NCBI GenBank assembly: GCA_016187935.1
Contig: JACPIU010000038.1
Location: 1-64,000 of the forward strand
Length of the DNA stretch: 64,000 nucleotides
Reading direction: 5' to 3'
DNA from: Bdellovibrio sp.
GTDB taxonomy: Bacteria > Bdellovibrionota > Bacteriovoracia > Bacteriovoracales > Bacteriovoracaceae
A program made the position numbers and the translations under genes. Shown here piece after piece: positions 1-64,000 of the stretch; the first letter of the stretch is position 1; every line of letters starts with the position of its first letter. The notes under the pieces are model-generated. The model saw only the letters and a list, made by a program, of their open reading frames with translations. It ran no database searches and was not told the DNA's origin.

Positions 1-120
1 GTGGCAGGCGAGAAAAAAATCACGCGAAAGTGTGGTCTGTTGTTAAATGTCGTAGCTCATATTTAGCTCACGAAGCCCGACCGGGTGTCTACTTTATCTT
101 TAATTTCAGTTAGTTAGAAG

Positions 121-141
121 GAGATGGTGCCCAGGACTGGA
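121..141. repeat. Left attachment site (att direct repeat)
   Basis: A 21-bp perfect copy of the sequence at 12316-12336, with core GGTGCCCAGGACTGGA, which is the complement of the tRNA-Leu 3' end. The flanking bases do not continue as a tRNA, so this is the duplicated crossover site and not a second tRNA. Confidence 0.85.
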
Positions 142-271
142 TTGCATGGGCCCAATTTTAAGGTCTCAATAATTTCAAAGAATTAGTCCATGATTTCAGA
201 ATGTTAACCTAACAATGAGTCTTTTCTTTTGTCGTCTGTTTTTGTCTTTTGTTGGCCGTTTTCGGGGATTT

Positions 272-290
272 TAGCGCCAAATTAGCGCCA
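272..290. repeat. Paired TAGCGCCA repeat, candidate integrase/excisionase arm site (left)
   Basis: TAGCGCCA occurs at 272-279 and 283-290, one helical turn (11 bp) apart. The same pair with the same spacing and orientation occurs at 12251-12269 near the other end of the element. Terminal position, equal spacing and presence at both ends fit arm-type binding sites of a tyrosine recombinase or its excisionase; binding is inferred. Confidence 0.55.
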
Positions 291-307
291 AAATATTTGA
301 TCGTCTT

Positions 308-329
308 TACTTATACATTAATATAAGTA
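308..329. promoter_or_regulatory. Palindromic operator upstream of the toxin-antitoxin remnant
   Basis: Perfect inverted repeat TACTTATA-N6-TATAAGTA immediately upstream of the toxin-like coding remnant and its XRE antitoxin. The position and symmetry fit autoregulation by the downstream helix-turn-helix protein, as is common in HigBA/RelBE-type operons. Confidence 0.5.
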
Positions 330-341
330 TGACTCACCTCT

Positions 342-646
342 ATGGTCATGATTAAAAGAACCAAAGAATATTTTAAAAAGTTCAAAGCCGACTTTGAAAG
401 GGTCTATTTTCCGAGGGAGACGGACAAGTTTTGAAGGCATGGGCCAGGGAAATGGAACTGTTTGGCCCTAAATATATTGCCGAAAGCAGTGAATGGAGAG
501 ATCACCCACTAGATGGAGAATGATCTGGATATCGGGCATCTTGTTTTAGCGTGAATGGGAGAATCATCTATCGAATTATAGATGAGAGAACAATAGAGGT
601 CTGTGAGGTTGAGCGGATAACACCCGCCCACAACTATAAACGGTGA
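342..646 (+). pseudogene. RelE/HigB-like toxin, broken by a frameshift and a stop
   Basis: The reading frame opens at ATG 342 (or 348) and encodes a toxin-like N-terminus (IKRTKEYFKKFKADF) but hits a TGA near 433. A +1 shift then reads KAWAREMELFGPKYIAESSEW, stops at a TGA where Trp is expected (DGE-stop-SGYR), and continues in the same frame as NGRIIYRIIDERTIEVCEVE to a stop at 646. That ending is typical of RelE-superfamily mRNA interferases. It sits 9 bp upstream of an XRE antitoxin, the HigBA order. Two independent lesions argue for true decay and not one sequencing error. Confidence 0.7.
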
Positions 647-655
647 GGAATTTTT

Positions 656-1003
656 ATGGCAAAGCAAAAAAGTAATAACGAATTTCTGGAAATGTTAAAT
701 GACTTTTTTCCAAAAAATGCGACCCCCGGTGAACTAATACGGGCCAAGAGAACAAATTATCAAATCACCCTGGAAGAAGTTGAAAAAGCGACAGGCATCT
801 CTCAAAGCAATCTATCGCTCTATGAAAATGATAAGAAAACCCTTGGATATGTCCAGGCGACCAAAATCGGTTTGGCCATTGGCCTTCATCCCATGACGAT
901 ACTTTTTCCAAACGGGATAGAAGCCGATGAACGCTTCAAGGAAATTTCAAGAAAATCAGTCGAGTTGTTAAATAAAAAGATCCCACTAAAAAAAATAGGC
1001 TAA
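656..1003 (+). CDS. XRE-family antitoxin-like DNA-binding protein
   Basis: 115 residues with one helix-turn-helix domain at about 24-80: ELIRAKRTNYQITLEEVEKATGISQSNLSLYEND is the Cro/CI-type HTH, with the usual G-I-S-Q-S-N recognition region. ATG 656 follows GTGAGGA at a suitable distance. It lies directly behind a broken RelE-like toxin gene and a palindrome at 308-329. HTH antitoxins of this type neutralise their toxin and repress their own promoter. With the toxin dead, this copy may survive as a repressor or as an anti-addiction antitoxin; that is inference. Confidence 0.75.
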   Translation: MAKQKSNNEFLEMLNDFFPKNATPGELIRAKRTNYQITLEEVEKATGISQSNLSLYENDKKTLGYVQATKIGLAIGLHPMTILFPNGIEADERFKEISRKSVELLNKKIPLKKIG

Positions 1004-1080
1004 AATGCGATGAAAAAAGTGAAACAACCAATAAACATCTTTCACCTGAAAAAAATGGATGTTTGATTTTGGGGGAAATT

Positions 1081-1515
1081 ATGTACGGTATATTAATTTT
1101 TTTGCATCTAATTGGTGCCTCGATTTGGGTTGGAGGTCACCTCATCCTTGCCATTGGCATTTTGCCTAAGGCCCTAAAGGCAAATGATCCAAGTATCATT
1201 CAAGATTTTGAAGCGGTTTTTGAAAACATCGGAATTCCCGCCTTGATAACCCAGGTGATTACGGGCCTATCTCTCGCCTATCTGATGCTGGGTAATGACC
1301 TCATTGGCCTTACCTCAGGGCCACAGCGTACCGTGACACTGAAATTAGCAGGCCTTTTATTTACCCTCATTCTTGCACTACATGCGCGTCTTGGAATCAT
1401 CCCTCAATTGACCAAGGAAAATTTGCGCCTTCTGTCCTTGCATATTTATCTGGTCACATTTATGGCTATTGGCCTTATTTTTCTTGGCGTGAATTTTAGA
1501 CAAGCATGGTTTTAA
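1081..1515 (+). CDS. CopD-like four-helix membrane protein
   Basis: 144 residues, almost entirely hydrophobic, with about four membrane helices (3-24, 52-75, 86-106, 119-140). The start FLHLIGASIWVGGHLILA carries the H-x-x-G-x-x-x-W-x-G-G-H pattern of CopD/DUF2269-like integral membrane proteins, in which the histidines can bind heme or copper. ATG 1081 follows GGGGGAAATT and is preferred over a TTG 18 bp upstream. It is cargo of the integrative element. A role in copper or redox handling is a family-level guess. Confidence 0.55.
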   Translation: MYGILIFLHLIGASIWVGGHLILAIGILPKALKANDPSIIQDFEAVFENIGIPALITQVITGLSLAYLMLGNDLIGLTSGPQRTVTLKLAGLLFTLILALHARLGIIPQLTKENLRLLSLHIYLVTFMAIGLIFLGVNFRQAWF

Positions 1516-1629
1516 CGTACAAGCAATGTTGGGAAGCATCTTGAAGAAGGCGAATTTTGAATATTTTTAAGATTTGGATGAGTTTGTTGGAAGTTGAGAT
1601 GACCTATAACAATTAAGGACGAATTTTTT

Positions 1630-2148
1630 TCACTTTTCGGAACGTTTTTCATAAAGACGATAGAGAAAGCCAGGCGATAGCCCTTGGGTGGGATAGGCTT
1701 GTTCTTCCAATATGCTATATTCTGAAAAATCTACGGAGGGGAAAAAGGTATCGGCCACACCATCATAATCAACATGGCTGATATAAAGACGATGAGCCAA
1801 GGGGAGCATCATGGTGTAAATCTGGCCCCCGCCATACACAAACAACTCTTGCACATTATTATGTCGGGCATAGCTCATGGCATCCAGCGAATTGGCAAAT
1901 GCGTGAATGTTGGCGGCAGAATCTTGGGGGAAGAGCTTCGTCATTTTTTCTTTTTGACTCAAGACCAACATCTTGCGTCCGGGAAGAGGTCGACCGATGG
2001 AATGAAAAGTTTTTCTTCCCATCATCAAGTGATGTCCCATAGTCAGTTTCCTGAAGAGTTTTAAATCTTCGGGAATATGCCACAAAAGACGATTGTCCTT
2101 CCCAATTTGATTGTGTTTTCCAATGGCCGTAATGATTGAAAATAGCAT
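1630..2148 (-). CDS. folA: Dihydrofolate reductase
   Basis: 172 residues, the normal size for DHFR. It reduces dihydrofolate to tetrahydrofolate with NADPH in the cytosol. Family features: substrate-site segment LLWHIPEDLKLFRKLT with the catalytic acid at Asp28, nucleotide-binding GRKTFHSIGRPLPGR and YGGGQIY. ATG 2148 is preceded by AGGAG and lies 1 bp after the stop of the upstream channel gene, so the two are probably translationally coupled. Carriage of a DHFR on a mobile element is notable because extra copies can confer antifolate tolerance; nothing in the sequence proves this. Confidence 0.93.
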   Translation of the reverse strand: MLFSIITAIGKHNQIGKDNRLLWHIPEDLKLFRKLTMGHHLMMGRKTFHSIGRPLPGRKMLVLSQKEKMTKLFPQDSAANIHAFANSLDAMSYARHNNVQELFVYGGGQIYTMMLPLAHRLYISHVDYDGVADTFFPSVDFSEYSILEEQAYPTQGLSPGFLYRLYEKRSEK

Positions 2149-2149
2149 T

Positions 2150-2935
2150 TTATCTCCTAACAAAATTGCGCACAGGAGAGACCCACCAATAGGCTCCTCC
2201 CACGAAAACCAGACCACTGACAAGATTTCCAAGCGTCACGGGAATTAAATTCTGAAGAACGCCCATCCAACTTATTCCTTCGCCTGGAGTGGCAAAATTT
2301 GCCAGCGTGAGAAGAGTCATATTCGCCACACTATGTTCATAGCCCGCACCGATAAATCCAAAGAGGCACCAGAAAATCATGATCAATTTTCCAGATTCTG
2401 TTTTCATGCGATAGCAACACCAGACGCTTAAAACCACAAGCCAGTTACATAATATCCCGCGTAGAAAAAGTTTCCAAAATCCCAGTGCCATTTTTTTTTG
2501 GGCCATGGCCGCAAGAAATATTGTACTTGATTCATTTGAAAAAATACCAGCTTGGGCCACAATCCAAGCAAGCAAAACAGCGCCGATGAAATTTCCAAAG
2601 TAGTTGCAGATAAACAGTTTTAAAACAGAACTCCAGGTAATATTTCCTGTCATGGCACCGACAGGAAGTACCATCGTATTCCCTGTGAAAAGATCTGATC
2701 CGGCAAGAATAACCAGACTTAGGGCAATACCAAAACTCGCTCCCATAATAAGAGAGATAAAGGGGGAATGAGCGGCATAAAAAGGGGCCCCCAAAATATA
2801 AATCAAAACAATACCAAATCCCACATAGACGCCGGCCAAAGCGGCATGGATCATATAACCACTAAAGCAACTGAAAAAAAGCTTTTCCTTGGCCTTGGCC
2901 GATTCACCAATGGCATTAATAACGTCCTGATACAT
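2150..2935 (-). CDS. Formate/nitrite transporter (FNT) family channel
   Basis: 261 residues with about six membrane helices. FNT hallmarks are a GSDLFTGNTM loop and the matching GYEHSVANMTL half-helix, which form the selectivity filter of these pentameric anion channels. FNT proteins move formate, nitrite or hydrosulfide across the inner membrane. The gene is followed with a 1-bp gap by folA and preceded by a small membrane protein and a SLAC1-type channel. With the NarX/NarL-like regulators upstream on the same strand, nitrite is an attractive but unproven substrate. Confidence 0.88.
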   Translation of the reverse strand: MYQDVINAIGESAKAKEKLFFSCFSGYMIHAALAGVYVGFGIVLIYILGAPFYAAHSPFISLIMGASFGIALSLVILAGSDLFTGNTMVLPVGAMTGNITWSSVLKLFICNYFGNFIGAVLLAWIVAQAGIFSNESSTIFLAAMAQKKMALGFWKLFLRGILCNWLVVLSVWCCYRMKTESGKLIMIFWCLFGFIGAGYEHSVANMTLLTLANFATPGEGISWMGVLQNLIPVTLGNLVSGLVFVGGAYWWVSPVRNFVRR

Positions 2936-2974
2936 TTTTTTTTCCTGATTTGAGTTGAAGGAAATTTTCCCGAG

Positions 2975-3307
2975 TTAGACCATAGGGCCTTCCGGGTCGC
3001 TGTCCATGGCGCCTTTGAGATGGATAAATGAGCCAATCAACCACAATACTGTGCCTAGACCCATAGTTCCCAAGGTGGGAGTGAGCAACCATCCGGGGTT
3101 GTCATAAAGGACTCCTCCAATCTCCTGGTTTAGCGTGACATTAAAACAACCTACGCAATAGGCGATAACCCCCAAAATGGATACGACGAATCCGATAACG
3201 ACAAGCCGCCGGCCTAATCGCATGCGACGTTCGGCCTGGGCGTAGGCAAGTTTTTGTGCACCAAGTGCCACTTCTGAGTGCTGAAAAGTTTCAACTTTGA
3301 CGTCCAT
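2975..3307 (-). CDS. Small two-helix membrane protein of unknown function
   Basis: 110 residues: a basic N-terminal part (AERRMRLGRR) and two membrane helices at about 35-56 and 75-95. ATG 3307 has GGAGA upstream and lies 17 bp inside the 3' end of the SLAC1-like gene, so it is probably co-translated with it. I do not recognise the family. Its position between two anion-channel genes suggests an accessory subunit. Confidence 0.6.
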   Translation of the reverse strand: MDVKVETFQHSEVALGAQKLAYAQAERRMRLGRRLVVIGFVVSILGVIAYCVGCFNVTLNQEIGGVLYDNPGWLLTPTLGTMGLGTVLWLIGSFIHLKGAMDSDPEGPMV

Positions 3308-4439
3308 AAATGTCTCCTATGCCCTTAGTATTGGGGATGAGTTTTTCCTCGCGATTTCTGGCGTGTAAACGTTGGCATGCGAACAGAGGCGTATGCAGTA
3401 GCCGCCCGGCCAATCCAAAAAAGGCCAATAGCCATGCGGATGCCGCCGCAATCATGGCGAATTTTGCGATCCACATCAAAAATGGTGCCGAAAGTGCTTG
3501 CGACAATTGGTATGTACAAGTGGCATACATGCCGAACGGGAACACGAGACCCCAGTAGTGTGGGTCGTAAGATATTGGGATGCGCTTAATTCGATGGCGC
3601 CATATTCCAAGGATAACCAACATTGGGATCCACCAGGTTGCTGTCGCCCAAAACATAATGGTGAGTCCGAGAACAAACGGGTGGAGATGTCCAAGCAACT
3701 CCGAGTTTTTTATGGCCTTTGTAAGGAGTGCTCCAGCAAGAGAGGAAATAGCAACCGCTCCCATATTGATCCAGTAAGGGGGCATCAAATCGCGCGGTGA
3801 AAAGGTAAAAAACATGTAGCGATAAAAGATCAGAGCGATAATCCAGAGATAGAGCATTCCCCCGCACAGCCAGAAAGACATCAGTAAAAAGAGAGTCATG
3901 TCCCTGTTACCCAGCATGGTTGCACCCAGGCCGCAACCCAGAACGCAGACAGATTGAGTTCCTACCACTGCCAGTAACCATCCGCCGTTGATTCCTTCAC
4001 TCAGTGTCGGTTTTTCACTTCGAATGGTGAGTGCGGTGAAAATGGAATAAGTACATAGGAGCCACAGTAAAACGTTTATCCACCATAAGATCTCACCCAG
4101 AAATAGCAAGTTGTGAAGCACGACTAGCTGCGAGCCTACGATGCTCGTCGCCGCCACCGACGTGAAGAAACCATAAGCACGTTGGTGACTCATGCAATCT
4201 GCAAGCACATTTTTGGGGTACATCACGACCCTGGCCAAAAACAAGCTCCAAAGGATTGGAAAAACAATTATATTAATCCAGGAAAGCGTGAGACCAAGTT
4301 CCTTGAGGCCAAGGCGGTAGGCGACAATGGCAACAATTCCAGTGGCCATAGCCAATGCAAAATTGGACGGGAACATGTCCTCAAGTTGACTCTTGAGATA
4401 GTCTTCAATCTGTCGAAAATTTGGATGTCGATATCCCAT
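3291..4439 (-). CDS. SLAC1/TehA (TDT) family anion channel
   Basis: 382 residues with about ten hydrophobic segments. The N-terminal FPSNFALAMATGIVAI segment and repeated helix-pair layout match the tellurite-resistance/dicarboxylate transporter family, which includes TehA, yeast Mae1/Ssu1 and plant SLAC1. Members pass anions such as nitrate, chloride, sulfite or C4-dicarboxylates across the cytoplasmic membrane. It heads a run of four tightly packed genes ending in folA, just downstream of a NarL-type regulator on the same strand. Confidence 0.8.
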   Translation of the reverse strand: MGYRHPNFRQIEDYLKSQLEDMFPSNFALAMATGIVAIVAYRLGLKELGLTLSWINIIVFPILWSLFLARVVMYPKNVLADCMSHQRAYGFFTSVAATSIVGSQLVVLHNLLFLGEILWWINVLLWLLCTYSIFTALTIRSEKPTLSEGINGGWLLAVVGTQSVCVLGCGLGATMLGNRDMTLFLLMSFWLCGGMLYLWIIALIFYRYMFFTFSPRDLMPPYWINMGAVAISSLAGALLTKAIKNSELLGHLHPFVLGLTIMFWATATWWIPMLVILGIWRHRIKRIPISYDPHYWGLVFPFGMYATCTYQLSQALSAPFLMWIAKFAMIAAASAWLLAFFGLAGRLLHTPLFACQRLHARNREEKLIPNTKGIGDIYGRQS

Positions 4440-4542
4440 GAGATATAGACTAATGAATTATGGCCTTATTCGATATCGGCGACAGTCTGAAATACTTGTA
4501 GGATCATGCGAAATGGCGCGTCAGTTTTTGTCCTACATGGAG

Positions 4543-5178
4543 CTACGTGGTCAATTTTGATTCCAGCGCATATCGCATCAGCTGCGCATTGGAGTTCAGA
4601 CCCATCTTTTCCAGAATGCGATTTCGGTAGGTACTGATCGTCTTTACGCTTAGTCTGAGCTGGGTTGCAATCTCTGTCACGGAATGCGCCTTGGCCAACA
4701 AAAGGAAAACTTCATATTCTCGCGATGAGAGCCGCTCATGAGGAGCTTGGGAGCCGAAATCGGCAAGAGCGACATGTTCGGCGATCTGCTGTGTGGCGGT
4801 CTCACAAATATAACGTTTCCCCTGCGTGACGCTAGAGATGGCCTGCAATAATTCCTCTGGTGCCCGGTCCTTGGTGACATAGCCGGAAACGCCGACACGC
4901 AAGGCCCTAACGACAAATTGCCGTTCGCTATACATACTGAGGATAATGATGCGCAAATCGGGGATGATCTGCAAAAGTTCCGGCACAAGGTCGAGACCGT
5001 TGCGAGTTCCCAGAGCAATGTCAAGAATCAGGACGGTCCAATTTGCCTCTCGCATTTTTGCGAGTAACTCAACATCAGAGGCGGCTTCCCCGATGGGCAC
5101 ATCAGGAAATGCCTCCATGATAATGCGTTTTAATCCAGATCGAACAATGGCATGATCATCGGCCAACAGAATTCGCAT
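4543..5178 (-). CDS. NarL/FixJ-type response regulator
   Basis: 211 residues. Receiver domain 1-120 with acidic pocket Asp7-Asp8, phospho-acceptor Asp53 and Lys103. A LuxR-type helix-turn-helix sits at about 145-205 (LSSREYEVFLLLA ... SVKTISTYRNRILEKM). ATG 5178 with GGAGG seven bases upstream is preferred over upstream starts. The start lies 23 bp inside the histidine-kinase gene, so kinase and regulator are co-translated. The likely role is transcriptional control of nearby genes, plausibly the channel operon. Confidence 0.92.
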   Translation of the reverse strand: MRILLADDHAIVRSGLKRIIMEAFPDVPIGEAASDVELLAKMREANWTVLILDIALGTRNGLDLVPELLQIIPDLRIIILSMYSERQFVVRALRVGVSGYVTKDRAPEELLQAISSVTQGKRYICETATQQIAEHVALADFGSQAPHERLSSREYEVFLLLAKAHSVTEIATQLRLSVKTISTYRNRILEKMGLNSNAQLMRYALESKLTT

Positions 5179-6970
5179 GGGTGACCTCCGATTTTTGCAG
5201 TAATTGAGCAGTGACTTGCACTGTTGTTCCTTGGTTTTTTGCTTCATAAATCGACAAATGTCCGCCGATCAGCGCCACGCGCTCGCGCATGCCGATGATC
5301 CCAAGCGACTGGGGATTTTTGAGCGAGTCGGGCATAATCCCTTTTCCATTGTCCTGCACAGTCAGCGTGATATTTTCTCCATTCATGACCAGCTTGATTT
5401 CTACATTGCTTGCCTGTGCATGTCGAATAACATTGGTCAGTGCCTCCTGGGCAATTCGAAACAAGGTTATTGAGACTCTCTCATTAATGTCTGATGGGAT
5501 CTCTTCCGCATCAATCTGGATTGCAAGCTCGCTACGCTCCTCAAGACTACTGGCAAGCCATTCTAAGGCCGGAACAAGTCCCAGTTTGTCTAGGACGCTT
5601 GGGCGAAGCTCTGAGGAGATATGTTGCACCAGACTGATCATGTTACTGATTTGTGTACTCATGGCATCAATACTTTCATGCATGGCAATTGAGCAGGCCG
5701 TGGTTGCATTATCTTTCGGACAATGCGATCGCAGATGCGATATATCGATCTTTAAGGACGTGAGCGCCTGTCCTATTTCATCGTGGAGTTCACGCGAGAT
5801 GCGGGCCGCTTCTTCCTCGCGAGAGGTTTGTAGTTTGCTTGCAAGCGCCCGCAGTTGTGCTTGCACTTGGACTGCCTCATTATGTCGGGCCACAAGAGAG
5901 TCCGCCATGGTATTGAAGGCGCTGGCCAAAGAGGCGATCTCATTGTGTCCGTGAAAGAATAAAGCACGCGCCGACAAGTCACCGGCGCCGAAACGTTTTA
6001 CCGCATACGCCAGCGATCGCAGGGCGCGCAAAATTCCCAGCTCCGCCGCCAAGAAGACGACAATGATTGTAAATAAAGTCAGGGTTCCTAGAATTGCAAG
6101 AGTTCGATAAAATACGGCTGCCGTTTGTGCAAAGATGCTGGCATAGGGAAGACTGACCGCCACGTATAAATTTGGAGTTCCCTCAAATGGGAGGGCCACG
6201 AAATAGCGACGATCGGTGGTGCCCTCGATTTTTAAAGATTTTCCCCGTTTTGACCGCGAGATCTCATCGATGTTGGGAATTTTCAATCCCACCAGATTCG
6301 CCCCTTTTTCACTACGGTTAGAGTCATTATGGGCGAGAATCTGGCCGTTTTTATCCGTGATCAATAGAGAAGACATCCCGGGAAGGTCCGCCTGTCGCGC
6401 TATTTCGGAGAGCCATTCAAGGTCCAGCCCATTAAACAGCACTGCCCATACTTTTCCTTTGGCGTCTCGAATAGCATAGGCGTGATTGAGTGTGGGGCGA
6501 TTAAAGATCGGCGAGATGAGATATTCTCCAATCGCAATATCACGTGAATTCAATGCCGTCATAAACGCAGGATTATCTTTCCAGTTTCGATTACTCAATT
6601 GTGGATGGGCACTTATCCATACTTGACCATCGGGGGAAAGAACCCCCACATTGGCAAGCTGGGGGTGTCCGGCCAATAAAATCCGCAGAAAATTTGGGTC
6701 TGTGATAATGGGTGATTTTCTTCCATCCTGTTCCAACTTGGAGCCAAGCCATCGGAGCAGATTACTGGCTCCTTGAATCTGATGAGCGTGTTCGCGTCCG
6801 GCTAGGCGGGCCAAGTGTAAAGCGTCGAGCTCGGCCCGTACAAGCGCACTTGAACGCTCCCGTTCGGCCATAAAGAAAGTAAAAAGAAACGCTGGAAAAG
6901 TGGCCAGGCAGATGAGAAAAAGCAATCGGCTGCGAAGCGAAGCAAAATATGATTTCTGACTGTGTCTCAT
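5156..6970 (-). CDS. Membrane sensor histidine kinase, NarX/DegS-like (HisKA_3)
   Basis: 604 residues. Helix at 16-34, an extracytoplasmic double-Cache-like sensor (about 40-285), helix 288-312, HAMP linker 313-365, a HisKA_3 box ELHDEIGQALTSLKID with phospho-acceptor His396, and an HATPase_c domain with N-box QEALTNVIRHA and DNGKGI. This architecture senses an external small molecule and phosphorylates a NarL-type partner, here the overlapping regulator at 4543-5178. The Cache sensor differs from the classical nitrate P-box sensor of NarX, so the ligand is unknown. Confidence 0.92.
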   Translation of the reverse strand: MRHSQKSYFASLRSRLLFLICLATFPAFLFTFFMAERERSSALVRAELDALHLARLAGREHAHQIQGASNLLRWLGSKLEQDGRKSPIITDPNFLRILLAGHPQLANVGVLSPDGQVWISAHPQLSNRNWKDNPAFMTALNSRDIAIGEYLISPIFNRPTLNHAYAIRDAKGKVWAVLFNGLDLEWLSEIARQADLPGMSSLLITDKNGQILAHNDSNRSEKGANLVGLKIPNIDEISRSKRGKSLKIEGTTDRRYFVALPFEGTPNLYVAVSLPYASIFAQTAAVFYRTLAILGTLTLFTIIVVFLAAELGILRALRSLAYAVKRFGAGDLSARALFFHGHNEIASLASAFNTMADSLVARHNEAVQVQAQLRALASKLQTSREEEAARISRELHDEIGQALTSLKIDISHLRSHCPKDNATTACSIAMHESIDAMSTQISNMISLVQHISSELRPSVLDKLGLVPALEWLASSLEERSELAIQIDAEEIPSDINERVSITLFRIAQEALTNVIRHAQASNVEIKLVMNGENITLTVQDNGKGIMPDSLKNPQSLGIIGMRERVALIGGHLSIYEAKNQGTTVQVTAQLLQKSEVTHANSVGR

Positions 6971-7050
6971 TGCGCTTATTGCACCTATTCCGGATCAGTG
7001 ATAACTAAAACTGGTCGCTCTGCATTTCCCTCGAATTGTCGGACATTATT

Positions 7051-7330
7051 TTACGCGGCACAACGGTCTCGTTCAGCATACTCACGTGGACTCAAATAGC
7101 CAAGTGAGGAATGCAATCTTGTTGAATTGTGCCAAGTTCCGATGTATCTAAAAATTTTCTGCCTCGCCAATTCCTCGATTTGAATTTTTTTTCATCATGT
7201 TTATTTTTCAATGTGTGGAAAAACTCTCGCCAAAGACATTGTCGTGGCCGTCGCCCTTTCTTGACATCGATTGGACTATACCCAGTGCTTCTAGACGATC
7301 CTGCAAATCATTGTCCTAGTAGGTTTCGAG
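7051..7330 (-). pseudogene. IS3-family transposase remnant (C-terminal part)
   Basis: Reading the minus strand gives ALGIVQSMSRKGDGHDNVFGESF, a decayed form of the IS3-type integrase core (QSMSRKGNCWDNAVAESFF). It then breaks into stops and resumes in another frame as WHNSTRLHSSLGYLSPREYAE before a stop at 7051. No intact transposase or clear terminal repeats were seen. The fragment abuts a truncated HTH gene at about 7340. Confidence 0.75.
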
Positions 7331-7339
7331 AGATGCTGG

Positions 7340-7444
7340 TACCAACATATTGAGAGTGGAACCTATAGTGTAAGCCTGCCGACGCTGGAACGTATCGCTC
7401 GGGCATTTGAAGTAGATATCTCCGATTTTTTTAGCAAGAATTAA
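7340..7444 (+). pseudogene. 3' fragment of an XRE-family regulator
   Basis: The plus strand reads YQHIESGTYSVSLPTLERIARA then FEVDISDFFSKN-stop, the second half of a Cro/CI-type HTH domain and its C-terminus. The 5' part is missing and replaced by IS3 debris, so the regulator was probably destroyed by that insertion or a following deletion. Confidence 0.65.
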
Positions 7445-7550
7445 TCGAGTATATTGACCAGAAAAATTTTATGCAACATTTAACGGCCCATGCTGTTTCA
7501 TGGATTAGACTACGCAAATTCAACATGATGGATAATTCGGCTTCCCTATT

Positions 7551-7616
7551 TAAATTGTATCACACTTTAATATAATGTGATACAATTTAAATTGTCTCAC
7601 AACAATATAAATTGTG
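7551..7616. promoter_or_regulatory. Promoter and palindromic operator array of the AbiE pair
   Basis: TAAATTGTATCACA (7551-7564) and its exact reverse complement (7576-7589) flank 11 bp that carry most of a TATAAT -10 box (7571-7576). A third, direct copy with one mismatch lies at 7588-7601 and a partial copy TAAATTGTG at 7608-7616. AbiEi antitoxins repress their own operon through inverted repeats overlapping the promoter, and this array fits that role. Confidence 0.75.
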
Positions 7617-7625
7617 CTGTCATCT

Positions 7626-8231
7626 ATGAGTACTCAAGCGCGAGAAAAAAAACTAAAGCAAATCAAAAAAATGGCCTTCACCGCCAAGGAAGCAATTTCT
7701 GAGGCGGGCTTTTCTTATTACGAATTAAACCTACTTGTGAAGAACGGTTATCTTGTGAAGGAAGGACGAGGTACTTTTATTAAAAAAAACCATGCCAATA
7801 GTGAATCTGACCACTACGCCGTGGCCCTCACTCAATTAGGAGAACCTTCCGTCCTTTGCTTGTGGTCGGCCCTTGTTTTTCATGACCTTACCGAGGAGGC
7901 ACCATCGGATATTTGGGCCTATGTTCCCTATGAAAAAACTACCAGACTTAAAATAAAAGCTGTGCGAAAGAGAAATCCGCACTGGGACATTGGCATTGAA
8001 ACGATCAATGGCATCAGAGTGACTAATATTGAACGCACACTGATTGACATTCTCCTTGATCGCAAACATTTTCCCGAAGTACAGGCCTACAAAATTGTGA
8101 TGGATGCCATTCGAGTGAAAAAAACGGCCTTTCAGAAGCTTTTTGCAATGGCAAAAAAATTGAAAGCTGATAAAAGATTAAAACGTGACTTGCTCATCCT
8201 AGAGGAAACTCGTGAGGCCCCCCATGTTTAA
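7626..8231 (+). CDS. abiEi: AbiEi-like antitoxin and autorepressor
   Basis: 201 residues from ATG 7626 (a GTG lies 12 bp upstream). An N-terminal winged-helix region (about 14-55: FTAKEAISEAGFSYYELNLLVKNG) resembles the AbiEi_4-type antitoxin HTH. The C-terminal part carries the conserved GIRVTNIERTLIDIL motif of the family. AbiE is a type IV toxin-antitoxin system in which this protein represses transcription and relieves toxicity without binding the toxin. It overlaps the toxin gene by 8 bp (ATGTTTAA) and follows the operator array at 7551-7616. Confidence 0.85.
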   Translation: MSTQAREKKLKQIKKMAFTAKEAISEAGFSYYELNLLVKNGYLVKEGRGTFIKKNHANSESDHYAVALTQLGEPSVLCLWSALVFHDLTEEAPSDIWAYVPYEKTTRLKIKAVRKRNPHWDIGIETINGIRVTNIERTLIDILLDRKHFPEVQAYKIVMDAIRVKKTAFQKLFAMAKKLKADKRLKRDLLILEETREAPHV

Positions 8232-9075
8232 TGCAGACCAATGGAATGCCAAAATCAAGAAAGTCTCCCAGGACTTGGGTGTTAAAGATGTCAACCGGGT
8301 TCGTGGCATCGTGGTGCTTGAGCGCATCGTGGCCCGCTTGGTTACCAATCCCTTTCTCAAAGAACATCTTATCTTCGGTGGCGGCCTTGTTTTATTCAAA
8401 GAATTGGACACGAATCGCTACACCAGGGATGCTGATGCCATTGTCTCAGGCATCGACCAGGTTAATTTGGAAAAAGAAGTCATCAAGGCGCTTGATACCA
8501 ACTTGGAGGATGGCCTCTGGTTTGGCAATGTTGCCACCGAAGGCATTGAAACGGAAAGCGGTTATGGTGGAATTCGTTATAAAATTTTGTACAAATTAGG
8601 GACACCAGCTCCAACCCCTAAAGAGAAGAAACAATTGCGACGCATACACTTGGACATTTCTATTGGTGTTGACCTTGAAGACGTTGCCAAGACCGCCGTC
8701 ACAAAATCTATTTTGCCTTCTATGTCGCCTATTGAGTGGAAGATTTACCCGCCAGCGTTTATCGCATCCGAGAAAATCCATTGTCTCCTTGACCGGGGCG
8801 ACCGCAACTCAAGGGGAAAAGATATTTATGACCTGCCTTTCATTTTTAAAGAAACCAGCGACCAAGAACTCCTTCTGGCCATAGAACGAACATTTGAGAA
8901 GAGAAAATTTCAAGTGGACTCACTCTATAAGGCCGCGAAAGCAATTGATACGGAATACATCAAAAAGAGTTATGACCTGATTTTGGCAGATACAAAAGTC
9001 CATGCGTTTGATGAGAGCTGGAAAATTATCTTGGACAAGCTTCAATCTCTTGAACGGATAAAAATAAAAAAATAA
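8224..9075 (+). CDS. abiEii: AbiEii-like nucleotidyltransferase toxin
   Basis: 283 residues from ATG 8224, which overlaps the antitoxin stop; a GTG at 8212 is an alternative. Nucleotidyltransferase motif FGGGLVLFKE (about 51-60) followed by the acidic pair RDADA (about 68-72), then LDISIGVD and EKIHCLLDRGDRNSRGKDIYDL, all typical of AbiEii/DUF1814. Characterised relatives transfer nucleotides to tRNA acceptor ends and stop growth during phage infection. The motifs are intact, so the system is probably functional. Confidence 0.88.
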   Translation: MFNADQWNAKIKKVSQDLGVKDVNRVRGIVVLERIVARLVTNPFLKEHLIFGGGLVLFKELDTNRYTRDADAIVSGIDQVNLEKEVIKALDTNLEDGLWFGNVATEGIETESGYGGIRYKILYKLGTPAPTPKEKKQLRRIHLDISIGVDLEDVAKTAVTKSILPSMSPIEWKIYPPAFIASEKIHCLLDRGDRNSRGKDIYDLPFIFKETSDQELLLAIERTFEKRKFQVDSLYKAAKAIDTEYIKKSYDLILADTKVHAFDESWKIILDKLQSLERIKIKK

Positions 9076-9224
9076 TCTTACATTTTCACTTTCAATAATT
9101 TCCAACAAGTGGATTCTTCTCTTACATCACAGTAAGCATTTTTAAGTTTTTTACTCTGTATTTTTCTGCTTTTTTTTGAGACTATCCGCAGTTCGACTTT
9201 TTCTGAAAGTGTTCGCCAAAACAC

Positions 9225-9248
9225 TTTGAAGGAGGACTTATGAGCTAA
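9225..9248 (+). promoter_or_regulatory. Strong ribosome-binding site with a two-codon ORF
   Basis: GAAGGAGG is followed four bases later by ATG AGC TAA (9240-9248) in the 278-bp gap between abiEii and the next gene. The Shine-Dalgarno sequence is stronger than that of most genes here, yet the ORF is only Met-Ser. It may be the remnant of a deleted gene or a leader element; nothing else coding is visible in 9076-9353. Confidence 0.35.
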
Positions 9249-9353
9249 CCATAGCAAAAAACTTGATTCTCTTCAAGTAAAAATTCAAATCAGTTCGTTT
9301 TTACAAAAACCTGAGGAAGTGCCCTTGGGCCTTTCTTATTTTGTGGAGGTCAA

Positions 9354-9809
9354 ATGAATTCTGACTGGCAAAGACGTCTGTCCGCCATCGTCCTGGGATT
9401 TGGTGGAATCATGATTCTCTATTTGCTTTTTAAATTTACAGGAGGTGGGCTTCCCCATCCCTCACCGCTCATGCGCCCATGGAACATTTTAGATTTTATG
9501 GTGATGAAAGTTCTGTACTTTCTCCTCTATGCCGTCCCAGTTGCGGGGGTGTTATTTTTAATTCATCTCTACATCATGGAGATGATTGATAGGAGGTATG
9601 ACAAAACAGAGAGAGAGCTGCGCAAGCTTAAAGAAAATTTTGAGTGGGAAATTCAACGAATTGACAAGCGTAATGGGGAGACATCCAAAAAGCTGGAACA
9701 AGAAATCGGTTCCCTTTTTAACGAAATTAAAATCATCAAAGACGACAAGGAGGCGAAAGCAAGACCAGTTTCTTTAATTGAAGAGCAAGCCTTAAAAAAT
9801 TTTCTGTGA
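9354..9809 (+). CDS. Membrane protein with a cytoplasmic coiled coil, unknown function
   Basis: 151 residues with two membrane helices (about 9-26 and 48-73) and a charged coiled coil (about 80-135, KTERELRKLKENFEWEIQRI then repeated E/K heptads). ATG 9354 follows GGAGGTCAA. The next gene starts within 8 bp, so the pair is probably one transcript. I do not recognise the family. Its place in the mobilisation/integration half of the element suggests a role in element maintenance or transfer. Confidence 0.65.
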   Translation: MNSDWQRRLSAIVLGFGGIMILYLLFKFTGGGLPHPSPLMRPWNILDFMVMKVLYFLLYAVPVAGVLFLIHLYIMEMIDRRYDKTERELRKLKENFEWEIQRIDKRNGETSKKLEQEIGSLFNEIKIIKDDKEAKARPVSLIEEQALKNFL

Positions 9810-9816
9810 GGTGAAT

Positions 9817-10614
9817 ATGACTATAACCCAGAGGGACAGAAAGCTTTTTTCCCATTTATCAAATTATGGCATGCTGACAACCAAGCATGTTAACGAAATT
9901 ATTTTCGGTGGTATTGCCATCACGACGGTTCTTAGACGACTTAGAATCTTAGAAGAGGAAAAATATTTAAAGAGGCTGGTGGGCCTTGAATCACAGGACA
10001 TCCTGTGGACAATGACGGACAAGGCTGCACTTTTAGGAGAAGGAGAACAATTTAAACGCTACTGGAACAAAAATTTATTGGAGCATGACTTCAAATTACT
10101 AAACCTTAGGCTCGCATTAGAAAAACAAGGCATCGCCAAATCTTGGATACCTGAGCACAAAATAAGATACCTTGTATTCAAAAAGCATGGCATCGAGGCC
10201 GCGCAAAAAATGCTTGTGCCCGACGGTTTAATGGTTACTGAAGTCCAAACACACAAAGTCTCTGTGGCGGTTGAATTGGAGTTAAGTCTTAAAAATAAAG
10301 ACCGGCTTGAAAAGAATTTTTCGCGCTACCTAGAGAAAAAAGACTTGGCCTACATCTGGTATATTTGCCAAGGCCCTTTGATTTTAAATTGTGTCCACAA
10401 AGCATGGAACGCCGTCAAAGGATATAAGTCCACCATCAAGCTTCACTCATCACTTCTTACGGAAGTCATGCAAAACCCCAAAGCGCCGTGGATAGAAGCT
10501 GCTCACTCCCCTGCTCATGGGGTGAGCACCAAAACGATAGAAATCAAATCCGCGCCCCCTTGGTCAAGTGGAGAATATCCCAAGACTTTTCCCACATCAA
10601 ACGCGCCCCCTTGA
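9817..10614 (+). CDS. Replication-relaxation-type protein
   Basis: About 265 residues from ATG 9817 (GAGGTGA just upstream; GTG 9811 is an alternative). The N-terminal winged helix (about 4-60, TQRDRKLFSHLSNYGMLTTKHV) and central segment PDGLMVTE with AVELELSLKNKDRLEKNFSRY resemble Replic_Relax proteins encoded by plasmids and integrative elements, where they act in replication or mobilisation. The last 25 or so residues are proline-rich and correspond to DNA already inside the inverted-repeat array, so the tail may be dictated by DNA structure more than by protein function. Confidence 0.6.
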   Translation: MTITQRDRKLFSHLSNYGMLTTKHVNEIIFGGIAITTVLRRLRILEEEKYLKRLVGLESQDILWTMTDKAALLGEGEQFKRYWNKNLLEHDFKLLNLRLALEKQGIAKSWIPEHKIRYLVFKKHGIEAAQKMLVPDGLMVTEVQTHKVSVAVELELSLKNKDRLEKNFSRYLEKKDLAYIWYICQGPLILNCVHKAWNAVKGYKSTIKLHSSLLTEVMQNPKAPWIEAAHSPAHGVSTKTIEIKSAPPWSSGEYPKTFPTSNAPP

Positions 10615-10733
10615 TGTTGCCTTAAGGACTGGCCACCCCCTCCCAACATGAGGTGAGAGGAGGTGGCCAGTCCTTAAAGCAACGGGGGCGGTAGGATTAG
10701 GGAAAAGGGATAATAACAAAGACCAAGGGGGCG
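10501..10733. repeat. Nested inverted-repeat array, candidate oriT or replication origin
   Basis: At least four inverted repeats are stacked here: GCTCAC/GGTGAGC-type arms at 10501-10511 and 10519-10527; outer 13-bp arms CGCCCCCTTGGTC (10553-10565) and GACCAAGGGGGCG (10721-10733); ACATCAA/TTGATGT (10594-10600, 10611-10617); and 16-bp arms TTAAGGACTGGCCACC (10622-10637) and its complement (10662-10677). The last is extended by CGCCCCC (10604-10610) with GGGGGCG (10684-10690). The array joins the replication-relaxation gene to the excisionase-like gene. A transfer or replication origin, or a strong regulatory structure, are the likely readings. Confidence 0.7.
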
Positions 10734-10736
10734 GAG

Positions 10737-11024
10737 TTGGAGAAAGAATTATTGGGTGCAATGATTCCAATGATGGTTTTTAAGAAAGAAATTTATGATT
10801 TCGTAGAGTCTCTTATAAAAGAGAAATTTCAATCAGAGAAAAAGAAAGAGCTATTAACAGTTAAAGAAGCTGCCAATTTTTTGAATGTGAAAGTCTCATG
10901 GGTTAGACAAGCAGTGTTTAAGCGCGAGATTAATCACGTCAAAGTCGGGGCTTTAGTGCGTTTTCGCGAGGAGGACTTGCAAAGCTATATTCACAAAAAT
11001 CTTAAACCCGTTGGGACAAGCTGA
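10737..11024 (+). CDS. Excisionase-like HTH_17 DNA-binding protein
   Basis: 95 residues if TTG 10737 is the start; ATG 10761 would give 87. The C-terminal half LLTVKEAANFLNVKVSWVRQAVFKREINHVKVGALVRFREEDLQSYI is a MerR-like winged HTH of the HTH_17/excisionase class, with the usual V-R-F-R-x-x-D-L-x-x-Y ending. Such proteins bend DNA at attachment sites to drive excision, or act as small regulators. It lies between the hairpin array and the integrase, the expected place for xis. The start codon is uncertain because no ribosome site is well placed. Confidence 0.75.
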   Translation: MEKELLGAMIPMMVFKKEIYDFVESLIKEKFQSEKKKELLTVKEAANFLNVKVSWVRQAVFKREINHVKVGALVRFREEDLQSYIHKNLKPVGTS

Positions 11025-11053
11025 CATGGATTAATGGCCATTTCTATGCTACG

Positions 11054-11126
11054 GTCTTCGCCAGGATTGGAAGACAATCCCGCTCTTTTACAACTAAAGA
11101 TGGGAACAGACGACACTGGCGAAGAC
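11054..11126. repeat. Inverted repeat upstream of the integrase gene
   Basis: GTCTTCGCCAG (11054-11064) and its exact complement CTGGCGAAGAC (11116-11126), separated by 51 bp, lie between the excisionase-like gene and the integrase start at 11149. They could be an operator pair or a long RNA stem controlling integrase expression. Confidence 0.5.
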
Positions 11127-11148
11127 TCTTTTACCAAAGGAGTTTTCA

Positions 11149-12261
11149 ATGCAAGTGATAAGAACAAAGAAGGGAACCTTTTACCGGGAAAAAATTTACA
11201 TAAGCGGAAAGGCCACCCACTCTCCGCGTTTTTTACGAAAGACCGACGCCGTGGGGTGGAAGGCGCGCATGGAAAGTGAAAAGGGAAAATTTCGCTCCTC
11301 CGGCGTCCTGCCAAAAGTTTTTCAGGAACCAAGCAAAACGACCTTAAATGATGAGGCCCAAGCTTGGCTTGAAACGCGAGTCAAGCTTCAGCTCTCAAGA
11401 AGAACCTATGAGCATTACAGTACCACCCTTAAGCGCCATATCTTGCCGAGCTTTGGACATTTAAAGCTACAAGAAATCCAAATAAGGCATGGTCACTGGC
11501 TCATTAAGGAACTGCACGAAAATGGCCACAACGCCAAGGGTATCAATTTAATTGTAGGCGTCTTCAAGCGGGTTTTGATTGAGGCCACACGAGAAAATCG
11601 GTTAGAGAAAAATCCTTTTCAGTACCTAAGGGAAATGAAGGAGACCCCTCGCGCCGATGTTTACATGACCTCAGAGCAAATTGAGCGGGTGCTTGAAGTG
11701 ACTCAAGGCCACTACTTCCATTCGCTTTTTCTTCTAGCTGTGAATACTGGAATGCGAAGAGGAGAAATTGCGGGGATGTGCTGGGATAAGGTGAATTTTC
11801 ACACAGGGCTCATAGAAATTGCCCGGCTTCGAGATAGAAACGGTCTAGGCGACAGAACAAAGACGTTTAAGAGCAGACGCTTTATTCCCATGAACGCCGT
11901 GGCCAGAAATCACCTCCTCACACTTAAAGAAAAAACCAAAAGTGATTTGGTGGTGACAGATATAGATGCCGAGGCCTTTGACGTAAACCACGTTTACCGC
12001 GACCTCTCGCGATTTTTAAAAGAGGCCGAGATAAAAGAGCATTACCGCTTCCACGATTTGCGCCATACGTTCGCGAGCCACTTCATGATGAACGGCGGAA
12101 ATATCTACGACCTTCAAAAAATACTTGGGCATTCAAGTCTAGAGATGACTCAGCGGTATGCGCACCTGGCACCTGAGCATTTAGTAGAGGCCTCGAATGT
12201 GGTTAGTTTTGGCGGAAAAGTAGTGGAGAGAAAATTGGCGTTACAAAATTTAGCGCCATAG
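11149..12261 (+). CDS. int: Tyrosine recombinase (phage-type integrase)
   Basis: 370 residues. N-terminal arm-binding region (1-60), core-binding SAM-like domain (about 63-160), catalytic domain (170-345). The catalytic set is complete: Arg203 (TGMRRGE), Lys in TKTFKSRR, His302-xx-Arg305 (HDLRHTFAS), His328 (LGHSS) and nucleophile Tyr337 (QRYAHLAP). ATG 11149 has AAAGGAG upstream. It integrates and excises the element at the tRNA-Leu site, whose att copy begins 55 bp downstream. The last codons overlap the TAGCGCCA repeat, so the C-terminal tail is partly shaped by that DNA site. Confidence 0.95.
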   Translation: MQVIRTKKGTFYREKIYISGKATHSPRFLRKTDAVGWKARMESEKGKFRSSGVLPKVFQEPSKTTLNDEAQAWLETRVKLQLSRRTYEHYSTTLKRHILPSFGHLKLQEIQIRHGHWLIKELHENGHNAKGINLIVGVFKRVLIEATRENRLEKNPFQYLREMKETPRADVYMTSEQIERVLEVTQGHYFHSLFLLAVNTGMRRGEIAGMCWDKVNFHTGLIEIARLRDRNGLGDRTKTFKSRRFIPMNAVARNHLLTLKEKTKSDLVVTDIDAEAFDVNHVYRDLSRFLKEAEIKEHYRFHDLRHTFASHFMMNGGNIYDLQKILGHSSLEMTQRYAHLAPEHLVEASNVVSFGGKVVERKLALQNLAP

Positions 12262-12269
12262 TAGCGCCA
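12251..12269. repeat. Paired TAGCGCCA repeat, candidate arm site (right)
   Basis: TAGCGCCA lies at 12251-12258 and 12262-12269, 11 bp apart, matching the pair at 272-290. The first copy overlaps the last two codons of the integrase gene and the second begins at its stop codon. Confidence 0.55.
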
Positions 12270-12315
12270 AGCTTTTCTTGAGGGTTTTAAATTGCTGTTT
12301 TTATTGAGGATTTGA

Positions 12316-12336
12316 GAGATGGTGCCCAGGACTGGA
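12316..12336. repeat. Right attachment site inside tRNA-Leu 3' end
   Basis: The partner of the repeat at 121-141. It covers the T-arm/acceptor end of the tRNA including the encoded CCA and a few bases beyond, so integration leaves the tRNA functional. Confidence 0.85.
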
Positions 12337-12404
12337 CTTGAACCAGCATGCCTCTCGGCGCCACCCCCTCAAGATGGTGTGTCTACCAATTTCACCACCT
12401 GGGC
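12320..12404 (-). tRNA. tRNA-Leu (anticodon GAG)
   Basis: The minus strand folds as a class II tRNA of 85 nt including encoded CCA. The acceptor stem GCCCAGG pairs with CCTGGGC; the D-arm contains AATTGGTAGAC; the anticodon stem CCATC/GGTGG encloses TTGAGGG with anticodon GAG; a variable arm follows; the T-arm contains GGTTCAAGTCC. The sequence parallels E. coli tRNA-Leu(GAG) throughout. It is the insertion target of the integrative element. Confidence 0.93.
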
Positions 12405-12464
12405 ACAGGAATGTCTGGATAAGTTCAAAAATCTAAACGAGCGCAGGGGATTTGGCAAAGGATT

Positions 12465-12848
12465 TTATTGGCGACGGCGATTTTTTTCGGGTAAAAACTG
12501 TTCAATTTCGTGCAGATAGTAGCGTAGGCGTTGCAGCGTCTCTCCAAGAGACTCCAGCTGAACATCGAGGACATGGGCGAGATCTTTGTTGTCTACCTCG
12601 CATTGATTGAATGCTGCGGGTGTTTCTATTTGCTCTGAGCGAGGTGGCATGAGTTCGGGATCAGCACCTTTAAGCATTGCTTCAATTAAATCTTCACAAT
12701 GCTCAGCGGATTCAATGCTTTCTTCCACCGGAGTTTCCTCCTCCGTAACAAGCTTCTCGTAATGCCGGCTTTCCGGAAATAAAACGAGAATTTTATCTTC
12801 TGTAAGATGTTCCATTGCCACATTCACCACAGTTACTACATTACACAT
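12465..12848 (-). CDS. Small acidic protein of unknown function
   Basis: 127 residues from ATG 12848 (AAGGG six bases upstream; ATG 12854 is also possible). The sequence is acidic, with a Glu-rich middle (VTEEETPVEESIESAEHCEDLIEA is the densest part) and a helical, probably coiled-coil C-terminus (LESLGETLQRLRYYLHEIEQFL) ending in a basic KNRRRQ. I recognise no domain. It stands alone beside the tRNA on the chromosome side of the att site. Confidence 0.5.
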   Translation of the reverse strand: MCNVVTVVNVAMEHLTEDKILVLFPESRHYEKLVTEEETPVEESIESAEHCEDLIEAMLKGADPELMPPRSEQIETPAAFNQCEVDNKDLAHVLDVQLESLGETLQRLRYYLHEIEQFLPEKNRRRQ

Positions 12849-13068
12849 GGGCATCCCTTAAGTGTGTGCCCCCCACTCCCTGCCCACTTCCATTGCAGTG
12901 CAGGTGCCAACATTTTCAAATCCAATTATGGCCCTTTATCGCTCTGGTTTCAGTCTCTTGGCCATGGGGCTGTAATAGTTTCATGAATAACCTCTGGGGG
13001 GCCGTCTAAAAATTGGCCAATTTTTCCTAGTAGTTAGCAGTTTGGGTAAACAAAAGACTTATGATCTA

Positions 13069-13293
13069 ATGGACTTAGGTGCTCAAATGAAAGGTCCAAA
13101 TTGCCATCAGTGCAAGCACTTTTTTATTACTTTTGACGTGGCCGTCCCCTACGGGTGTAGAGCATTTCGTTTTAAGGCCAAAGAAATTCCTTCTCGCGCA
13201 GTAAAGCAAAATTCTGGGAACGAGTGCCAGGCCTTCGCGGAAAAAGAACATCGCAAGACCCCAGTGAAAGAAAACCCCGAAGAGAAAACTTAA
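13069..13293 (+). CDS. Small Cys-rich conserved protein (CxxCKH ... PYGCRAF)
   Basis: 74 residues from ATG 13069 (TTG 13042 and ATG 13087 are alternatives). The pattern CHQCKHFFITFDVAVPYGCRAFRF then SGNECQAF matches a widespread family of tiny zinc-ribbon-like proteins, sometimes annotated loosely as uracil-DNA glycosylase-related. Four cysteines (CxxC, GC, EC) could bind one zinc. The cellular role is unknown. It ends tail-to-tail with mnmA, the stop codons overlapping by about 3 bp. Confidence 0.6.
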   Translation: MDLGAQMKGPNCHQCKHFFITFDVAVPYGCRAFRFKAKEIPSRAVKQNSGNECQAFAEKEHRKTPVKENPEEKT

Positions 13294-14423
13294 ATCTCAG
13301 AAAAAAGTGAAGGCCCCACCCCATGAATAAAACCACCGCCGAGACACTTGGCGCCTTGGTAAAAAACCACCGCCTGGCGAGGCGTAATGGCCCGCTGGGG
13401 AATGCGAAAATCGGCCCGCACCTCGCCATCGGGCAAAGGGGTGATGATGCAATCCTGGTCAGACTGGCGATAGCGAATTTTGGCCTGAACGGACATGGGA
13501 CCTTCTAATTTAAAATCCGGAGATACCCAACTTAGTTCATTACAGGTGAGCCAACGAGCGAAGAGAGCGGGGTGATTCTCCCCTCTTTCAACAAAAACAG
13601 TATTGGAATCGCGATCTTTGGCCACCACAAACCACGCCTCCCCTGGCCCACCGAGACCAAGACCTTTACGCTGGCCCAATGTATAAAGATGCACACCCTG
13701 ATGTATCCCAACCTTCTCGCCATTTAAATGTTTAAACGGTCCCGGAACAGGTCGAAGATAATTGGATAAAAACTGACGGAAGGGTCGCTCCCCAATAAAG
13801 CAAATACCTGTACTATCCTTTTTATGCATCACTGAAAGTTGTGCCTCCTCCGCGAGCTGACGCACAACTTTTTTTGCCAAATGGCCTACAGGGAAGATCA
13901 CCCGTTTTAAGATTTCTTCTTGCATAGTACATAAAAAGTAGCTCTGATCTTTCCCGGGATCAGTGCCTTTTAGCATATGATGACGACCATGCTCATCAAT
14001 GGCGTGCTGGGCATAGTGGCCGGTGGCAAAATAGTCGGCCCCAAGGTTAAGAGCGTGTTGGTAGAATACCTTAAACTTAATCTCACGATTGCATAGAATA
14101 TCGGGATTCGGAGTGTGTCCGGCCTGATATTCTTTCAAAAACCACTGGAACACCGATTCTTGATATTCTTTGATAAATTCCACCGGGAAGAAAGGAATAT
14201 CCAGTCGCCCACAAACTCGCGCCACATCCTCATAATCTTTTTCCGCCGGGCAAGGTCCCTGTGGTTCATCCCAATTTTTCATGAAAAGCCCAATGACCTC
14301 ATGGCCCATTTTTTTAAGGACGGCCGCAGCTACCGACGAATCTACCCCGCCGGACATGCCGACAACAATTTTCTTTATGCCCTCACGACTGGGATGAGGA
14401 ATATAATTGGAAATACTATTCAT
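13290..14423 (-). CDS. mnmA: tRNA-specific 2-thiouridylase MnmA
   Basis: 377 residues, the normal length. MnmA adenylates U34 of tRNAs for Glu, Gln and Lys and inserts sulfur. Motifs: PP-loop SGGVDSS (24-30), catalytic cysteines Cys111 (NPDILCNREIKF) and Cys208 (STGICFIGER), the TGHYAQH segment, and C-terminal barrel segments LYTLGQRKGLGLGG and RQAVVFYQGAKCLGGGFI. All active-site elements are intact, so this is the housekeeping copy, in contrast to the damaged paralogue at 15668-16957. Confidence 0.96.
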   Translation of the reverse strand: MNSISNYIPHPSREGIKKIVVGMSGGVDSSVAAAVLKKMGHEVIGLFMKNWDEPQGPCPAEKDYEDVARVCGRLDIPFFPVEFIKEYQESVFQWFLKEYQAGHTPNPDILCNREIKFKVFYQHALNLGADYFATGHYAQHAIDEHGRHHMLKGTDPGKDQSYFLCTMQEEILKRVIFPVGHLAKKVVRQLAEEAQLSVMHKKDSTGICFIGERPFRQFLSNYLRPVPGPFKHLNGEKVGIHQGVHLYTLGQRKGLGLGGPGEAWFVVAKDRDSNTVFVERGENHPALFARWLTCNELSWVSPDFKLEGPMSVQAKIRYRQSDQDCIITPLPDGEVRADFRIPQRAITPRQAVVFYQGAKCLGGGFIHGVGPSLFSEI

Positions 14424-14442
14424 GCGGCAATATATAGCAACC

Positions 14443-15666
14443 TTATTTCACGATATCAAATGCCCAGGCCAGAACGCCGGTGGCGATAAATTGATAGCTT
14501 TTGTAGAGCGTTTGATAATTGAGCGTTTCGGCAAAGTCATCTGCCGTGTGATAATTAGGATTCATGTCTGATTCCATATTCTGAGTAAAGATCAAGGTGG
14601 GAGCATCCAAATCCCAATAGGCCGCACCGTTGCCTTGATTAAAATCATTGGCATTGATCTCAAATTGAATGCCGGAGACAGTCCGTTTTCCTGCTTCTTG
14701 AAACAAACGTGCCAATTTTTGGGCCTGAGCAGCTCCCGGAGCTTCTGGATCACGCAGATAGAGAGACATGTTACCGTATTTTTTCTCAATGTCTTGATCA
14801 CGAGAATCATGGCCCAACCTGATCAAATCAATGTGCCCAGCAAACTTTGCTGACTTGATGAGATCCTTGTTTTGTTTGGCCATGGCCACTGCCCCGAGAG
14901 AGGCCACTTGGCCATAATCGTAGAAGACAATCCTGACTGTTTTAGGCAGGGGAATTTGCGAGAGGAGTCTAACCAAACTGATTGCCACAGCGACCCCGCT
15001 ACCATTGTCATCAGCACCTTGAGTTTTCACCTTTTCTATAATTTTTAAACTTTTGGGATCATGGGCCATGGAATCGAAATGTGCTCCCAAGATCAGAACA
15101 CTCTCGGGATCAAGAGTTCCTTTTCGCTCCCAAACGACATTGGTACCAGGTACCTTGCTGAGAGTGTTTAAAAATTTTAAAGTGTCATCGGTAAAAGCCT
15201 TCCATCTGGTATAGGTGGGATGATTCGGTTTAAATTTTGCTGCAATCTCTCGCGCAAAATCATCCTGATACATTTTCCGGGCACGCGTCAAATCAGGAGT
15301 AAAAGCTTCCTGGGTAACCACACAACAATTGGTCTGTGAAGCTGGAATTGTGGCAGTAAAACCGGCCAGAATTTCACTGATCACCCCAGGGGTTTTGGCA
15401 TGCCCGGGCTTTCCTACCAATCGACTCGGGTGGGTCTTTTCTAAAAAAAGCATCAGCGATTTTCTCACGTCATCCATTTTAAATTTCTCGATGAAAGGTA
15501 GGAGTGATAAATAACGAGAGGGCGGATTAAAAGGGACTTCACGTACAGTTTTGGTGGCACTTGAAGAACCCGTTCCGGATGAGTCGCCAAAGGCAGAAAG
15601 ACATGAAAAAAGAACTAAAGAAATGCTCAGAATCTTGATCCTATAAACTGCATTTAAATTAGTCAT
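14443..15666 (-). CDS. Exported M28-family metallopeptidase, divergent
   Basis: 407 residues from ATG 15666, which starts a signal peptide (YRIKILSISLVLFSCLSAFGD). M28 aminopeptidase features: GAHFDSMAHD with the first zinc ligands, GADDNGSGVA with the bridging Asp, and YHTADD near the end with the last His. The usual Glu-Glu pair (catalytic base plus zinc ligand, in FxGxEExGLLGS) is replaced in FYDYGQVASLGA, so catalysis is doubtful. The start is 1 bp after the stop of the mnmA-like gene, so the two are translationally linked. Likely periplasmic or outer-membrane associated. Confidence 0.75.
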   Translation of the reverse strand: MTNLNAVYRIKILSISLVLFSCLSAFGDSSGTGSSSATKTVREVPFNPPSRYLSLLPFIEKFKMDDVRKSLMLFLEKTHPSRLVGKPGHAKTPGVISEILAGFTATIPASQTNCCVVTQEAFTPDLTRARKMYQDDFAREIAAKFKPNHPTYTRWKAFTDDTLKFLNTLSKVPGTNVVWERKGTLDPESVLILGAHFDSMAHDPKSLKIIEKVKTQGADDNGSGVAVAISLVRLLSQIPLPKTVRIVFYDYGQVASLGAVAMAKQNKDLIKSAKFAGHIDLIRLGHDSRDQDIEKKYGNMSLYLRDPEAPGAAQAQKLARLFQEAGKRTVSGIQFEINANDFNQGNGAAYWDLDAPTLIFTQNMESDMNPNYHTADDFAETLNYQTLYKSYQFIATGVLAWAFDIVK

Positions 15667-15667
15667 A

Positions 15668-16957
15668 TTAAAATCCAAGTTTTTTATTTCTCTCCAATAG
15701 AGCAGAAATTTGGGCCGCTTCTTTGTCATGTTCACGCTTAAAAAATACTGCATTTAATGCCTGAATATTGGCCACGACACCGCAAGCAAGGAGTTTCGCA
15801 CCAGGGTCTGCATTCTCATAAAGCCCAACGCACGTGCCTGGGGCCAGAAATCCTTGTCTCTCACTTGCTAATTCGATGGAGGCCATTTGATTATTTTTAA
15901 AGTGAATCGTGCAAGGCCAACCCTCCTTACTTTGGGCCAAGCGGGCGACGGCAGAACACGGTTTAGTGGTATTGCAGAGTGGAGTCGTTATAAGGGCGTA
16001 CAGGACAAAAGATCGAAAACCGAGATTCTTTGGATCGGCGACAAAAACGACACCATTACTCATGTTTTTCTGTACCACAACTTGATCTGCATCATCGGAG
16101 GTCACATTTTCTATGCTGGTTACTTGGGGACGGGTTACTCCCAACATAAAATAATGCAGGCCTTGGTGATCACATAAGAGTTGTTCGTCTTCATAACGGA
16201 GAATCTGCCCGGCCTTTCTAAGACTAATTGGCGTTGTCCTTTCAATAAACTCTGGCAAGTGAGGTGAAGACATAAAACAGACATGATCATCACTGGAAAC
16301 TTGCACATCATTACTCATCGATTGGGCAATTTTGATAACTTAATCTCGGCGCATTTCTGCTAAGGGAAGAAGAAGTCGCGACAACTGATTCTGATTTAAC
16401 TGTGCCAGCTTTAAGGATTGATCTATAGTGGGGTCGTGTGACGCTCCAATAGAATAAACCTTATTATTTTTTATCAATTGCACTCTGGCGTAATGCCCGG
16501 TTGCCACCATTTGGGCCTTTAACTTGTTGGCCTTTTGCTCCAACAGATCAATGAGTAATTGATGGCAGTACATGCATGGATAGATTTTTTCGCCTGAGAT
16601 ACCTGCCGAGATCACGCGATCAAGCACAAGACTTTTAAACTCACTTAAAGCATTGACAGCATAAAAAGGAATCTCGAGATGCTCGGCCTGTGCTCGGGCC
16701 TTTTCTAAATTCACCACATGACAGTCTGTGAAAAAGGCCGGGATGTAACTCAAATCATCAATCTGCCCCTCCTCACTGATGCTGGTGGATTCTTGAATTG
16801 TCATAGCACGCCGGCGGGAATAAAGAGTATCGTGCACATCCACCATCTGAATGCATACGCCGATCACATGTAGGCCTTGTTTTTTTAACAAATAAGCGGC
16901 AACAAAAGAATCCATCTTCCCGCTCATGCCTACGACAACAGTATTAATGGCCGACAT
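15668..16957 (-). pseudogene. Second MnmA-like gene interrupted by one in-frame TAA
   Basis: Two open segments are halves of one MnmA-like protein. Segment 16340-16957 (205 aa) carries the PP-loop domain, with a degenerate loop SGKMDSF in place of SGGVDSS, Cys131 (PCMYCHQLL) and ATGHYAR. Segment 15668-16318 carries the second cysteine (DHVCFMSS), LHYFMLGV and the C-terminal barrel (APGTCVGLYENADPGAKLLACGVV). The TAA at 16340-16342 is followed in the same frame by seven sense codons and then ATG 16318, so one base change separates the halves. The second half has no ribosome site of its own. It may be decayed, a sequence error, or a stop read through. Confidence 0.8.
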
Positions 16958-17122
16958 AATAATTTCTCTCTTTGCACTATTATACCTGAATCTGTAAAAC
17001 TTGGCGGAGCAATATCTGCCGTATTTTTTTACTCGGACATTTATTTTTGCCTCAAACTCAGGTTGTTCAAATAAATTTTCGAAGATGTTTATGTGAATGA
17101 TTTGTACAAAAAGCTTTATCTC

Positions 17123-17704
17123 ATGGACTCCCATTTGAGAGTGGGCCATCTGCAATTAAACGATTTTTTTCGTATCGTGGAATGTCTAATTGGGTACAAA
17201 CCTAAACGTTTTGCATTTTGCGGCCATCGACCCGAACTGCACAAAAATCTCACTCTGAGTGAGAATATTTTCTTGGAAGCACCACACGGAACCATCAAGG
17301 ACAGATCAAGACAAAACTATACCCAGCAAAATTTCGGTGGGAATATCTATCTCTATCAATTGTTTGAACGACTGTCCTATCCTGAGGCCCTCGGCCATGA
17401 GGTCAGTTGTAGCGCAAAGAAATTAGTGGCAATCATACGAACGTTGCTCCGTCCTGATCCCCATATTTTTTTAGTCGCCCCCCAACATGGGATGGATCGC
17501 ACCTGCATGGAACTGTTGGCAAAATCGCTCATCCTGGAACAGACACTCAATCAGAAAATGATTCTGGTGGCCGACTGGTCCCTCTCTGAATGGCCTTTAC
17601 TAACCAAAGTTCCGGTTCTGCAAATCAAAAAAACTGCACCCGATAATCAAATGGTGATCTCAATCGCGAACCCTCAAGAGCAAGACTTGAAATTGGCAAG
17701 TTAG
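17123..17704 (+). CDS. ABC-ATPase-like protein lacking the Walker A half
   Basis: 193 residues from ATG 17123 (ATG 17093 gives 203). The order of motifs recalls the second half of an ABC ATPase: KNLTLSENIF (Q-loop/LTxxEN region), SCSAKKLVAIIRTLLRPDPHIFLVAPQHGMD (signature helix, Walker B strand and D-loop position), then MILVADWSLSEWP in place of the H-loop strand. No Walker A is present, LSGGQ reads SCSAKK, and the Walker B acidic pair is absent (FLVAPQHGMD). It resembles the degenerate Mla-type ATPase at 22943-23722. Assignment is tentative; a non-catalytic scaffold role is inferred. Confidence 0.45.
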   Translation: MDSHLRVGHLQLNDFFRIVECLIGYKPKRFAFCGHRPELHKNLTLSENIFLEAPHGTIKDRSRQNYTQQNFGGNIYLYQLFERLSYPEALGHEVSCSAKKLVAIIRTLLRPDPHIFLVAPQHGMDRTCMELLAKSLILEQTLNQKMILVADWSLSEWPLLTKVPVLQIKKTAPDNQMVISIANPQEQDLKLAS

Positions 17705-17777
17705 TTTCCGACAGTTTTGATTGACATTGTCTTGAGTAAATCCGCATAATTTATTTATCTAAATCAGGGAGATTACA

Positions 17778-18941
17778 ATGCCCTCACACGCTCTCAACTT
17801 CATTGATGTTTTTTCCGGTGCTGGCGGTCTCTCATGCGGTATGGAATTGGCAGGACTTAGATGTTTGCTCGGAGTGGATCTGAACAAGGCCGCCATTCAA
17901 ACTTTTCTCGCCAATCATAAGCACGCTGTGGCCTTTAGCGAGGATATAAAAAAACTGACCTCCATGAAACTCATGGAGTTACTGGGCGGACAAACCGTTC
18001 ATGCGGTCATCGGAGGCCCACCTTGCCAAGGATTCTCTACCGTTGGCAGGGGTGATCCTAAAGATCAAAGGAACTCGCTCTTTTTAGAATTCATTCGCAT
18101 TGTTAAAATTACTCGCCCACTCTTCGTGGTGGTTGAAAACGTGACCGGACTCTTGGCCAAAAAAAATGAAAAAACCTTGCGCGCTATCTTTGCCCAATTT
18201 GAAAAATTGGGTTTCCATCTCGATGTGCAAGTTTTAAGTGCAGAAAAATATGGTGTCCCAGAACGACGTCGCAGAACTATCATTCTCGGCACTAGACTTC
18301 CGATTCCGGTGCAATTTCCACTCTTTTCCCATGATTGTGTTAAAAATGGAATTTACATTCCTCCCGTCACTGTCGGCGAAGCTTTGGCCAATATGGAAAC
18401 GGGGAACGGCAATTTATATAACCACGATTTAGAAAGTGCCGAAATCAGATCGACCATCGATCGCAGGCGTCTGGCCAAAATTCCCGAAGGCAAGGGTATC
18501 CGCTATCCAGAAGACGAGAAACAGTATCTGCCTCCCTCACTGCATTTGGGAGTGGATTGGAAAGAACTTCCAGAGGGACGTTTCAGGCAAACCAAGTACC
18601 AAAGACTGGATGGGAAAAGGCCTTCCCCCACAATTATGACCCATCGATACGGCTATTTTCACCCACGCGAAAATCGTTACCTCACGGCCCGTGAAGCCGC
18701 ACGCTTACAGAGCTTCCCCAACGATTTTGTCTTTCAAGGCCCAGTCAGTGAGCAGTGGAGGCAAATCGGCAATGCCGTCCCTCCCCTCCTCGGTAAATCC
18801 ATTGGCGAAGCACTCTTGCAGATGCTGGCAAAATCTAAAGAAATCCCGAATCAAAAATCTATGCCCAAGTCTCGATCGAGCAAACGAGTTCAATCCACAA
18901 TTGAGAACGTGCGCGAAGGCGCCTTCGTTTATAAGGGCTAA
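17778..18941 (+). CDS. dcm: DNA (cytosine-5) methyltransferase, solitary
   Basis: 387 residues with the motif order of C5 methyltransferases: motif I FIDVFSGAGGLSCGME (8-23), motif IV GGPPCQGFS with catalytic Cys83, motif VI VVENVTGL, motif VIII YGVPERRRRTIILG, then a target-recognition region (about 200-290) and motifs IX-X (ARLQSFPNDF, QIGNAVPPLLG). It flips a cytosine and methylates C5 with S-adenosylmethionine. No endonuclease gene is next to it, so it looks like an orphan methylase. The target site cannot be read from sequence. Its stop overlaps that of the facing subtilisin gene by 4 bp. Confidence 0.95.
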   Translation: MPSHALNFIDVFSGAGGLSCGMELAGLRCLLGVDLNKAAIQTFLANHKHAVAFSEDIKKLTSMKLMELLGGQTVHAVIGGPPCQGFSTVGRGDPKDQRNSLFLEFIRIVKITRPLFVVVENVTGLLAKKNEKTLRAIFAQFEKLGFHLDVQVLSAEKYGVPERRRRTIILGTRLPIPVQFPLFSHDCVKNGIYIPPVTVGEALANMETGNGNLYNHDLESAEIRSTIDRRRLAKIPEGKGIRYPEDEKQYLPPSLHLGVDWKELPEGRFRQTKYQRLDGKRPSPTIMTHRYGYFHPRENRYLTAREAARLQSFPNDFVFQGPVSEQWRQIGNAVPPLLGKSIGEALLQMLAKSKEIPNQKSMPKSRSSKRVQSTIENVREGAFVYKG

Positions 18942-21900
18942 GGCGCAGCGTAGATATATTTTTTCTGCACTATTTCTGATTGTTGATCGCGCACTCCTGG
19001 AACTTTCGACCAGCTATTATAGGGATAATAGATTATAATTTTTTCTGGTCTAGCGCCCAATTTCAAATCAATCTCTTGCGTCGTTTGCCCAGGTACTTTG
19101 ATGACTTCGGGAATCATGAGCAATCCCTGGCCACCATCACTTAACATAACCGACTTCCATGCATTCTCACCCAACATGTCATCACCTTCACGGGAAGATT
19201 GATCTTCATTCAAAACTTGTAACTTAAATTTCAACTCACCCACGGGTGAAATAAAAATTCTATCCAGTGAAATCTCAACAATTGATAGGCTACTTTGATT
19301 AAAGGCCCTCATGGGGCGCTTCTCCAAGATAGCGGCGGAATAGTTTTCTTTGACAGCGACTTCACCGCGGGCATGGGCCTCTTCATACTCTTTTCTTAAC
19401 TTTTGCACCAAATCAACATCGAGAAGTACCGACTGATAATCCTTACCATCAAGACCACTTAAATTATCGCCCAAGATCCCGGCCAACTCCTGGTCGGGAG
19501 AACCATCACCATTACCATCGATTAAAATTGACAGTTCACATCCCTGCCATCGTGTGACAGGTGTATAAAGTTTGACGGCAAATTGAAGAAGCCGTTCATT
19601 TTCTCTATTAACAATTCGGTAACCGGCACTTTGGAGATCGCACAAGCGCGAACGCGTACTATTGATTCCCGATTCAATCGGTAGCTCTGAATCTTTCCCA
19701 AGATAGTTAAATAAATAGGCCTCACCCTCAACAGGTCCGGCATTTTGGATTTTCAGTTGGGCCAAGGCATCGGCTTCATCCTCTTCACTGGACGCGAAGA
19801 CATTTAACCCTTGTTGTTTTAAAGCATCCCCGCGAGTAACTAAGGCCATGACGGGAAGGCGTGCCAGAATGGCATCATTGTCGGCATCTTTGGCCAAAAT
19901 AATTCCATTCAATTCGGCACTCTGCTCACGAGGGGCACGCAGCGTACTGTAAATTTTGAGCTTCACCGTTTGACCGGCGGCGATGGTGTTTGGAGCTTGG
20001 ACTTCCAGGCCCAAATCATCACTTTGACTGCTCTCAAATTTTACATTCAAAGTGCGATTGGAAATATTCTTAAAAACAACCTCACCGCTTAGTTTTTTGC
20101 GTCTCAACACCTGCATTTCACCCAATGAAAATCCCGAAGGAATAAAATAGGCCGCTGCTTTGAGTGAAAGATAAGCATCCACACGACCAGCACCTTGTTC
20201 AGACCATAGGGCCAACTTTCCATTTGCATCTTTCATAGTCTTGGCCTGCCCCATGACAAGGGCCTTTAATTCTTCAACCCTAAAAGAAGGCAAACTTTGT
20301 TTTAAGAGAGCAAAGACTCCACTCATATGGGGCGCGGCCATACTGGTCCCGCTCATCATGGTGCTTTCGCTACCTTCCCCCATGGCCGCCGAAATAATAT
20401 TGGCACCAGGCAGAGCGACTTCAGGTTTAAAGGCACCATCAATAGAGCGCGGGCCTTGCGAACTAAAGTCGGTCAAGGTGTCAATCATTTCAGGTTTCTT
20501 AATCCGTTCGCCCGAAGTTAAATCAGCGACCACGCTTCCCGCACTCAATTGCTCTTTTATTTTTTTTCCTAATTCAAAGTCAATCATTATGCCCGGTATC
20601 GCAATGGATTCATCTCCTCCCATTCTAAAAGGTTCGCCTGGGCGATTATTGGCCATGACGACAGCAATGGCACCATACTCAATCACCTTTTTAAATTTTT
20701 CTACAAAAGTAATATCGCCACGGTCAATCAAAGCGATCTTGCCTTTGAGACGGGATTTCAGCTCGTCACTGATCTCCTCTTTCAAAGTTCCCACCGCCAC
20801 CAATTCCTCTTTAAGGTTCTGTACTTTACTGAGCGGCAAGGTCATACTGCCCTCAATAGCTTCCACCAAGACATCCAGTTGCCCACCCAAGAATTTGATC
20901 CCGTCAAATTGCCAATTATGGGCCATATTATCTATCGAAGCGGCAACCGAGAGTGCCGCATCGGAAGTTGAAGGCGATCCCACAATATAGGCACTATGAC
21001 CTGAATTACCGGCCGATGCTGATACCGCAATCCCCCCCGTAGTCAAATTCTTGATGGCCTCACTGTAAAGAATATGGGCCTTCCCATAACTGCTGCCTAA
21101 GGATAAATTGACCACGTCCAAACGATCATCAGCATTCAAGTCTCCATTAGGATCGACAGAATATTCGAGCGCCGCAATCACCACAGAATCACTGGTCGAG
21201 CCATCTGCTCCAAAAACTTTTATGGCATAGAGTGTGGCATCAGGAGCAACGCCGGAATAGTGTTTCACGCCATCGCCAATCCCTGCCACAGTGCCGGCGA
21301 CATGTGTTCCATGTCCACCTTCATCGAGAGGGTTCTGATCTGGAATGGGTAGCCGTTTTTCAAAAATAGGAGATGCGGCATTATAGGCCGTACCCACAAG
21401 ATCAATCCCACCCGCCACTTTTTCACTGGGAAAACCAACTGGCAGACCACTTGGATTAATATTTTTATAGGCCTCTTTTGTGCCCAATCCTTTAAACATA
21501 CTATGAGTGTAATCAATCCCGGTATCGATAATACCGACCTTCACACCTTTACCTGTGATACCCAATTCTTTATGAACGCGATCGGCCCCAATAAACGAAA
21601 CTGAATTAATCTGAGTAATATCCTCATCACCTTTTGTAACACCATTTTGAGACGCCAGAATGGGACGTCCGAAGAATCCTTCGCGCTCAATGTATGAAAC
21701 CCCTTCCATCCCTTTGATTTTATCTTCAAGCGCCACTGGAACGATGATGGCCAGAGCATTCAAGGCCCAGCGATAGCGATAGAAAATTTTTATTTCAGAG
21801 GACAGGGCCTTAAGTTCTTCTTCTTTATTGGCCTGTTCAACCAACAACGCTTCCTTAGCTTCAGGTGCGACGATGAGACGTCCTTCTTCCAGATGGGCCT

Positions 21901-22087
21901 TTTCCAAAAGTGCCGGTTCACTCAACCGTACAATTGCCATAAGGCGATCTCGATTTTGAGGCCTGTTACTCCAAATATCACTTGCCTTAAATGACAGTGA
22001 TTCGGCCTTTTTCTGACTGCAGCCGAGGGTCAATAGTAAGAAAGTGCTAAGAAAAGTTAAGACACTAAAATAAGACATCCTACGCAT
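18938..22087 (-). CDS. Subtilisin-family (S8) lipoprotein with a PA domain
   Basis: 1049 residues. Lipoprotein signal with LTLGC (Cys23), an inhibitor-like propeptide region (about 45-135), then the S8 domain with Asp188 (GIIDTGID), His259 (GHGTHVAG) and Ser582 (MMSGTSMAAPH). A protease-associated PA domain (about 395-525, ALIDRGDITFVEKFKKVIEYGAIAVVMAN) is inserted between the catalytic His and Ser, as in lactocepin-like enzymes. About 440 further residues form Fn3-like/C-terminal domains. ATG 22087 follows GGGAGG. The protein is likely anchored at the outer membrane and degrades extracellular protein. Confidence 0.93.
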   Translation of the reverse strand: MRRMSYFSVLTFLSTFLLLTLGCSQKKAESLSFKASDIWSNRPQNRDRLMAIVRLSEPALLEKAHLEEGRLIVAPEAKEALLVEQANKEEELKALSSEIKIFYRYRWALNALAIIVPVALEDKIKGMEGVSYIEREGFFGRPILASQNGVTKGDEDITQINSVSFIGADRVHKELGITGKGVKVGIIDTGIDYTHSMFKGLGTKEAYKNINPSGLPVGFPSEKVAGGIDLVGTAYNAASPIFEKRLPIPDQNPLDEGGHGTHVAGTVAGIGDGVKHYSGVAPDATLYAIKVFGADGSTSDSVVIAALEYSVDPNGDLNADDRLDVVNLSLGSSYGKAHILYSEAIKNLTTGGIAVSASAGNSGHSAYIVGSPSTSDAALSVAASIDNMAHNWQFDGIKFLGGQLDVLVEAIEGSMTLPLSKVQNLKEELVAVGTLKEEISDELKSRLKGKIALIDRGDITFVEKFKKVIEYGAIAVVMANNRPGEPFRMGGDESIAIPGIMIDFELGKKIKEQLSAGSVVADLTSGERIKKPEMIDTLTDFSSQGPRSIDGAFKPEVALPGANIISAAMGEGSESTMMSGTSMAAPHMSGVFALLKQSLPSFRVEELKALVMGQAKTMKDANGKLALWSEQGAGRVDAYLSLKAAAYFIPSGFSLGEMQVLRRKKLSGEVVFKNISNRTLNVKFESSQSDDLGLEVQAPNTIAAGQTVKLKIYSTLRAPREQSAELNGIILAKDADNDAILARLPVMALVTRGDALKQQGLNVFASSEEDEADALAQLKIQNAGPVEGEAYLFNYLGKDSELPIESGINSTRSRLCDLQSAGYRIVNRENERLLQFAVKLYTPVTRWQGCELSILIDGNGDGSPDQELAGILGDNLSGLDGKDYQSVLLDVDLVQKLRKEYEEAHARGEVAVKENYSAAILEKRPMRAFNQSSLSIVEISLDRIFISPVGELKFKLQVLNEDQSSREGDDMLGENAWKSVMLSDGGQGLLMIPEVIKVPGQTTQEIDLKLGARPEKIIIYYPYNSWSKVPGVRDQQSEIVQKKYIYAAP

Positions 22088-22400
22088 GAAAGGCCTCCCA
22101 CAAAATAGCTTGGCGATTTATGCGGTTTTTTTGGATTTTTGTAAACTACAAACTTTACAAGTGCTTAAAATGAGGACGTAATCCGCCGCCTGACAGATTT
22201 TGTAAGATTTCTGACCTTTTTGTAAAAACTGCCTGGGGCCTAAATGGGCCTGATCTACCTTATCCTGAAGGTGCAGGGAGGTTTAGGAGGCAGGTGCCAG
22301 GTGACTAATGGTACTGGCCCCTACTAACTCCTAATTCCCAAGGAGTATTGGTGCTCGCTCTCCTCGAATACATTCCTCACGATCGAGGTCAACGCCAGGA
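22088..22400. other. 313-bp region without a gene, upstream of truncated mlaE
   Basis: Holds the promoter side of the subtilisin gene (minus strand) and about 180 bp leading to the Mla-like operon. No continuous reading frame supplies the missing N-terminus of the permease. At 22288-22322 the sequence GGCAGGTGCCAGGTGAC is followed by GGTACTGGCCCC, which looks like a degenerate, partly palindromic short repeat of the kind scattered in many genomes. I see no clear terminator. Confidence 0.5.
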
Positions 22401-22964
22401 ATGTCTTTCGTCGGAGGCAATGATAGTTTAGGCCAAATCGTAGTGGTGGTTTTAATTCGCGAATTGGCCCCTCTCATGTCCTCTCTGGTATTAATTGCCC
22501 GGTCCGCAACTGCTGTGGCCAGTGAATTAGCAACGATGAAAGTCCAGCAAGAAATCGAGGCGTTGCTTGCCATGAGAGTCAATGTCAAGCAGTATCTACT
22601 CGGGCCACGCCTTCTCGCTGCCACACTCTCAATCTTTTGCATGGCCACTTTTTTTGTAATGGCCGGCATCGTCGGTGCCTGGTTTGGCTGCAACTTCTGG
22701 AATTACTATCCCCTCTTTCAGTTTCTAAACTCCATCTCACTCTCCTTGGCCCCGGCCGACATTTTCTTTTTCATCGCCAAGACCTGTTTGATCGGCCAAG
22801 GCATTTTCATGGTGGCGATTAAAAGTGGTATGTCACTAAAAAAAGCGCCTTTTGAAGTACCTATTGTAACCAACAAGGCCGTCGTGGATGCCCTCTTTGT
22901 CGCTATCGCCATGCAAATTTTTATCAGTGGAATTTTTTATTTATGGATTGGAGTGAAGATGTGA
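22401..22964 (+). CDS. mlaE: MlaE-like permease, N-terminally truncated
   Basis: 187 residues against about 260 in MlaE/YrbE permeases. The conserved core is present: RELAPLMSSLVLIARSATAVASELATMKVQQEIEALLAM and LLGPRLLA, followed by three to four membrane helices and VTNKAVVDALFVAI. The first 70 or so residues (interface helix and first membrane helices) are absent. ATG 22401 is the first start in the frame and the upstream sequence does not encode the rest. In Mla systems the permease moves phospholipid between inner membrane and the MCE ring. The tight 22-bp overlap with the next gene argues the operon is still expressed. Confidence 0.75.
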   Translation: MSFVGGNDSLGQIVVVVLIRELAPLMSSLVLIARSATAVASELATMKVQQEIEALLAMRVNVKQYLLGPRLLAATLSIFCMATFFVMAGIVGAWFGCNFWNYYPLFQFLNSISLSLAPADIFFFIAKTCLIGQGIFMVAIKSGMSLKKAPFEVPIVTNKAVVDALFVAIAMQIFISGIFYLWIGVKM

Positions 22965-23722
22965 CGGTCGAACCAAGCAGTCCCACTATCGCGGTTAGAT
23001 ACCCTGTTGGAACCACCAACCTAGGTACACTCGGGCCTGAATTTAATTATAACTTTGATGTCTATGCCGGACAAATCATTGGCTTCTTGGAAGGCAAAAA
23101 TCCCACTTTGCTTTTTCGCCTCATCTTAGGACTCGGACCGCTTGCTTCCGGAAGTATCGAGTTTCCTGCACTGGCATCCTTAAGGACACAGGAAAATTTT
23201 TATATCAATCTAGGTTTGGCCCAGAGAGAAAAAGGACTCTTGTCCAACTTGAGTCTTGTGGAAAATATTGAACTGCCCGCTCGCTATCACAATTTCACAT
23301 GGGGAGAATTAGGGCCCGATGAACTGGCCCACAAGGCCTTGCGCGAAATCATGATCCCGGAAGAATTATGGAACGGACGTCCTGACCATGTGGCATGGGA
23401 AATCAGAAAACGTGTTCTTCTGGCGCGCGGGGTTGTTTGTTGCCCAAAAATAGTCTTGCTGGAAGACCCCACCAATATGTTCCCATGGGAAAAATTACCG
23501 GATCTCTTCCGCTGGATCAAACTACAAAAGCAAGAACAACGAACAACTTTACTCTGTACTGAAAATATTCCTTTTGCCTTATCAGTATGTGACGCCATTT
23601 GGAATGCTGAAACGCAGTCATTGCAAACCATCGACCAGTATCTCGACATTAAAGGCCCGGAGTGGAATACATTCGTGACTCAGATGCGTAAACAATTGGA
23701 GAATTCATGCGTCTCAATCTAA
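22943..23722 (+). CDS. MlaF-like ABC ATPase with degenerate catalytic motifs
   Basis: 259 residues laid out like MlaF (Walker A region about 45-60, Q-loop, signature, Walker B). The Walker A site reads GFLEGKNPTLLF and lacks the GxGKS/T core; the LSGGQ signature is replaced by HVAWEIRKRV; Walker B/catalytic Glu reads IVLLEDP; the H-loop His is absent (LLCTENIPF). The Q-loop context LAQREKGLLSNLSLVENIELP is retained. ATP hydrolysis is therefore unlikely although the fold should survive. It overlaps the permease gene by 22 bp and mlaD by 16 bp. Confidence 0.75.
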   Translation: MDWSEDVTVEPSSPTIAVRYPVGTTNLGTLGPEFNYNFDVYAGQIIGFLEGKNPTLLFRLILGLGPLASGSIEFPALASLRTQENFYINLGLAQREKGLLSNLSLVENIELPARYHNFTWGELGPDELAHKALREIMIPEELWNGRPDHVAWEIRKRVLLARGVVCCPKIVLLEDPTNMFPWEKLPDLFRWIKLQKQEQRTTLLCTENIPFALSVCDAIWNAETQSLQTIDQYLDIKGPEWNTFVTQMRKQLENSCVSI

Positions 23723-24627
23723 TGGAAAAAAAGGCCCTCCTCGGCATTCTGGTATCGATTACCGGAATGGTTCTTGCCGTACTGATCATCGGCAAACGCA
23801 ATTTATGGTTTGAGGCCAAGAACAGTTATTATGCTTATTACCACGATGTTGAAGGACTGACAGAAGGCAGCTTGGTTACCTTACGTGGATTGAGAGTGGG
23901 CGAAGTTGAGGCCCTCGAAGTCCATACTGACAATCAAATCAAGGTTACTTTCAGTGTCAAAAACTCTTTAGAAAACAAGATTCGCCAAGATAGCATTGCT
24001 CGACAGCATCGCGCCTTTGTTATTGGTGAAAAACGCATTGATATCGTTCCCGGAACCAGTAGTATGCTCCAGGTTCCAAACGGTGGAGAGGTCAAAGGCC
24101 TTGACTCCATGGATTTGCCCGATTTAGTTTCAGGAAAAAACATTGGAAACATAACTGGAAAACTTGAAGGTCTGCTGACGGGAGTAAAAAAATGGTCCGA
24201 TGCGCTGCTGATTCTCTCCGACAAAATCGGTCCCAACGATCTGGCCAATTTGTACCAGGAGATGGGACCACTTCTGACAAATATTAATACTCTAATCAAT
24301 GATCTCAAAGATTTTACCGCAATCACCAAAACGGCACGACGTGATCTTGTCGGGAACGGATTACTCGCCGAAACCTTGAAGAATACCAACAACACCATGA
24401 AGAACAGTAACAAGATTCTCATACCTCTGGTCAAACGCGAGCAACTGCTAGAGATGACCTTAAATAATGTTAATACCATGATGTCTGAGGTGGCGAAAGA
24501 ACCGAATTTCGCCAAAGATATCTTGGGACTCCTAAAGGAAGTCTCGGTGACCTTAAAGGCCATCCAAAAAACCTGGATGCTCAAAAGTCACGTGGAAGAT
24601 GTCAAAAAAGAGAAAAACAAATCTTAA
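23707..24627 (+). CDS. mlaD: MlaD-like MCE-domain protein
   Basis: 306 residues: one N-terminal membrane anchor (about 10-28) and one MCE domain (about 38-118, YYHDVEGLTEGSLVTLRGLRVGEV ... ), then a long helical tail with repeated N/T-rich stretches (NTNNTMKNSNK). MCE proteins form hexameric rings that carry lipids between the inner and outer membrane. Unlike its two operon partners this protein shows no obvious damage. The stop overlaps that of the facing gene by 4 bp. Confidence 0.9.
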   Translation: MRLNLMEKKALLGILVSITGMVLAVLIIGKRNLWFEAKNSYYAYYHDVEGLTEGSLVTLRGLRVGEVEALEVHTDNQIKVTFSVKNSLENKIRQDSIARQHRAFVIGEKRIDIVPGTSSMLQVPNGGEVKGLDSMDLPDLVSGKNIGNITGKLEGLLTGVKKWSDALLILSDKIGPNDLANLYQEMGPLLTNINTLINDLKDFTAITKTARRDLVGNGLLAETLKNTNNTMKNSNKILIPLVKREQLLEMTLNNVNTMMSEVAKEPNFAKDILGLLKEVSVTLKAIQKTWMLKSHVEDVKKEKNKS

Positions 24628-26651
24628 AATTCCGAAGAAGTGGAAATCAAACTGGCCGGGGCCCTCAGACCATTTTGATATAGGGCCTGATCTGAAGGGC
24701 GCAGGATATAGGGAGCATCAGAACGCATTTCCAGGAAGTAAGGAAAATTGTTCTGCTGATAGATAAAACGCGTCTGGTAGTGGATATTTTCCGGCCCAAA
24801 GAAAATGCTCAGGCCACGATTGCCTTTAAAATGCCCCGCCAAAGTTTCCCAAAATTGATAAAAGGCCTTGACATTTAAATGTTTCAAACGCTCCTCTCCA
24901 TCCAAGAAAGAGTTTCGTAAAACGCATTGAGATCGCAAGTTCTGTCGATGCGTGAGTTTAAACCAAAAGCTTTTTACTTTGAGATAGTCTTCGACTTCCC
25001 TTTTACAGGCTTCGCGTTCTGGCCCTGTCACTTCACGGTGAGAGAAGATACTCCAGGCCTGCTGTAACGTTTCCAGCAGCCACCAGTAATTATTTTTACT
25101 GCAAGAAGTGACGAAACAGGCCAAATCTAACTTTCGTTTATTGCTTTCATAATCCTGGGCCAAAAAGACCGTCATCCCGGGCAGACCCAAGGTAAATTGA
25201 TTCTCGAAGCGCCATGGGGTTTGGGCCGATTTTAAATGTTCCCGCCAATCCCCTTGAGGCGTGTCGGTCAAATTATAATCTTGAAAAAGACGCTTCAACT
25301 TCAATTTGGATAACCATTTCCATAGGCCTTTTCGCTGGACCAAATGAGTATAAGTGCGGTGCGAGCGAAAGGCCTGCTGTTCGGTGAGTGAATACGGTAT
25401 GTCTTTTTTAAAAAGATTTTCCTGGTGCTTATATTCAACCCCCGAATTCTTTTCGGTGTAATAGGGAATGCCGCGGAAAGCGGTGTAAAGGAAATCAATA
25501 ATTCCAAAAAGCGAACCCTGAAAAAGTGAAAAGAAGGAGTTGACTTTAAATTCTTGTCGTCGATCATGGCGATAGAAACGTTGATGCTCTTGTCCTGCCT
25601 CGGTATTTATATAGAGATCTTTCTCCTCGGTGTTCTCGCTGGCAGCAAAACGGAAAATGAGAAAAGTGAAATGGGTTTGAAAAGACATACTGTCAGTAAA
25701 TTCTTTTGCCACCAAAAAATCATTATAGGCATCGGTCTTCTGCAACGAAAGGACTTGTGAGGCATGCCAGGTCAGATTCTCCCAACTAGAAAATCTTTCA
25801 TCATAGGGAAAAAGGTAATCGGCCTTGTAGGCCATTTGCTTATTGTAGGACAGACCGAAATCAATCAAAGAAAGTTGAATAAATTTGTATAACTCCATTC
25901 CCAAAGTGGCTTCAACAGAAAGCCCGACCCGTTTCTCAATCTCGATCCCAATCCGTAGTGCCGGGAGCAATTTCTGCTGGTACGCCACTTCGCGTTTGGA
26001 GGCCCGGTAGAGAGAAGCGGTGGCCCTGACGTCGCCCGAGATGCCATAGGGCCCTGACCAGTGTAACTTGGCCTGGCCATCCACATACAGCCAATCCTCG
26101 CTCATAATATTGTCACCGGTCTTTAGCTGCTGAATGCCGTGACTGGTAAAAAACCAAAACGGTGTGAGAAGATAACGCAAATCCGAAGCATAGGCCTCCA
26201 CCTTGGTGGCATGAACATGATAACTTCTAAAACGCTTTTCAATTGAAATTTTGGCCGCCGCTGATCCCGCAAGATTGCCCAAATTGACATCGCCCATGGC
26301 CAGTTCTTTTTTAAACAACTCGATCAGGGCCTCGGCCTTGAAATAAAATGAAACTTGATCATCCACGACCCAACCCTGTTTGGAAATTAAATCGGGGTAA
26401 ACGTTTCTCCATATTTTCAAATCAAAAGCCCCAAAATCCAGCGAAGTTTGATAACTTCTCTGTGCATTGCCCGCCAGTAAATCGGGTGTCTCGCCAAAAA
26501 GTTGACTAAACTCTTTATCTCCTGCCCAGGCCTGATATTGCTGCAAAACTTGGCCCAGAGATTCTGCCCCAGATCGAGCATAAGAATATTGGGAATAAAT
26601 AAGCAGACTGATGGCCAAGGCCAATTCTAATAGCAGGATTTTTGTTTTCAT
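24624..26651 (-). CDS. Large exported protein of unknown function
   Basis: 675 residues from ATG 26651, which begins a signal peptide (KTKILLLELALAISLLIYSQYSYA). The mature part is rich in aromatic residues with alternating patterns (WLYVDGQAKLHWSG, FQTHFTFLIFRFA) and has a later Cys cluster (LACFVTSCSKNN, EACKREVEDYL, RSQCVLRNSF). This suggests an outer-membrane or periplasmic protein with a disulfide-bonded C-terminal region. I do not recognise a family. It may be co-transcribed with 26839-27399 and 27424-29103, also exported and on the same strand. Confidence 0.7.
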   Translation of the reverse strand: MKTKILLLELALAISLLIYSQYSYARSGAESLGQVLQQYQAWAGDKEFSQLFGETPDLLAGNAQRSYQTSLDFGAFDLKIWRNVYPDLISKQGWVVDDQVSFYFKAEALIELFKKELAMGDVNLGNLAGSAAAKISIEKRFRSYHVHATKVEAYASDLRYLLTPFWFFTSHGIQQLKTGDNIMSEDWLYVDGQAKLHWSGPYGISGDVRATASLYRASKREVAYQQKLLPALRIGIEIEKRVGLSVEATLGMELYKFIQLSLIDFGLSYNKQMAYKADYLFPYDERFSSWENLTWHASQVLSLQKTDAYNDFLVAKEFTDSMSFQTHFTFLIFRFAASENTEEKDLYINTEAGQEHQRFYRHDRRQEFKVNSFFSLFQGSLFGIIDFLYTAFRGIPYYTEKNSGVEYKHQENLFKKDIPYSLTEQQAFRSHRTYTHLVQRKGLWKWLSKLKLKRLFQDYNLTDTPQGDWREHLKSAQTPWRFENQFTLGLPGMTVFLAQDYESNKRKLDLACFVTSCSKNNYWWLLETLQQAWSIFSHREVTGPEREACKREVEDYLKVKSFWFKLTHRQNLRSQCVLRNSFLDGEERLKHLNVKAFYQFWETLAGHFKGNRGLSIFFGPENIHYQTRFIYQQNNFPYFLEMRSDAPYILRPSDQALYQNGLRAPASLISTSSEF

Positions 26652-26838
26652 AAAATTTTGACGGGTAAGCCGTAGGTGCAATGGTCTGGGCCAGCTATGA
26701 ATCAAACGTGCAGGTTAACAGGCCCGATGAGGCAAGATGCTACGTATTATACCCTGATACCGGAACTTCGGCAAAAATGGCCATCAACCTTATGAAATGA
26801 TTAATGACGATGATCCGGCAAAAAAGTCCTATGATCAT

Positions 26839-27399
26839 CTATGGCAAAATAGTATGGGGAATGAGGTGAATAATCTTTCCGGTCTTTTCATTACCCATAA
26901 TTTCGAATTTTTTCAAAATAAAGAGGTCTTTATGATTGAACGGGGAACTGTCGTCGATAATCGAAGTATCTACTTTTCCCTGACCTTGAGGAATCGAACC
27001 ATCTAGATTTCGAATCGCCACTTTTTCAATATAGGGAGAATGCACTACGATCATGACATAATTGAATTGCAGCGCCCCAACTCGCGCTACGGCAGTGGTG
27101 GGAATAGAAACTAATTCACCATTACCATGGACTTCAAATGGACCTTCAATTTTCATAACCTGACGAATGCGGGGACGTGAACCAGCTATGCCAAGCCCGG
27201 CCTCGCGCCCTGAAACAAAAAAGACGGTGGCATAAAGTCCGCGATAAGTATCCAGTCCTTTAAGATGAAAAGTATTGATGTTTTCAAGGGCACCACGACC
27301 TGTCACAATCCGATCGCCAGGTGCTGCGGAAACTTTTCCCACTAAGAGCAAAAGACTTAAGGCCAAAAAACCAATCAAACTCTTAATCTGCATTACCAT
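26839..27399 (-). CDS. Exported protein of unknown function
   Basis: 186 residues with a clear signal peptide (KSLIGFLALSLLLLVGKVSAAPG). The mature domain is predicted beta-rich (GLYATVFFVSGREAGLGIAG, FNYVMIVVHSPYIEKVAIRNL). ATG 27399 follows AAGGAGAG. It lies 25 bp downstream of the 562-residue exported protein and is probably in the same operon. No family recognised. Confidence 0.7.
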   Translation of the reverse strand: MVMQIKSLIGFLALSLLLLVGKVSAAPGDRIVTGRGALENINTFHLKGLDTYRGLYATVFFVSGREAGLGIAGSRPRIRQVMKIEGPFEVHGNGELVSIPTTAVARVGALQFNYVMIVVHSPYIEKVAIRNLDGSIPQGQGKVDTSIIDDSSPFNHKDLFILKKFEIMGNEKTGKIIHLIPHTILP

Positions 27400-27423
27400 A
27401 GACTCTCTCCTTTCAATATCACA

Positions 27424-29103
27424 TCATTCAGTCAATCCAAGTTCCATAAAAACCACCAGATGACCATTGGGATCAATTTTGGTTAATTTCGTGCTGATGG
27501 GAATACCACTTAATTCTTTGGGTAAAGGCAAGTCTTCACTGAGCACCATTCCACTCACCGCCTTGGAAATGTCTTTCAGTTTGTCTTTCATCTTGTTACG
27601 AACAGTCTTTTTAAACAGACGGATAAATTTGCTATCGATTGATGCTGAGTTGATATCGATCCCTTTCACCAACATGGGATTTTTCCCATCACTGGTTCGG
27701 GCAAAATCTAATTCCAAATCCATTTTGATCTGGATAGGATTGCGGACGAAAATCTTTTGCCAGCCGGTCACGGTATACTTGCTGAGGATAGTTAAGGTGG
27801 CGGGGCGATTGGCAGCTCCTTTCCCCACCAAGGTCAATTTGGGTGCCGTGACCAAATCCAATTTCTCACCACTTTTGGTTTTCATATTGCTAAAATACTG
27901 TCGCCGTTGTCCATATTGCAGCATACGATTGATCAGTCCTTGATTCAAAGACAAGGCCAGGTCGAAATCGACACCAATAAAGGTGGTCACCGCCGGGGCA
28001 TTCGCCGCCACAAGGTCTGCTGGAATGCCGATGTCTTCCCGAAATTTTGGATCATAGACATATCCATTAAGCCCGGCGTGTAACATGGGCCCTGGGAGAA
28101 CTTCAAGAGTGCTGGGATAAACACCCCAGCGGTAGTTCACATCCTTTTTTCCAGTTTCAATTCCCACTGGCTCCATCTGGTTAATCTCCACATGACTTTT
28201 GGAGAGGATTTGGGTGGCACGCTGGCGCGCCATAGGAATCAGAGTTTCATTCAATGTTTTCTGAATTGTTTCGCGCAGACCGACCACTAACTTTGGCAGT
28301 TGTGCGCGTACTAATTTTTCCACCTCGCTGGCACGTAGGAAAGCGCGACGGCCATTAATGCGAATTTCCACCACCGGCAACACCATGGGTGTTCTGAAAG
28401 ATGTTTGCAATGGAACCGTGTCAATGTTGGTTTTAATATCTCCCATTCTGAAATCAATGCCGGCATCGTCCATCACATAGGCTTGAGCTTCTAAACTGAT
28501 TTCCAGCGGGACGTTATTGCCATCGGCCAGTTCCAGATAAAAACCATCGACGCCTACATCTCCAAGGAAAGCATGCTTGAGATCGCGGGCACGCACCTTA
28601 TCCACATACAACCTCAAGGCGCGGGCCTTGAAATTTGCCTGCAAGCGTACTCCAGAACGATTAGTTAATTCGTCCAAAGTGTTCCCGAGCACTTTCACTC
28701 CGGCCTTTTCCCACTCACCGGTAATCTCAACTCCATCGGCGGTCACCTGAAATTGATGCTCATTTTTAATGGTGAATCCGCGGAAAAATTGGCGAAAATA
28801 AGTGCGCACTTTTTTGGCAATGTCTTGTAAATTAGGATTTGGCACCAATTGCTCGAACGTCATCACTTCCAAAGTCTTTTCAATCTTCTCAAAAAAATAT
28901 GAATTGGAAGAAAAACCGTTGGCCTCTACCAATTTATCAATCCTATTTTCGATCAGATTGAGACCACGAGGACCAACATAGATGCCAACCACATGGTTGA
29001 TATCCTGCCCTTCAATGACAGGGGCCGCCCAGCTTTCCGGTGCAATTAAAACCACCAAGATGAAATAAAATAGCAGGCCTTTTTTCCAGCATCGTTCAAT
29101 CAT
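27424..29103 (-). CDS. Exported protein, possibly with a lipid-binding TULIP-like fold
   Basis: 559 residues from ATG 29103 (AAAGGG upstream; ATG 29112 adds three). Signal peptide GLLFYFILVVLIAPESWAAP. The order GLNLIENRIDKLVEA, long amphipathic beta segments (GVEITGEWEKAGVKVLG, GVRLQANFKARALRLYVDKV) and a central amphipathic helix (VEKLVRAQLPKLVVGLRETIQKTL), followed by a second similar half, recalls two-domain BPI/TULIP proteins that bind lipids. This is a pattern-based suggestion only. It is beside an Mla-type lipid transport operon. Confidence 0.6.
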   Translation of the reverse strand: MIERCWKKGLLFYFILVVLIAPESWAAPVIEGQDINHVVGIYVGPRGLNLIENRIDKLVEANGFSSNSYFFEKIEKTLEVMTFEQLVPNPNLQDIAKKVRTYFRQFFRGFTIKNEHQFQVTADGVEITGEWEKAGVKVLGNTLDELTNRSGVRLQANFKARALRLYVDKVRARDLKHAFLGDVGVDGFYLELADGNNVPLEISLEAQAYVMDDAGIDFRMGDIKTNIDTVPLQTSFRTPMVLPVVEIRINGRRAFLRASEVEKLVRAQLPKLVVGLRETIQKTLNETLIPMARQRATQILSKSHVEINQMEPVGIETGKKDVNYRWGVYPSTLEVLPGPMLHAGLNGYVYDPKFREDIGIPADLVAANAPAVTTFIGVDFDLALSLNQGLINRMLQYGQRRQYFSNMKTKSGEKLDLVTAPKLTLVGKGAANRPATLTILSKYTVTGWQKIFVRNPIQIKMDLELDFARTSDGKNPMLVKGIDINSASIDSKFIRLFKKTVRNKMKDKLKDISKAVSGMVLSEDLPLPKELSGIPISTKLTKIDPNGHLVVFMELGLTE

Positions 29104-29268
29104 AGGAATCATCCCTTTGAATCATAAAAATGCACGCCTAGTGTAAGGGAGATAGGAATTTTAACCACTGGTCCTATATATTTTATATTGGGTCGCTTTC
29201 AAGCAACCATAACTAGTTGTTTTCACGTTAGTCTATGGTCGTAAAACAAAACGGCCGATAAGTCCTAC

Positions 29269-30150
29269 ATGCGGTCTCAATCGCTTTTTTACCTTGCCTT
29301 GTTCTTGATCGCCATCCCATGGACGGTGAAAAGTGACTGTTCCAATTTGCCAGAAGTCCTGAGACAAAAGGATGTTAATGGGGCCCTGGCCCCTTCAATT
29401 CAGGCGGTAGAGCAACTCAAAACAGCTAAACCGCGCCTGGTGAATTTGCGAGAGATAAGCTGGCCAGCATCAGGGCTTCGCCCGCCATGGCAGCGAACAA
29501 TTTTGCGAGAACTTAAATCCGTCTTCCAAGTTTTCAAATTGGCCGAGCGAACCGAAGATATCACCCCGGAGGCACTGCCGGTCGGCCATGCTGATAATCC
29601 CTATCCCCTGGCACTCATTCCTCTATGCTCGGGTTCCTATCACGGACATGGAATGGCCATTACCGCCTCTCATTGTTTACGTTCAAAGCGCACTCCGGTT
29701 GAGGAACTACACATTTTTCGCTTTTATCAATATAAAATTCAAGATCAACATTTGGTGGTGGATTACTATCGGGATTATAAAATTGTCTTGGGATCAGTAG
29801 AACGCACAGGCGACCTTGCCCAAGTAAAGTTGGCCCCCACTCCTGGAGCTCTCATTCATCCTGTTACCACTCACTCGACCCAAACCAGACCGAACGAATA
29901 CACGGCCATTGGCTTTCCAAGCCATTTGGTGGCCTCTCCTTTTGTCTCTCTGGATTGTCGTCTTATGAATGACTCCTGCGGGGTCAATGAAATATGCTTT
30001 GAACAATGTCCGACCTTAGGTGGAATGTCGGGTGGGCCAGTGGCGAGAAGAAATCGAGCATCAAGAGGGTATCAAGAACAATGGGGGATCGTAAGTGAGT
30101 CCAGCAATGATGGTACTCTCCGATCCCCCACATTCACTTCATCAAATTAA
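29269..30150 (+). CDS. Exported trypsin-like (S1) serine protease
   Basis: 293 residues. Signal peptide at 1-22, then about 90 residues of possible propeptide, then the protease domain with His135 (MAITASHCL), Asp182 (TGDLAQVKL) and Ser254 (GGMSGGPV). Cysteines at 120/136 and 230-247 could form disulfides. It is divergently transcribed from the TULIP-like gene and converges on the exported protein at 30158-30877, with 7 bp between stops. S1 proteases of this kind are secreted to the periplasm or medium. Confidence 0.85.
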   Translation: MRSQSLFYLALFLIAIPWTVKSDCSNLPEVLRQKDVNGALAPSIQAVEQLKTAKPRLVNLREISWPASGLRPPWQRTILRELKSVFQVFKLAERTEDITPEALPVGHADNPYPLALIPLCSGSYHGHGMAITASHCLRSKRTPVEELHIFRFYQYKIQDQHLVVDYYRDYKIVLGSVERTGDLAQVKLAPTPGALIHPVTTHSTQTRPNEYTAIGFPSHLVASPFVSLDCRLMNDSCGVNEICFEQCPTLGGMSGGPVARRNRASRGYQEQWGIVSESSNDGTLRSPTFTSSN

Positions 30151-30157
30151 AAACTAC

Positions 30158-30877
30158 TTAATCAACTTGGTAAAGAGTTCCATTACCAGTCAAGTGGTAG
30201 TTGTACGAATTACGAATATCCTTGAAGACCGTCTTGGCAATATAAGATATTTTCAAAGTCAATCCCGCAACTGGGTTTTCTCTCGTCCCACGATTAGTGA
30301 TGGCCACGACTTCACTCTTGGCACTGAAATCAAAACCCCAAGCAACGCTGACGTCATTAGCAGTGACACTGGCACCGGCAATGTAGGCGCCTTTGCCATT
30401 TAACTGGCCACCGGGCTGGAAGGCAATCGAATAGGTAAAGGCGATCACTTCCATACCATAAAGATTTTTATAAGTGACTCGATATCCAATGGCCTTGGGA
30501 GCATTCCAGCCACTTAAATCATAAAGCGATCCATCTTGCCCTGCCTCGCGAGGAAGGACATGGACAGTCGGAAGATTGGTATTCACCACAGGTCTCCCGG
30601 CCTCAATAATCACCCATATCTTTTTTCCTAGGGCAATCAACTGGTCGACCACCATGATCACCTCACCGAGGTTTTTTTCACGACTTTCAGTCGGGGCCAG
30701 AAAATCATCAACCACTTCATAGGCCGCAACATCTTTTTCCACTTCTACGCTGGCAATTTTGAAATAATCTTCGCCCATAAGTGCGGCGTCCTTTTCTGTC
30801 CCCATTGCAAAAGCAGTGTTTAAATTCATCAATCCCACGAACGTAACCAACACGAAATACATAGTTACCTTACTCAT
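30158..30877 (-). CDS. Exported protein of unknown function
   Basis: 239 residues from ATG 30877, opening a signal peptide (SKVTMYFVLVTFVGLMNLNTAFA). The mature part has an acidic helical segment (about 20-80) and a beta-rich C-terminal domain (PKAIGYRVTYKNLYGMEVIAF, VSVAWGFDFSAKSEVVAI) ending in NYHLTGNGTLYQVD. I do not recognise the family. Flanked by two proteases in a stretch made almost wholly of exported proteins. Confidence 0.65.
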   Translation of the reverse strand: MSKVTMYFVLVTFVGLMNLNTAFAMGTEKDAALMGEDYFKIASVEVEKDVAAYEVVDDFLAPTESREKNLGEVIMVVDQLIALGKKIWVIIEAGRPVVNTNLPTVHVLPREAGQDGSLYDLSGWNAPKAIGYRVTYKNLYGMEVIAFTYSIAFQPGGQLNGKGAYIAGASVTANDVSVAWGFDFSAKSEVVAITNRGTRENPVAGLTLKISYIAKTVFKDIRNSYNYHLTGNGTLYQVD

Positions 30878-31083
30878 AAAGTCCCTCCCCAAAAGGTTGC
30901 TACGGCACCTGCGCCGCGAACATTTGAATGCAGCGTTGATAACAAAAGAAGGACAAAAAACCCTAATTTATAATTTTTACAAACTCTTACCTGTAATTCC
31001 TACATGATCTTACAACAAAACCATGTACTTTTTTCACACTATGGATGAGGGCCCTTGCAAAGATATGACTGGCACAAATGAGA

Positions 31084-31101
31084 AGGCCCCATCCATGGGG
31101 C
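31084..31101. repeat. Perfect hairpin downstream of a subtilisin gene
   Basis: GGCCCCAT-CC-ATGGGGCC, an 8-bp GC-rich stem with a two-base loop about 40 bp past the stop of the minus-strand gene at 31142. It lacks a convincing T-run on either strand, so it is at best a weak terminator or an mRNA 3' stabiliser. Confidence 0.5.
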
Positions 31102-31141
31102 CAAAACAAAATCCTTTTGCCATTATGATAGACTGTAAATA

Positions 31142-32506
31142 TTAGAATTTAAAGGGTGATGGTAGCGGTAAAACAAAATCCCCCACAGACTCACCCATCG
31201 GACCAATTTCCTTGTCCAAATCCGAAACTTGATCTTGAACCTCTTCATGCGCCTGTTCCAACGCCCGATGCATTGGTAGGTTCAAGGATAGCTCAGCGGC
31301 ACGAACAGCGCGTTTCTCGTTCACGACACCTTCACTCAATACTTTCCCTTTAAGGAAATCTTTTACGTCAACTGTTTTAAGGATGATGCTTTTGATATCG
31401 GTGGCATTCAAAAGCTTGTTGGCATCTTTTATACGAGCGGCGACATTACTGACATAAGGGGCCGCCTGGCTGGTACCACTTACCTTCAGATACTGGTTTC
31501 CTGGCACCGACGATTCAATCGCCACACCGGGAGCGGCCACATCAACCATCTTGGCCCCATAATTAGAGAATGACGCCAATTTTCCAAGGCCTAAAGTGGC
31601 CGCCACGGAAAGAGTATTGCTACTTCTGATATTGGTTGGGCTGGAAGGAAATTTATCATTGTCAGTGCCATCATTGCCTGCGGCAAAGACAAATAAGGTA
31701 TTGGGTGCTGCCTGGACCATGTGGGCCCCTTCTTGCACCAGAGTGTTGATAAAGTGTACGGCCAAACTATGCCCTTCTTCTTCAGTTGGTTCACGTTGCA
31801 AAAGAGCTTTAAACAACACTCCCACAATCATGCGCGCTTGCTCATATCCGGTTCCAAAAGAACCATTGGCAATGTCGGCCTTATGCCCGTCAATGTAAAC
31901 AGCAATTTCCTGAAGCAGTTTCATCTGCTGTTTCGCCAATTGCCCAAGTCCTGCTTTAATAAGCACGATGCCTAAATCATTTCCCAAGTCACCTTTGTTT
32001 CCGAGTCCGGGAAGAGCAACTTCGGTAGGGATCAATTTGATACCCAGGATTTTGGCATCGTCGGCCTCTTTCGCGGCAATACCCGAGACGTGCGTCCCAT
32101 GCATAAAGTTTCCGTAGGTCGTGAGTGTCTTCACAAACTCAGCATCCTCGATCTTGGCACGCATCCAGGCGATTTCTTCTGCTGTTGCCGTCCCCAGTAA
32201 AGCTTTGGACTGGACTTCAAAGAACTTTCTGACATCCGCAGTCAGATAAGGAAGATATTTGTAATCAATCAACAGATTATTGCCCTCAGCAAAATTCCAA
32301 CCGTTCACATCGTCTTGATAACCATTGCGGTCTTCGTCTCTCTGGTTATTGGCAATTTCGGTAGGATTTACCCACGCTTTGGGATAAATATCTTTGTGAA
32401 GCATATCGGTGCCTGAATCAATAATGGCCACCACGGAGGCCAATACCGGAGCATTCAAACTCATTAGAAATAGCACTGAAAAAACCATACTTAGTTTTAA
32501 TTTCAT
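31142..32506 (-). CDS. Exported subtilisin-like (S8) protease without a propeptide
   Basis: 454 residues. Signal peptide 1-24, then the catalytic Asp30 (VAIIDSGTD) follows almost at once, so there is no room for the usual I9 propeptide. His136 (MHGTHVSG) and Ser346 (VSGTSQAAPY) complete the triad. A long helical insertion (about 180-260) lies between His and Ser. The C-terminal tail (about 395-454) is acidic and helical. ATG 32506 follows GGAGGAGA. Folding without a propeptide suggests an intramolecular chaperone elsewhere or the helical insert in that role (inference). Confidence 0.9.
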   Translation of the reverse strand: MKLKLSMVFSVLFLMSLNAPVLASVVAIIDSGTDMLHKDIYPKAWVNPTEIANNQRDEDRNGYQDDVNGWNFAEGNNLLIDYKYLPYLTADVRKFFEVQSKALLGTATAEEIAWMRAKIEDAEFVKTLTTYGNFMHGTHVSGIAAKEADDAKILGIKLIPTEVALPGLGNKGDLGNDLGIVLIKAGLGQLAKQQMKLLQEIAVYIDGHKADIANGSFGTGYEQARMIVGVLFKALLQREPTEEEGHSLAVHFINTLVQEGAHMVQAAPNTLFVFAAGNDGTDNDKFPSSPTNIRSSNTLSVAATLGLGKLASFSNYGAKMVDVAAPGVAIESSVPGNQYLKVSGTSQAAPYVSNVAARIKDANKLLNATDIKSIILKTVDVKDFLKGKVLSEGVVNEKRAVRAAELSLNLPMHRALEQAHEEVQDQVSDLDKEIGPMGESVGDFVLPLPSPFKF

Positions 32507-32632
32507 GAAAAATCTCCTCCGAGATAAGTTGAGATCGAATTTTTTTAAAGCTAAAGTATTTTTGCGGGTGTGTCAGGGCCTGTCAAACTCAAGAATCTGT
32601 CTTTTACTATCATTCCTGCCAGAGGAGAAGCT

Positions 32633-33643
32633 ATGCCGACAACCAAAATATTTGTGACGAGAATTATCCACAAGGATGCCCTAGATCTCTTGCAGCGAGA
32701 GGCCAAACAACACTCCTGGGAAATCAAAGTATGGCCCCATTCGCTTCCTCCATCACCGCTCGAACTGCGGCGTGAGGCCCAGGGCCATCAGGCGTTACTC
32801 ACCATGATTACCGACCGCATTGACCAAGACCTCTTAGATCGTCTGCCAGAACTCAAAGTGATCGCAAACCATGCCGTGGGTGTAGATAATATCGATTTGA
32901 AGGCGGCAGACAAGCGAGGCATAGCGGTAGGTAATACCCCGGATGTTTTAACGGCTGCCACCGCCGAACTGGGGTTGCTTCTTACCATGGCCCTCTTACG
33001 CAATCTGCCAGCGGCCATAAGCAAGGCCAAAACCAACCAATGGGGCGCTTGGGGGCCTCTGCTCGACTTGACCGTTCAACTTGGAGGCATGGAACCGGCC
33101 GATAATCCCCCCTTATTTGGCATCTATGGCATGGGTCGAATTGGGCAAAGTCTGGCGCGCATGCTTGCTCTTGGCCTCCAGGCGAATGTGGCCTACACCA
33201 ATACTCACGGCCCGCTCAATAATTTGAATTTTCCCGCCACCTGGCTTGCCAGTGAAGAACTGTTGGCCAAGTCCGACGTTCTCATTGTCACCATCCCCTC
33301 TAACCCGAATACCAAGGGTTTGTTCAACCAAGACACCTTGAAAAAGCTGAAAGTGGGCGCCTATTTTGTCAACCTTGCCCGTGGTGATCTGCACGATGAA
33401 GATGCTCTCTATCGTTTGCTCGAAGCTGAACATTTGGCGGGTGTGGCCCTCGATGTCACCAACCCAGAACCGGCCACTTTGGGAAGAAACCCCATCCTCT
33501 CCCATCCTCGGGCCATCATCACTCCTCATATTGGTTCGGCCACCACAAATGCTCGACGTCATATGGGTCTCCTATCGGCCCAAAACATCATTAACTATTT
33601 GAAATCCAAGCAAATGCCTCATCAGGTTAAAATCGCTTTATAA
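32633..33643 (+). CDS. D-2-hydroxyacid dehydrogenase (glyoxylate/hydroxypyruvate reductase-like)
   Basis: 336 residues from ATG 32633 with GAGGAG upstream. Catalytic domain split around a Rossmann NAD(P)-binding domain with GIYGMGRIGQSLARM (163-177). Active-site residues Arg250 (NLARGD), Glu279 (NPEP) and His299 (TPHIGSAT) are all present. The segment HAVGVDNIDLKAADKRGI is typical of GyaR/GhrB-like enzymes that reduce glyoxylate or hydroxypyruvate. It is the only clearly cytosolic metabolic enzyme in this secretome stretch. Confidence 0.9.
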   Translation: MPTTKIFVTRIIHKDALDLLQREAKQHSWEIKVWPHSLPPSPLELRREAQGHQALLTMITDRIDQDLLDRLPELKVIANHAVGVDNIDLKAADKRGIAVGNTPDVLTAATAELGLLLTMALLRNLPAAISKAKTNQWGAWGPLLDLTVQLGGMEPADNPPLFGIYGMGRIGQSLARMLALGLQANVAYTNTHGPLNNLNFPATWLASEELLAKSDVLIVTIPSNPNTKGLFNQDTLKKLKVGAYFVNLARGDLHDEDALYRLLEAEHLAGVALDVTNPEPATLGRNPILSHPRAIITPHIGSATTNARRHMGLLSAQNIINYLKSKQMPHQVKIAL

Positions 33644-33712
33644 ATTCTGGACATTCCTGCCTTGGCCTTGGTAGATACCCGACACTCAATATTTTAATTT
33701 TAGGGGGAGAAA

Positions 33713-34303
33713 ATGAAACTCTTAAGTGCACTCTTTATTCTTGCAATTTTATCTGGCTGCCTTCGCCTGAACGGCACCATGTCTGTCAAAGAACATCTGG
33801 TTTATAAAGATCACAACCGCGCTGAAGTCGTTTTGGCCGGCGAGTATAAGGCCCGTGCCACTGTAAAAGGACAGGATAAGATTGCCATCTATCTTGAGAG
33901 CGATTATGAAAAAAAACAAATCACTTTAAAATTCCCACAGGGAACAATTCTCCCTCGCAACAATGGCGATTTTTCTGTCTCGAACACTCAGCTCAATCAA
34001 CCTTTTTCAGTGGCAGGAAAATTTTTGACTGAAACCACATATAGCGATGTGGTCGAAGCACAAGAGAGTTGCCAATTTTACGAAGGGACTGTCTGTGACA
34101 CCTTCGCCTATGGTCCTTCATATCCAAATCGCTGCCGCCCGGTTTATGTACGGGGTGAACGCGATGTTAAATTCCGCAAAGTCACCACGGTTAAAAACCT
34201 GAATTTCACTCTGACTCAGGAAGGACAAGACAAAGCTGCCTTCACTGGCAAAGATGTTGATGAGGCCAAAGAGTATCTCTTTGTCGGCCCTTGCATGCTG
34301 TAA
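33713..34303 (+). CDS. Lipoprotein of unknown function
   Basis: 196 residues with a lipoprotein signal (LLSALFILAILSGC, lipid Cys16). The mature part is predicted beta-rich with four clustered cysteines (ESCQFYEGTVCDTF, NRCRPVYV) that could form disulfides in the periplasm. ATG 33713 follows AGGGGGAG. It is closed by the terminator at 34326-34356. No family recognised. Confidence 0.75.
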   Translation: MKLLSALFILAILSGCLRLNGTMSVKEHLVYKDHNRAEVVLAGEYKARATVKGQDKIAIYLESDYEKKQITLKFPQGTILPRNNGDFSVSNTQLNQPFSVAGKFLTETTYSDVVEAQESCQFYEGTVCDTFAYGPSYPNRCRPVYVRGERDVKFRKVTTVKNLNFTLTQEGQDKAAFTGKDVDEAKEYLFVGPCML

Positions 34304-34325
34304 AAACTTGAAAAATCATCAATCG

Positions 34326-34356
34326 AAAAGGCCTCAAATTTATTTTGAGGCCTTTT
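34326..34356. terminator. Bidirectional rho-independent terminator
   Basis: AAAAGGCCTCAAA (34326-34338) and TTTGAGGCCTTTT (34344-34356) form a 13-bp stem with a 5-nt loop, with A- and T-runs on both sides. It separates the convergent genes 33713-34303 (+) and 34340-35887 (-). The stop codon of the minus-strand gene sits at the hairpin loop. Confidence 0.88.
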
Positions 34357-35887
34357 TATTTTGGCCCAATTTTTGGGCAATAAATACCATCACCATTCCA
34401 AGTATCAGTGACATAATAAATGGACCGCCGCTACCACCACTTGCGCCGCCACTCAAATCAATGTGCCCGCAACCACCACCGTCATCGGAATTAGAAACCT
34501 GATAGGTTTGAGCACCACTGTCATTCGGCAAAGTCGGAGTGAAATCATCTTTCACACCGGCCGTGGAAGTAATTCTCGCCAAAGAAATGGCCTCAAAAGC
34601 ATTGATCAGACCAGCACCGCAAACACCACCCTCGCAACCAAAGCTTAAAGGCATGGACTCGGCAGTTTCTTTTAAAATATCGATGACCTGAGAGGGAACC
34701 AGGGACGAGTTCAAGGCGTACATCAGAGAGATAACACCAGTCACATGCGGGGCGGCCATACTGGTGCCTGACATGGACTTATAAGTCGCACCTGTCGAAG
34801 TGGTGGAACCAAAATCAGAGGTACTCAAAATCCCCTGCCATGAATCCCCACCGGGTGCCATGACGTCGATGCGAGTTCCGTAATTTGAGTAGTAGGCCTT
34901 GCCACCTTGAGCATTACTGGCCCCCACAGTGACAACCCCATTGCAATTGGCAGGAGTGAAATTTTGGTAATCAATATTGACACCACTATTACCAGAGGCC
35001 ACGACTAACAATATACCTTTGGCCCGCACATCATTGATGGCCTCTTGCATGGATCGAGTACAAGTTCCGGGAGCTCCCAAACTCAAATTAATAACTTTTG
35101 CCGGATTGGGATTGCTCGCCAATCCCGCCACAGAGATACCTGCGGCCCAACGTATTCCATCAATAATGTCGGAAGTATAACCACCACACTTTCCGAGAAC
35201 GCGAACAGGAATGATTCTAGAACCTGGATTAACACCGGCCACCCCAACCCCGTTATTGGTTAAAGCCCCCACCGTGCCGGCCACATGGGTACCATGCCAA
35301 GAAGAATTACTGGCACGACCGACGTAACAAAAATCTCCCGGGGCAATCCAATCACCTGGATCAGTCGCATCGCTGTCACGACCATCACCATCGGCACCCA
35401 TAGTAGAATCACTCACCATATCCATACCGGGTAAAGTTTTGGAAAGTAAGTCGGGATGAGGAAGAATACCCGTATCAACGACCGCCACGTTGATGGGGTT
35501 TTGACCTTGTGTGAGACTCCAAGCATCGGGTAGTGAGATACCACTCACCGAATCACTATAATGCCACTGTGATTGAAAAAGTGGATCATTGGGCGAGCCA
35601 AAAGTCTCCGCCACGACCTGCATGAGATTATCTTTTTCAATATACGCCACGCCAGCTTCTGACATTTTTTTGGCCACCGCCAAGACACTGGTTAGAACTT
35701 CTGTGTTGGGTTTTCGTTCAACTGTAAAAACCCGGCCCGCGGCATTGTGCTCAACTCCTTTGAGCACAATGCTTGTCTGCTTCGATTTGTATGCCACGAT
35801 CCATCTCGAAGGTGCCGCAGCGAAGGCGTTGGCGGCAGTCAGAACAAAAAAGACGACAAAGAAAGAATATATGTTTTTGTTTCGCAC
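34340..35887 (-). CDS. Secreted subtilisin (S8) with a C-terminal sorting signal
   Basis: 515 residues from GTG 35887 (AAGGAT upstream). Signal peptide 1-25, I9-type propeptide (about 28-92), catalytic domain with Asp138 (VAVVDTGI), His198 (WHGTHVAG) and Ser376 (MSGTSMAAPHVTG). The C-terminus is tripartite: a Gly/Cys motif GGGCGHIDLSGG (Cys473), one membrane helix (490-505) and a basic tail (KLGQNKKASK). That layout is shared by GlyGly-CTERM/JDVT-CTERM/MYXO-CTERM surface-sorting signals, so the enzyme may be processed and anchored at the cell surface. Confidence 0.92.
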   Translation of the reverse strand: MRNKNIYSFFVVFFVLTAANAFAAAPSRWIVAYKSKQTSIVLKGVEHNAAGRVFTVERKPNTEVLTSVLAVAKKMSEAGVAYIEKDNLMQVVAETFGSPNDPLFQSQWHYSDSVSGISLPDAWSLTQGQNPINVAVVDTGILPHPDLLSKTLPGMDMVSDSTMGADGDGRDSDATDPGDWIAPGDFCYVGRASNSSWHGTHVAGTVGALTNNGVGVAGVNPGSRIIPVRVLGKCGGYTSDIIDGIRWAAGISVAGLASNPNPAKVINLSLGAPGTCTRSMQEAINDVRAKGILLVVASGNSGVNIDYQNFTPANCNGVVTVGASNAQGGKAYYSNYGTRIDVMAPGGDSWQGILSTSDFGSTTSTGATYKSMSGTSMAAPHVTGVISLMYALNSSLVPSQVIDILKETAESMPLSFGCEGGVCGAGLINAFEAISLARITSTAGVKDDFTPTLPNDSGAQTYQVSNSDDGGGCGHIDLSGGASGGSGGPFIMSLILGMVMVFIAQKLGQNKKASK

Positions 35888-36078
35888 CTAATCATCCTTG
35901 ATAAGGTCCAACTCATATTCTTAACAATTGCAGACGGTATGCCAGACCGGCAAAAGATGACGCATTGTCAAAACAGTAACTTAAGCTGATTTTAATATAC
36001 TAGACAAATTTAGTAGGTTACAAAAGGCCACTTAAAGGGCCATTTCGGTCGCTTCTTTGTCTCCAACGCCCTATTCGG

Positions 36079-36107
36079 AAAAAAAAAGGCCTCACTTGCG
36101 TGAGGCC
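36079..36107 (-). terminator. Rho-independent terminator
   Basis: Minus-strand stem GGCCTCAC-GCAA-GTGAGGCC followed by an uninterrupted T-run (A-run at 36079-36087 on the plus strand), about 40 bp past the stop of the trypsin-like gene at 36146. Confidence 0.85.
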
Positions 36108-36145
36108 CTAACTGACATGATTTGTTCTTTTTTTTTACAAATTTA

Positions 36146-37036
36146 TTATTCTTCGTCCAAAGCTGTTTGAATAAGCGCTCGAATATTTGTGATACGCGTC
36201 ACGTCTTCTCCACGACATCCATCATTAGTACATTGTTGCGGAACACGGCATCCTTGCTGATAGTCATAAACATAGTCATTTTCACCTCGAACTAGAATTC
36301 CTTCCACAGAACCTGTCAGTGCATCGAAAACAGCTGACCCACTATTGCCACCAAAGGTGTCTAAATTGGCGACAAAGTAATAACCATTCTCATTAGAGCG
36401 TACCGCGGCCCCAGCGGCAACTTTTGTGGGAAGACCGGTTGGGTGTCCGATAACTACGATTGGATGATTAGTTTCAATTTTCCCTTCTTTTCTATAATTA
36501 AGGGGTTCACGGTCTGTTACTGCCCTCTCCAAACGAATGAGCGCGAAGTCATTCTGAGTGGCCCGGTCCAAAGTTTGAGACACGATTTTTTTACATCTAT
36601 AGACTGACGACTTAGCGACACTGAATTCGGCTTTATCCGGCGATGACAAATTATAGTCGAAAACCCAAGCGTAGGTATCACAATCAGCTTGAGTGCGAAC
36701 GCAATGACCGGCAGTGACAAGCAGGTCTTTTCCAACCAAGAATCCGCTACACATTGCGGCCGTAATCTGTTTTGCAAATTTGGCGGTAGAGCAAATTCCA
36801 CGCTGTTCAAGAGTGTCACCAGAAATCACAACATTTTCGCCTGCATCACTGAGGCTTGATCTCTCAATCATGGCGGCAGTAGAACGGGCAATATCAAGAA
36901 AAAGTGGATTGGTCGTTTCAAAAATGTCCAAACGATCATCATCACCGTAGACAACTTTATCAACCGCCCCTGCATTTCCGAACGCAGTGAAGGCCAACAG
37001 CAAAAAACTCAAACCAAAAACGCGCAATTCTGTCAT
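36146..37036 (-). CDS. Exported trypsin-like serine protease
   Basis: 296 residues. Signal peptide 1-24, short linker beginning VVYGDDDRLDIFE (a segment I associate with a family of secreted bacterial trypsin-like proteases), protease domain with His111 (LLVTAGHC), Asp163 (TQNDFALIRL) and Ser232 (DTFGGNSGSAVF). Several cysteines (96/112, 119, 148, and a C-terminal cluster CRVPQQCTNDGC) could form disulfides. Transcription ends at the terminator 36079-36107. Confidence 0.9.
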   Translation of the reverse strand: MTELRVFGLSFLLLAFTAFGNAGAVDKVVYGDDDRLDIFETTNPLFLDIARSTAAMIERSSLSDAGENVVISGDTLEQRGICSTAKFAKQITAAMCSGFLVGKDLLVTAGHCVRTQADCDTYAWVFDYNLSSPDKAEFSVAKSSVYRCKKIVSQTLDRATQNDFALIRLERAVTDREPLNYRKEGKIETNHPIVVIGHPTGLPTKVAAGAAVRSNENGYYFVANLDTFGGNSGSAVFDALTGSVEGILVRGENDYVYDYQQGCRVPQQCTNDGCRGEDVTRITNIRALIQTALDEE

Positions 37037-37129
37037 AAAACCATCCTTGTAAAGGCAACTGTGGAAGTGACACGGAATTAAAGCAGAACTGATCTTCCTC
37101 TAACAACTGACAATTTCTTACATTACAAA

Positions 37130-37486
37130 TTAATTTGAAGAATGTTGACCGTGCTCATGGTGGGTCTTAAAAGTCCATTGCCACCCATTCCAATCTCGCC
37201 ATCGCAAGCAAAGGTCATTTTCCTTGGTTTCTAATTGTGGCAAATCAAATGCTAGCTCAGGTGGGAGATTTTTCTTTTCGCGAAAATGATAAAAATTTGC
37301 TCGCTGGTGGAAGGCCTCAAGATCGACTTTACTAAATCCATCGAAGGTCAAGGCCAACATACCTGGAATCTCTCGGCCCTCAGAGAAGCATAAACGTGTT
37401 GTACCAATAATCAAAGTGCACCCATCCTGCCGCCGGTGCGGAAGTGGACAATTGAATTGAAACAATAACTTCTTTCCCAACCCCAT
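37130..37486 (-). CDS. Hypothetical protein, doubtful
   Basis: An open frame of 118 codons (FSEGREIPGMLALTFDGFSKVD, LRWRDWNGWQWTFKTHHEHG) with no recognised domain and no well-placed ribosome site before ATG 37486. It occupies the gap between a protease gene and a divergent methyltransferase, where nothing else is coding. Composition is protein-like, so it could be real, but it may be chance. Confidence 0.35.
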   Translation of the reverse strand: MGLGKKLLFQFNCPLPHRRQDGCTLIIGTTRLCFSEGREIPGMLALTFDGFSKVDLEAFHQRANFYHFREKKNLPPELAFDLPQLETKENDLCLRWRDWNGWQWTFKTHHEHGQHSSN

Positions 37487-37590
37487 GGGCCGGAGATTGT
37501 TTGCAAGAAGTCATGGGAAGAACACTCTGATGCATAATGCTTACATCCTACTGTAAGATTGTCGCATACTTGTGCTATAAAACAAATAAC

Positions 37591-38436
37591 ATGCATAGAA
37601 TCTTAACACTTATCTCAAAATTTTTCCCTTTCCTAAAGCTGAAAGCGCTCTATTATCGCGGAATGTACCAGCTCATGGCAAAGGCCTACGGTCAGGAAAA
37701 AGAATGGACCTTCATGAATTATGGATACATCCCTGAATCTGGACAATCTCTCAAGCTCGAACAATGTGATGAGCATAATCGGCCCTACATCGAACTCTAC
37801 CAGCAGCTGGTGCAAGACATAAGCTTGCAGGGCAAGCGCGTGTTGGAAGTGGGCTGTGGCCGTGGCGGTGGCTGCGCCTACCTGCTGAAATATCATCGCC
37901 CACAAGAGATGGTGGGGCTGGATGTAAGTCCGAACGCTATCAATTTCTGCCAAAATCGACATCCTCTCCCCGGCCTGCACTTTGTCACCGGTAGTGCGGA
38001 AGCTCTTCCCTTTCCCGACCATAGCTTTGATGTGGTGCTAAACTTGGAATCTTCCCACTGTTATGATTCCCAAGAGCGCTTTTTCTGCGAGGTAAAAAGA
38101 ATCCTGGTGCCCAACGGCGTTTTCCTACTGGCCGATCTGCGCATGAATCATGAAATTGATTATCTGGAGAAACAAATCGGCCATTCGGGATTCAACATTC
38201 AATATAAGGAAGAACTCACTGGTGGTGTTTTTCGATCGCTGGCACAGACAGCTATGAAAAAATCAGAGCTGTTTTCCACCTACAAACCCACCGGTCTGTT
38301 GGGTCTGATGGCGAAATATTTTCCTCAAACCTTCCAGCAATCCTTCAAGGCTTTTGCCGCCACAGAAGGCAGCAAGATCTACAAACAATTCCACGAGAAA
38401 CAGCGAAGTTATCTTTTCTACCGATTAAATTTTTAA
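37591..38436 (+). CDS. SAM-dependent methyltransferase (class I)
   Basis: 281 residues from ATG 37591. Class I Rossmann methyltransferase with motif I VLEVGCGRGGGCAYL and motif II-like FDVVLNLESSHCY. The preceding segment EWTFMNYGYI and the overall layout resemble the small-molecule/lipid O-methyltransferases annotated as phthiotriolone-type. The substrate cannot be deduced. It stands alone between divergent and downstream secreted-protein genes. Confidence 0.8.
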   Translation: MHRILTLISKFFPFLKLKALYYRGMYQLMAKAYGQEKEWTFMNYGYIPESGQSLKLEQCDEHNRPYIELYQQLVQDISLQGKRVLEVGCGRGGGCAYLLKYHRPQEMVGLDVSPNAINFCQNRHPLPGLHFVTGSAEALPFPDHSFDVVLNLESSHCYDSQERFFCEVKRILVPNGVFLLADLRMNHEIDYLEKQIGHSGFNIQYKEELTGGVFRSLAQTAMKKSELFSTYKPTGLLGLMAKYFPQTFQQSFKAFAATEGSKIYKQFHEKQRSYLFYRLNF

Positions 38437-38564
38437 AATTTTTACACACACTATAAAATTTACACCTTTGCTTAATCTCACTTGGAAGGTGCTTTTCCGT
38501 CACGCTATAGAGCCATATACAGTTTTGCTCAAGAGCCGATTACTTTTTTGGAAAGGAGTTACAT

Positions 38565-40097
38565 ATGGCCCGATCTTATCGTTCATTGATTCTTCCGCTT
38601 GCTGCCATGACAATGTCCTGGTCAAGCTTGGCGGCAAACTACCAAACTTACGATCTTGAAAAATTTCTTCAAGAGTTCGAAGCCGATTCCGCTTCGGTAT
38701 TAAATCAATTGCCGGCAAAAATTGATCATCAACCACTTAAATCAAACACTCCCTTTGCCACCAGCGAAATTGCCACCCGCGAATTCGTGGAAGCAAAAGA
38801 TAAACTGCGCAAAGATTATTGTAAAAATATCGATGGAGTGCAAGTTTGCCTTAATGATCTCGAAGGCCGCGCTGCCATTTCTGCCAACGATCGCGCTGAA
38901 GATCTGGTGGATAACGGCACAATTTTAATCAATACTCTGGAACAAATGGAAAGCAAATCACTTCGCAACGGACGCCTCACTCGTCAGCCATGGTCCGATG
39001 ATTACTGGGCGATTGCAAAAGGCATTTTAGGCGCCCGTTATGCTGATCCTGACAAGGGCAACACTTTTGACTGGAAAGATGCTTTGGGATTTGTGGAAAG
39101 CACTCCCGCCACCAACTATGTGGAAAAAAATAACCAAGACCTGCTCTCACCTTCCGAAAAATATGATCTCCTGGTGGGCGATGGAAAGTTTGAACTGACC
39201 CAAGCGATGTGGAACGAGGGACGAGAATACTATGAGCAAAGTGGAAAAGTTGAACCTTGGATGGGGATTTGCCATGGCTGGGCACCAGCTTCCTACATGG
39301 TTGCACGCGCCAAAAAACCTGTGAAAGTGGTGACACCTGACGGGACCAATCTCACTTTCTACCCTGCCGACATTAAGGCCTTAAGTTCACTTCTGTGGGC
39401 CAAAAATGAAACGGAAACTCGTTTTGTGGGTGGCCGCTGCAATACCAAAGATCCCAAACGCGATGCCAATGGCCGCGTGCTTGAGCAAGATTGCTTTGAC
39501 TCCAACCCAGGGACCTGGCATCAAACGATCGTTAATCAAATCGGCGCCTCCAATCGCTCCTTTGTTATGGACGCCACCTATGATTACGAAGTTTGGAACC
39601 AACCTGTCGTGAGCTATAGCTATCGTTATTTTAACCCTGAGACTAAACGTGCTGCCAGCACTTTGGACCAGGCCAAAGTTTCCATGAGGGATTTTAGAAG
39701 CGATAAATTCAAAAAATATCGTTCTAAAGAGGCCCACAGTGTGGTGGGAATCGAGATGGAAGTGGAATATGTGGTTGAAACACAACCTGTCCAACGAGAT
39801 GTTGATTCACCTGATTACGATGCCACCACCACCGCTCTTTATCGATATGATCTCGAACTCGATCAAAATGGTGTGATTAAAGGCGGCGAATGGTATACCA
39901 ACATTCACCCTGACTTCGCCTGGACACCGGTTAAAAATGCCAAGGCCCGTTCACAGGCCGATCGTTATACCACAGGAACTTGGGTACCGGGGCAGGCCAT
40001 TCCAGGCCAGTGGCAAAAAGTTGCCGCTCAAGCTTCCAAGGCCGGCGTACCTCTCGCCAATATTGTTGAGGGTCTGGTGAAACAGTCGCAGCAATAA
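38565..40097 (+). CDS. Secreted transglutaminase of the GP42 elicitor family
   Basis: 510 residues. Signal peptide 1-23. The proposed catalytic triad is Cys236 (PWMGICHGWAPAS), His319 (GTWHQTIVNQIG) and Asp336 (FVMDATYDYE), in the order and spacing of the transglutaminase elicitor family first known from Phytophthora GP42. Directly after Asp336 the motif VWNQPV (343-348) matches the start of the PEP-13 elicitor of GP42. ATG 38565 has AAAGGAG. It crosslinks Gln and Lys residues or deamidates Gln, presumably outside the cell. The C11 peptidase gene follows after 9 bp. Confidence 0.82.
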   Translation: MARSYRSLILPLAAMTMSWSSLAANYQTYDLEKFLQEFEADSASVLNQLPAKIDHQPLKSNTPFATSEIATREFVEAKDKLRKDYCKNIDGVQVCLNDLEGRAAISANDRAEDLVDNGTILINTLEQMESKSLRNGRLTRQPWSDDYWAIAKGILGARYADPDKGNTFDWKDALGFVESTPATNYVEKNNQDLLSPSEKYDLLVGDGKFELTQAMWNEGREYYEQSGKVEPWMGICHGWAPASYMVARAKKPVKVVTPDGTNLTFYPADIKALSSLLWAKNETETRFVGGRCNTKDPKRDANGRVLEQDCFDSNPGTWHQTIVNQIGASNRSFVMDATYDYEVWNQPVVSYSYRYFNPETKRAASTLDQAKVSMRDFRSDKFKKYRSKEAHSVVGIEMEVEYVVETQPVQRDVDSPDYDATTTALYRYDLELDQNGVIKGGEWYTNIHPDFAWTPVKNAKARSQADRYTTGTWVPGQAIPGQWQKVAAQASKAGVPLANIVEGLVKQSQQ

Positions 40098-40106
40098 GGG
40101 AGGCCT

Positions 40107-41708
40107 ATGGCCTATTATCGTTCACTGTTTCTCTTTTTTTGCTTCTTATTCGCGGCGGACATCAGCTCCGCCGCGTCTTTATTACCGGTTTGTTCAAACC
40201 AGCTCTACCAACAAGGTGACAGCTACCCAAAATACTATCAGCAATCTCGCCGCTCAAAATGTACCAAAGAGTGGGTGGTGTTAATCTACATGGCCGCCGA
40301 CAATGATCTCACTCCCTATGCGTTTTGGGACATTTATGAAATGGAATCGCGCTTGGCCGGTGAAACCAATCTCGGGGCCAGTACTGATCGAGTTGATGTT
40401 TTGGTGGAATTGGACACTTTTGCCAGAACTGGCATTCAGCGCTATCACATTTTCCAAAGTGATGAGAACTATGATGCCAATTTGCGCCTGGAAGATTTTC
40501 AAAAAAAGAGTGAAAAAAACATTCACTCACCCATGGTGAAATGGTTTCCCGAAACGGGAATAGGCAGTCTTCGCAATCAAAAAAAACGCTTCCAAGAATT
40601 CTTGCAATGGGGGCTGGAAAAATATCCTGCCGAAAACTACATGGTGGTAATCTGGGGGCATGGTGAAGGATATATCGGACAGCACTTTGAAACTCCCCAG
40701 GTGCGAGATCTTCATGCGCGGGAAAAAGTGACTTCCAATCTGCTTACCCGCGATATGGTCTACTTGGATTTACTCGACCAAATGGACCCCGCCCAGTTTG
40801 TCATTGCGGGAAAACCATTTGGCGGCGTGGCCTTTGATTACTCTGACAAAACTTATCTCGATATTCCGAGCATCAGCAAAATTTTGGGTGAATTTAACCA
40901 ACGACGGACAGAAGGACACAAGAGAGAGGCCAAACTTGAAATTCTGGCCTTCGATGCCTGCTTGATGCAGTCCTTGGAAGTTGCCACAGAATTGATGGAG
41001 GCTGCCTCTTTTCTCATTGGTTCCGAACAAATTCAAAATTACTTAGGCCTTCCCTATCGAAAAATTCTGGATTATCTGCAACAGGGCCCGACCAGCTATG
41101 ATCTCGCCAAACAAATTCCCGAACTGATAAGGCAGGCCTACACTGAGGAAGGATATCAGGCCGTGGTCAATCCCAAGATGGCACGGACATTCACGGTAAG
41201 TTCTCTCATTCTGTCGGAAATGCGCCAGCAACTTCTACCGGCGATGCTTGAACTCTCAAGCGCACTGAAGCTATACCTAGAGGAGGATTTCACACATCCG
41301 ATGGAGTTCAGTTACATTTTACAGGAATCCGCCTCTTTCAAGGGAGAAGGGCGTGATCTCGGAGTTTTTCTGGGGACACTGCTTAAATTACTTTACGAAG
41401 AAAACAATCAGCGTGGTCTCTCGACCGCAGGCCATGAACTGCGTGCCCGGGCGCAAAATGTTTTACAGGCCCTGCAACGCTCCATGGTTTCTTATGCTTA
41501 CGGAGACGCTTACATTAATCCCGGCACAGATGAAAATCGCTCTTATCTTTTAGGTTTTTTCAAAGGCCTGACAGTTTGGATTCCCAGCAATCCCGATCTT
41601 TTTGTCGCCAGAGAAAAAGAGCTGTCAAAATCCGCGCTCTTTAAATTGCAATCGGGCCAGATCCGTTGGCCGGATTGGCTGGCGGGTGTTTTATCTCCTA
41701 TCGAGTAG
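40107..41708 (+). CDS. Exported clostripain-like (C11) cysteine peptidase
   Basis: 533 residues. Signal peptide 1-23. Caspase-like clan CD fold with WVVLIYMAADNDL as the first strand, catalytic His185 (VIWGHGEGY) and Cys285 (LAFDACLMQS). C11 peptidases cleave after Arg or Lys and often mature by self-cleavage. The gene follows the transglutaminase by 9 bp with GGGAGG, so the two are co-expressed; the peptidase could activate the transglutaminase proenzyme (inference). Its 3' end overlaps a truncated glycosylase fragment on the other strand. Confidence 0.88.
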   Translation: MAYYRSLFLFFCFLFAADISSAASLLPVCSNQLYQQGDSYPKYYQQSRRSKCTKEWVVLIYMAADNDLTPYAFWDIYEMESRLAGETNLGASTDRVDVLVELDTFARTGIQRYHIFQSDENYDANLRLEDFQKKSEKNIHSPMVKWFPETGIGSLRNQKKRFQEFLQWGLEKYPAENYMVVIWGHGEGYIGQHFETPQVRDLHAREKVTSNLLTRDMVYLDLLDQMDPAQFVIAGKPFGGVAFDYSDKTYLDIPSISKILGEFNQRRTEGHKREAKLEILAFDACLMQSLEVATELMEAASFLIGSEQIQNYLGLPYRKILDYLQQGPTSYDLAKQIPELIRQAYTEEGYQAVVNPKMARTFTVSSLILSEMRQQLLPAMLELSSALKLYLEEDFTHPMEFSYILQESASFKGEGRDLGVFLGTLLKLLYEENNQRGLSTAGHELRARAQNVLQALQRSMVSYAYGDAYINPGTDENRSYLLGFFKGLTVWIPSNPDLFVAREKELSKSALFKLQSGQIRWPDWLAGVLSPIE

Positions 41709-41966
41709 CGCAGTTGCCATGGCGATTCCATATTTGGTTAAAAAGGCCTTTTTCTCCTCATGACTTTTGGGAATAGGTTCTTGCCGTGAAACCGCCAACG
41801 CTATGACCTTCCAGAAATGATTGTGGGGATTATGATAATAAAAAGGCGATTTAGGAATTTGATTCTCAGTGATGCGGGCAATCCGTGATGCCATTGTTCC
41901 GAGGATGACAATATGAACTTTCTTATCAGGAATGAATTCGACGATTGTGTCTTTAATAGTTGCCAT
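41691..41966 (-). pseudogene. Truncated uracil-DNA glycosylase-like (MUG type) gene
   Basis: 91 codons. HIVILGTMASRIARITENQIPKSPFYYHNPHNHFWKVIAL matches the N-terminal part of MUG/TDG-like glycosylases, with the usual SPFYYxxPxNxFW segment. The frame ends at 41691 shortly after KYGIAMATALLD, about half the normal length, inside the 3' end of the C11 peptidase gene. The 3' half appears lost. ATG 41966 follows the kinase stop by 6 bp. Confidence 0.6.
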
Positions 41967-41972
41967 ATCAAG

Positions 41973-44156
41973 TTACGTTTTTTCATGGTCTTTCTCGAAT
42001 GGAATAGTAAACTTAAAAACTGATCCAACCCCTTCTTCGGACTCAAACCAAATCTTTCCACCTAATAAAACCACAAAGCCTTTTGCAATAGCAAGGCCTA
42101 ATCCCGAACCTTCGTAAGCTCTGCTCGATGAGATATCTGCTTGTATGAATCTGCCAAAAATAAGTTGCTGTTTATTTTTGGGGATTCCCATACCGGTATC
42201 TTTCACGAAAAATTCCACCATGTCATCGATAAGTTTGAAACCAAATTCAACATACCCTTTGTGGGTAAATTTGTCGGCATTACTCAAGAGATTATTGAGA
42301 ATTTGATAGATTTTTTGCTCATCACTGAAAATTATCAGGGATTCAACCTGCGGATCTATTTTAATTCTGAGTTCAACATTCTTCTGCTTAAACGCATTGA
42401 TATGAGCATTGTACAACTCTTGCAATAATCGGTTAACTTTAAAGTTCTGCTGCTTGACGAGTGCTTGTCCGGCATCAATCCGAGATAAATCCAAAATATC
42501 ATTAATCGTATTCAACAAGCGTCGACAACTCTCGTTAATGATTTTGGCAAACTCAACACGTTCCTGCTCCGAGATAGCGGGAGCGCTTAGTAACTGGGAA
42601 AAACCCACTATGCTATTCATGGGAGTGCGGATCTCATGACTCATGTTAGACAAGAAGGCCGATTTTAAGCGATCACTTTCTTCCGCTTGCTCTTTTGCTT
42701 TTTTCATTTCAACGTTTGAAATAAGCAGTTGGGTTTGATGCTCAAGCAGATTTTCCTGCATCTGCTTGAGTTCCGTGATGTCAGTAATGAAGCCATACCA
42801 GGTGACACTTCCATCAGCGAGTTTTTCAGGTATTGATTTGCCAACCGCCCATTTGATCGGATGGCCGGGAATTCGAATGCGATATTCACAGCTCCAGAGT
42901 GTCAGATGTTCGGCCGAATATTCAATGGATTCAACAATCTTGTTCCAATCCTCGGGTAAGATGACTCTTGCTATGGGGGAAAAATCCTCGCGAACATCTT
43001 CTGGTGAACATCCAAAAATATTCTTGATGCCATCAGTACTAAATGGAACGTAATAGGTTCCATCAGGCCTCCTTGTAAACTGATATATCATTCCCGGTAG
43101 ACCGGCGGACAGTTTCTGAAATAGGAGATCGCGTTTTCTCAGCGCCTCCGCCATCCGAAATTGCTGTTGATAGAACCTGATTCTCTGTTGACGCCAAACC
43201 AATGTCAGACCGCTTCCTACCGCCATGATCAGGACCATAACAAACCCGATGATAATCCCCAATTGTTTTTGCACTGGAGCAAGCAGCTCGGCCCGATCTA
43301 TGCGGGTTACGAGAAACCATGGCGAATTATGCACCGATCGCACGTCAGCGATGACGGGCGTGCCTCGATAATCTATTCCTTCCACTATTCCAGTCCGCCC
43401 TAGCACCGCCATCACCGCCGGGATCTTTGTTTTCTCCAATGAAATGCGAAGTTTGAGTGCTGCATTCCCGGCAAATTTCAAAGCGTGTAGATAAAGCACA
43501 TCATTGCCATCACGCCTTACAAGCAGGGTTTCTGCTGTCCCAGAGGGCGCGGGCCAGCGCAGAATAAATGGATAGAGATATTTTTCCGGAGTAATTCGTA
43601 GGGAAAGCACTGCGATGGCCCGATTGCCGTTTGCTTTGCTCATAATCGGGATGAGCAAAGCGAGATAAATCCGTTGATTTTGAGTGCTCCTATAAAAATC
43701 AATGAACTTTACTTTTCCAGAGGACATGACTTCCTTAAGGTGCTTCGAGAAAGCGACTGAGATTGCCGGTAGACCTGCGGGAACAGACAAGCGAGTTGTA
43801 CCTTGGGAATCAATCAGGCGAACCTGGTCATACTCATGCCCCCCTAGATATTGCTCCATCCAACTCCTGAGCTGTTGCTGAGTTTCTTGGTCCTGAGGAT
43901 TTTTTAAAAGGCGGCCAACCAAATTGGAAAAGGCAGTATTATCGTGAATGATATCGGCATCTGCCAGACGCTCGCTTCGCCACTGCTCCAGCTCTAACTC
44001 CTTCAACTCAGCAATAGAAGTCAAAGTATGCCTGACATCGCCGTATCGATCCTCCTTGAACCCTTGATAAGATAAATAGGCGGCGGTCAGGATACCCGTG
44101 GTCAGAACAAACAATATGATGATCAGTTTGAAGCCAATACTGCTTTCTTTTTTCAT
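41973..44156 (-). CDS. Cache-PAS sensor histidine kinase
   Basis: 727 residues. Membrane helix 9-29, extracytoplasmic Cache-like sensor (about 30-290), helix 297-318, PAS/PAC domain (about 345-470, ending YGFITDITELKQMQENL), coiled coil, HisKA with SHEIRTPMNSIVGFSQ, HATPase_c with N-box NNLLSNADKFTHKG, DTGMGIP and an intact G2 box GSGLGLAIAKG. No receiver domain follows. The kinase core is closely similar to the neighbour at 44176-46380, pointing to duplication, while the sensor regions differ. Confidence 0.92.
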   Translation of the reverse strand: MKKESSIGFKLIIILFVLTTGILTAAYLSYQGFKEDRYGDVRHTLTSIAELKELELEQWRSERLADADIIHDNTAFSNLVGRLLKNPQDQETQQQLRSWMEQYLGGHEYDQVRLIDSQGTTRLSVPAGLPAISVAFSKHLKEVMSSGKVKFIDFYRSTQNQRIYLALLIPIMSKANGNRAIAVLSLRITPEKYLYPFILRWPAPSGTAETLLVRRDGNDVLYLHALKFAGNAALKLRISLEKTKIPAVMAVLGRTGIVEGIDYRGTPVIADVRSVHNSPWFLVTRIDRAELLAPVQKQLGIIIGFVMVLIMAVGSGLTLVWRQQRIRFYQQQFRMAEALRKRDLLFQKLSAGLPGMIYQFTRRPDGTYYVPFSTDGIKNIFGCSPEDVREDFSPIARVILPEDWNKIVESIEYSAEHLTLWSCEYRIRIPGHPIKWAVGKSIPEKLADGSVTWYGFITDITELKQMQENLLEHQTQLLISNVEMKKAKEQAEESDRLKSAFLSNMSHEIRTPMNSIVGFSQLLSAPAISEQERVEFAKIINESCRRLLNTINDILDLSRIDAGQALVKQQNFKVNRLLQELYNAHINAFKQKNVELRIKIDPQVESLIIFSDEQKIYQILNNLLSNADKFTHKGYVEFGFKLIDDMVEFFVKDTGMGIPKNKQQLIFGRFIQADISSSRAYEGSGLGLAIAKGFVVLLGGKIWFESEEGVGSVFKFTIPFEKDHEKT

Positions 44157-44175
44157 TGAATCTTCTCGCCCTCGA

Positions 44176-46380
44176 TCACGCTTTTGCGAGTGTGCTTGCC
44201 AGTATTCTTAATATGGATTCTGCGTCGAAAGGTTTAGAGATAAATTCATTACATCCAGCTTCAGTAGCTTTTTTTCTGTCTTCGGGCTGAGAATAGGCGG
44301 TGACAGCGATAATCGGTATGCGTTTGTTGAATTCCCGAGTTTTTCGAGTTGCCGTAAAACCATCCATGCCGGGCATTTTTAAGTCCATAAGAACCAGTGC
44401 GATTTCCGGATTGTTTTTTACACTCTCCAGAACTTCATGCCCGTTTTTGGCATGGAGAATAGTCACTTTTGTCCGGTTAAATAAAATTGTTCGCAGTAAC
44501 AAGTAATTATTCATATCATCCTCCGCAATGAGGATTGTTTTCTTGGACCAATCTAAATTCAGCGGAATTTCGGGTGAGACATGTTCGGAAGGTTTTTCCG
44601 CTTGGGGAGATGAAGTTGGTGGGGAAATAAATGGAACAGTAAACTTAAACACTGATCCCACTCCTTCTTCGGATTCAAACCAGATATTTCCACCTAATAA
44701 GATAACCAGACCTTTTGCCAGAACAAGATCCAACCCCGCAACTTGATCCCTTCGACTGGCGGGAAGATCTCTTTGATAGAATTTACTAAAGACCAACTCT
44801 TGTTTATTTTTAGGGATACCAGCACCAGTGTCTTTTACAAAAAATACAATATGTTTATCAGTATGTTCGAAGCCAAATTCGACGTGCCCTTTTTCGGTGT
44901 ATTTATAAGCATTATCCAATAGAGCGTTGAGAATGCGATAAATTTTTTGCTCATCATTATAAATTACAAGTGAAGCGAATCGTGGATTTATTTCGATTTT
45001 AAGTTCAACATTTTTTTGCTTAAATGCATCCTCATGAGCAAGATAGAGGTCCTGTAACAATCTGTGAATTTGAAAGGCATTCCTTTTGATGCTCGCTTGT
45101 CCCGTCTCGACTCGGGATATATCCAGGATATTATTGATCGTCTTAAGTAATCGATCACTACTGCTATTGATAATATCAGCATATTCTGCCCGCTCTTTCT
45201 CAGGCAGGGTCGAGGCACTCATCAATTGTGAAAACCCCACGATGGTATTCATGGGAGTGCGAATGTCATGCACCATATTGGATAAAAAGGCCGATTTTAT
45301 GCGATCGCTTTCTTCCGCTCGCTCTTTCGCTGTATTCATTTCTTGGTTTCTCATTTGCATTTGCTGTTCTCGTGCCCCAAAGGCCAGAATGAGACGATTG
45401 ATTGCAGCGAATAAATCACCGATTTCGCCTTGATACGTGGTAGGCAAAGGTTGTATGGGTTGGTTTGTCTCTGCCATGGTGGTCAGTATTCTCGTGGTAT
45501 CCAGGATAGGAGAAAGTTGCCGTTTGAGCATCCTCCAGATCAATCCCACCGCCAGTAAAGTCAAAAGAATTGTGGCCATCATTATTCGCTGATTTAAATT
45601 GGCAATAGGAGCAAAGGCCTCGGCAATGGGCATGACCACCGCCACCATCCAACCTGCCGCAGGAATGCGCGCTGAAGAGGCAAGCATGCGCTCGCCAAAT
45701 GGTGTGACGAAAATTGTTGGACTCTCGCCACCTTGAATAAAATAGTCAAGAGATGACCTGATCTCCGAGCGAGGGAGTTCTTCAAGGAATTGGACTATTT
45801 GTGAGGCGACGATCACTAATTGCTGGACTGGAGCAAGAATCACATAACCACCCGACTTGCCATAGCGCCTTTCAGCGATTTCATTCAGATAAGTACTCTC
45901 TTTGAGATTGGTTTCACCTGCCAAGGCACCGATCACTCTGCCCTGATTATCATGAATGGGAACGGCCAAGGAGATAAATGGGCGGTAACGGGTCTTCTCC
46001 ATGACAGATTTACTTATCGTCGATTTCCCCTCACTAATCGCCGAAGCGATGTGATCTGCTCTCATGTAATTAACCCCGATCCTTTCTGGTAAACGAGGCA
46101 CGGTGGCAATCGCGATGCCATCAAGCCGCGTGGCAAAGACACCCCCGTCAAATTCTGAAAGAAACATCGGATAATGTTTTTCCAACATTGCCTGTAAGGT
46201 AACCTTATCCTTAAGGGACGGGCCGATTTTTTTGGCAACAAGCTCTAATGCCGTCAAACGATTTCTCAGGTGGCCATTAATATCCGTGGCGATGAGAGAC
46301 GCCGCCGACAACTGTTGTTCGCCCAAGAGTGACTGGAGATCATCACGCAGGGCCAAACTGATGTACAACCCCAGCGCCAA
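44176..46380 (-). CDS. Cache hybrid histidine kinase with receiver, altered ATP-binding box
   Basis: 734 residues as read from TTG 46380. Extracytoplasmic double-Cache sensor (about 20-260), membrane helix (about 265-285), HAMP-like linker, HisKA with VHDIRTPMNTIVGFSQ, HATPase_c and a complete receiver domain (ILIAEDD, phospho-site in VLMDLKMPG, Lys in FISKPFD). The G2 box that should read GSGLGLA is VAGLDLVLAKG, so ATP binding may be weak. The first membrane helix starts upstream of any usual start codon. Removing one G from the G5 run at about 46456-46460 would join ATG 46462 in frame and restore it. Confidence 0.88.
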   Translation of the reverse strand: MALGLYISLALRDDLQSLLGEQQLSAASLIATDINGHLRNRLTALELVAKKIGPSLKDKVTLQAMLEKHYPMFLSEFDGGVFATRLDGIAIATVPRLPERIGVNYMRADHIASAISEGKSTISKSVMEKTRYRPFISLAVPIHDNQGRVIGALAGETNLKESTYLNEIAERRYGKSGGYVILAPVQQLVIVASQIVQFLEELPRSEIRSSLDYFIQGGESPTIFVTPFGERMLASSARIPAAGWMVAVVMPIAEAFAPIANLNQRIMMATILLTLLAVGLIWRMLKRQLSPILDTTRILTTMAETNQPIQPLPTTYQGEIGDLFAAINRLILAFGAREQQMQMRNQEMNTAKERAEESDRIKSAFLSNMVHDIRTPMNTIVGFSQLMSASTLPEKERAEYADIINSSSDRLLKTINNILDISRVETGQASIKRNAFQIHRLLQDLYLAHEDAFKQKNVELKIEINPRFASLVIYNDEQKIYRILNALLDNAYKYTEKGHVEFGFEHTDKHIVFFVKDTGAGIPKNKQELVFSKFYQRDLPASRRDQVAGLDLVLAKGLVILLGGNIWFESEEGVGSVFKFTVPFISPPTSSPQAEKPSEHVSPEIPLNLDWSKKTILIAEDDMNNYLLLRTILFNRTKVTILHAKNGHEVLESVKNNPEIALVLMDLKMPGMDGFTATRKTREFNKRIPIIAVTAYSQPEDRKKATEAGCNEFISKPFDAESILRILASTLAKA

Positions 46381-46586
46381 AAGACCTATCAGAAAAATGC
46401 TCGAAGTAAAAACTGCCGCTCTAATTGTGAGTGATTTCCATCTAAAGATATTTGGCCCCCATGAAGAGTATCCGCATACTCATACATATTGTATTTAGAG
46501 ACATTATTCGTGAAATAGATATTAAGATGATCACTACTTAGAATGAGATTTTATACGATGACGAGAAGACAAAAACAGACGGGAAA

Positions 46587-46856
46587 TTAGGCCTTGTAGA
46601 AAAATAAAAACGGCGCAAGATCTTTTAAGAATTTTTCCAAGAACAAAGTCCATTGGTCAATCAACTTTTGCACCACAACGAGCATGGGATAGCTCTTGAT
46701 CTGAGATAAGAAAAAGGCGAATAAATCTTCCCATAATTTGAGCACCGGGCCCAAGTTGAATTTCTTGACCAAACGATCTAAATGATTTTGGGCCTCTTCT
46801 ACTACTTTTCCATTTTGGGTGACGACGTAGAGTGGATTTTTCGTTTTATTGACCAT
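46587..46856 (-). CDS. Small protein overlapping the ParA gene
   Basis: 89 residues from ATG 46856, overlapping the ParA stop by 11 bp, so probably co-translated. The first 35 residues are mixed (NKTKNPLYVVTQNGKVVEEAQNHLDRLVKK); the rest is hydrophobic and amphipathic (LWEDLFAFFLSQIKSYPMLVVV, FLEKFLKDLAPFLFFYKA), suggesting membrane association. No family recognised. Coupling to ParA suggests it is a partner or cargo-linked protein. Confidence 0.6.
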   Translation of the reverse strand: MVNKTKNPLYVVTQNGKVVEEAQNHLDRLVKKFNLGPVLKLWEDLFAFFLSQIKSYPMLVVVQKLIDQWTLFLEKFLKDLAPFLFFYKA

Positions 46857-47784
46857 GAGTATGCTCCGTATTCCATTTCTCAATTGTGCTGGCAATAGTA
46901 CCAAACTGCTCTTGTAAGGGAGCATACTCCTTAGAGTCATAATCGAAAACGGATTTTTTTGAAGCTTGGGCCTTGACCAATTGAGAGCGATTGAAGAATG
47001 GGTCAAAGCAACGTCCATCTTTCTGATGTCCAGTGGTTTTGAGTAATTCTCCAATACCATTCAAATCCACTTCCTCTTGTTTACGACGCGAATCGACCAG
47101 GTTGGGAATATGGCCAATGACCTCAGGAATCTGCGAGATTCCCATTTCGGCCACATCTTCTAAAACCCCCTCAAGGTGTTCCAGGCCTTTCTTGCTAAAT
47201 TCATCAGGTCTAAAAGGTACCAAAATTCCTTGAGCAGCACAGAGAACATTGATAACAGTTAATCCAAGAGTCGGCGGGCAGTCGGCCAAAATATAATCAT
47301 ACTGTTCTAGTAGATTTTGTTTTTCCAAAAAACGTTTGAGAATGAGCTGTCTGGGTGTCGTAACTGAGGCCACGGTGAGTTCAAAACCAGAAAGTTCCTG
47401 GGCCGCGGGCAGCAAATCAATTCCGCCTCGACTTACCAAAACATCTCCTAGCAACACTCCAACATGCAAGGCCTTTAACTCGCGCACAGAATTGATCAGA
47501 AGATGGTAAATGGAATACGGGCCGGGAATGGCACTCTCTTGAGCACTGGACTGACTCAAATCAACATTAAAAAGCAAGCTCAAATTGGCCTGCGGGTCCA
47601 TATCAAGGCACAGGACTTTATGTCCGCGCTTGGCAAGAGCATGGGCGGTGTTGAAAGCAAACGTCGTCTTCCCTACTCCACCTTTCTGATTTAAAAAAGC
47701 GATCACCCGTGCCCGTGAAGACTTCGCGCTGCTATTGGTAGGTGCATTTTGATCTTCTCGATTGCGTCCAAAAAATAACCCCAT
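46846..47784 (-). CDS. parA: ParA/MinD-type ATPase
   Basis: 312 residues. Deviant Walker A KGGVGKTT (34-41), A-prime LDMDPQANLSLLF, Walker B YDYILADCPPTLG. ParA proteins form ATP-dependent dimers on DNA or membrane and position plasmids, chromosomes or protein complexes. No ParB or parS-like repeat is seen nearby, so this is an orphan ParA that may position a cellular structure. ATG 47784 follows GGGGAAAGC. The partner gene 46587-46856 is coupled to it. Confidence 0.9.
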   Translation of the reverse strand: MGLFFGRNREDQNAPTNSSAKSSRARVIAFLNQKGGVGKTTFAFNTAHALAKRGHKVLCLDMDPQANLSLLFNVDLSQSSAQESAIPGPYSIYHLLINSVRELKALHVGVLLGDVLVSRGGIDLLPAAQELSGFELTVASVTTPRQLILKRFLEKQNLLEQYDYILADCPPTLGLTVINVLCAAQGILVPFRPDEFSKKGLEHLEGVLEDVAEMGISQIPEVIGHIPNLVDSRRKQEEVDLNGIGELLKTTGHQKDGRCFDPFFNRSQLVKAQASKKSVFDYDSKEYAPLQEQFGTIASTIEKWNTEHTHGQ

Positions 47785-47882
47785 GCTTTCCCCCTATTTT
47801 CGCCACGATGTTTTGCCGGAATTCTAGCATGAAATTTTAAGATGGGAGGCCCTTGTGATAAATTTATCCCGAATGAAATCTA

Positions 47883-48710
47883 CTAAAGCAGCCCCACCAG
47901 CGTATGGTAAAACAACCGATGGATACCAATTTTGCCGATCTTTGTTTCAAAAGTTGGAATCTTTTCCACATCAACACCTAATATCACGATCTTGCCCGCT
48001 ATTTTCTTGCGCTCAATCCGACCACCGACGAGGTCGACGAAAGACAGCGCATCGATTTTATCACTGGCGGGAAGTTGATACTTGCTCTCACCTGCGTCGT
48101 TCACGGACAAACGCAACTTTCCGATGGTGGCCTGCTTGCCTATTACAACTTTGGCCTTAGCACCTTCAAGCAATTCCAAAGCGGCCAGCCACAACGACGG
48201 TACAAGCATTGAACGATAGTTTACAACAAGGGGGACCTCCGATTCATGCTCAGAAGCAACATCCACAAATCCAACGCCAGCACAGTTTTGACTGAGTTTG
48301 GCAAGTGGAATCCAACCACTCTTTCCCGTAAGCAGCTTGTCGCTCTTCCCTTGAACACGAGCGGCCATATTAAAACGGGCCGGTAAAGGATTGGGGGCCT
48401 TCTCATCGGCCTCAAATCTTGCCTGAAGCAAAACAGGAAAACGCTTTATTTCCAGTGCCAGATCATCATCCCCTGTGCCTGGCAGGGCCTGATCTAGGTA
48501 ATACTTGATCACCACTCCTTTGGCGCCAGCTTCGCGCAGCTTGCTAATCGCCTGTGCTGTAACCGCCCGATCATAGGGAAATGGGCCTAGACCTTTCTCC
48601 GTTTTGGCATCGATAAAAACCGCCACAAAGGGGTTGGGTGCGGCCTGAATGACTGTGATAGATAATGCAGCAACACTCAAAAAACACACCAAGCGAATCA
48701 CAACTGACAT
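47883..48710 (-). CDS. Exported stand-alone CHASE2-type domain protein
   Basis: 275 residues. Signal peptide 1-23, then one domain with the CHASE2 pattern: VAVFIDAKTEKGLGPFPYDRAVTAQAISKLREAGAKGVVIKYYLD at the start and IAGKIVILGVDVEKIPTFETKIGKIGIHRLFYHTL at the end. CHASE2 is normally the external sensor of adenylate cyclases and kinases; here no output domain or second membrane helix is present, so it is a soluble periplasmic version. Ligand unknown. Confidence 0.75.
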   Translation of the reverse strand: MSVVIRLVCFLSVAALSITVIQAAPNPFVAVFIDAKTEKGLGPFPYDRAVTAQAISKLREAGAKGVVIKYYLDQALPGTGDDDLALEIKRFPVLLQARFEADEKAPNPLPARFNMAARVQGKSDKLLTGKSGWIPLAKLSQNCAGVGFVDVASEHESEVPLVVNYRSMLVPSLWLAALELLEGAKAKVVIGKQATIGKLRLSVNDAGESKYQLPASDKIDALSFVDLVGGRIERKKIAGKIVILGVDVEKIPTFETKIGKIGIHRLFYHTLVGLL

Positions 48711-48903
48711 CTCTCACCTCTCTGATGGTTAAAATTTTAACCCAAAAAAACTGGAAGAATCACACTATATCATAATTATACTGCCTTGATTTAATCTATC
48801 TATTTATTACTAATCCAATTCTAAGCTACAAAAATCACGTTTACTTCACCAGAAGTTATCACGGAATTTATCCAAAAATAATTCTGAAATAAACGTCAGT
48901 ATC

Positions 48904-48929
48904 AAAAGACCACCGAACGGTGGTCTTTT
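48904..48929. terminator. Rho-independent terminator
   Basis: AAAAGACCACCG-AA-CGGTGGTCTTTT with a long T-run after it on the plus strand, 4 bp beyond the stop of the UmuC-like gene (minus strand). The 222-bp gap 48711-48932 otherwise holds only AT-rich sequence. Confidence 0.85.
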
Positions 48930-48932
48930 TTT

Positions 48933-50183
48933 TTATAGGCATTTTGGCAGTTCGTCCCAAGAGGTGGTATAGCGAGGTGATTTGAAATTTCGCTTCATCC
49001 GCCACTCACGATTATCGACACCACAACTCATCGAAACGAGCATACGATCTCCTTCGCGCAGATTGATACGATCCATAGTGTTCATGAGAGTGCGCTCGCG
49101 TGGGGAATCACAATCCTCAAAGAGTCCAAGCGTATGCTCATCACCATCTTGAAGATGAAAAACACTCACGCCCGATTTTTGATATTCAATTCCATAGATA
49201 TAAATCATTTCGAGACAACGCAAAGCTGCCTTAATAATTTTGAACGTATTATTGGTCGGCGTCTGAAAGCGCCACCAGACCGAGCGAGCGCATTGCTCGC
49301 TCGATTCAGAGAAGGGGTTGGAGCGAAGAAAGATTGCAACAGCAGAACACACCGATTCTTGTCCACGCAATTCCTGGGCAACTTCGAACGCGTGGGTGGC
49401 AATGGATTCCATCAGAACGCGCTTGTCAAAAACGCCACGGCCAAAAGTACGGGAACTCATGATTTCTTTTTTCTTTTCCGTTCGTTCTTGCAGCGGAAAA
49501 CAGATGATACCTCGCAACTCATCTTGGATTTGTCGTCCCACTTTGGTCAAAATAGTTTGAATATGCTGGTCATTTTGATAATCGCGGAAGTCTTTAGCGC
49601 TTTTGATACCGATCGACCACAATTTCATCCCACGGCCCTTGGCAATCCCCCAGATTTTTTCTACTGGCATCATACCCAAGACCTGATCTTGCATGGCCTG
49701 CTCCTGCAAACTGACCACTCCTCCCTGAGTGGGGTCATGTTTGGCCAAAAAACAAGCGGCCTTGCACAGTCCCTTTGTCGGGCCGATCCCTACACATACG
49801 GGTAGGCCGATATGCTCTTGAATAGTTTTTTTGATCATGCGAGCAAAATTTTCAAGATCAGAAATTCCCGAGAGATCAAGAAAGGCCTCATCCACTGAAT
49901 AGACTTCGATTTTGGGAGCCAGTCGACGCAAGGTTGTGGTGATCCTGGCCGAGATATTAGTGTAGAGGGAAAAGTTAGAAGAGAAGACCGCGACTTTTTG
50001 TTTTTCACACAATTCGCGAATTTGAAAATAGGGCGCCCCCATGGAATTTCCCATGGCGCGCAAAAAATAAGTGGACTCCCGATTTTTCACCAGGTGCTGA
50101 TCTAAGGAGAGATAGGCCTCCTGATAATCTTCAGTGATTCCAAAAAGGCCGCAAGATACTTCACCTAAGAAAAGAAACTCCAT
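48933..50183 (-). CDS. UmuD-UmuC chimera (deletion fusion of SOS mutagenesis genes)
   Basis: 416 residues from ATG 50183. Residues 1-48 are UmuD-like: LGEVSCGLFGITEDYQEAYL with the Cys11-Gly12 self-cleavage site, LDQHLVKNRESTYFLRA and GNSM with the nucleophile Ser47. At Met48-Gly49 it passes directly into UmuC: MGAPYFQIRELCEKQKVAVFSSNFSLY, then SVDEAF (Asp98-Glu99) and the full finger, little-finger and C-terminal regions. Missing are the rest of UmuD, with the catalytic Lys, and the first 35 or so residues of UmuC, with the first metal-binding Asp of the polymerase. Polymerase and protease activity are both unlikely; the frame is nevertheless open to the end. Confidence 0.88.
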   Translation of the reverse strand: MEFLFLGEVSCGLFGITEDYQEAYLSLDQHLVKNRESTYFLRAMGNSMGAPYFQIRELCEKQKVAVFSSNFSLYTNISARITTTLRRLAPKIEVYSVDEAFLDLSGISDLENFARMIKKTIQEHIGLPVCVGIGPTKGLCKAACFLAKHDPTQGGVVSLQEQAMQDQVLGMMPVEKIWGIAKGRGMKLWSIGIKSAKDFRDYQNDQHIQTILTKVGRQIQDELRGIICFPLQERTEKKKEIMSSRTFGRGVFDKRVLMESIATHAFEVAQELRGQESVCSAVAIFLRSNPFSESSEQCARSVWWRFQTPTNNTFKIIKAALRCLEMIYIYGIEYQKSGVSVFHLQDGDEHTLGLFEDCDSPRERTLMNTMDRINLREGDRMLVSMSCGVDNREWRMKRNFKSPRYTTSWDELPKCL

Positions 50184-50193
50184 TTCGCTATTG

Positions 50194-50215
50194 TAACTTA
50201 CGCATAACTTACGCA
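50194..50215. repeat. Tandem 11-bp repeat upstream of the UmuDC chimera
   Basis: TAACTTACGCA occurs twice in tandem (50194-50204, 50205-50215), 11-32 bp before the start codon on the minus strand. The first copy overlaps the small palindrome GTAACTTAC (50193-50201). One-helical-turn spacing suggests a repressor or activator site, perhaps for SOS control; it does not match the TTAC-N3-GTAA LexA box reported for Bdellovibrio. Confidence 0.4.
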
Positions 50216-50345
50216 CAAGACGCGGCAAATAATTTGCCTATATCCTTGTTTTTCTTTCAGTCCGAACAGAAAATAAGAAAACTTGCATCCAAATACACGA
50301 CTGGTCTCGTCTTATGTTTGAAGAAAACAAAACAGGAGAACTCAT

Positions 50346-50942
50346 ATGAAGCACGTAACCGCACTCTTAATCACAGGCCTCTGGCTCACCTATGCCGGCC
50401 AGGCCATGGCCGTGGGGTTTAATATCTCGATTGGAGATAAACCCAAAACCGAAAAACTTTCCCCCGAAGAATTGAGCAAACACGTTGAAACGCTCAAGGC
50501 CTTGAAGGAGAGTGCCCCGGCCCAGGCCTTTGACAAATTGGATGCTGAGCAAACGGAAAAAGTTTTGCTGACGGCCATTCGCGAAGCACATCCAAAAAAA
50601 GACAACCCCATCACGGACATGGTGGCGGTCACTGTCATCTTCAGCTTTTTTGCTTCCACTTTTGGTATTCCACTTTACTTGAAAACTCGCCGCTTCAAAG
50701 AATTCCAAACAACGCTGCAAATGTTGATTGAAAAAGGACAACCTATTCCCGCAGGCATGATCGAAAACGGCATGGATGGTAATCGGCAGGTTCGTGACTG
50801 GCGACGAGGCGTGCTTCTTATTGCTTTTGGACTAGGTCTGCTTGTCTGTCTTATCTTGGTCAAAGAGTCCGCATGGGGTATCGGTTTTATTCCCCTGTGT
50901 TTAGGCGCTGCCAGCATCTATCTTTCGAAAAGCGCAAAATAA
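50346..50942 (+). CDS. DUF6249-like membrane protein
   Basis: 198 residues: signal peptide (1-22), a helical region (about 35-80), then three hydrophobic segments (96-116, 150-172, 175-193) with RFKEFQTTLQMLIEKGQPIPAGMI between the first two. The K/R-x-x-x-x-x-MIEKGQPxP segment is characteristic of DUF6249 proteins, which are commonly encoded with sigma and anti-sigma factor genes. ATG 50346 follows AGGAG. The sigma gene starts 5 bp after the stop, so the three genes to 51877 form an operon. Confidence 0.7.
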   Translation: MKHVTALLITGLWLTYAGQAMAVGFNISIGDKPKTEKLSPEELSKHVETLKALKESAPAQAFDKLDAEQTEKVLLTAIREAHPKKDNPITDMVAVTVIFSFFASTFGIPLYLKTRRFKEFQTTLQMLIEKGQPIPAGMIENGMDGNRQVRDWRRGVLLIAFGLGLLVCLILVKESAWGIGFIPLCLGAASIYLSKSAK

Positions 50943-50947
50943 AAAAC

Positions 50948-51475
50948 ATGAAAAGAACCGAGGCGCAACTTTTAGCAATCTGTGTTTCCACCCAAGATCG
51001 CCAAGCGTTTGGGGAACTGGTAGAAATGTACCAATCTCCCCTTCGCCTGGTGATTCGACGTTGGACCTTTGGAAATGCGACTCTCGCTGACGATATCGCG
51101 CAGGAGGCATTTATCAAGGCCTACCGAGGAATCCTTAAGTTTCGTTTTGAATCAAAGTTTTTTACCTGGCTCTGCCAAATCAGCTATCATGCTTTTATCG
51201 AACACTGTCGCAAAAAGAAATTACCAGAGGAAGTAGAACTTCCCCCTGAGCACAACCCCACCCGTGGGACGGACTTACATCGCGATGTGGAATACGCCAT
51301 GAAATATCTTTCTGAAGCCGAACGCGTGGCCATCACACTATGCTTTCACAAAGACTTAAGTCACGACGAGGCCGCAACAATTATGCAGATGCCCCTAGGG
51401 ACTGTGAAGTCCCATGTCAACCGCGCCAAAGAGAAAATGAGTAAACATCTGAACGCATGGAGAGAGGAGGATTAG
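50948..51475 (+). CDS. ECF-type RNA polymerase sigma factor
   Basis: 175 residues from ATG 50948. Region 2 (about 22-90: FGELVEMYQSPLRLVIRRW, LADDIAQEAFIKAYRGI, KFFTWLCQISYHAF) and region 4 (about 115-168: LSHDEAATIMQMPLGTVKSHVNRAKEKM) are present, without region 3, as in extracytoplasmic-function sigma factors. It directs RNA polymerase to a small regulon. The gene is followed after 3 bp by a membrane protein that is the likely anti-sigma factor. Confidence 0.92.
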   Translation: MKRTEAQLLAICVSTQDRQAFGELVEMYQSPLRLVIRRWTFGNATLADDIAQEAFIKAYRGILKFRFESKFFTWLCQISYHAFIEHCRKKKLPEEVELPPEHNPTRGTDLHRDVEYAMKYLSEAERVAITLCFHKDLSHDEAATIMQMPLGTVKSHVNRAKEKMSKHLNAWREED

Positions 51476-51478
51476 TTT

Positions 51479-51877
51479 ATGGATGAAGATAACAAGTGGA
51501 TGGAAGAGTTATTAAAAAAAGAGGCATCGCTACCAGATGCGGGTTTTTCTAAAAGGGTCATGGAACCTATTCCCACCTGGTGGAAGGTTTTGCTTCGACG
51601 AATGTTTATTCACAGCACTGGCTTTGTGCTTGGAGTGTTAGGTTTTGTTCTTTCTGAGCAAATTAAACTTCCCACCTTCGACAAGGGAAGCGAACTCCAA
51701 AAATGGCAAGAGGCCGCCAGCAATGCCCAAGAGATGTTGCAGGTCGTTCCTCAGCATCTAGAATCCTTCTCAGAGATCAATCTCCTCACCATCGCAGCCA
51801 TTTTGGCGGTGGCCTCAGTCTTTGCCTTCACTCTTGCCGATCTGCCTGTTGCCGGTAAAAAATTCGTGATGAAATAA
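51479..51877 (+). CDS. Putative membrane anti-sigma factor
   Basis: 132 residues. A short cytosolic N-terminal helix (MDEDNKWMEELLKKEASLPDAGFSKRVM) is followed by two hydrophobic segments (about 42-60 and 100-118). The zinc-binding HxxxCxxC motif of ZAS anti-sigma factors is absent. Position right after the ECF sigma gene, with GGAGG and a 3-bp gap, is the main evidence for the role. It may signal envelope state together with the DUF6249 protein. Confidence 0.6.
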   Translation: MDEDNKWMEELLKKEASLPDAGFSKRVMEPIPTWWKVLLRRMFIHSTGFVLGVLGFVLSEQIKLPTFDKGSELQKWQEAASNAQEMLQVVPQHLESFSEINLLTIAAILAVASVFAFTLADLPVAGKKFVMK

Positions 51878-51930
51878 AAAAACCGTGGGCGAAATTATTT
51901 ATTGGGCGTCCGGGTATCTTCACACCCCAC

Positions 51931-52492
51931 TCAAATTTTCTCTCCCACTTTCTTCAAGGCCTTGACGATACTGGCAATATCATGGGCACCATGCAAGTTG
52001 TGAATGATTGGTCCAAGTTTATGCATCATTTTGGCCATCATTGAAGTGCCACTCACATGGGAACTCTTTTTCGCCACCAAGGCCAAGGCAATTTCGTTGA
52101 TGACAAACGATACGGCATAGCAGGCATTTTTAGTTTTACCTTGCGTACTCAGACAATTCCACTCGTCGGCAAATTCTCGCTTCAAAAATTCGACAATGGC
52201 ATCATTTATCTTTTGGCGTTGATTGGAATCGGCCCCAACAGTATACCGCCATAGGGGCCAACGCCACACTGACCGCGCCCTTTACAACAGTTTTTGAGGA
52301 ATCGATCGGATGAAGGAGCATTTTGAGCGACATCTTCGGCAAAGTTGTCACCACATCTTTGGCCGCGCCAAGGTATCCTGAAGCACAACTGGAAACGGCA
52401 CTGGTGGAAAATTCATTGCCTGGAGGGGCCGAATGGGCAAAATCAAGTTTGGCCTTGTAGATCGCCTGGCAAGGTATTGATGTATTTTTCAT
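51931..52492 (-). pseudogene. Frameshifted gene of unknown function
   Basis: An N-terminal segment starts at ATG 52492 with AGGAGG upstream (MKNTSIPCQAIYKAKLDFAHS, SSCASGYLGAAKDVVTTLPKMSLKMLLHPID) and reaches a stop at 52202. A second frame, open from about 52269, continues as ADSNQRQKINDAIVEFLKREFADEWNCL and ends at 51931. Joining them within 52202-52269, for instance at the G4 run, gives one Cys-containing protein of about 186 residues, since the second part lacks a good start of its own. The G-run makes an indel or a sequencing error equally possible. No family recognised. Confidence 0.55.
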
Positions 52493-52677
52493 AGGTATGA
52501 ATCCTCCTAGAAAAATGCTATAACGCGCCAAGCCTATGTTAAACTGACATTTACTGGCACGATTATATATATACTTTATAATTCCAATACTTATAAGAGA
52601 TATAAGAACGCCGACTTATGGGAAATTTCTCTCTAGAAAATGCCTCATAAAGTTGGCAGTGGTGAAACATTTCGGAT

Positions 52678-54201
52678 ATGAAGACAGAGAAACAGGCACA
52701 GATACTTACAACCATTGAGCAGTTCATTGTTCAAGGGAGTATGGAGCAGGCCCATATTCTGCTTCGACCCTTTTTCAAAAAGAGGATTGAGCGCAAGCTG
52801 GCGGTTAAGCTGGCCAATCTGGCACGACGATCCCATCTGCCTGAAAATGCCGTGGCCGTCCTCCATCACATAGTACGGCCTTCGCCTCACTCTCCCATCC
52901 ATGCCACCGAGGCCGAGAAGGGCGAATATGCCGCGGCCTTAAACGCCTTAGGAGCTACTCGTGAAGCCAATCAATTATTGACTCACGTTGATTCTAAGCA
53001 GTTTCCCAATGCCCTGCTTTTTCACAGCTATGTCCATATCTGGCAGTGGGACTGGGAAGCAGCTATCCCTTATCTCGAGCGGTACATCAAGCTCCCGAAG
53101 GTGGATCAACAAATGCGTTTTTGGGGTATGGTGAATCTGGCCCAATGTCTTATGCATGGATTCAAAGATCTTGTTCAAGCACGCACGCTGCTTACAGATA
53201 TTGCAACAAAAACCAGTGGCAGAGAACACCGAAACTTGCACAAAAATTCACTCTTGGCCTTGCTTCAGACCCATGTTTTGGGCCGACAGTGGGAGCAGGC
53301 CCAATTGACCGTTAAATCTCTTGAACAAATTGAGAATCAGGGCAAAGATGCGATATTTGCTTTGGTATTAGAACAATGGAAAAACTTGTGTGATCTCTAT
53401 CACGCCTTGGAAACTGGTCAAGGTCGAGACCAGGCCCTGGCCCGACTACGAAATGTTCGGGCGCAATTTAAGGCGCTCAAACTCTGGGAAAATGTGCGCA
53501 GTTGCGATTATTATGAAGCCATCTGTTTTAAAAACAAAAAACTGCTCATCCAACTTTATTTTGGTACAACCTTTCCGAGCATGAGACAAAGGATTCTTGA
53601 AGCCTTGGGAGGGGAAGAAAAACTTCCCTTGGTCTATCACTGGTCTTTTTTCCGACCGGCCACCGAGAATTCACCTATCATCGACTTACATAACGGCCAA
53701 AATAGCATTAGTTCATCTTATCTTAAGAAAGGCCAGATTCCCCAACGCTTGCTTATGACTCTAGGCCAGGATTTCTACAAACCAATGCGCGTTTCTGAAT
53801 TGCATGAACATCTTTATCCCGGGGAAAATTATCACCCAACTTCTTCGCCCAATCGTATCCATCAGGCCCTGCGTCGACTCAGACATTGGCTTCATAAGAG
53901 CAATGTGCCTCTGGAGATTAGAGAAGAGGCCGGTTTTTACCACCTGGAGAGCGCGAAAGGATGTGTTATCAAACTTACCAAAGATCTTCCCACCAACGGT
54001 GTCACGCTGAAATTGCAGCAACAATTTGCAAAACTAAAAGATCATTTTAAAACTCATGCATTTTCCAGGGAGGAGGTGCTTTCGGTTCTCAATGTTTCTT
54101 CTCGTTCAGCAATACGCATCTTAAATCAACTGCGCAATCATGAACTGATTGAGCGCATCCACCAAGGGCCAAAAACCTACTACACCTTGAAACCATTCTA
54201 A
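52678..54201 (+). CDS. TPR and winged-helix regulator-like protein
   Basis: 507 residues. The first 300 or so are helical repeats of TPR character (AHILLRPFFKKRIERKLAVKLANLARRS, ALLFHSYVHIWQWDWEAAIPYLERYI). A SARP/OmpR-like wHTH follows at about 355-425 (RLLMTLGQDFYKPMRVSELHEHLYP, SPNRIHQALRRLRHWL), and a second winged helix at about 440-505 (FSREEVLSVLNVSSRSAIRILNQLRNHELIERI). This suggests a transcriptional regulator with protein- or signal-sensing repeats. Targets are unknown. Confidence 0.7.
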   Translation: MKTEKQAQILTTIEQFIVQGSMEQAHILLRPFFKKRIERKLAVKLANLARRSHLPENAVAVLHHIVRPSPHSPIHATEAEKGEYAAALNALGATREANQLLTHVDSKQFPNALLFHSYVHIWQWDWEAAIPYLERYIKLPKVDQQMRFWGMVNLAQCLMHGFKDLVQARTLLTDIATKTSGREHRNLHKNSLLALLQTHVLGRQWEQAQLTVKSLEQIENQGKDAIFALVLEQWKNLCDLYHALETGQGRDQALARLRNVRAQFKALKLWENVRSCDYYEAICFKNKKLLIQLYFGTTFPSMRQRILEALGGEEKLPLVYHWSFFRPATENSPIIDLHNGQNSISSSYLKKGQIPQRLLMTLGQDFYKPMRVSELHEHLYPGENYHPTSSPNRIHQALRRLRHWLHKSNVPLEIREEAGFYHLESAKGCVIKLTKDLPTNGVTLKLQQQFAKLKDHFKTHAFSREEVLSVLNVSSRSAIRILNQLRNHELIERIHQGPKTYYTLKPF

Positions 54202-54863
54202 AACCGAAACAGCAGTTCACTGCAAAGGGTGTCGCGATCAGAAAAATGAACTTTGCTCTCTAAGATACGTCGACCAACTACGGTAAAATGCGGACGAAGT
54301 AATTTCAAATAAAATTCCCGTGACCGTGCCAAGGAATAGGGATCAACAAAATCAACCTCATTTTTCATACGCTTTATTTCCTTATCCGTAGGCACGGTGA
54401 GGTAGAGATAACGAACTTTGCGCGCCATCACAGGAATAATAAAGCGCAAATCCTCTTCGCTTAAATATTGAAAGACTGAAGTGCAAAGACCCAAATCAAA
54501 TACAGCGCCACGTTTGCTCATGTCTTTCGCCCAAGTCGATAAATCAATGTTATGCACTTCTATCTTCATAGTGGAGACGATGGGAATTAGACGACTTTTG
54601 GCCCGCTCCAAAGCATAGATGGAAGGATCGATGGCAAAGGCACGTTCTGGCATGAATTTCCTCAAGATTTCACGAAAGAGATAACCAAGACCCACACCAA
54701 AATCTATAACCGAATTAATACTGATTAAATCCAGTGCAAAAAAATATTTCAGATAAGCGGCGTGCTCACGCGCATTTCCGATGCAATCCATAGAAAATGG
54801 GTCGGAATAATTGGTTTCCCAATATTCCTTTTCAAAATGTAATGGAGATGTTTCAGACGACAT
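54198..54863 (-). CDS. SAM-dependent methyltransferase
   Basis: 221 residues. Class I methyltransferase with motif I VIDFGVGLGYLFREIL, acidic residue of motif II in AFAIDPSIYALERAK, and motif IV-like VFDLGLCTSVFQYLSEEDL. No motif identifies the substrate. The stop overlaps the tail of the TPR/wHTH gene by 4 bp; ATG 54863 is preceded by GAGGAG and is divergent from ppk2. Confidence 0.8.
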   Translation of the reverse strand: MSSETSPLHFEKEYWETNYSDPFSMDCIGNAREHAAYLKYFFALDLISINSVIDFGVGLGYLFREILRKFMPERAFAIDPSIYALERAKSRLIPIVSTMKIEVHNIDLSTWAKDMSKRGAVFDLGLCTSVFQYLSEEDLRFIIPVMARKVRYLYLTVPTDKEIKRMKNEVDFVDPYSLARSREFYLKLLRPHFTVVGRRILESKVHFSDRDTLCSELLFRF

Positions 54864-54980
54864 AACTCCTCTATCTTAGTCTGGAAACAGCGTACTCGCA
54901 AATAACCGACAAAATGAATTCGAATAAATTTTAGAGTTGAAGCTAATTTTCCGATAAGCAGGAACAACAGGAGTTTAAAA

Positions 54981-55829
54981 ATGGCCGATGTCAATAAATC
55001 CCGTCAACGCACACTCTTCGAATATGAATTACCTCCAAAGATGGAAGGCAAAGAATACGAAAGTTTAATGGAGAATCTGCAAATTGAATTACTAAAAATG
55101 CAAAACTGGGTCAAGACCACCGGCCAGCGAGTCATGATCATCTTCGAAGGTCGCGACGCCGCCGGGAAAGGCGGAACCATCAAACGATTCATGGAACATC
55201 TCAATCCCCGCAGCGCGAGCATTGTGGCCCTGGAGAAACCCTCTGAGCGAGAAAAAGGGCAGTGGTATTTTCAGCGTTACATTACGCGATTGCCTTCTGC
55301 CGGTGAGATCGTCTTTTTTGATCGCTCTTGGTATAACCGTGCCGGTGTTGAGAGAGTCATGGGATTTTGTTCCCCCGCCGAGCACCGTGAATTCATGCGA
55401 CAAGCTCCGGTGATTGAAAGGATGTTGGTTAATAGCGGAATCATACTCTTTAAGTTTTGGTTTTCAGTTTCCAGGAAAGAACAAAAACGCCGTTTTGAAG
55501 AGCGCCGAACTGATCCATTAAAACAATGGAAGTTGAGTCCGATTGATATGGCCTCACTCGATAAGTGGGATGACTATACTAAGGCCAAAGAAGAAATGTT
55601 CTTTCATACAGACACGGCGGATGCTCCCTGGACAGTTATCCGTTCAGATGATAAAAAACGAGCACGCATCAACTGCATCCGTTATGTTCTCAAAAATCTC
55701 GCTTATGCCGAAAAAAATCCGGATAATATCAAAGACATCGATCCAAGCATTCTCGGTCTGGCCAAAGATATTTTCGAAAAAGGCGAACGCCTTCCCGATA
55801 TCAAGGAAGTTCTAAAAAAGGCAGCTTAA
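54981..55829 (+). CDS. ppk2: Polyphosphate kinase 2
   Basis: 282 residues, a normal single-domain PPK2. Walker A-like GRDAAGKGGTIKRF (57-70), lid region EREKGQWYFQRY, and Walker B FFDRSWYNRAGVERVMGF. PPK2 enzymes transfer phosphate from polyphosphate to GDP/ADP or AMP, linking polyphosphate stores to nucleotide pools. The gene is single, with AGGAG upstream of ATG 54981, and converges on thrC with a 4-bp overlap. Confidence 0.95.
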   Translation: MADVNKSRQRTLFEYELPPKMEGKEYESLMENLQIELLKMQNWVKTTGQRVMIIFEGRDAAGKGGTIKRFMEHLNPRSASIVALEKPSEREKGQWYFQRYITRLPSAGEIVFFDRSWYNRAGVERVMGFCSPAEHREFMRQAPVIERMLVNSGIILFKFWFSVSRKEQKRRFEERRTDPLKQWKLSPIDMASLDKWDDYTKAKEEMFFHTDTADAPWTVIRSDDKKRARINCIRYVLKNLAYAEKNPDNIKDIDPSILGLAKDIFEKGERLPDIKEVLKKAA

Positions 55830-57106
55830 GCGATATTTTCCTCAAGTTCCTTATAGAGATGCATCAATTGTTTTCCAATGGAATGGTAACTTGTTGGTCG
55901 GCTTAATAATGTGCCCAATGATTCAGGGGCCGGCAAATTTTGCCGGCCCAAAATATCAACGATGATTTCCTGAAATTTATAAGGATGCGCAGTCGCCACC
56001 GAAACCACGGGACTTTCGGATGTAAAAATCTCATTTGCCGCCAGGCCAACCGCCGTGTGGGGGCAAACAATGATTTTTTTCTGGTTAAAATAATCCAAGA
56101 TCATACTGCGAATTTTATCATCCGAATGCCAGCTCGCCGACAAATCTGCCATAATAGATGGGTCTTTTCTTTCCAAATCCAGCAACCTCTCCATATTTGA
56201 AGGATTGCCAACATCCATGGCATTGGCCAAGGTTTTAATGCTATTGCGTTTATTAAATTTTTTACTTTGCAAAAAATCAAAGATGACACGATTTGCATTG
56301 CAGGCAAAATGTATTTTCGAAATGGGCAGCCCCATTTTTTTCGCCCACACGGCGGCCATTCCATTGCCCATATTACCAGAAGGAATAACAAAATTAACGG
56401 CAGTTTTATATTGCAAAAATAGTTTATAAGATGCAAACGCGTAATAAGTCATTTGAGGAAGCAATCGCCCGATATTGATGGAGTTGGCCGAGGTGAGAGA
56501 ATATCGGGCACAAATTGCAGCATCTAAGAAGGCCTCCTTCACCAATCTCTGACAATCATCAAAATCCCCATCCACTTCCAGCGATAAAATATTTTTGCCC
56601 CAGCAGGTCAATTGCTGCCGTTGCAGCGGCGATACACCGTGTTTGGGAAAAAGGATGACAACTTTGATGCCTTTTTTTTGGTAGAAAGCACTGGCCACGG
56701 CCCCGCCTGTGTCGCCTGAAGTTGCCACAAGAATTGTCTTCTGTCCTGCGAGATTTTCAAAACAACCGGCCAAAAAACGCGCTCCAACATCTTTGAAGGC
56801 GGCGGTCGGGCCATGAAAAAGTTCCAATAGAAAATGCTGCTCTCCGATCTCTTGCCATACTATCGGAAAATTCAAGGCCTCCACAATAATGCTTGTGAGT
56901 TGCTTTTCCAAAACATCGCCTGCGAAAAAAGGATGCAAGAGTTTCTCGCTAAAAGTCAGATAGTTATCGTTGATATTAAAGGCAGACTCATTAAAATTAG
57001 GCAAAAATTCGGGAACAAATAATCCCCCCAAAGGACAAATTCCCATGCTTAAGACTTCGCTCAGTGAATATTTGGTAGAATCATGACGGGTAGAAACATA
57101 TTTCAT
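55826..57106 (-). CDS. thrC: Threonine synthase
   Basis: 426 residues. Converts O-phosphohomoserine to threonine with pyridoxal phosphate. N-terminal signature YVSTRH ... SLSEVLSMGICPLGGLFVPE, PLP-binding Lys in HGPTAAFKDVGARF, glycine-rich phosphate loop ATSGDTGGAVASAF and PSGNMGNGMA. Last gene of thrA-thrB-thrC; it overlaps thrB by 4 bp. Confidence 0.96.
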   Translation of the reverse strand: MKYVSTRHDSTKYSLSEVLSMGICPLGGLFVPEFLPNFNESAFNINDNYLTFSEKLLHPFFAGDVLEKQLTSIIVEALNFPIVWQEIGEQHFLLELFHGPTAAFKDVGARFLAGCFENLAGQKTILVATSGDTGGAVASAFYQKKGIKVVILFPKHGVSPLQRQQLTCWGKNILSLEVDGDFDDCQRLVKEAFLDAAICARYSLTSANSINIGRLLPQMTYYAFASYKLFLQYKTAVNFVIPSGNMGNGMAAVWAKKMGLPISKIHFACNANRVIFDFLQSKKFNKRNSIKTLANAMDVGNPSNMERLLDLERKDPSIMADLSASWHSDDKIRSMILDYFNQKKIIVCPHTAVGLAANEIFTSESPVVSVATAHPYKFQEIIVDILGRQNLPAPESLGTLLSRPTSYHSIGKQLMHLYKELEENIA

Positions 57107-58068
57107 TTCTTAACCTTTTGTATCTTCACTCCTGGTCTGGCCGCTCCTACTGGCCCGACAAAAACTTGCCCCGAGACTTTATATTCTCGTCCTAAACGAG
57201 AAAATAACTCACTTATTATTTTTGCCTGCCTCAGTGTTTGTGAAAGCGCGAAGAGCGACGGCCCGGCCCCGGAAATGCCAAAGGCCAATGATTGGACCTT
57301 CATAAGTTCGGGAGCAAAGAGGTCGTAGAAAGGCATGAGAGATTTTCTTTGCGGAGTGATGATAATGTCTTTGGCATGATTTGCGATCAGGTCATAATCA
57401 CCAAGAGTTAATCCCATCAAAAGACCGGTCAAATGCATGGATTGCTGGATATAATCTTGGAGAGAGATATGTTCTTTTAAAATGCCTCTCGCTTTTTTGG
57501 TTTCCAATGGGAAGGCGGGATGAAAAATACTGCAATAGAGTTTTTTCGGACATCTAATGGAGACAACTTGAAAATCTTTGATGCCATTTTTAAGGCAAGC
57601 GGTAATACCGCCATAGAGTGCCGGAGCAACATTGTCTCCATGGATGCCACCACTGGCAACCGCTTCACCTTCGAGAGCATAGGAAAATAATTTTGAAAGA
57701 GGCAACTTCCTTTTCAGCAATTGATTGCCTGCGACCACGGCGGCAACGGCGGAAGCGGCAGAGCCACCTAATCCAGAGGATAAAGGAATTCCCTTTTCGA
57801 TACTGATCTCATATCCATGCGGGAGATTTTCTCCCTCAATCATCGCTTGCAGTGCGACGCTGGCGGTGTTTTTGCGTGCATCGATCGGGATATTTTCCCA
57901 TTCCCCCTGGCCGGAACTGACAATTTTTTTTATATGCACGGCCTTCTCGGGAATGATACAGGCCTGTACTTTGTCACAGATCCCTAAGAGAGAAAAACCT
58001 AAAACATCAAAACCTGCATTGATGTTGGCCACCGTCGCGGGAGCGCTCGCTACAGATATTCTCATCAT
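57103..58068 (-). CDS. thrB: Homoserine kinase
   Basis: 321 residues, a GHMP-family kinase that phosphorylates homoserine. Motifs: ASAPATVANINAGFDVLGF near the start, ATP-binding PLSSGLGGSAASAVAAV, and the C-terminal GISGAGPSLFAL. It overlaps thrA by 4 bp and thrC by 4 bp, so the three genes are one tightly coupled transcript. Confidence 0.96.
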   Translation of the reverse strand: MMRISVASAPATVANINAGFDVLGFSLLGICDKVQACIIPEKAVHIKKIVSSGQGEWENIPIDARKNTASVALQAMIEGENLPHGYEISIEKGIPLSSGLGGSAASAVAAVVAGNQLLKRKLPLSKLFSYALEGEAVASGGIHGDNVAPALYGGITACLKNGIKDFQVVSIRCPKKLYCSIFHPAFPLETKKARGILKEHISLQDYIQQSMHLTGLLMGLTLGDYDLIANHAKDIIITPQRKSLMPFYDLFAPELMKVQSLAFGISGAGPSLFALSQTLRQAKIISELFSRLGREYKVSGQVFVGPVGAARPGVKIQKVKK

Positions 58069-60569
58069 GTATCGGCCCTCAAATTTTCCGCCAATTTGAT
58101 CAAATCAGCAAAAACGCCGGCCGCCGTCACCTGGGCCCCTGCCCCCGGTCCCTGAACAACTAAGGGATATTGCTTATACCTGTTGGTGGTGTAGGCAATG
58201 CAATTTTCGCTGCCTTTGAGTCGACAAAAGGCATGATCTTCTAAAAAAGAATGAAGCCCAACCGTGATTTTCTCTCCATTGCCGTTATTACAAATTCTAC
58301 CAGTGAAACGTAAGAGTTTTTTTTCCTTCTGAAATTTTATCCGTTTTTCTTCCATGGGCGCATCTAGTTCCTCGAGTCTATTCATGAATTCATCGACTGA
58401 GCAATGGCGCAATTCGACTGGAACCAAACTCTCCACCTTAACATCCTCAACATTGAATTCCAGGCCCATTTCACGTGCCAAGATAATAACTTTTCTCGCC
58501 ACATCCATACCCGAGAGATCATCACGGGGATCAGGCTCAGTATAACCCAAATCTTTGGCCTTTTTTAAAATCTCAGAAAATTTTATGCCACTCTTAAATT
58601 GGTTAAAAATGAAACTCAGTGTACCCGAAAGAACGCCTTCGATTTCGATAATTTTATCCCCGGTGGCAATCAAATCCTTGAGGGTTGAAATGATAGGAAG
58701 CCCCGCCCCTACGGTTGTTTCATAATACAAATATCTTCCACTTCTTTTATGAGATCTTTTTAACCCCGAGTCTAGTTCTTGCGAGATTTTTTTAATTCTC
58801 TCCAAATTCCCTGCCAATCCTTTCTTGTTGGGAGTAATGATATGAAATCCCTGGGACAACCAGACCTGGTAATAATTAGGAATTTGGTCACTGGCGGTGC
58901 AATCAAGAATTATTTTATGAGGGGTCCCATCATGCTCGAGATGCGTCAGCATTTTGTCAAAATCAACCGGAACACCTTCACTTTTTAGAATCTTTAAAGG
59001 ATCAACATGAGAAATGGATTCACTTAAGAACATGGATTTCGAATTGCAAATGGCCTTCAAAACTAAATTTACATTAAATCTTCTCTTGAGTTCCGCTCTC
59101 TGTTCCTCAATTTGCTGCAGAAACGTAGCACCAATCAACCCAGGTCCAATCAACGCCATGTTAAGTGTCAAGGATGATAGATGAAATGATGCGTGGGCGG
59201 CACGCAGACCTTTTTGCAAATCTTCATCTCTCACAACGACGGAGATATTTCTCTCGCTACTTCCTTGAGCGATCATACGAATATTGACATTGGCACGGGC
59301 AAGGGCCTTAAAAAATTGTCCGGAAATACCACGAACGCGATTCATTTTGTCCCCGATCAGGGCCAAAATACCGGCCCCCTCCTCCAGGGTTATGCGCGGA
59401 ATATGTCCCAATTCCATCTCTTTTTCAAACGCCTGCACGGCGCATCTCTTGGCCTTAACACCATCTTCAGATTTAACCACAAAAGAAATTGAATATTCGC
59501 TGCTGGCCTGGGATATCATGATAACTGAAATATGATCTGCATAGAGCGCGCCAAATAATCGTGTGGCAATCCCCGGCACTCCGATCATGAAGGCTCCTTC
59601 CACATTGATAACCGAAACATTTTTCATACAGGCCAAGGCCTTGACCGGATTATCTTCATGCTGGCCTTGACACGCTTTGGAAATGGTTGTTCCTTTGTTG
59701 TCAGGGAAAAAAGTATTTTTCAGAAAAATCGGAATACTTTTTTCCATCGCCGGCTGCATGGTTTTCGGGTGCAATACTTTCGAGCCAAAATAGGCCATTT
59801 CCATGGCCTCATGGTAAGAAATTTCCTCTAACAAATGGGCCTTGGGAACCAATTTCGGATCGGCCGACAGACATCCATCCACATCACTCCAAATAGTAAT
59901 GCTTTCGGCATTCAGTAAGGAACCTAATAGAGATGCAGAAAAATCACTCCCATTGCGTTTTAATGTGGTCGGAACACCCGTGACCGAAGTCGCCACATAC
60001 CCCGTGACGATGCAAGGTCCCAACGGTTTTCCTTTAATTTTGTCGCGTAATTTTTTCTCTGAAATCTCAATCTTCAAACTGGGCCCGGTGGCCGAATGTT
60101 CGACAATTAAAAATTCACGAGCATCTAGACGAGAGCAGGAAACCTGTTGTTGCGACATGAAATAATACATCATCCAAGTAGACCAAAGCTCCCCAAAACC
60201 GGTGACATATTCGAATTGTTCTTCACTATATTGTCCGCTGTCCCAGACTTTCTTAAGCGTCGCTTCTATCAATGCACAATCTTCATTCAAAGTGTCCAAA
60301 AACTTATTCTGATAATCAGGTGCTAGAACATGTAACGTATCCTCATGCAGTTTTCTTAATTGTAAAAGGCAATTTGTATATTCTGCTTTCTTATCTTTTG
60401 CACAGTTCAAGTGCCCTACTAATTTATCCGTGACACCTGACATGGCCGATAAGACAAAAAAGCTATCCGCTCGATTTGGAAGTTTATTAATTATATTGAA
60501 TACTCGTTTAAAGCATTCACTATTTGCCAGACTGGAACCACCAAATTTGTGTACCGAGATCGCATTCAT
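58065..60569 (-). CDS. thrA: Bifunctional aspartokinase / homoserine dehydrogenase
   Basis: 834 residues, like E. coli ThrA (820). Aspartokinase domain 1-290 opening with VHKFGGSSLANSECF and including TLKRNGSDFSASLLG; two ACT-like regulatory segments (about 310-460, including GISGQFFKALARANVNIRMIAQGSSERNISVV); homoserine dehydrogenase domain from about 470 (LIGPGLIGATFLQQI ... GTLSFIFNQF ... LSGMDVARKVIILAREMG). It catalyses the first and third steps from aspartate to threonine. GAAGGG precedes ATG 60569. Confidence 0.96.
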   Translation of the reverse strand: MNAISVHKFGGSSLANSECFKRVFNIINKLPNRADSFFVLSAMSGVTDKLVGHLNCAKDKKAEYTNCLLQLRKLHEDTLHVLAPDYQNKFLDTLNEDCALIEATLKKVWDSGQYSEEQFEYVTGFGELWSTWMMYYFMSQQQVSCSRLDAREFLIVEHSATGPSLKIEISEKKLRDKIKGKPLGPCIVTGYVATSVTGVPTTLKRNGSDFSASLLGSLLNAESITIWSDVDGCLSADPKLVPKAHLLEEISYHEAMEMAYFGSKVLHPKTMQPAMEKSIPIFLKNTFFPDNKGTTISKACQGQHEDNPVKALACMKNVSVINVEGAFMIGVPGIATRLFGALYADHISVIMISQASSEYSISFVVKSEDGVKAKRCAVQAFEKEMELGHIPRITLEEGAGILALIGDKMNRVRGISGQFFKALARANVNIRMIAQGSSERNISVVVRDEDLQKGLRAAHASFHLSSLTLNMALIGPGLIGATFLQQIEEQRAELKRRFNVNLVLKAICNSKSMFLSESISHVDPLKILKSEGVPVDFDKMLTHLEHDGTPHKIILDCTASDQIPNYYQVWLSQGFHIITPNKKGLAGNLERIKKISQELDSGLKRSHKRSGRYLYYETTVGAGLPIISTLKDLIATGDKIIEIEGVLSGTLSFIFNQFKSGIKFSEILKKAKDLGYTEPDPRDDLSGMDVARKVIILAREMGLEFNVEDVKVESLVPVELRHCSVDEFMNRLEELDAPMEEKRIKFQKEKKLLRFTGRICNNGNGEKITVGLHSFLEDHAFCRLKGSENCIAYTTNRYKQYPLVVQGPGAGAQVTAAGVFADLIKLAENLRADT

Positions 60570-60646
60570 AGAATTGCCCTTCCCTCATAGTGTAAACACC
60601 ATTTTAAGAGTAGGCATCTTCGCAGACACTTTTTGGGATTTATTGC

Positions 60647-60672
60647 CGGGTACTTCTTTGAAAAAGTACCCG
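60647..60672. repeat. Perfect 9-bp hairpin between hemerythrin and thrA genes
   Basis: CGGGTACTT and AAGTACCCG enclose an 8-nt loop, about 80 bp upstream of thrA and 27 bp after the hemerythrin stop. It lacks a following T-run on the coding strand, so it is a weak terminator or a leader structure. I found no threonine/isoleucine-rich leader peptide of the E. coli thrL type. Confidence 0.45.
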
Positions 60673-60698
60673 CATAAAACGATCTACTTTCCCAGGCC

Positions 60699-61322
60699 TT
60701 AGTGGCCGCCGCAACCTCCGCACCCCATAGTATCGTCGCATACGATGGCAGCAGTGTGATCGGCCTTGGGAATTCCATAGAAGTCTGCCAATTCATCGGC
60801 AATCGCCAGATATTTCTCATGGGTGCCATGGGCGACATCATGCTCTTCCACTTTATGAAAGGCATCTAACAGGCCCTTTTGATCGTCAGCACTTAAAATA
60901 TTATTGGCCATGGGATACAGTCGTGTATCTTCCTTCTCGATATGGGAGAACAACATGTCGGCAAAAAGGTTAGCATTTTCCACAAAGGCACTCACCGAGG
61001 CCTTTTCCCCCGCCGAAGCACCGGCCATTGCGGCCACCATTTGCTTCACGCAATTACGCCCGAAATCATGTTCCTGACGCATGACCGCGGTCGGCCCCTG
61101 ATAACGTGAAAAGCCCCTTGCTTCCATAATGGCAAAGAGATGGGTCTCTTCCTTCTCGTGATGGCAATGGTCGGCAAATGTACGGATAAAATCAATCACC
61201 TTCTCGGCCATGGGCCGGCTCAACGAACCGCTTTTGACGGTCTGTCGGGCCATTTCTTTTAAACAGCTTAAGACCTGTTTAATTACACGATGCTCTACCA
61301 TTAATATTTCTGTCGGACGCAT
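60699..61322 (-). CDS. Hemerythrin-like di-iron protein
   Basis: 207 residues forming a hemerythrin/DUF438-type four-helix bundle. Iron-ligand pattern: His in MVEHRVIKQVL, HCHHEKEETHLF (H-x-x-x-E type), MRQEHDFGR, and HIEKEDTRLYPMA. The C-terminus ends in CDDTMGCGGCGGH, an added Cys-rich tail that could bind metal or make disulfides. Such proteins store or sense oxygen, nitric oxide or iron. ATG 61322 follows AAGGAGA. Confidence 0.85.
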   Translation of the reverse strand: MRPTEILMVEHRVIKQVLSCLKEMARQTVKSGSLSRPMAEKVIDFIRTFADHCHHEKEETHLFAIMEARGFSRYQGPTAVMRQEHDFGRNCVKQMVAAMAGASAGEKASVSAFVENANLFADMLFSHIEKEDTRLYPMANNILSADDQKGLLDAFHKVEEHDVAHGTHEKYLAIADELADFYGIPKADHTAAIVCDDTMGCGGCGGH

Positions 61323-61416
61323 ATGATAATCTCCTTATATCGTTGGTTTTTAGCGTTGCTAACCACGATAATAGCATGTCTATATGCGATTATCAAACAG
61401 CTTCTCAAAAATAAGA

Positions 61417-62574
61417 CTATTCGAATGAAAAAATCTTTTTATTGATTCCCAAAGAAATAATAAGCCCAACCACCATCCCTATCGCAATATGATTGAGGGC
61501 CAGACTTACCCCCGTGGTAACCAACATAACAAAGGCATTCACCTTTTCACTTTGATCACGACAGACAAGCGCCAAACCTAAGCCGCTAAAAGAAAGCATC
61601 ACGCCTAAAATACTGAGGGGAAAAGAAGCACATAAAATGGCGAAGGCCCCTCCCAAGAGAACCGCCAGAAACATTTTCACCACGCCTAAAAAAATAATAG
61701 AACCATTGGTTCTTGCTCCAAAACGGTACTGACCGGCCAACCCTCCTGCCCCATGACACATAGGCATGCCGCCGAACCAGGCCGAAACTAAATTCATAAG
61801 CCCGACGGAAACGGCTACTTTTTTCGGATGCAGCGTATAGTTAGGAAATAAATCCGCTGAAAGTGCACATACCGCAATAACGGAATTGAGAAGTGTCAGA
61901 GGAATCTGAGGAAGGGCAGCGCGCGGAAAGGCCGTAACAAAATCATTCCACCCTAAATGGTGGAAGCGAGGAAACCACAGCTCAAATTCTGAACTGCTCA
62001 CTTGCAGATAGGAGCTATTTAAGGAAATCAACATTCCTACGATAAAAACTAAAATGGCCACGGGAACTTTTTTGAAGTGAAAACTAAGCAATACCAGAAG
62101 AAAAGTGACAACCCCGGTGGTTAAACTATCAAGGCCGATAAGATCTTTGGTATTACCGATCATTTGTATTCCCTTCACCAAAAGGGAAAGCCCAACCGCC
62201 AACTGGATGCCGCGAATCACGCTCTTGGGGATAATACGATTCAACCACGTCACCGCTCCGGTCAGGCCGATCAAGCAAATAAAAACACTGACAATCACTC
62301 CCGCCGCCAGAATTTGCGACACGCTCAATCCCTCAGAGATGGCGACAGCGGCAATGGCCTTCATGGGTTGAACCGCCATTGGCAACGCAAAAGAGAGACC
62401 GGTGACTAAATTGAAAAACCCGGCAAAAAATAATCCAGCAGCAAAATCAAGTCCATTGGTGGCCGACATCCCAACGAGAAGAGGTAGAAAAGTTCCCAAA
62501 TCCCCTAAAGAACCGGCCAATTCGTAGCGATTGAATTTCGCGCTTTTTAAATTTTCTCTGATTTGACTTAACAC
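61417..62574 (-). CDS. MOT1-like molybdate/sulfate transporter
   Basis: 385 residues from GTG 62574 (AAGGG upstream), about 10-11 membrane helices. ELAGSLGDLGTFLPLLVG and ALPMAVQPMKAIAAVAI are hallmark segments of the MFS_MOT1 family, related to SulP sulfate transporters and including eukaryotic MOT1 molybdate transporters. It starts 8 bp after the moeB stop and belongs to the molybdenum-cofactor group with moeB and moaE, which supports molybdate as substrate. Confidence 0.85.
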   Translation of the reverse strand: MLSQIRENLKSAKFNRYELAGSLGDLGTFLPLLVGMSATNGLDFAAGLFFAGFFNLVTGLSFALPMAVQPMKAIAAVAISEGLSVSQILAAGVIVSVFICLIGLTGAVTWLNRIIPKSVIRGIQLAVGLSLLVKGIQMIGNTKDLIGLDSLTTGVVTFLLVLLSFHFKKVPVAILVFIVGMLISLNSSYLQVSSSEFELWFPRFHHLGWNDFVTAFPRAALPQIPLTLLNSVIAVCALSADLFPNYTLHPKKVAVSVGLMNLVSAWFGGMPMCHGAGGLAGQYRFGARTNGSIIFLGVVKMFLAVLLGGAFAILCASFPLSILGVMLSFSGLGLALVCRDQSEKVNAFVMLVTTGVSLALNHIAIGMVVGLIISLGINKKIFSFE

Positions 62575-62582
62575 ACGGGCCC

Positions 62583-63656
62583 TTATAATCCTCTCACAGC
62601 GCTAAGACCACCTTTCAAAGAATAGGCATTGGCGACACCTTTACGGTGCAACTCATCCACCAAACGCTGACTGCGAATGCCGCGGGCACAAAAGAATAAA
62701 TACTTCTTGTGCTTTTCCAGTGCTTCACACAGCCCAGGCACCTTAAATAAAGGCAGGGCCGGCGTATCATTTAAAAATAAATAATCATCTCGCTGTATTT
62801 CAGAAGAAGACCTGATATCTATCCACACAAACTGCTCTTTTGCCTTGAGGGCATTAGGGAGATCAATTTCATAGTTGGTTTGATATTCAAGCAGAATCTC
62901 TTCCCAAGATTTCTGATGCGTACAATGAGCACAAGTTTCTTTTTTTGCAAAAGAGTGCTTCATGCTTTCCATGGACTTTAAATCAAAAGTCAAAATCTCA
63001 CCGGTCTTGATATTCGGCCGGTCCAGAAGTGCCTCTACCGCCACCATCGCTTGCAAGGAACCAAAGGCCATAGCGGTGGCCCCCAACACTCCCACCTCAG
63101 CACAATTGCCAACACATCCATCGGATAATTTCTCTGGGTAGAGGCAACGCAGGCAGGGTGAGTCTTTTTGGGCATCAAAGTAAAGAATTTGGCCCTCATA
63201 CTGATAAATACTGGTCTGAACTAGTTTTTTCTTTAAGTGCAAACAGGCATCATGGATCAAAAACTTTGCCTTAAAATTATCGCTGCAATCCAAAACCATA
63301 TCGGCCTTTTTGATCAGATCAATAATATTTTCCGGTACAACCATGACTGGCATGGATTCAACGGTGAGAAAAGGCGCCATAACTTCCAAACGTGATTTGG
63401 CAACATCGGCCTTGAAGCTTCCACTGTCCTTGGGACTAAAAAGAAACTGCCGATGCAAATTACTCACATCCACACGATCATGATCCACAATTGTTAGATG
63501 CCCGACACCGGCCAAGGCCAGCGCGACCAGTGCCGGATGGCCGAGCCCACCAGCTCCAACCACAACCACTCTGCTTGCCAAGAGCTTTTCTTGGGAAAGC
63601 ATACCAAAATCCCGCATGATGATTTGTCGTTTGAAATATTCTTTCCTATCAATCAC
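62583..63656 (-). CDS. moeB: MoeB/ThiF-type adenylyltransferase with rhodanese domain
   Basis: 357 residues. E1-like domain (1-240) with GAGGLGHPALVALALAGVGHLTIVDHDRVDVSNLHRQFLF, ATP-binding Arg/Asp residues and zinc-binding CLRC and CAHC pairs; a C-terminal rhodanese domain (about 260-357) with active-site loop CARGIRS. MoeB adenylates the C-terminus of MoaD so sulfur can be attached; the rhodanese domain may supply the sulfur. It overlaps moaE by 4 bp. Confidence 0.92.
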   Translation of the reverse strand: MIDRKEYFKRQIIMRDFGMLSQEKLLASRVVVVGAGGLGHPALVALALAGVGHLTIVDHDRVDVSNLHRQFLFSPKDSGSFKADVAKSRLEVMAPFLTVESMPVMVVPENIIDLIKKADMVLDCSDNFKAKFLIHDACLHLKKKLVQTSIYQYEGQILYFDAQKDSPCLRCLYPEKLSDGCVGNCAEVGVLGATAMAFGSLQAMVAVEALLDRPNIKTGEILTFDLKSMESMKHSFAKKETCAHCTHQKSWEEILLEYQTNYEIDLPNALKAKEQFVWIDIRSSSEIQRDDYLFLNDTPALPLFKVPGLCEALEKHKKYLFFCARGIRSQRLVDELHRKGVANAYSLKGGLSAVRGL

Positions 63657-64000
63657 AGATGTTTTCCTCCCTGAGCATGACCATGATCGTGGTCATGACC
63701 AGCACCATGATCAGCACATTGATGACAGGCCACCCATTCGCTTGGTCCGTTTAGGTAATGTTCTTTTTTCCAGATGGGAACACGGTGCTTAATTTCATCA
63801 ATGACGTACTGACATGCCAAAAAGGCTTCATGGCGATGGGGCGCAGAAGCCGCGACTCGAATCGCCACTTCACCAATTTCCAAGTGCCCATAGCGATGAA
63901 TAGCGTAAATGTCCTTTACACCAAATTTTGAAATCGCTTCATTAATAATTTTATTTCCTTCACTCTGGGCCATCTCCTCAAAGCACTCATACTCAAGCGA
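63653..64000 (-). CDS. moaE: Molybdopterin synthase catalytic subunit MoaE (5' end outside window)
   Basis: Partial. The frame runs open to the right edge (SLEYECFEEMAQSEGNKII at the edge), so ATG 63973 is internal and the true start lies beyond 64000. Motifs: IHRYGHLEIGEVAIRVAASAPHRHEAFLACQYVIDEIKHRVPIWKKE, which includes the catalytic lysines of MoaE. The C-terminus has an unusual His-rich tail (CHQCADHGAGHDHDHGHAQG) that could bind metal. MoaE with MoaD turns precursor Z into molybdopterin. Confidence 0.93.
   Translation of the reverse strand, partial: SLEYECFEEMAQSEGNKIINEAISKFGVKDIYAIHRYGHLEIGEVAIRVAASAPHRHEAFLACQYVIDEIKHRVPIWKKEHYLNGPSEWVACHQCADHGAGHDHDHGHAQGGKHL

Follow-up and report, generated by a model that had tools for sequence, protein, structure and literature searches.

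Two classes of MnmA are distinguished by their motifs, the D-type (C-DxxC-C) and the C-type (CC-CxxC-C), a division that PMC11784392 cites from Shigi. According to the same article, variants of E. coli MnmA in Asp99, Cys102 and Cys199 lose thiolation. In the U34 thiolase Ctu1/Ctu2, CTU2 is described as the scaffold (PMC11661634). A search of open-access texts for an MnmA paralogue or pseudoenzyme found nothing on point.

The window analyzed here is a stretch of 64,000 nucleotides from a Bdellovibrio sp. It contains a complete D-type mnmA and, on the same strand, a second MnmA-like frame which is interrupted by a stop codon. The parts of this locus, in the direction of reading, are as follows.

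16965..16973, minus strand: purine-rich ribosome-binding region of the paralogue, AAAGAGAGA
15668..16957, minus strand: whole interrupted frame, eroded C-type MnmA paralogue, 430 codons including stops; unbroken orthologue in the congener G002 (L004/L034)
16343..16957, minus strand: proximal half, HUP/ATP-pyrophosphatase domain with the PP-loop SGKMDS and CxxC, ending before the last conserved cysteine
16340..16342, minus strand: in-frame TAA, aligned with E. coli MnmA residue 177, before Cys199
15671..16318, minus strand: distal half of 216 aa, comprising the end of the HUP domain with its cysteine (HVCF), PRC-barrel-like and beta-barrel parts, without ribosome-binding site
14443..15666, minus strand: M28 peptidase gene between paralogue and mnmA, its ATG just past the paralogue stop
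13290..14423, minus strand: intact D-type mnmA (SGGVDS, PDILC, TGICF), 429.5 bits compared to an NF001138 cut-off of 284

Read on the minus strand, the paralogue starts with an ATG at 16957-16955 and runs for 205 codons to the TAA at 16342-16340, which is followed by seven sense codons (16339-16319), a further ATG at 16318, and a stretch of 216 codons that ends with the TAA at 15670-15668. A previous sequence-only reading of this DNA had described two halves in the same frame, split by nothing more than the TAA and seven sense codons, and the re-read coordinates agree with it apart from the minor point that the TAA is counted in its proximal range (16340-16957). Its further statements that both halves are MnmA-like, that the second cysteine is retained and that the distal half lacks a ribosome site are correct as well. 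The proximal half belongs to the HUP domain family (PF03054, 107.3 bits with a cut-off of 20.6), the distal half matches NF001138 with E=8e-11 and carries the cysteine in HVCFM, and the two halves match MnmA profiles in order. The best Shine-Dalgarno duplex at the distal ATG has an energy of +1.5 kcal/mol compared to -4.9 kcal/mol at the true start of the paralogue. Since the TAA interrupts the catalytic domain ahead of its second catalytic cysteine (Cys199), neither half represents a natural domain. The column of the TAA is occupied by Glu in 70 and by Asp in seven of the other 79 aligned paralogues.

The intact mnmA starts at 14423, at a distance of about 1.25 kb, close to the 1.2 kb given before. 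The gap between the paralogue and the M28 gene is a base or two, that between the M28 gene and mnmA about 20 nt, and these short gaps suggest that the three genes likely form one operon. The arrangement is a general one in the order: a D-type mnmA lies downstream of the paralogue on the same strand in all 60 loci with both genes in the stretch (the script gave 56, omitting four overlapping frames). The M28 peptidase gene is present in 49 of 62 loci, and in nine loci the paralogue abuts mnmA, the open frames being -43 to 71 bp apart. Divergently upstream of the paralogue we observed a C5 cytosine DNA methylase (PF00145, 17778-18941), which has a similar position in 32 of the 62 loci, and a divergent frame for a 203-aa protein without Pfam match (17093-17704), found in 20 of the 62.

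The other end of the window has a different character. Positions 1-12300 are largely non-syntenic with the congener and probably represent an integrated element; the non-syntenic part ends at a tRNA-Leu(gag) gene (12320-12404), beside which a phage-type integrase (11149-12261) and an HTH_17 protein (10737-11024) are encoded. Another integrase occupies the same place in the congener G001 (L035:3104-4249). Within the element, two overlapping genes (7614-9075) resemble, by eye, an antitoxin-toxin pair of the AbiEi/AbiEii type.

To follow the paralogue through the order we built a search profile (A1) from 26 intact copies and scored the gene as present at 285 bits or more. It was found in 106 of the 129 genomes searched; the order consists of one family, and the family and order searches gave the same 129 genomes. 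The orthologue of the congener G002 lies at the same place, is one uninterrupted frame of 428 aa and shares 76% amino-acid identity with the window copy, which confirms that an MnmA paralogue is split here by the TAA alone. The second congener, G001, was left out of this comparison, as the contig in question breaks off within the M28 gene. A comparison with sister strains had been suggested; in the present comparison across the order, all other 105 copies are uninterrupted and the window copy alone is broken, a TAA flagged in G027 being the natural C-terminal stop. The profile search did not find the paralogue in a few well-assembled genomes, e.g. G033, G105 and G107 of one genus. The gene is therefore dispensable, and its loss is tolerated.

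Motifs were counted in 80 distinct paralogues. An ATP loop of the form [ST]GGxDS occurs in 15 and is absent in 65 of them, the strict form SGGxDS being found in eight. The SGGxDS of MnmA is missing both in the window (SGKMDS) and in G002 (SGKVDS). The sequence-only reading had listed SGKMDS together with the break; the altered motif is there, but it is not a companion lesion. As the loop is eroded in 65 of the 80 copies, and alike in G002, its alteration is old, shared and separate from the break. All four conserved cysteines are kept in 45 of the 80 paralogues, none in 30, and five are mixed; the window copy has the CxxC and C cysteines of the C-type. In 75 of the 80 copies these cysteines are either all present or all absent, but the independent changes are too few to be tested for significance, and we therefore rejected their joint loss as a proof that a metal site exists. 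The D-type mnmA downstream has SGGVDS/PDxxCN/TGICF intact in 60 of 60 cases. In the phylum's other families, the first-sampled MnmA proteins are without exception of the C-type (22/22) with intact SGGVDS/CCS/PCxxCN/ICF.

Read through the stop, the window paralogue scores 154.3 bits and stays under the curated MnmA cut-off of 236.95 (TIGR00420 / NF001138), compared to 396.7 bits for the neighboring mnmA. In the phylogenetic tree the paralogues group with C-type MnmA, and the mnmA of the order groups with the D-type and E. coli (support 100/100); the branches within the paralogue clade are long. By its place in this tree, the paralogue is a descendant of a C-type MnmA that lives beside the D-type enzyme. 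In 76 of the 80 paralogues (L034, L067-L086, L107-L146) the C-terminus is an acidic tail with F, L or Y as its last residue, and seven of 60 D-type MnmA proteins end in F or L.

Pairwise omega values of the paralogue lie between 0.048 and 0.082 in eight pairs, including pairs free of the cysteines. The paralogue is under purifying selection and is a kept gene. A stray decaying duplicate is ruled out by the order-wide conservation together with omega values of 0.05-0.08, and to regard the locus as a stray broken duplicate would be too narrow a view: an eroded C-type MnmA, conserved throughout the order and apparently in an operon with mnmA, poses a larger question.

Between the window and G002, omega amounts to 0.055 for the part preceding the TAA and to 0.099 for the part following it (0.037 for mnmA, 0.088 for the M28 gene); these values are approximate, as dS is about 1.8 and synonymous sites are near saturation. 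The divergence after the TAA is 2.24 times that before it, within the range of 0.88-2.64 observed for intact pairs. Of two marks of a pseudogene, an interrupted frame is thus present, with one internal TAA, and relaxed selection past the lesion is not seen in either measure. Approximately 38 syntenic genes from the region of 12.3 to 64 kb were compared with G002, and the paralogue is the only one interrupted in the window; the remaining stop flags of this comparison are, by eye, antisense or spurious frames. A recoding of TAA was ruled out, since no other gene of the window has an internal TAA relative to its G002 orthologue and the paralogue itself ends in TAA. Without excess decay past the TAA and without another broken gene, the stop is a very recent event or else an erroneous base. 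One must keep in mind that the absence of decay is expected from a recent mutation and from an error alike.

From these comparisons we consider it probable, as the most likely reading, that the TAA is a very recent and real loss-of-function lesion in a conserved, eroded paralogue. An error of sequencing or assembly, with the paralogue of the organism being as intact as in its relatives, would account for the lack of excess amino-acid divergence past the TAA and for a gene that is unbroken in every relative carrying it, and the sequence comes from a draft assembly of 48 contigs. We nevertheless hold such an error to be rather unlikely, because the approximately 38 compared genes are otherwise uninterrupted, so that errors appear to be rare here, and the paralogue has been lost elsewhere in the order, so that its loss is tolerated. 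Very improbable is a paralogue that still functions, be it by low-level read-through of the TAA, by re-initiation at the ATG at 16318, or by two half-proteins that assemble. The purifying selection visible in both halves and a start codon only 21 nt past the TAA would suit this idea; it is opposed by the missing ribosome site of the distal half, by a break within the catalytic domain and off any domain border, and by the finding that a split version occurs in no relative, while the absence of internal TAA codons from all other genes of the window speaks against general recoding. The sequence-only reading had named a fresh nonsense mutation, a base error or read-through as causes. This was the right list of candidates, of which the recent event is supported by the divergence and read-through is unsupported.

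Eroded copies are not confined to the order. Several genomes of the families f8, f15 and f25 likewise combine an intact D-type MnmA with an eroded C-type copy, such as the one with SGGSKS/NPCLRCQ in G167 or that with SGKLDS/RPCVWCH in G156. In G259 an intact C-type protein occurs together with an eroded copy, and in G209 and G242 both types are intact.

L180-L186, L191, L206, L208, L209, L211: second eroded C-type set, mostly from genomes that also encode an intact D-type MnmA

Twelve of these eroded copies form a clade of their own (99/96), which is nested within the intact C-type proteins. A single origin of all eroded C-type copies was tried and rejected, as the tree forced to it fails the AU test with p 0.004, with the caveat of long branches. 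Judged from the trees, a conserved eroded MnmA has arisen at least twice in the phylum. The copies of f8, f15 and f25 lie off the contigs of the D-type gene, where both could be located, so that linkage is seen in the order of the window only.

As to a potential role of the paralogue, the D-type MnmA may have taken over U34 thiolation, and the displaced C-type protein, having lost catalysis, could have been retained to assist or regulate MnmA, for instance as a scaffold or for the docking of the tRNA or of the sulfur donor. By analogy, we tentatively propose that the paralogue could be to MnmA what Ctu2/Ncs2 is to Ctu1/Ncs6, namely a non-catalytic partner. The TAA would then have hit a gene that is kept by the rest of the order and that apparently shares a transcript with the working D-type mnmA. 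The window organism would just have lost this helper, as the proximal fragment breaks off within the catalytic domain and a start signal is missing from the distal half. Taken as a whole, the picture of an order in which a catalytically dead C-type MnmA is maintained to serve the D-type MnmA as a dedicated non-catalytic subunit or regulator, with a separate eroded copy elsewhere in the phylum and a loss just now in the window, is possible and is offered with reserve.

The paralogue might instead have an unrelated nucleotide- or RNA-binding job and owe its position before mnmA to history. Such a job is in line with an M28 peptidase gene that intervenes in 49 of the 62 loci and with the eroded C-type copies of f8, f15 and f25, which were found on contigs other than that of the D-type gene wherever both were located. 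We regard it as possible and only slightly less likely than the partner role; it is opposed by the linkage, which holds in 60 of 60 loci throughout the order, and by the finding that the paralogue can directly abut mnmA where the M28 gene is missing, as in the nine loci mentioned above. After the partner and the unrelated role, a residual or altered enzyme activity of the four-cysteine copies is the remaining possibility. A structure model calculated from three sequences was too poor to be used (mean pLDDT 53.5) and is silent on any complex.

By similarity alone the paralogue would be named a second MnmA. Most copies lack residues of the ATP loop or the cysteines needed by the known thiolation chemistry and are yet under selection beside a working enzyme. 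If the protein is a partner, it would represent an unrecognized helper subunit of bacterial U34 thiolation in this phylum, and if the stop is real, the window organism would provide a natural knock-out of the helper. The coexistence of D-type and C-type proteins forms a natural series, from an intact C-type alone over both intact and C-type eroded to C-type lost, along which one can trace what becomes of a tRNA enzyme after its displacement.

Compared to the described systems, the paralogue shares with C-type MnmA the fold family, the domain order and the grouping in the tree, and the window copy keeps the CxxC, the later cysteine and one cysteine of the CC pair. It differs from C-type MnmA in the eroded PP-loop, in the cysteines that are entirely gone from 30 of 80 copies, in a window copy scoring under the MnmA cut-off, and in the extra acidic tail. 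The D-type MnmA of E. coli and of the window (13290-14423) is homologous to the paralogue with about 25% identity, and the window's gene adjoins it on the same strand; unlike the paralogue, the D-type has SGGVDS, Asp99, Cys102 and Cys199 in 60 of 60 cases and stands on the opposite side of the tree root. The likeness to the eukaryotic Ctu1/Ctu2 (Ncs6/Ncs2) would be one of working principle, an active thiolase with a second subunit as scaffold, with gene linkage as the observed counterpart in the present case. Ctu1/Ctu2 belong to a different branch of the PP-loop ATPases, and the paralogue itself stands outside that family.
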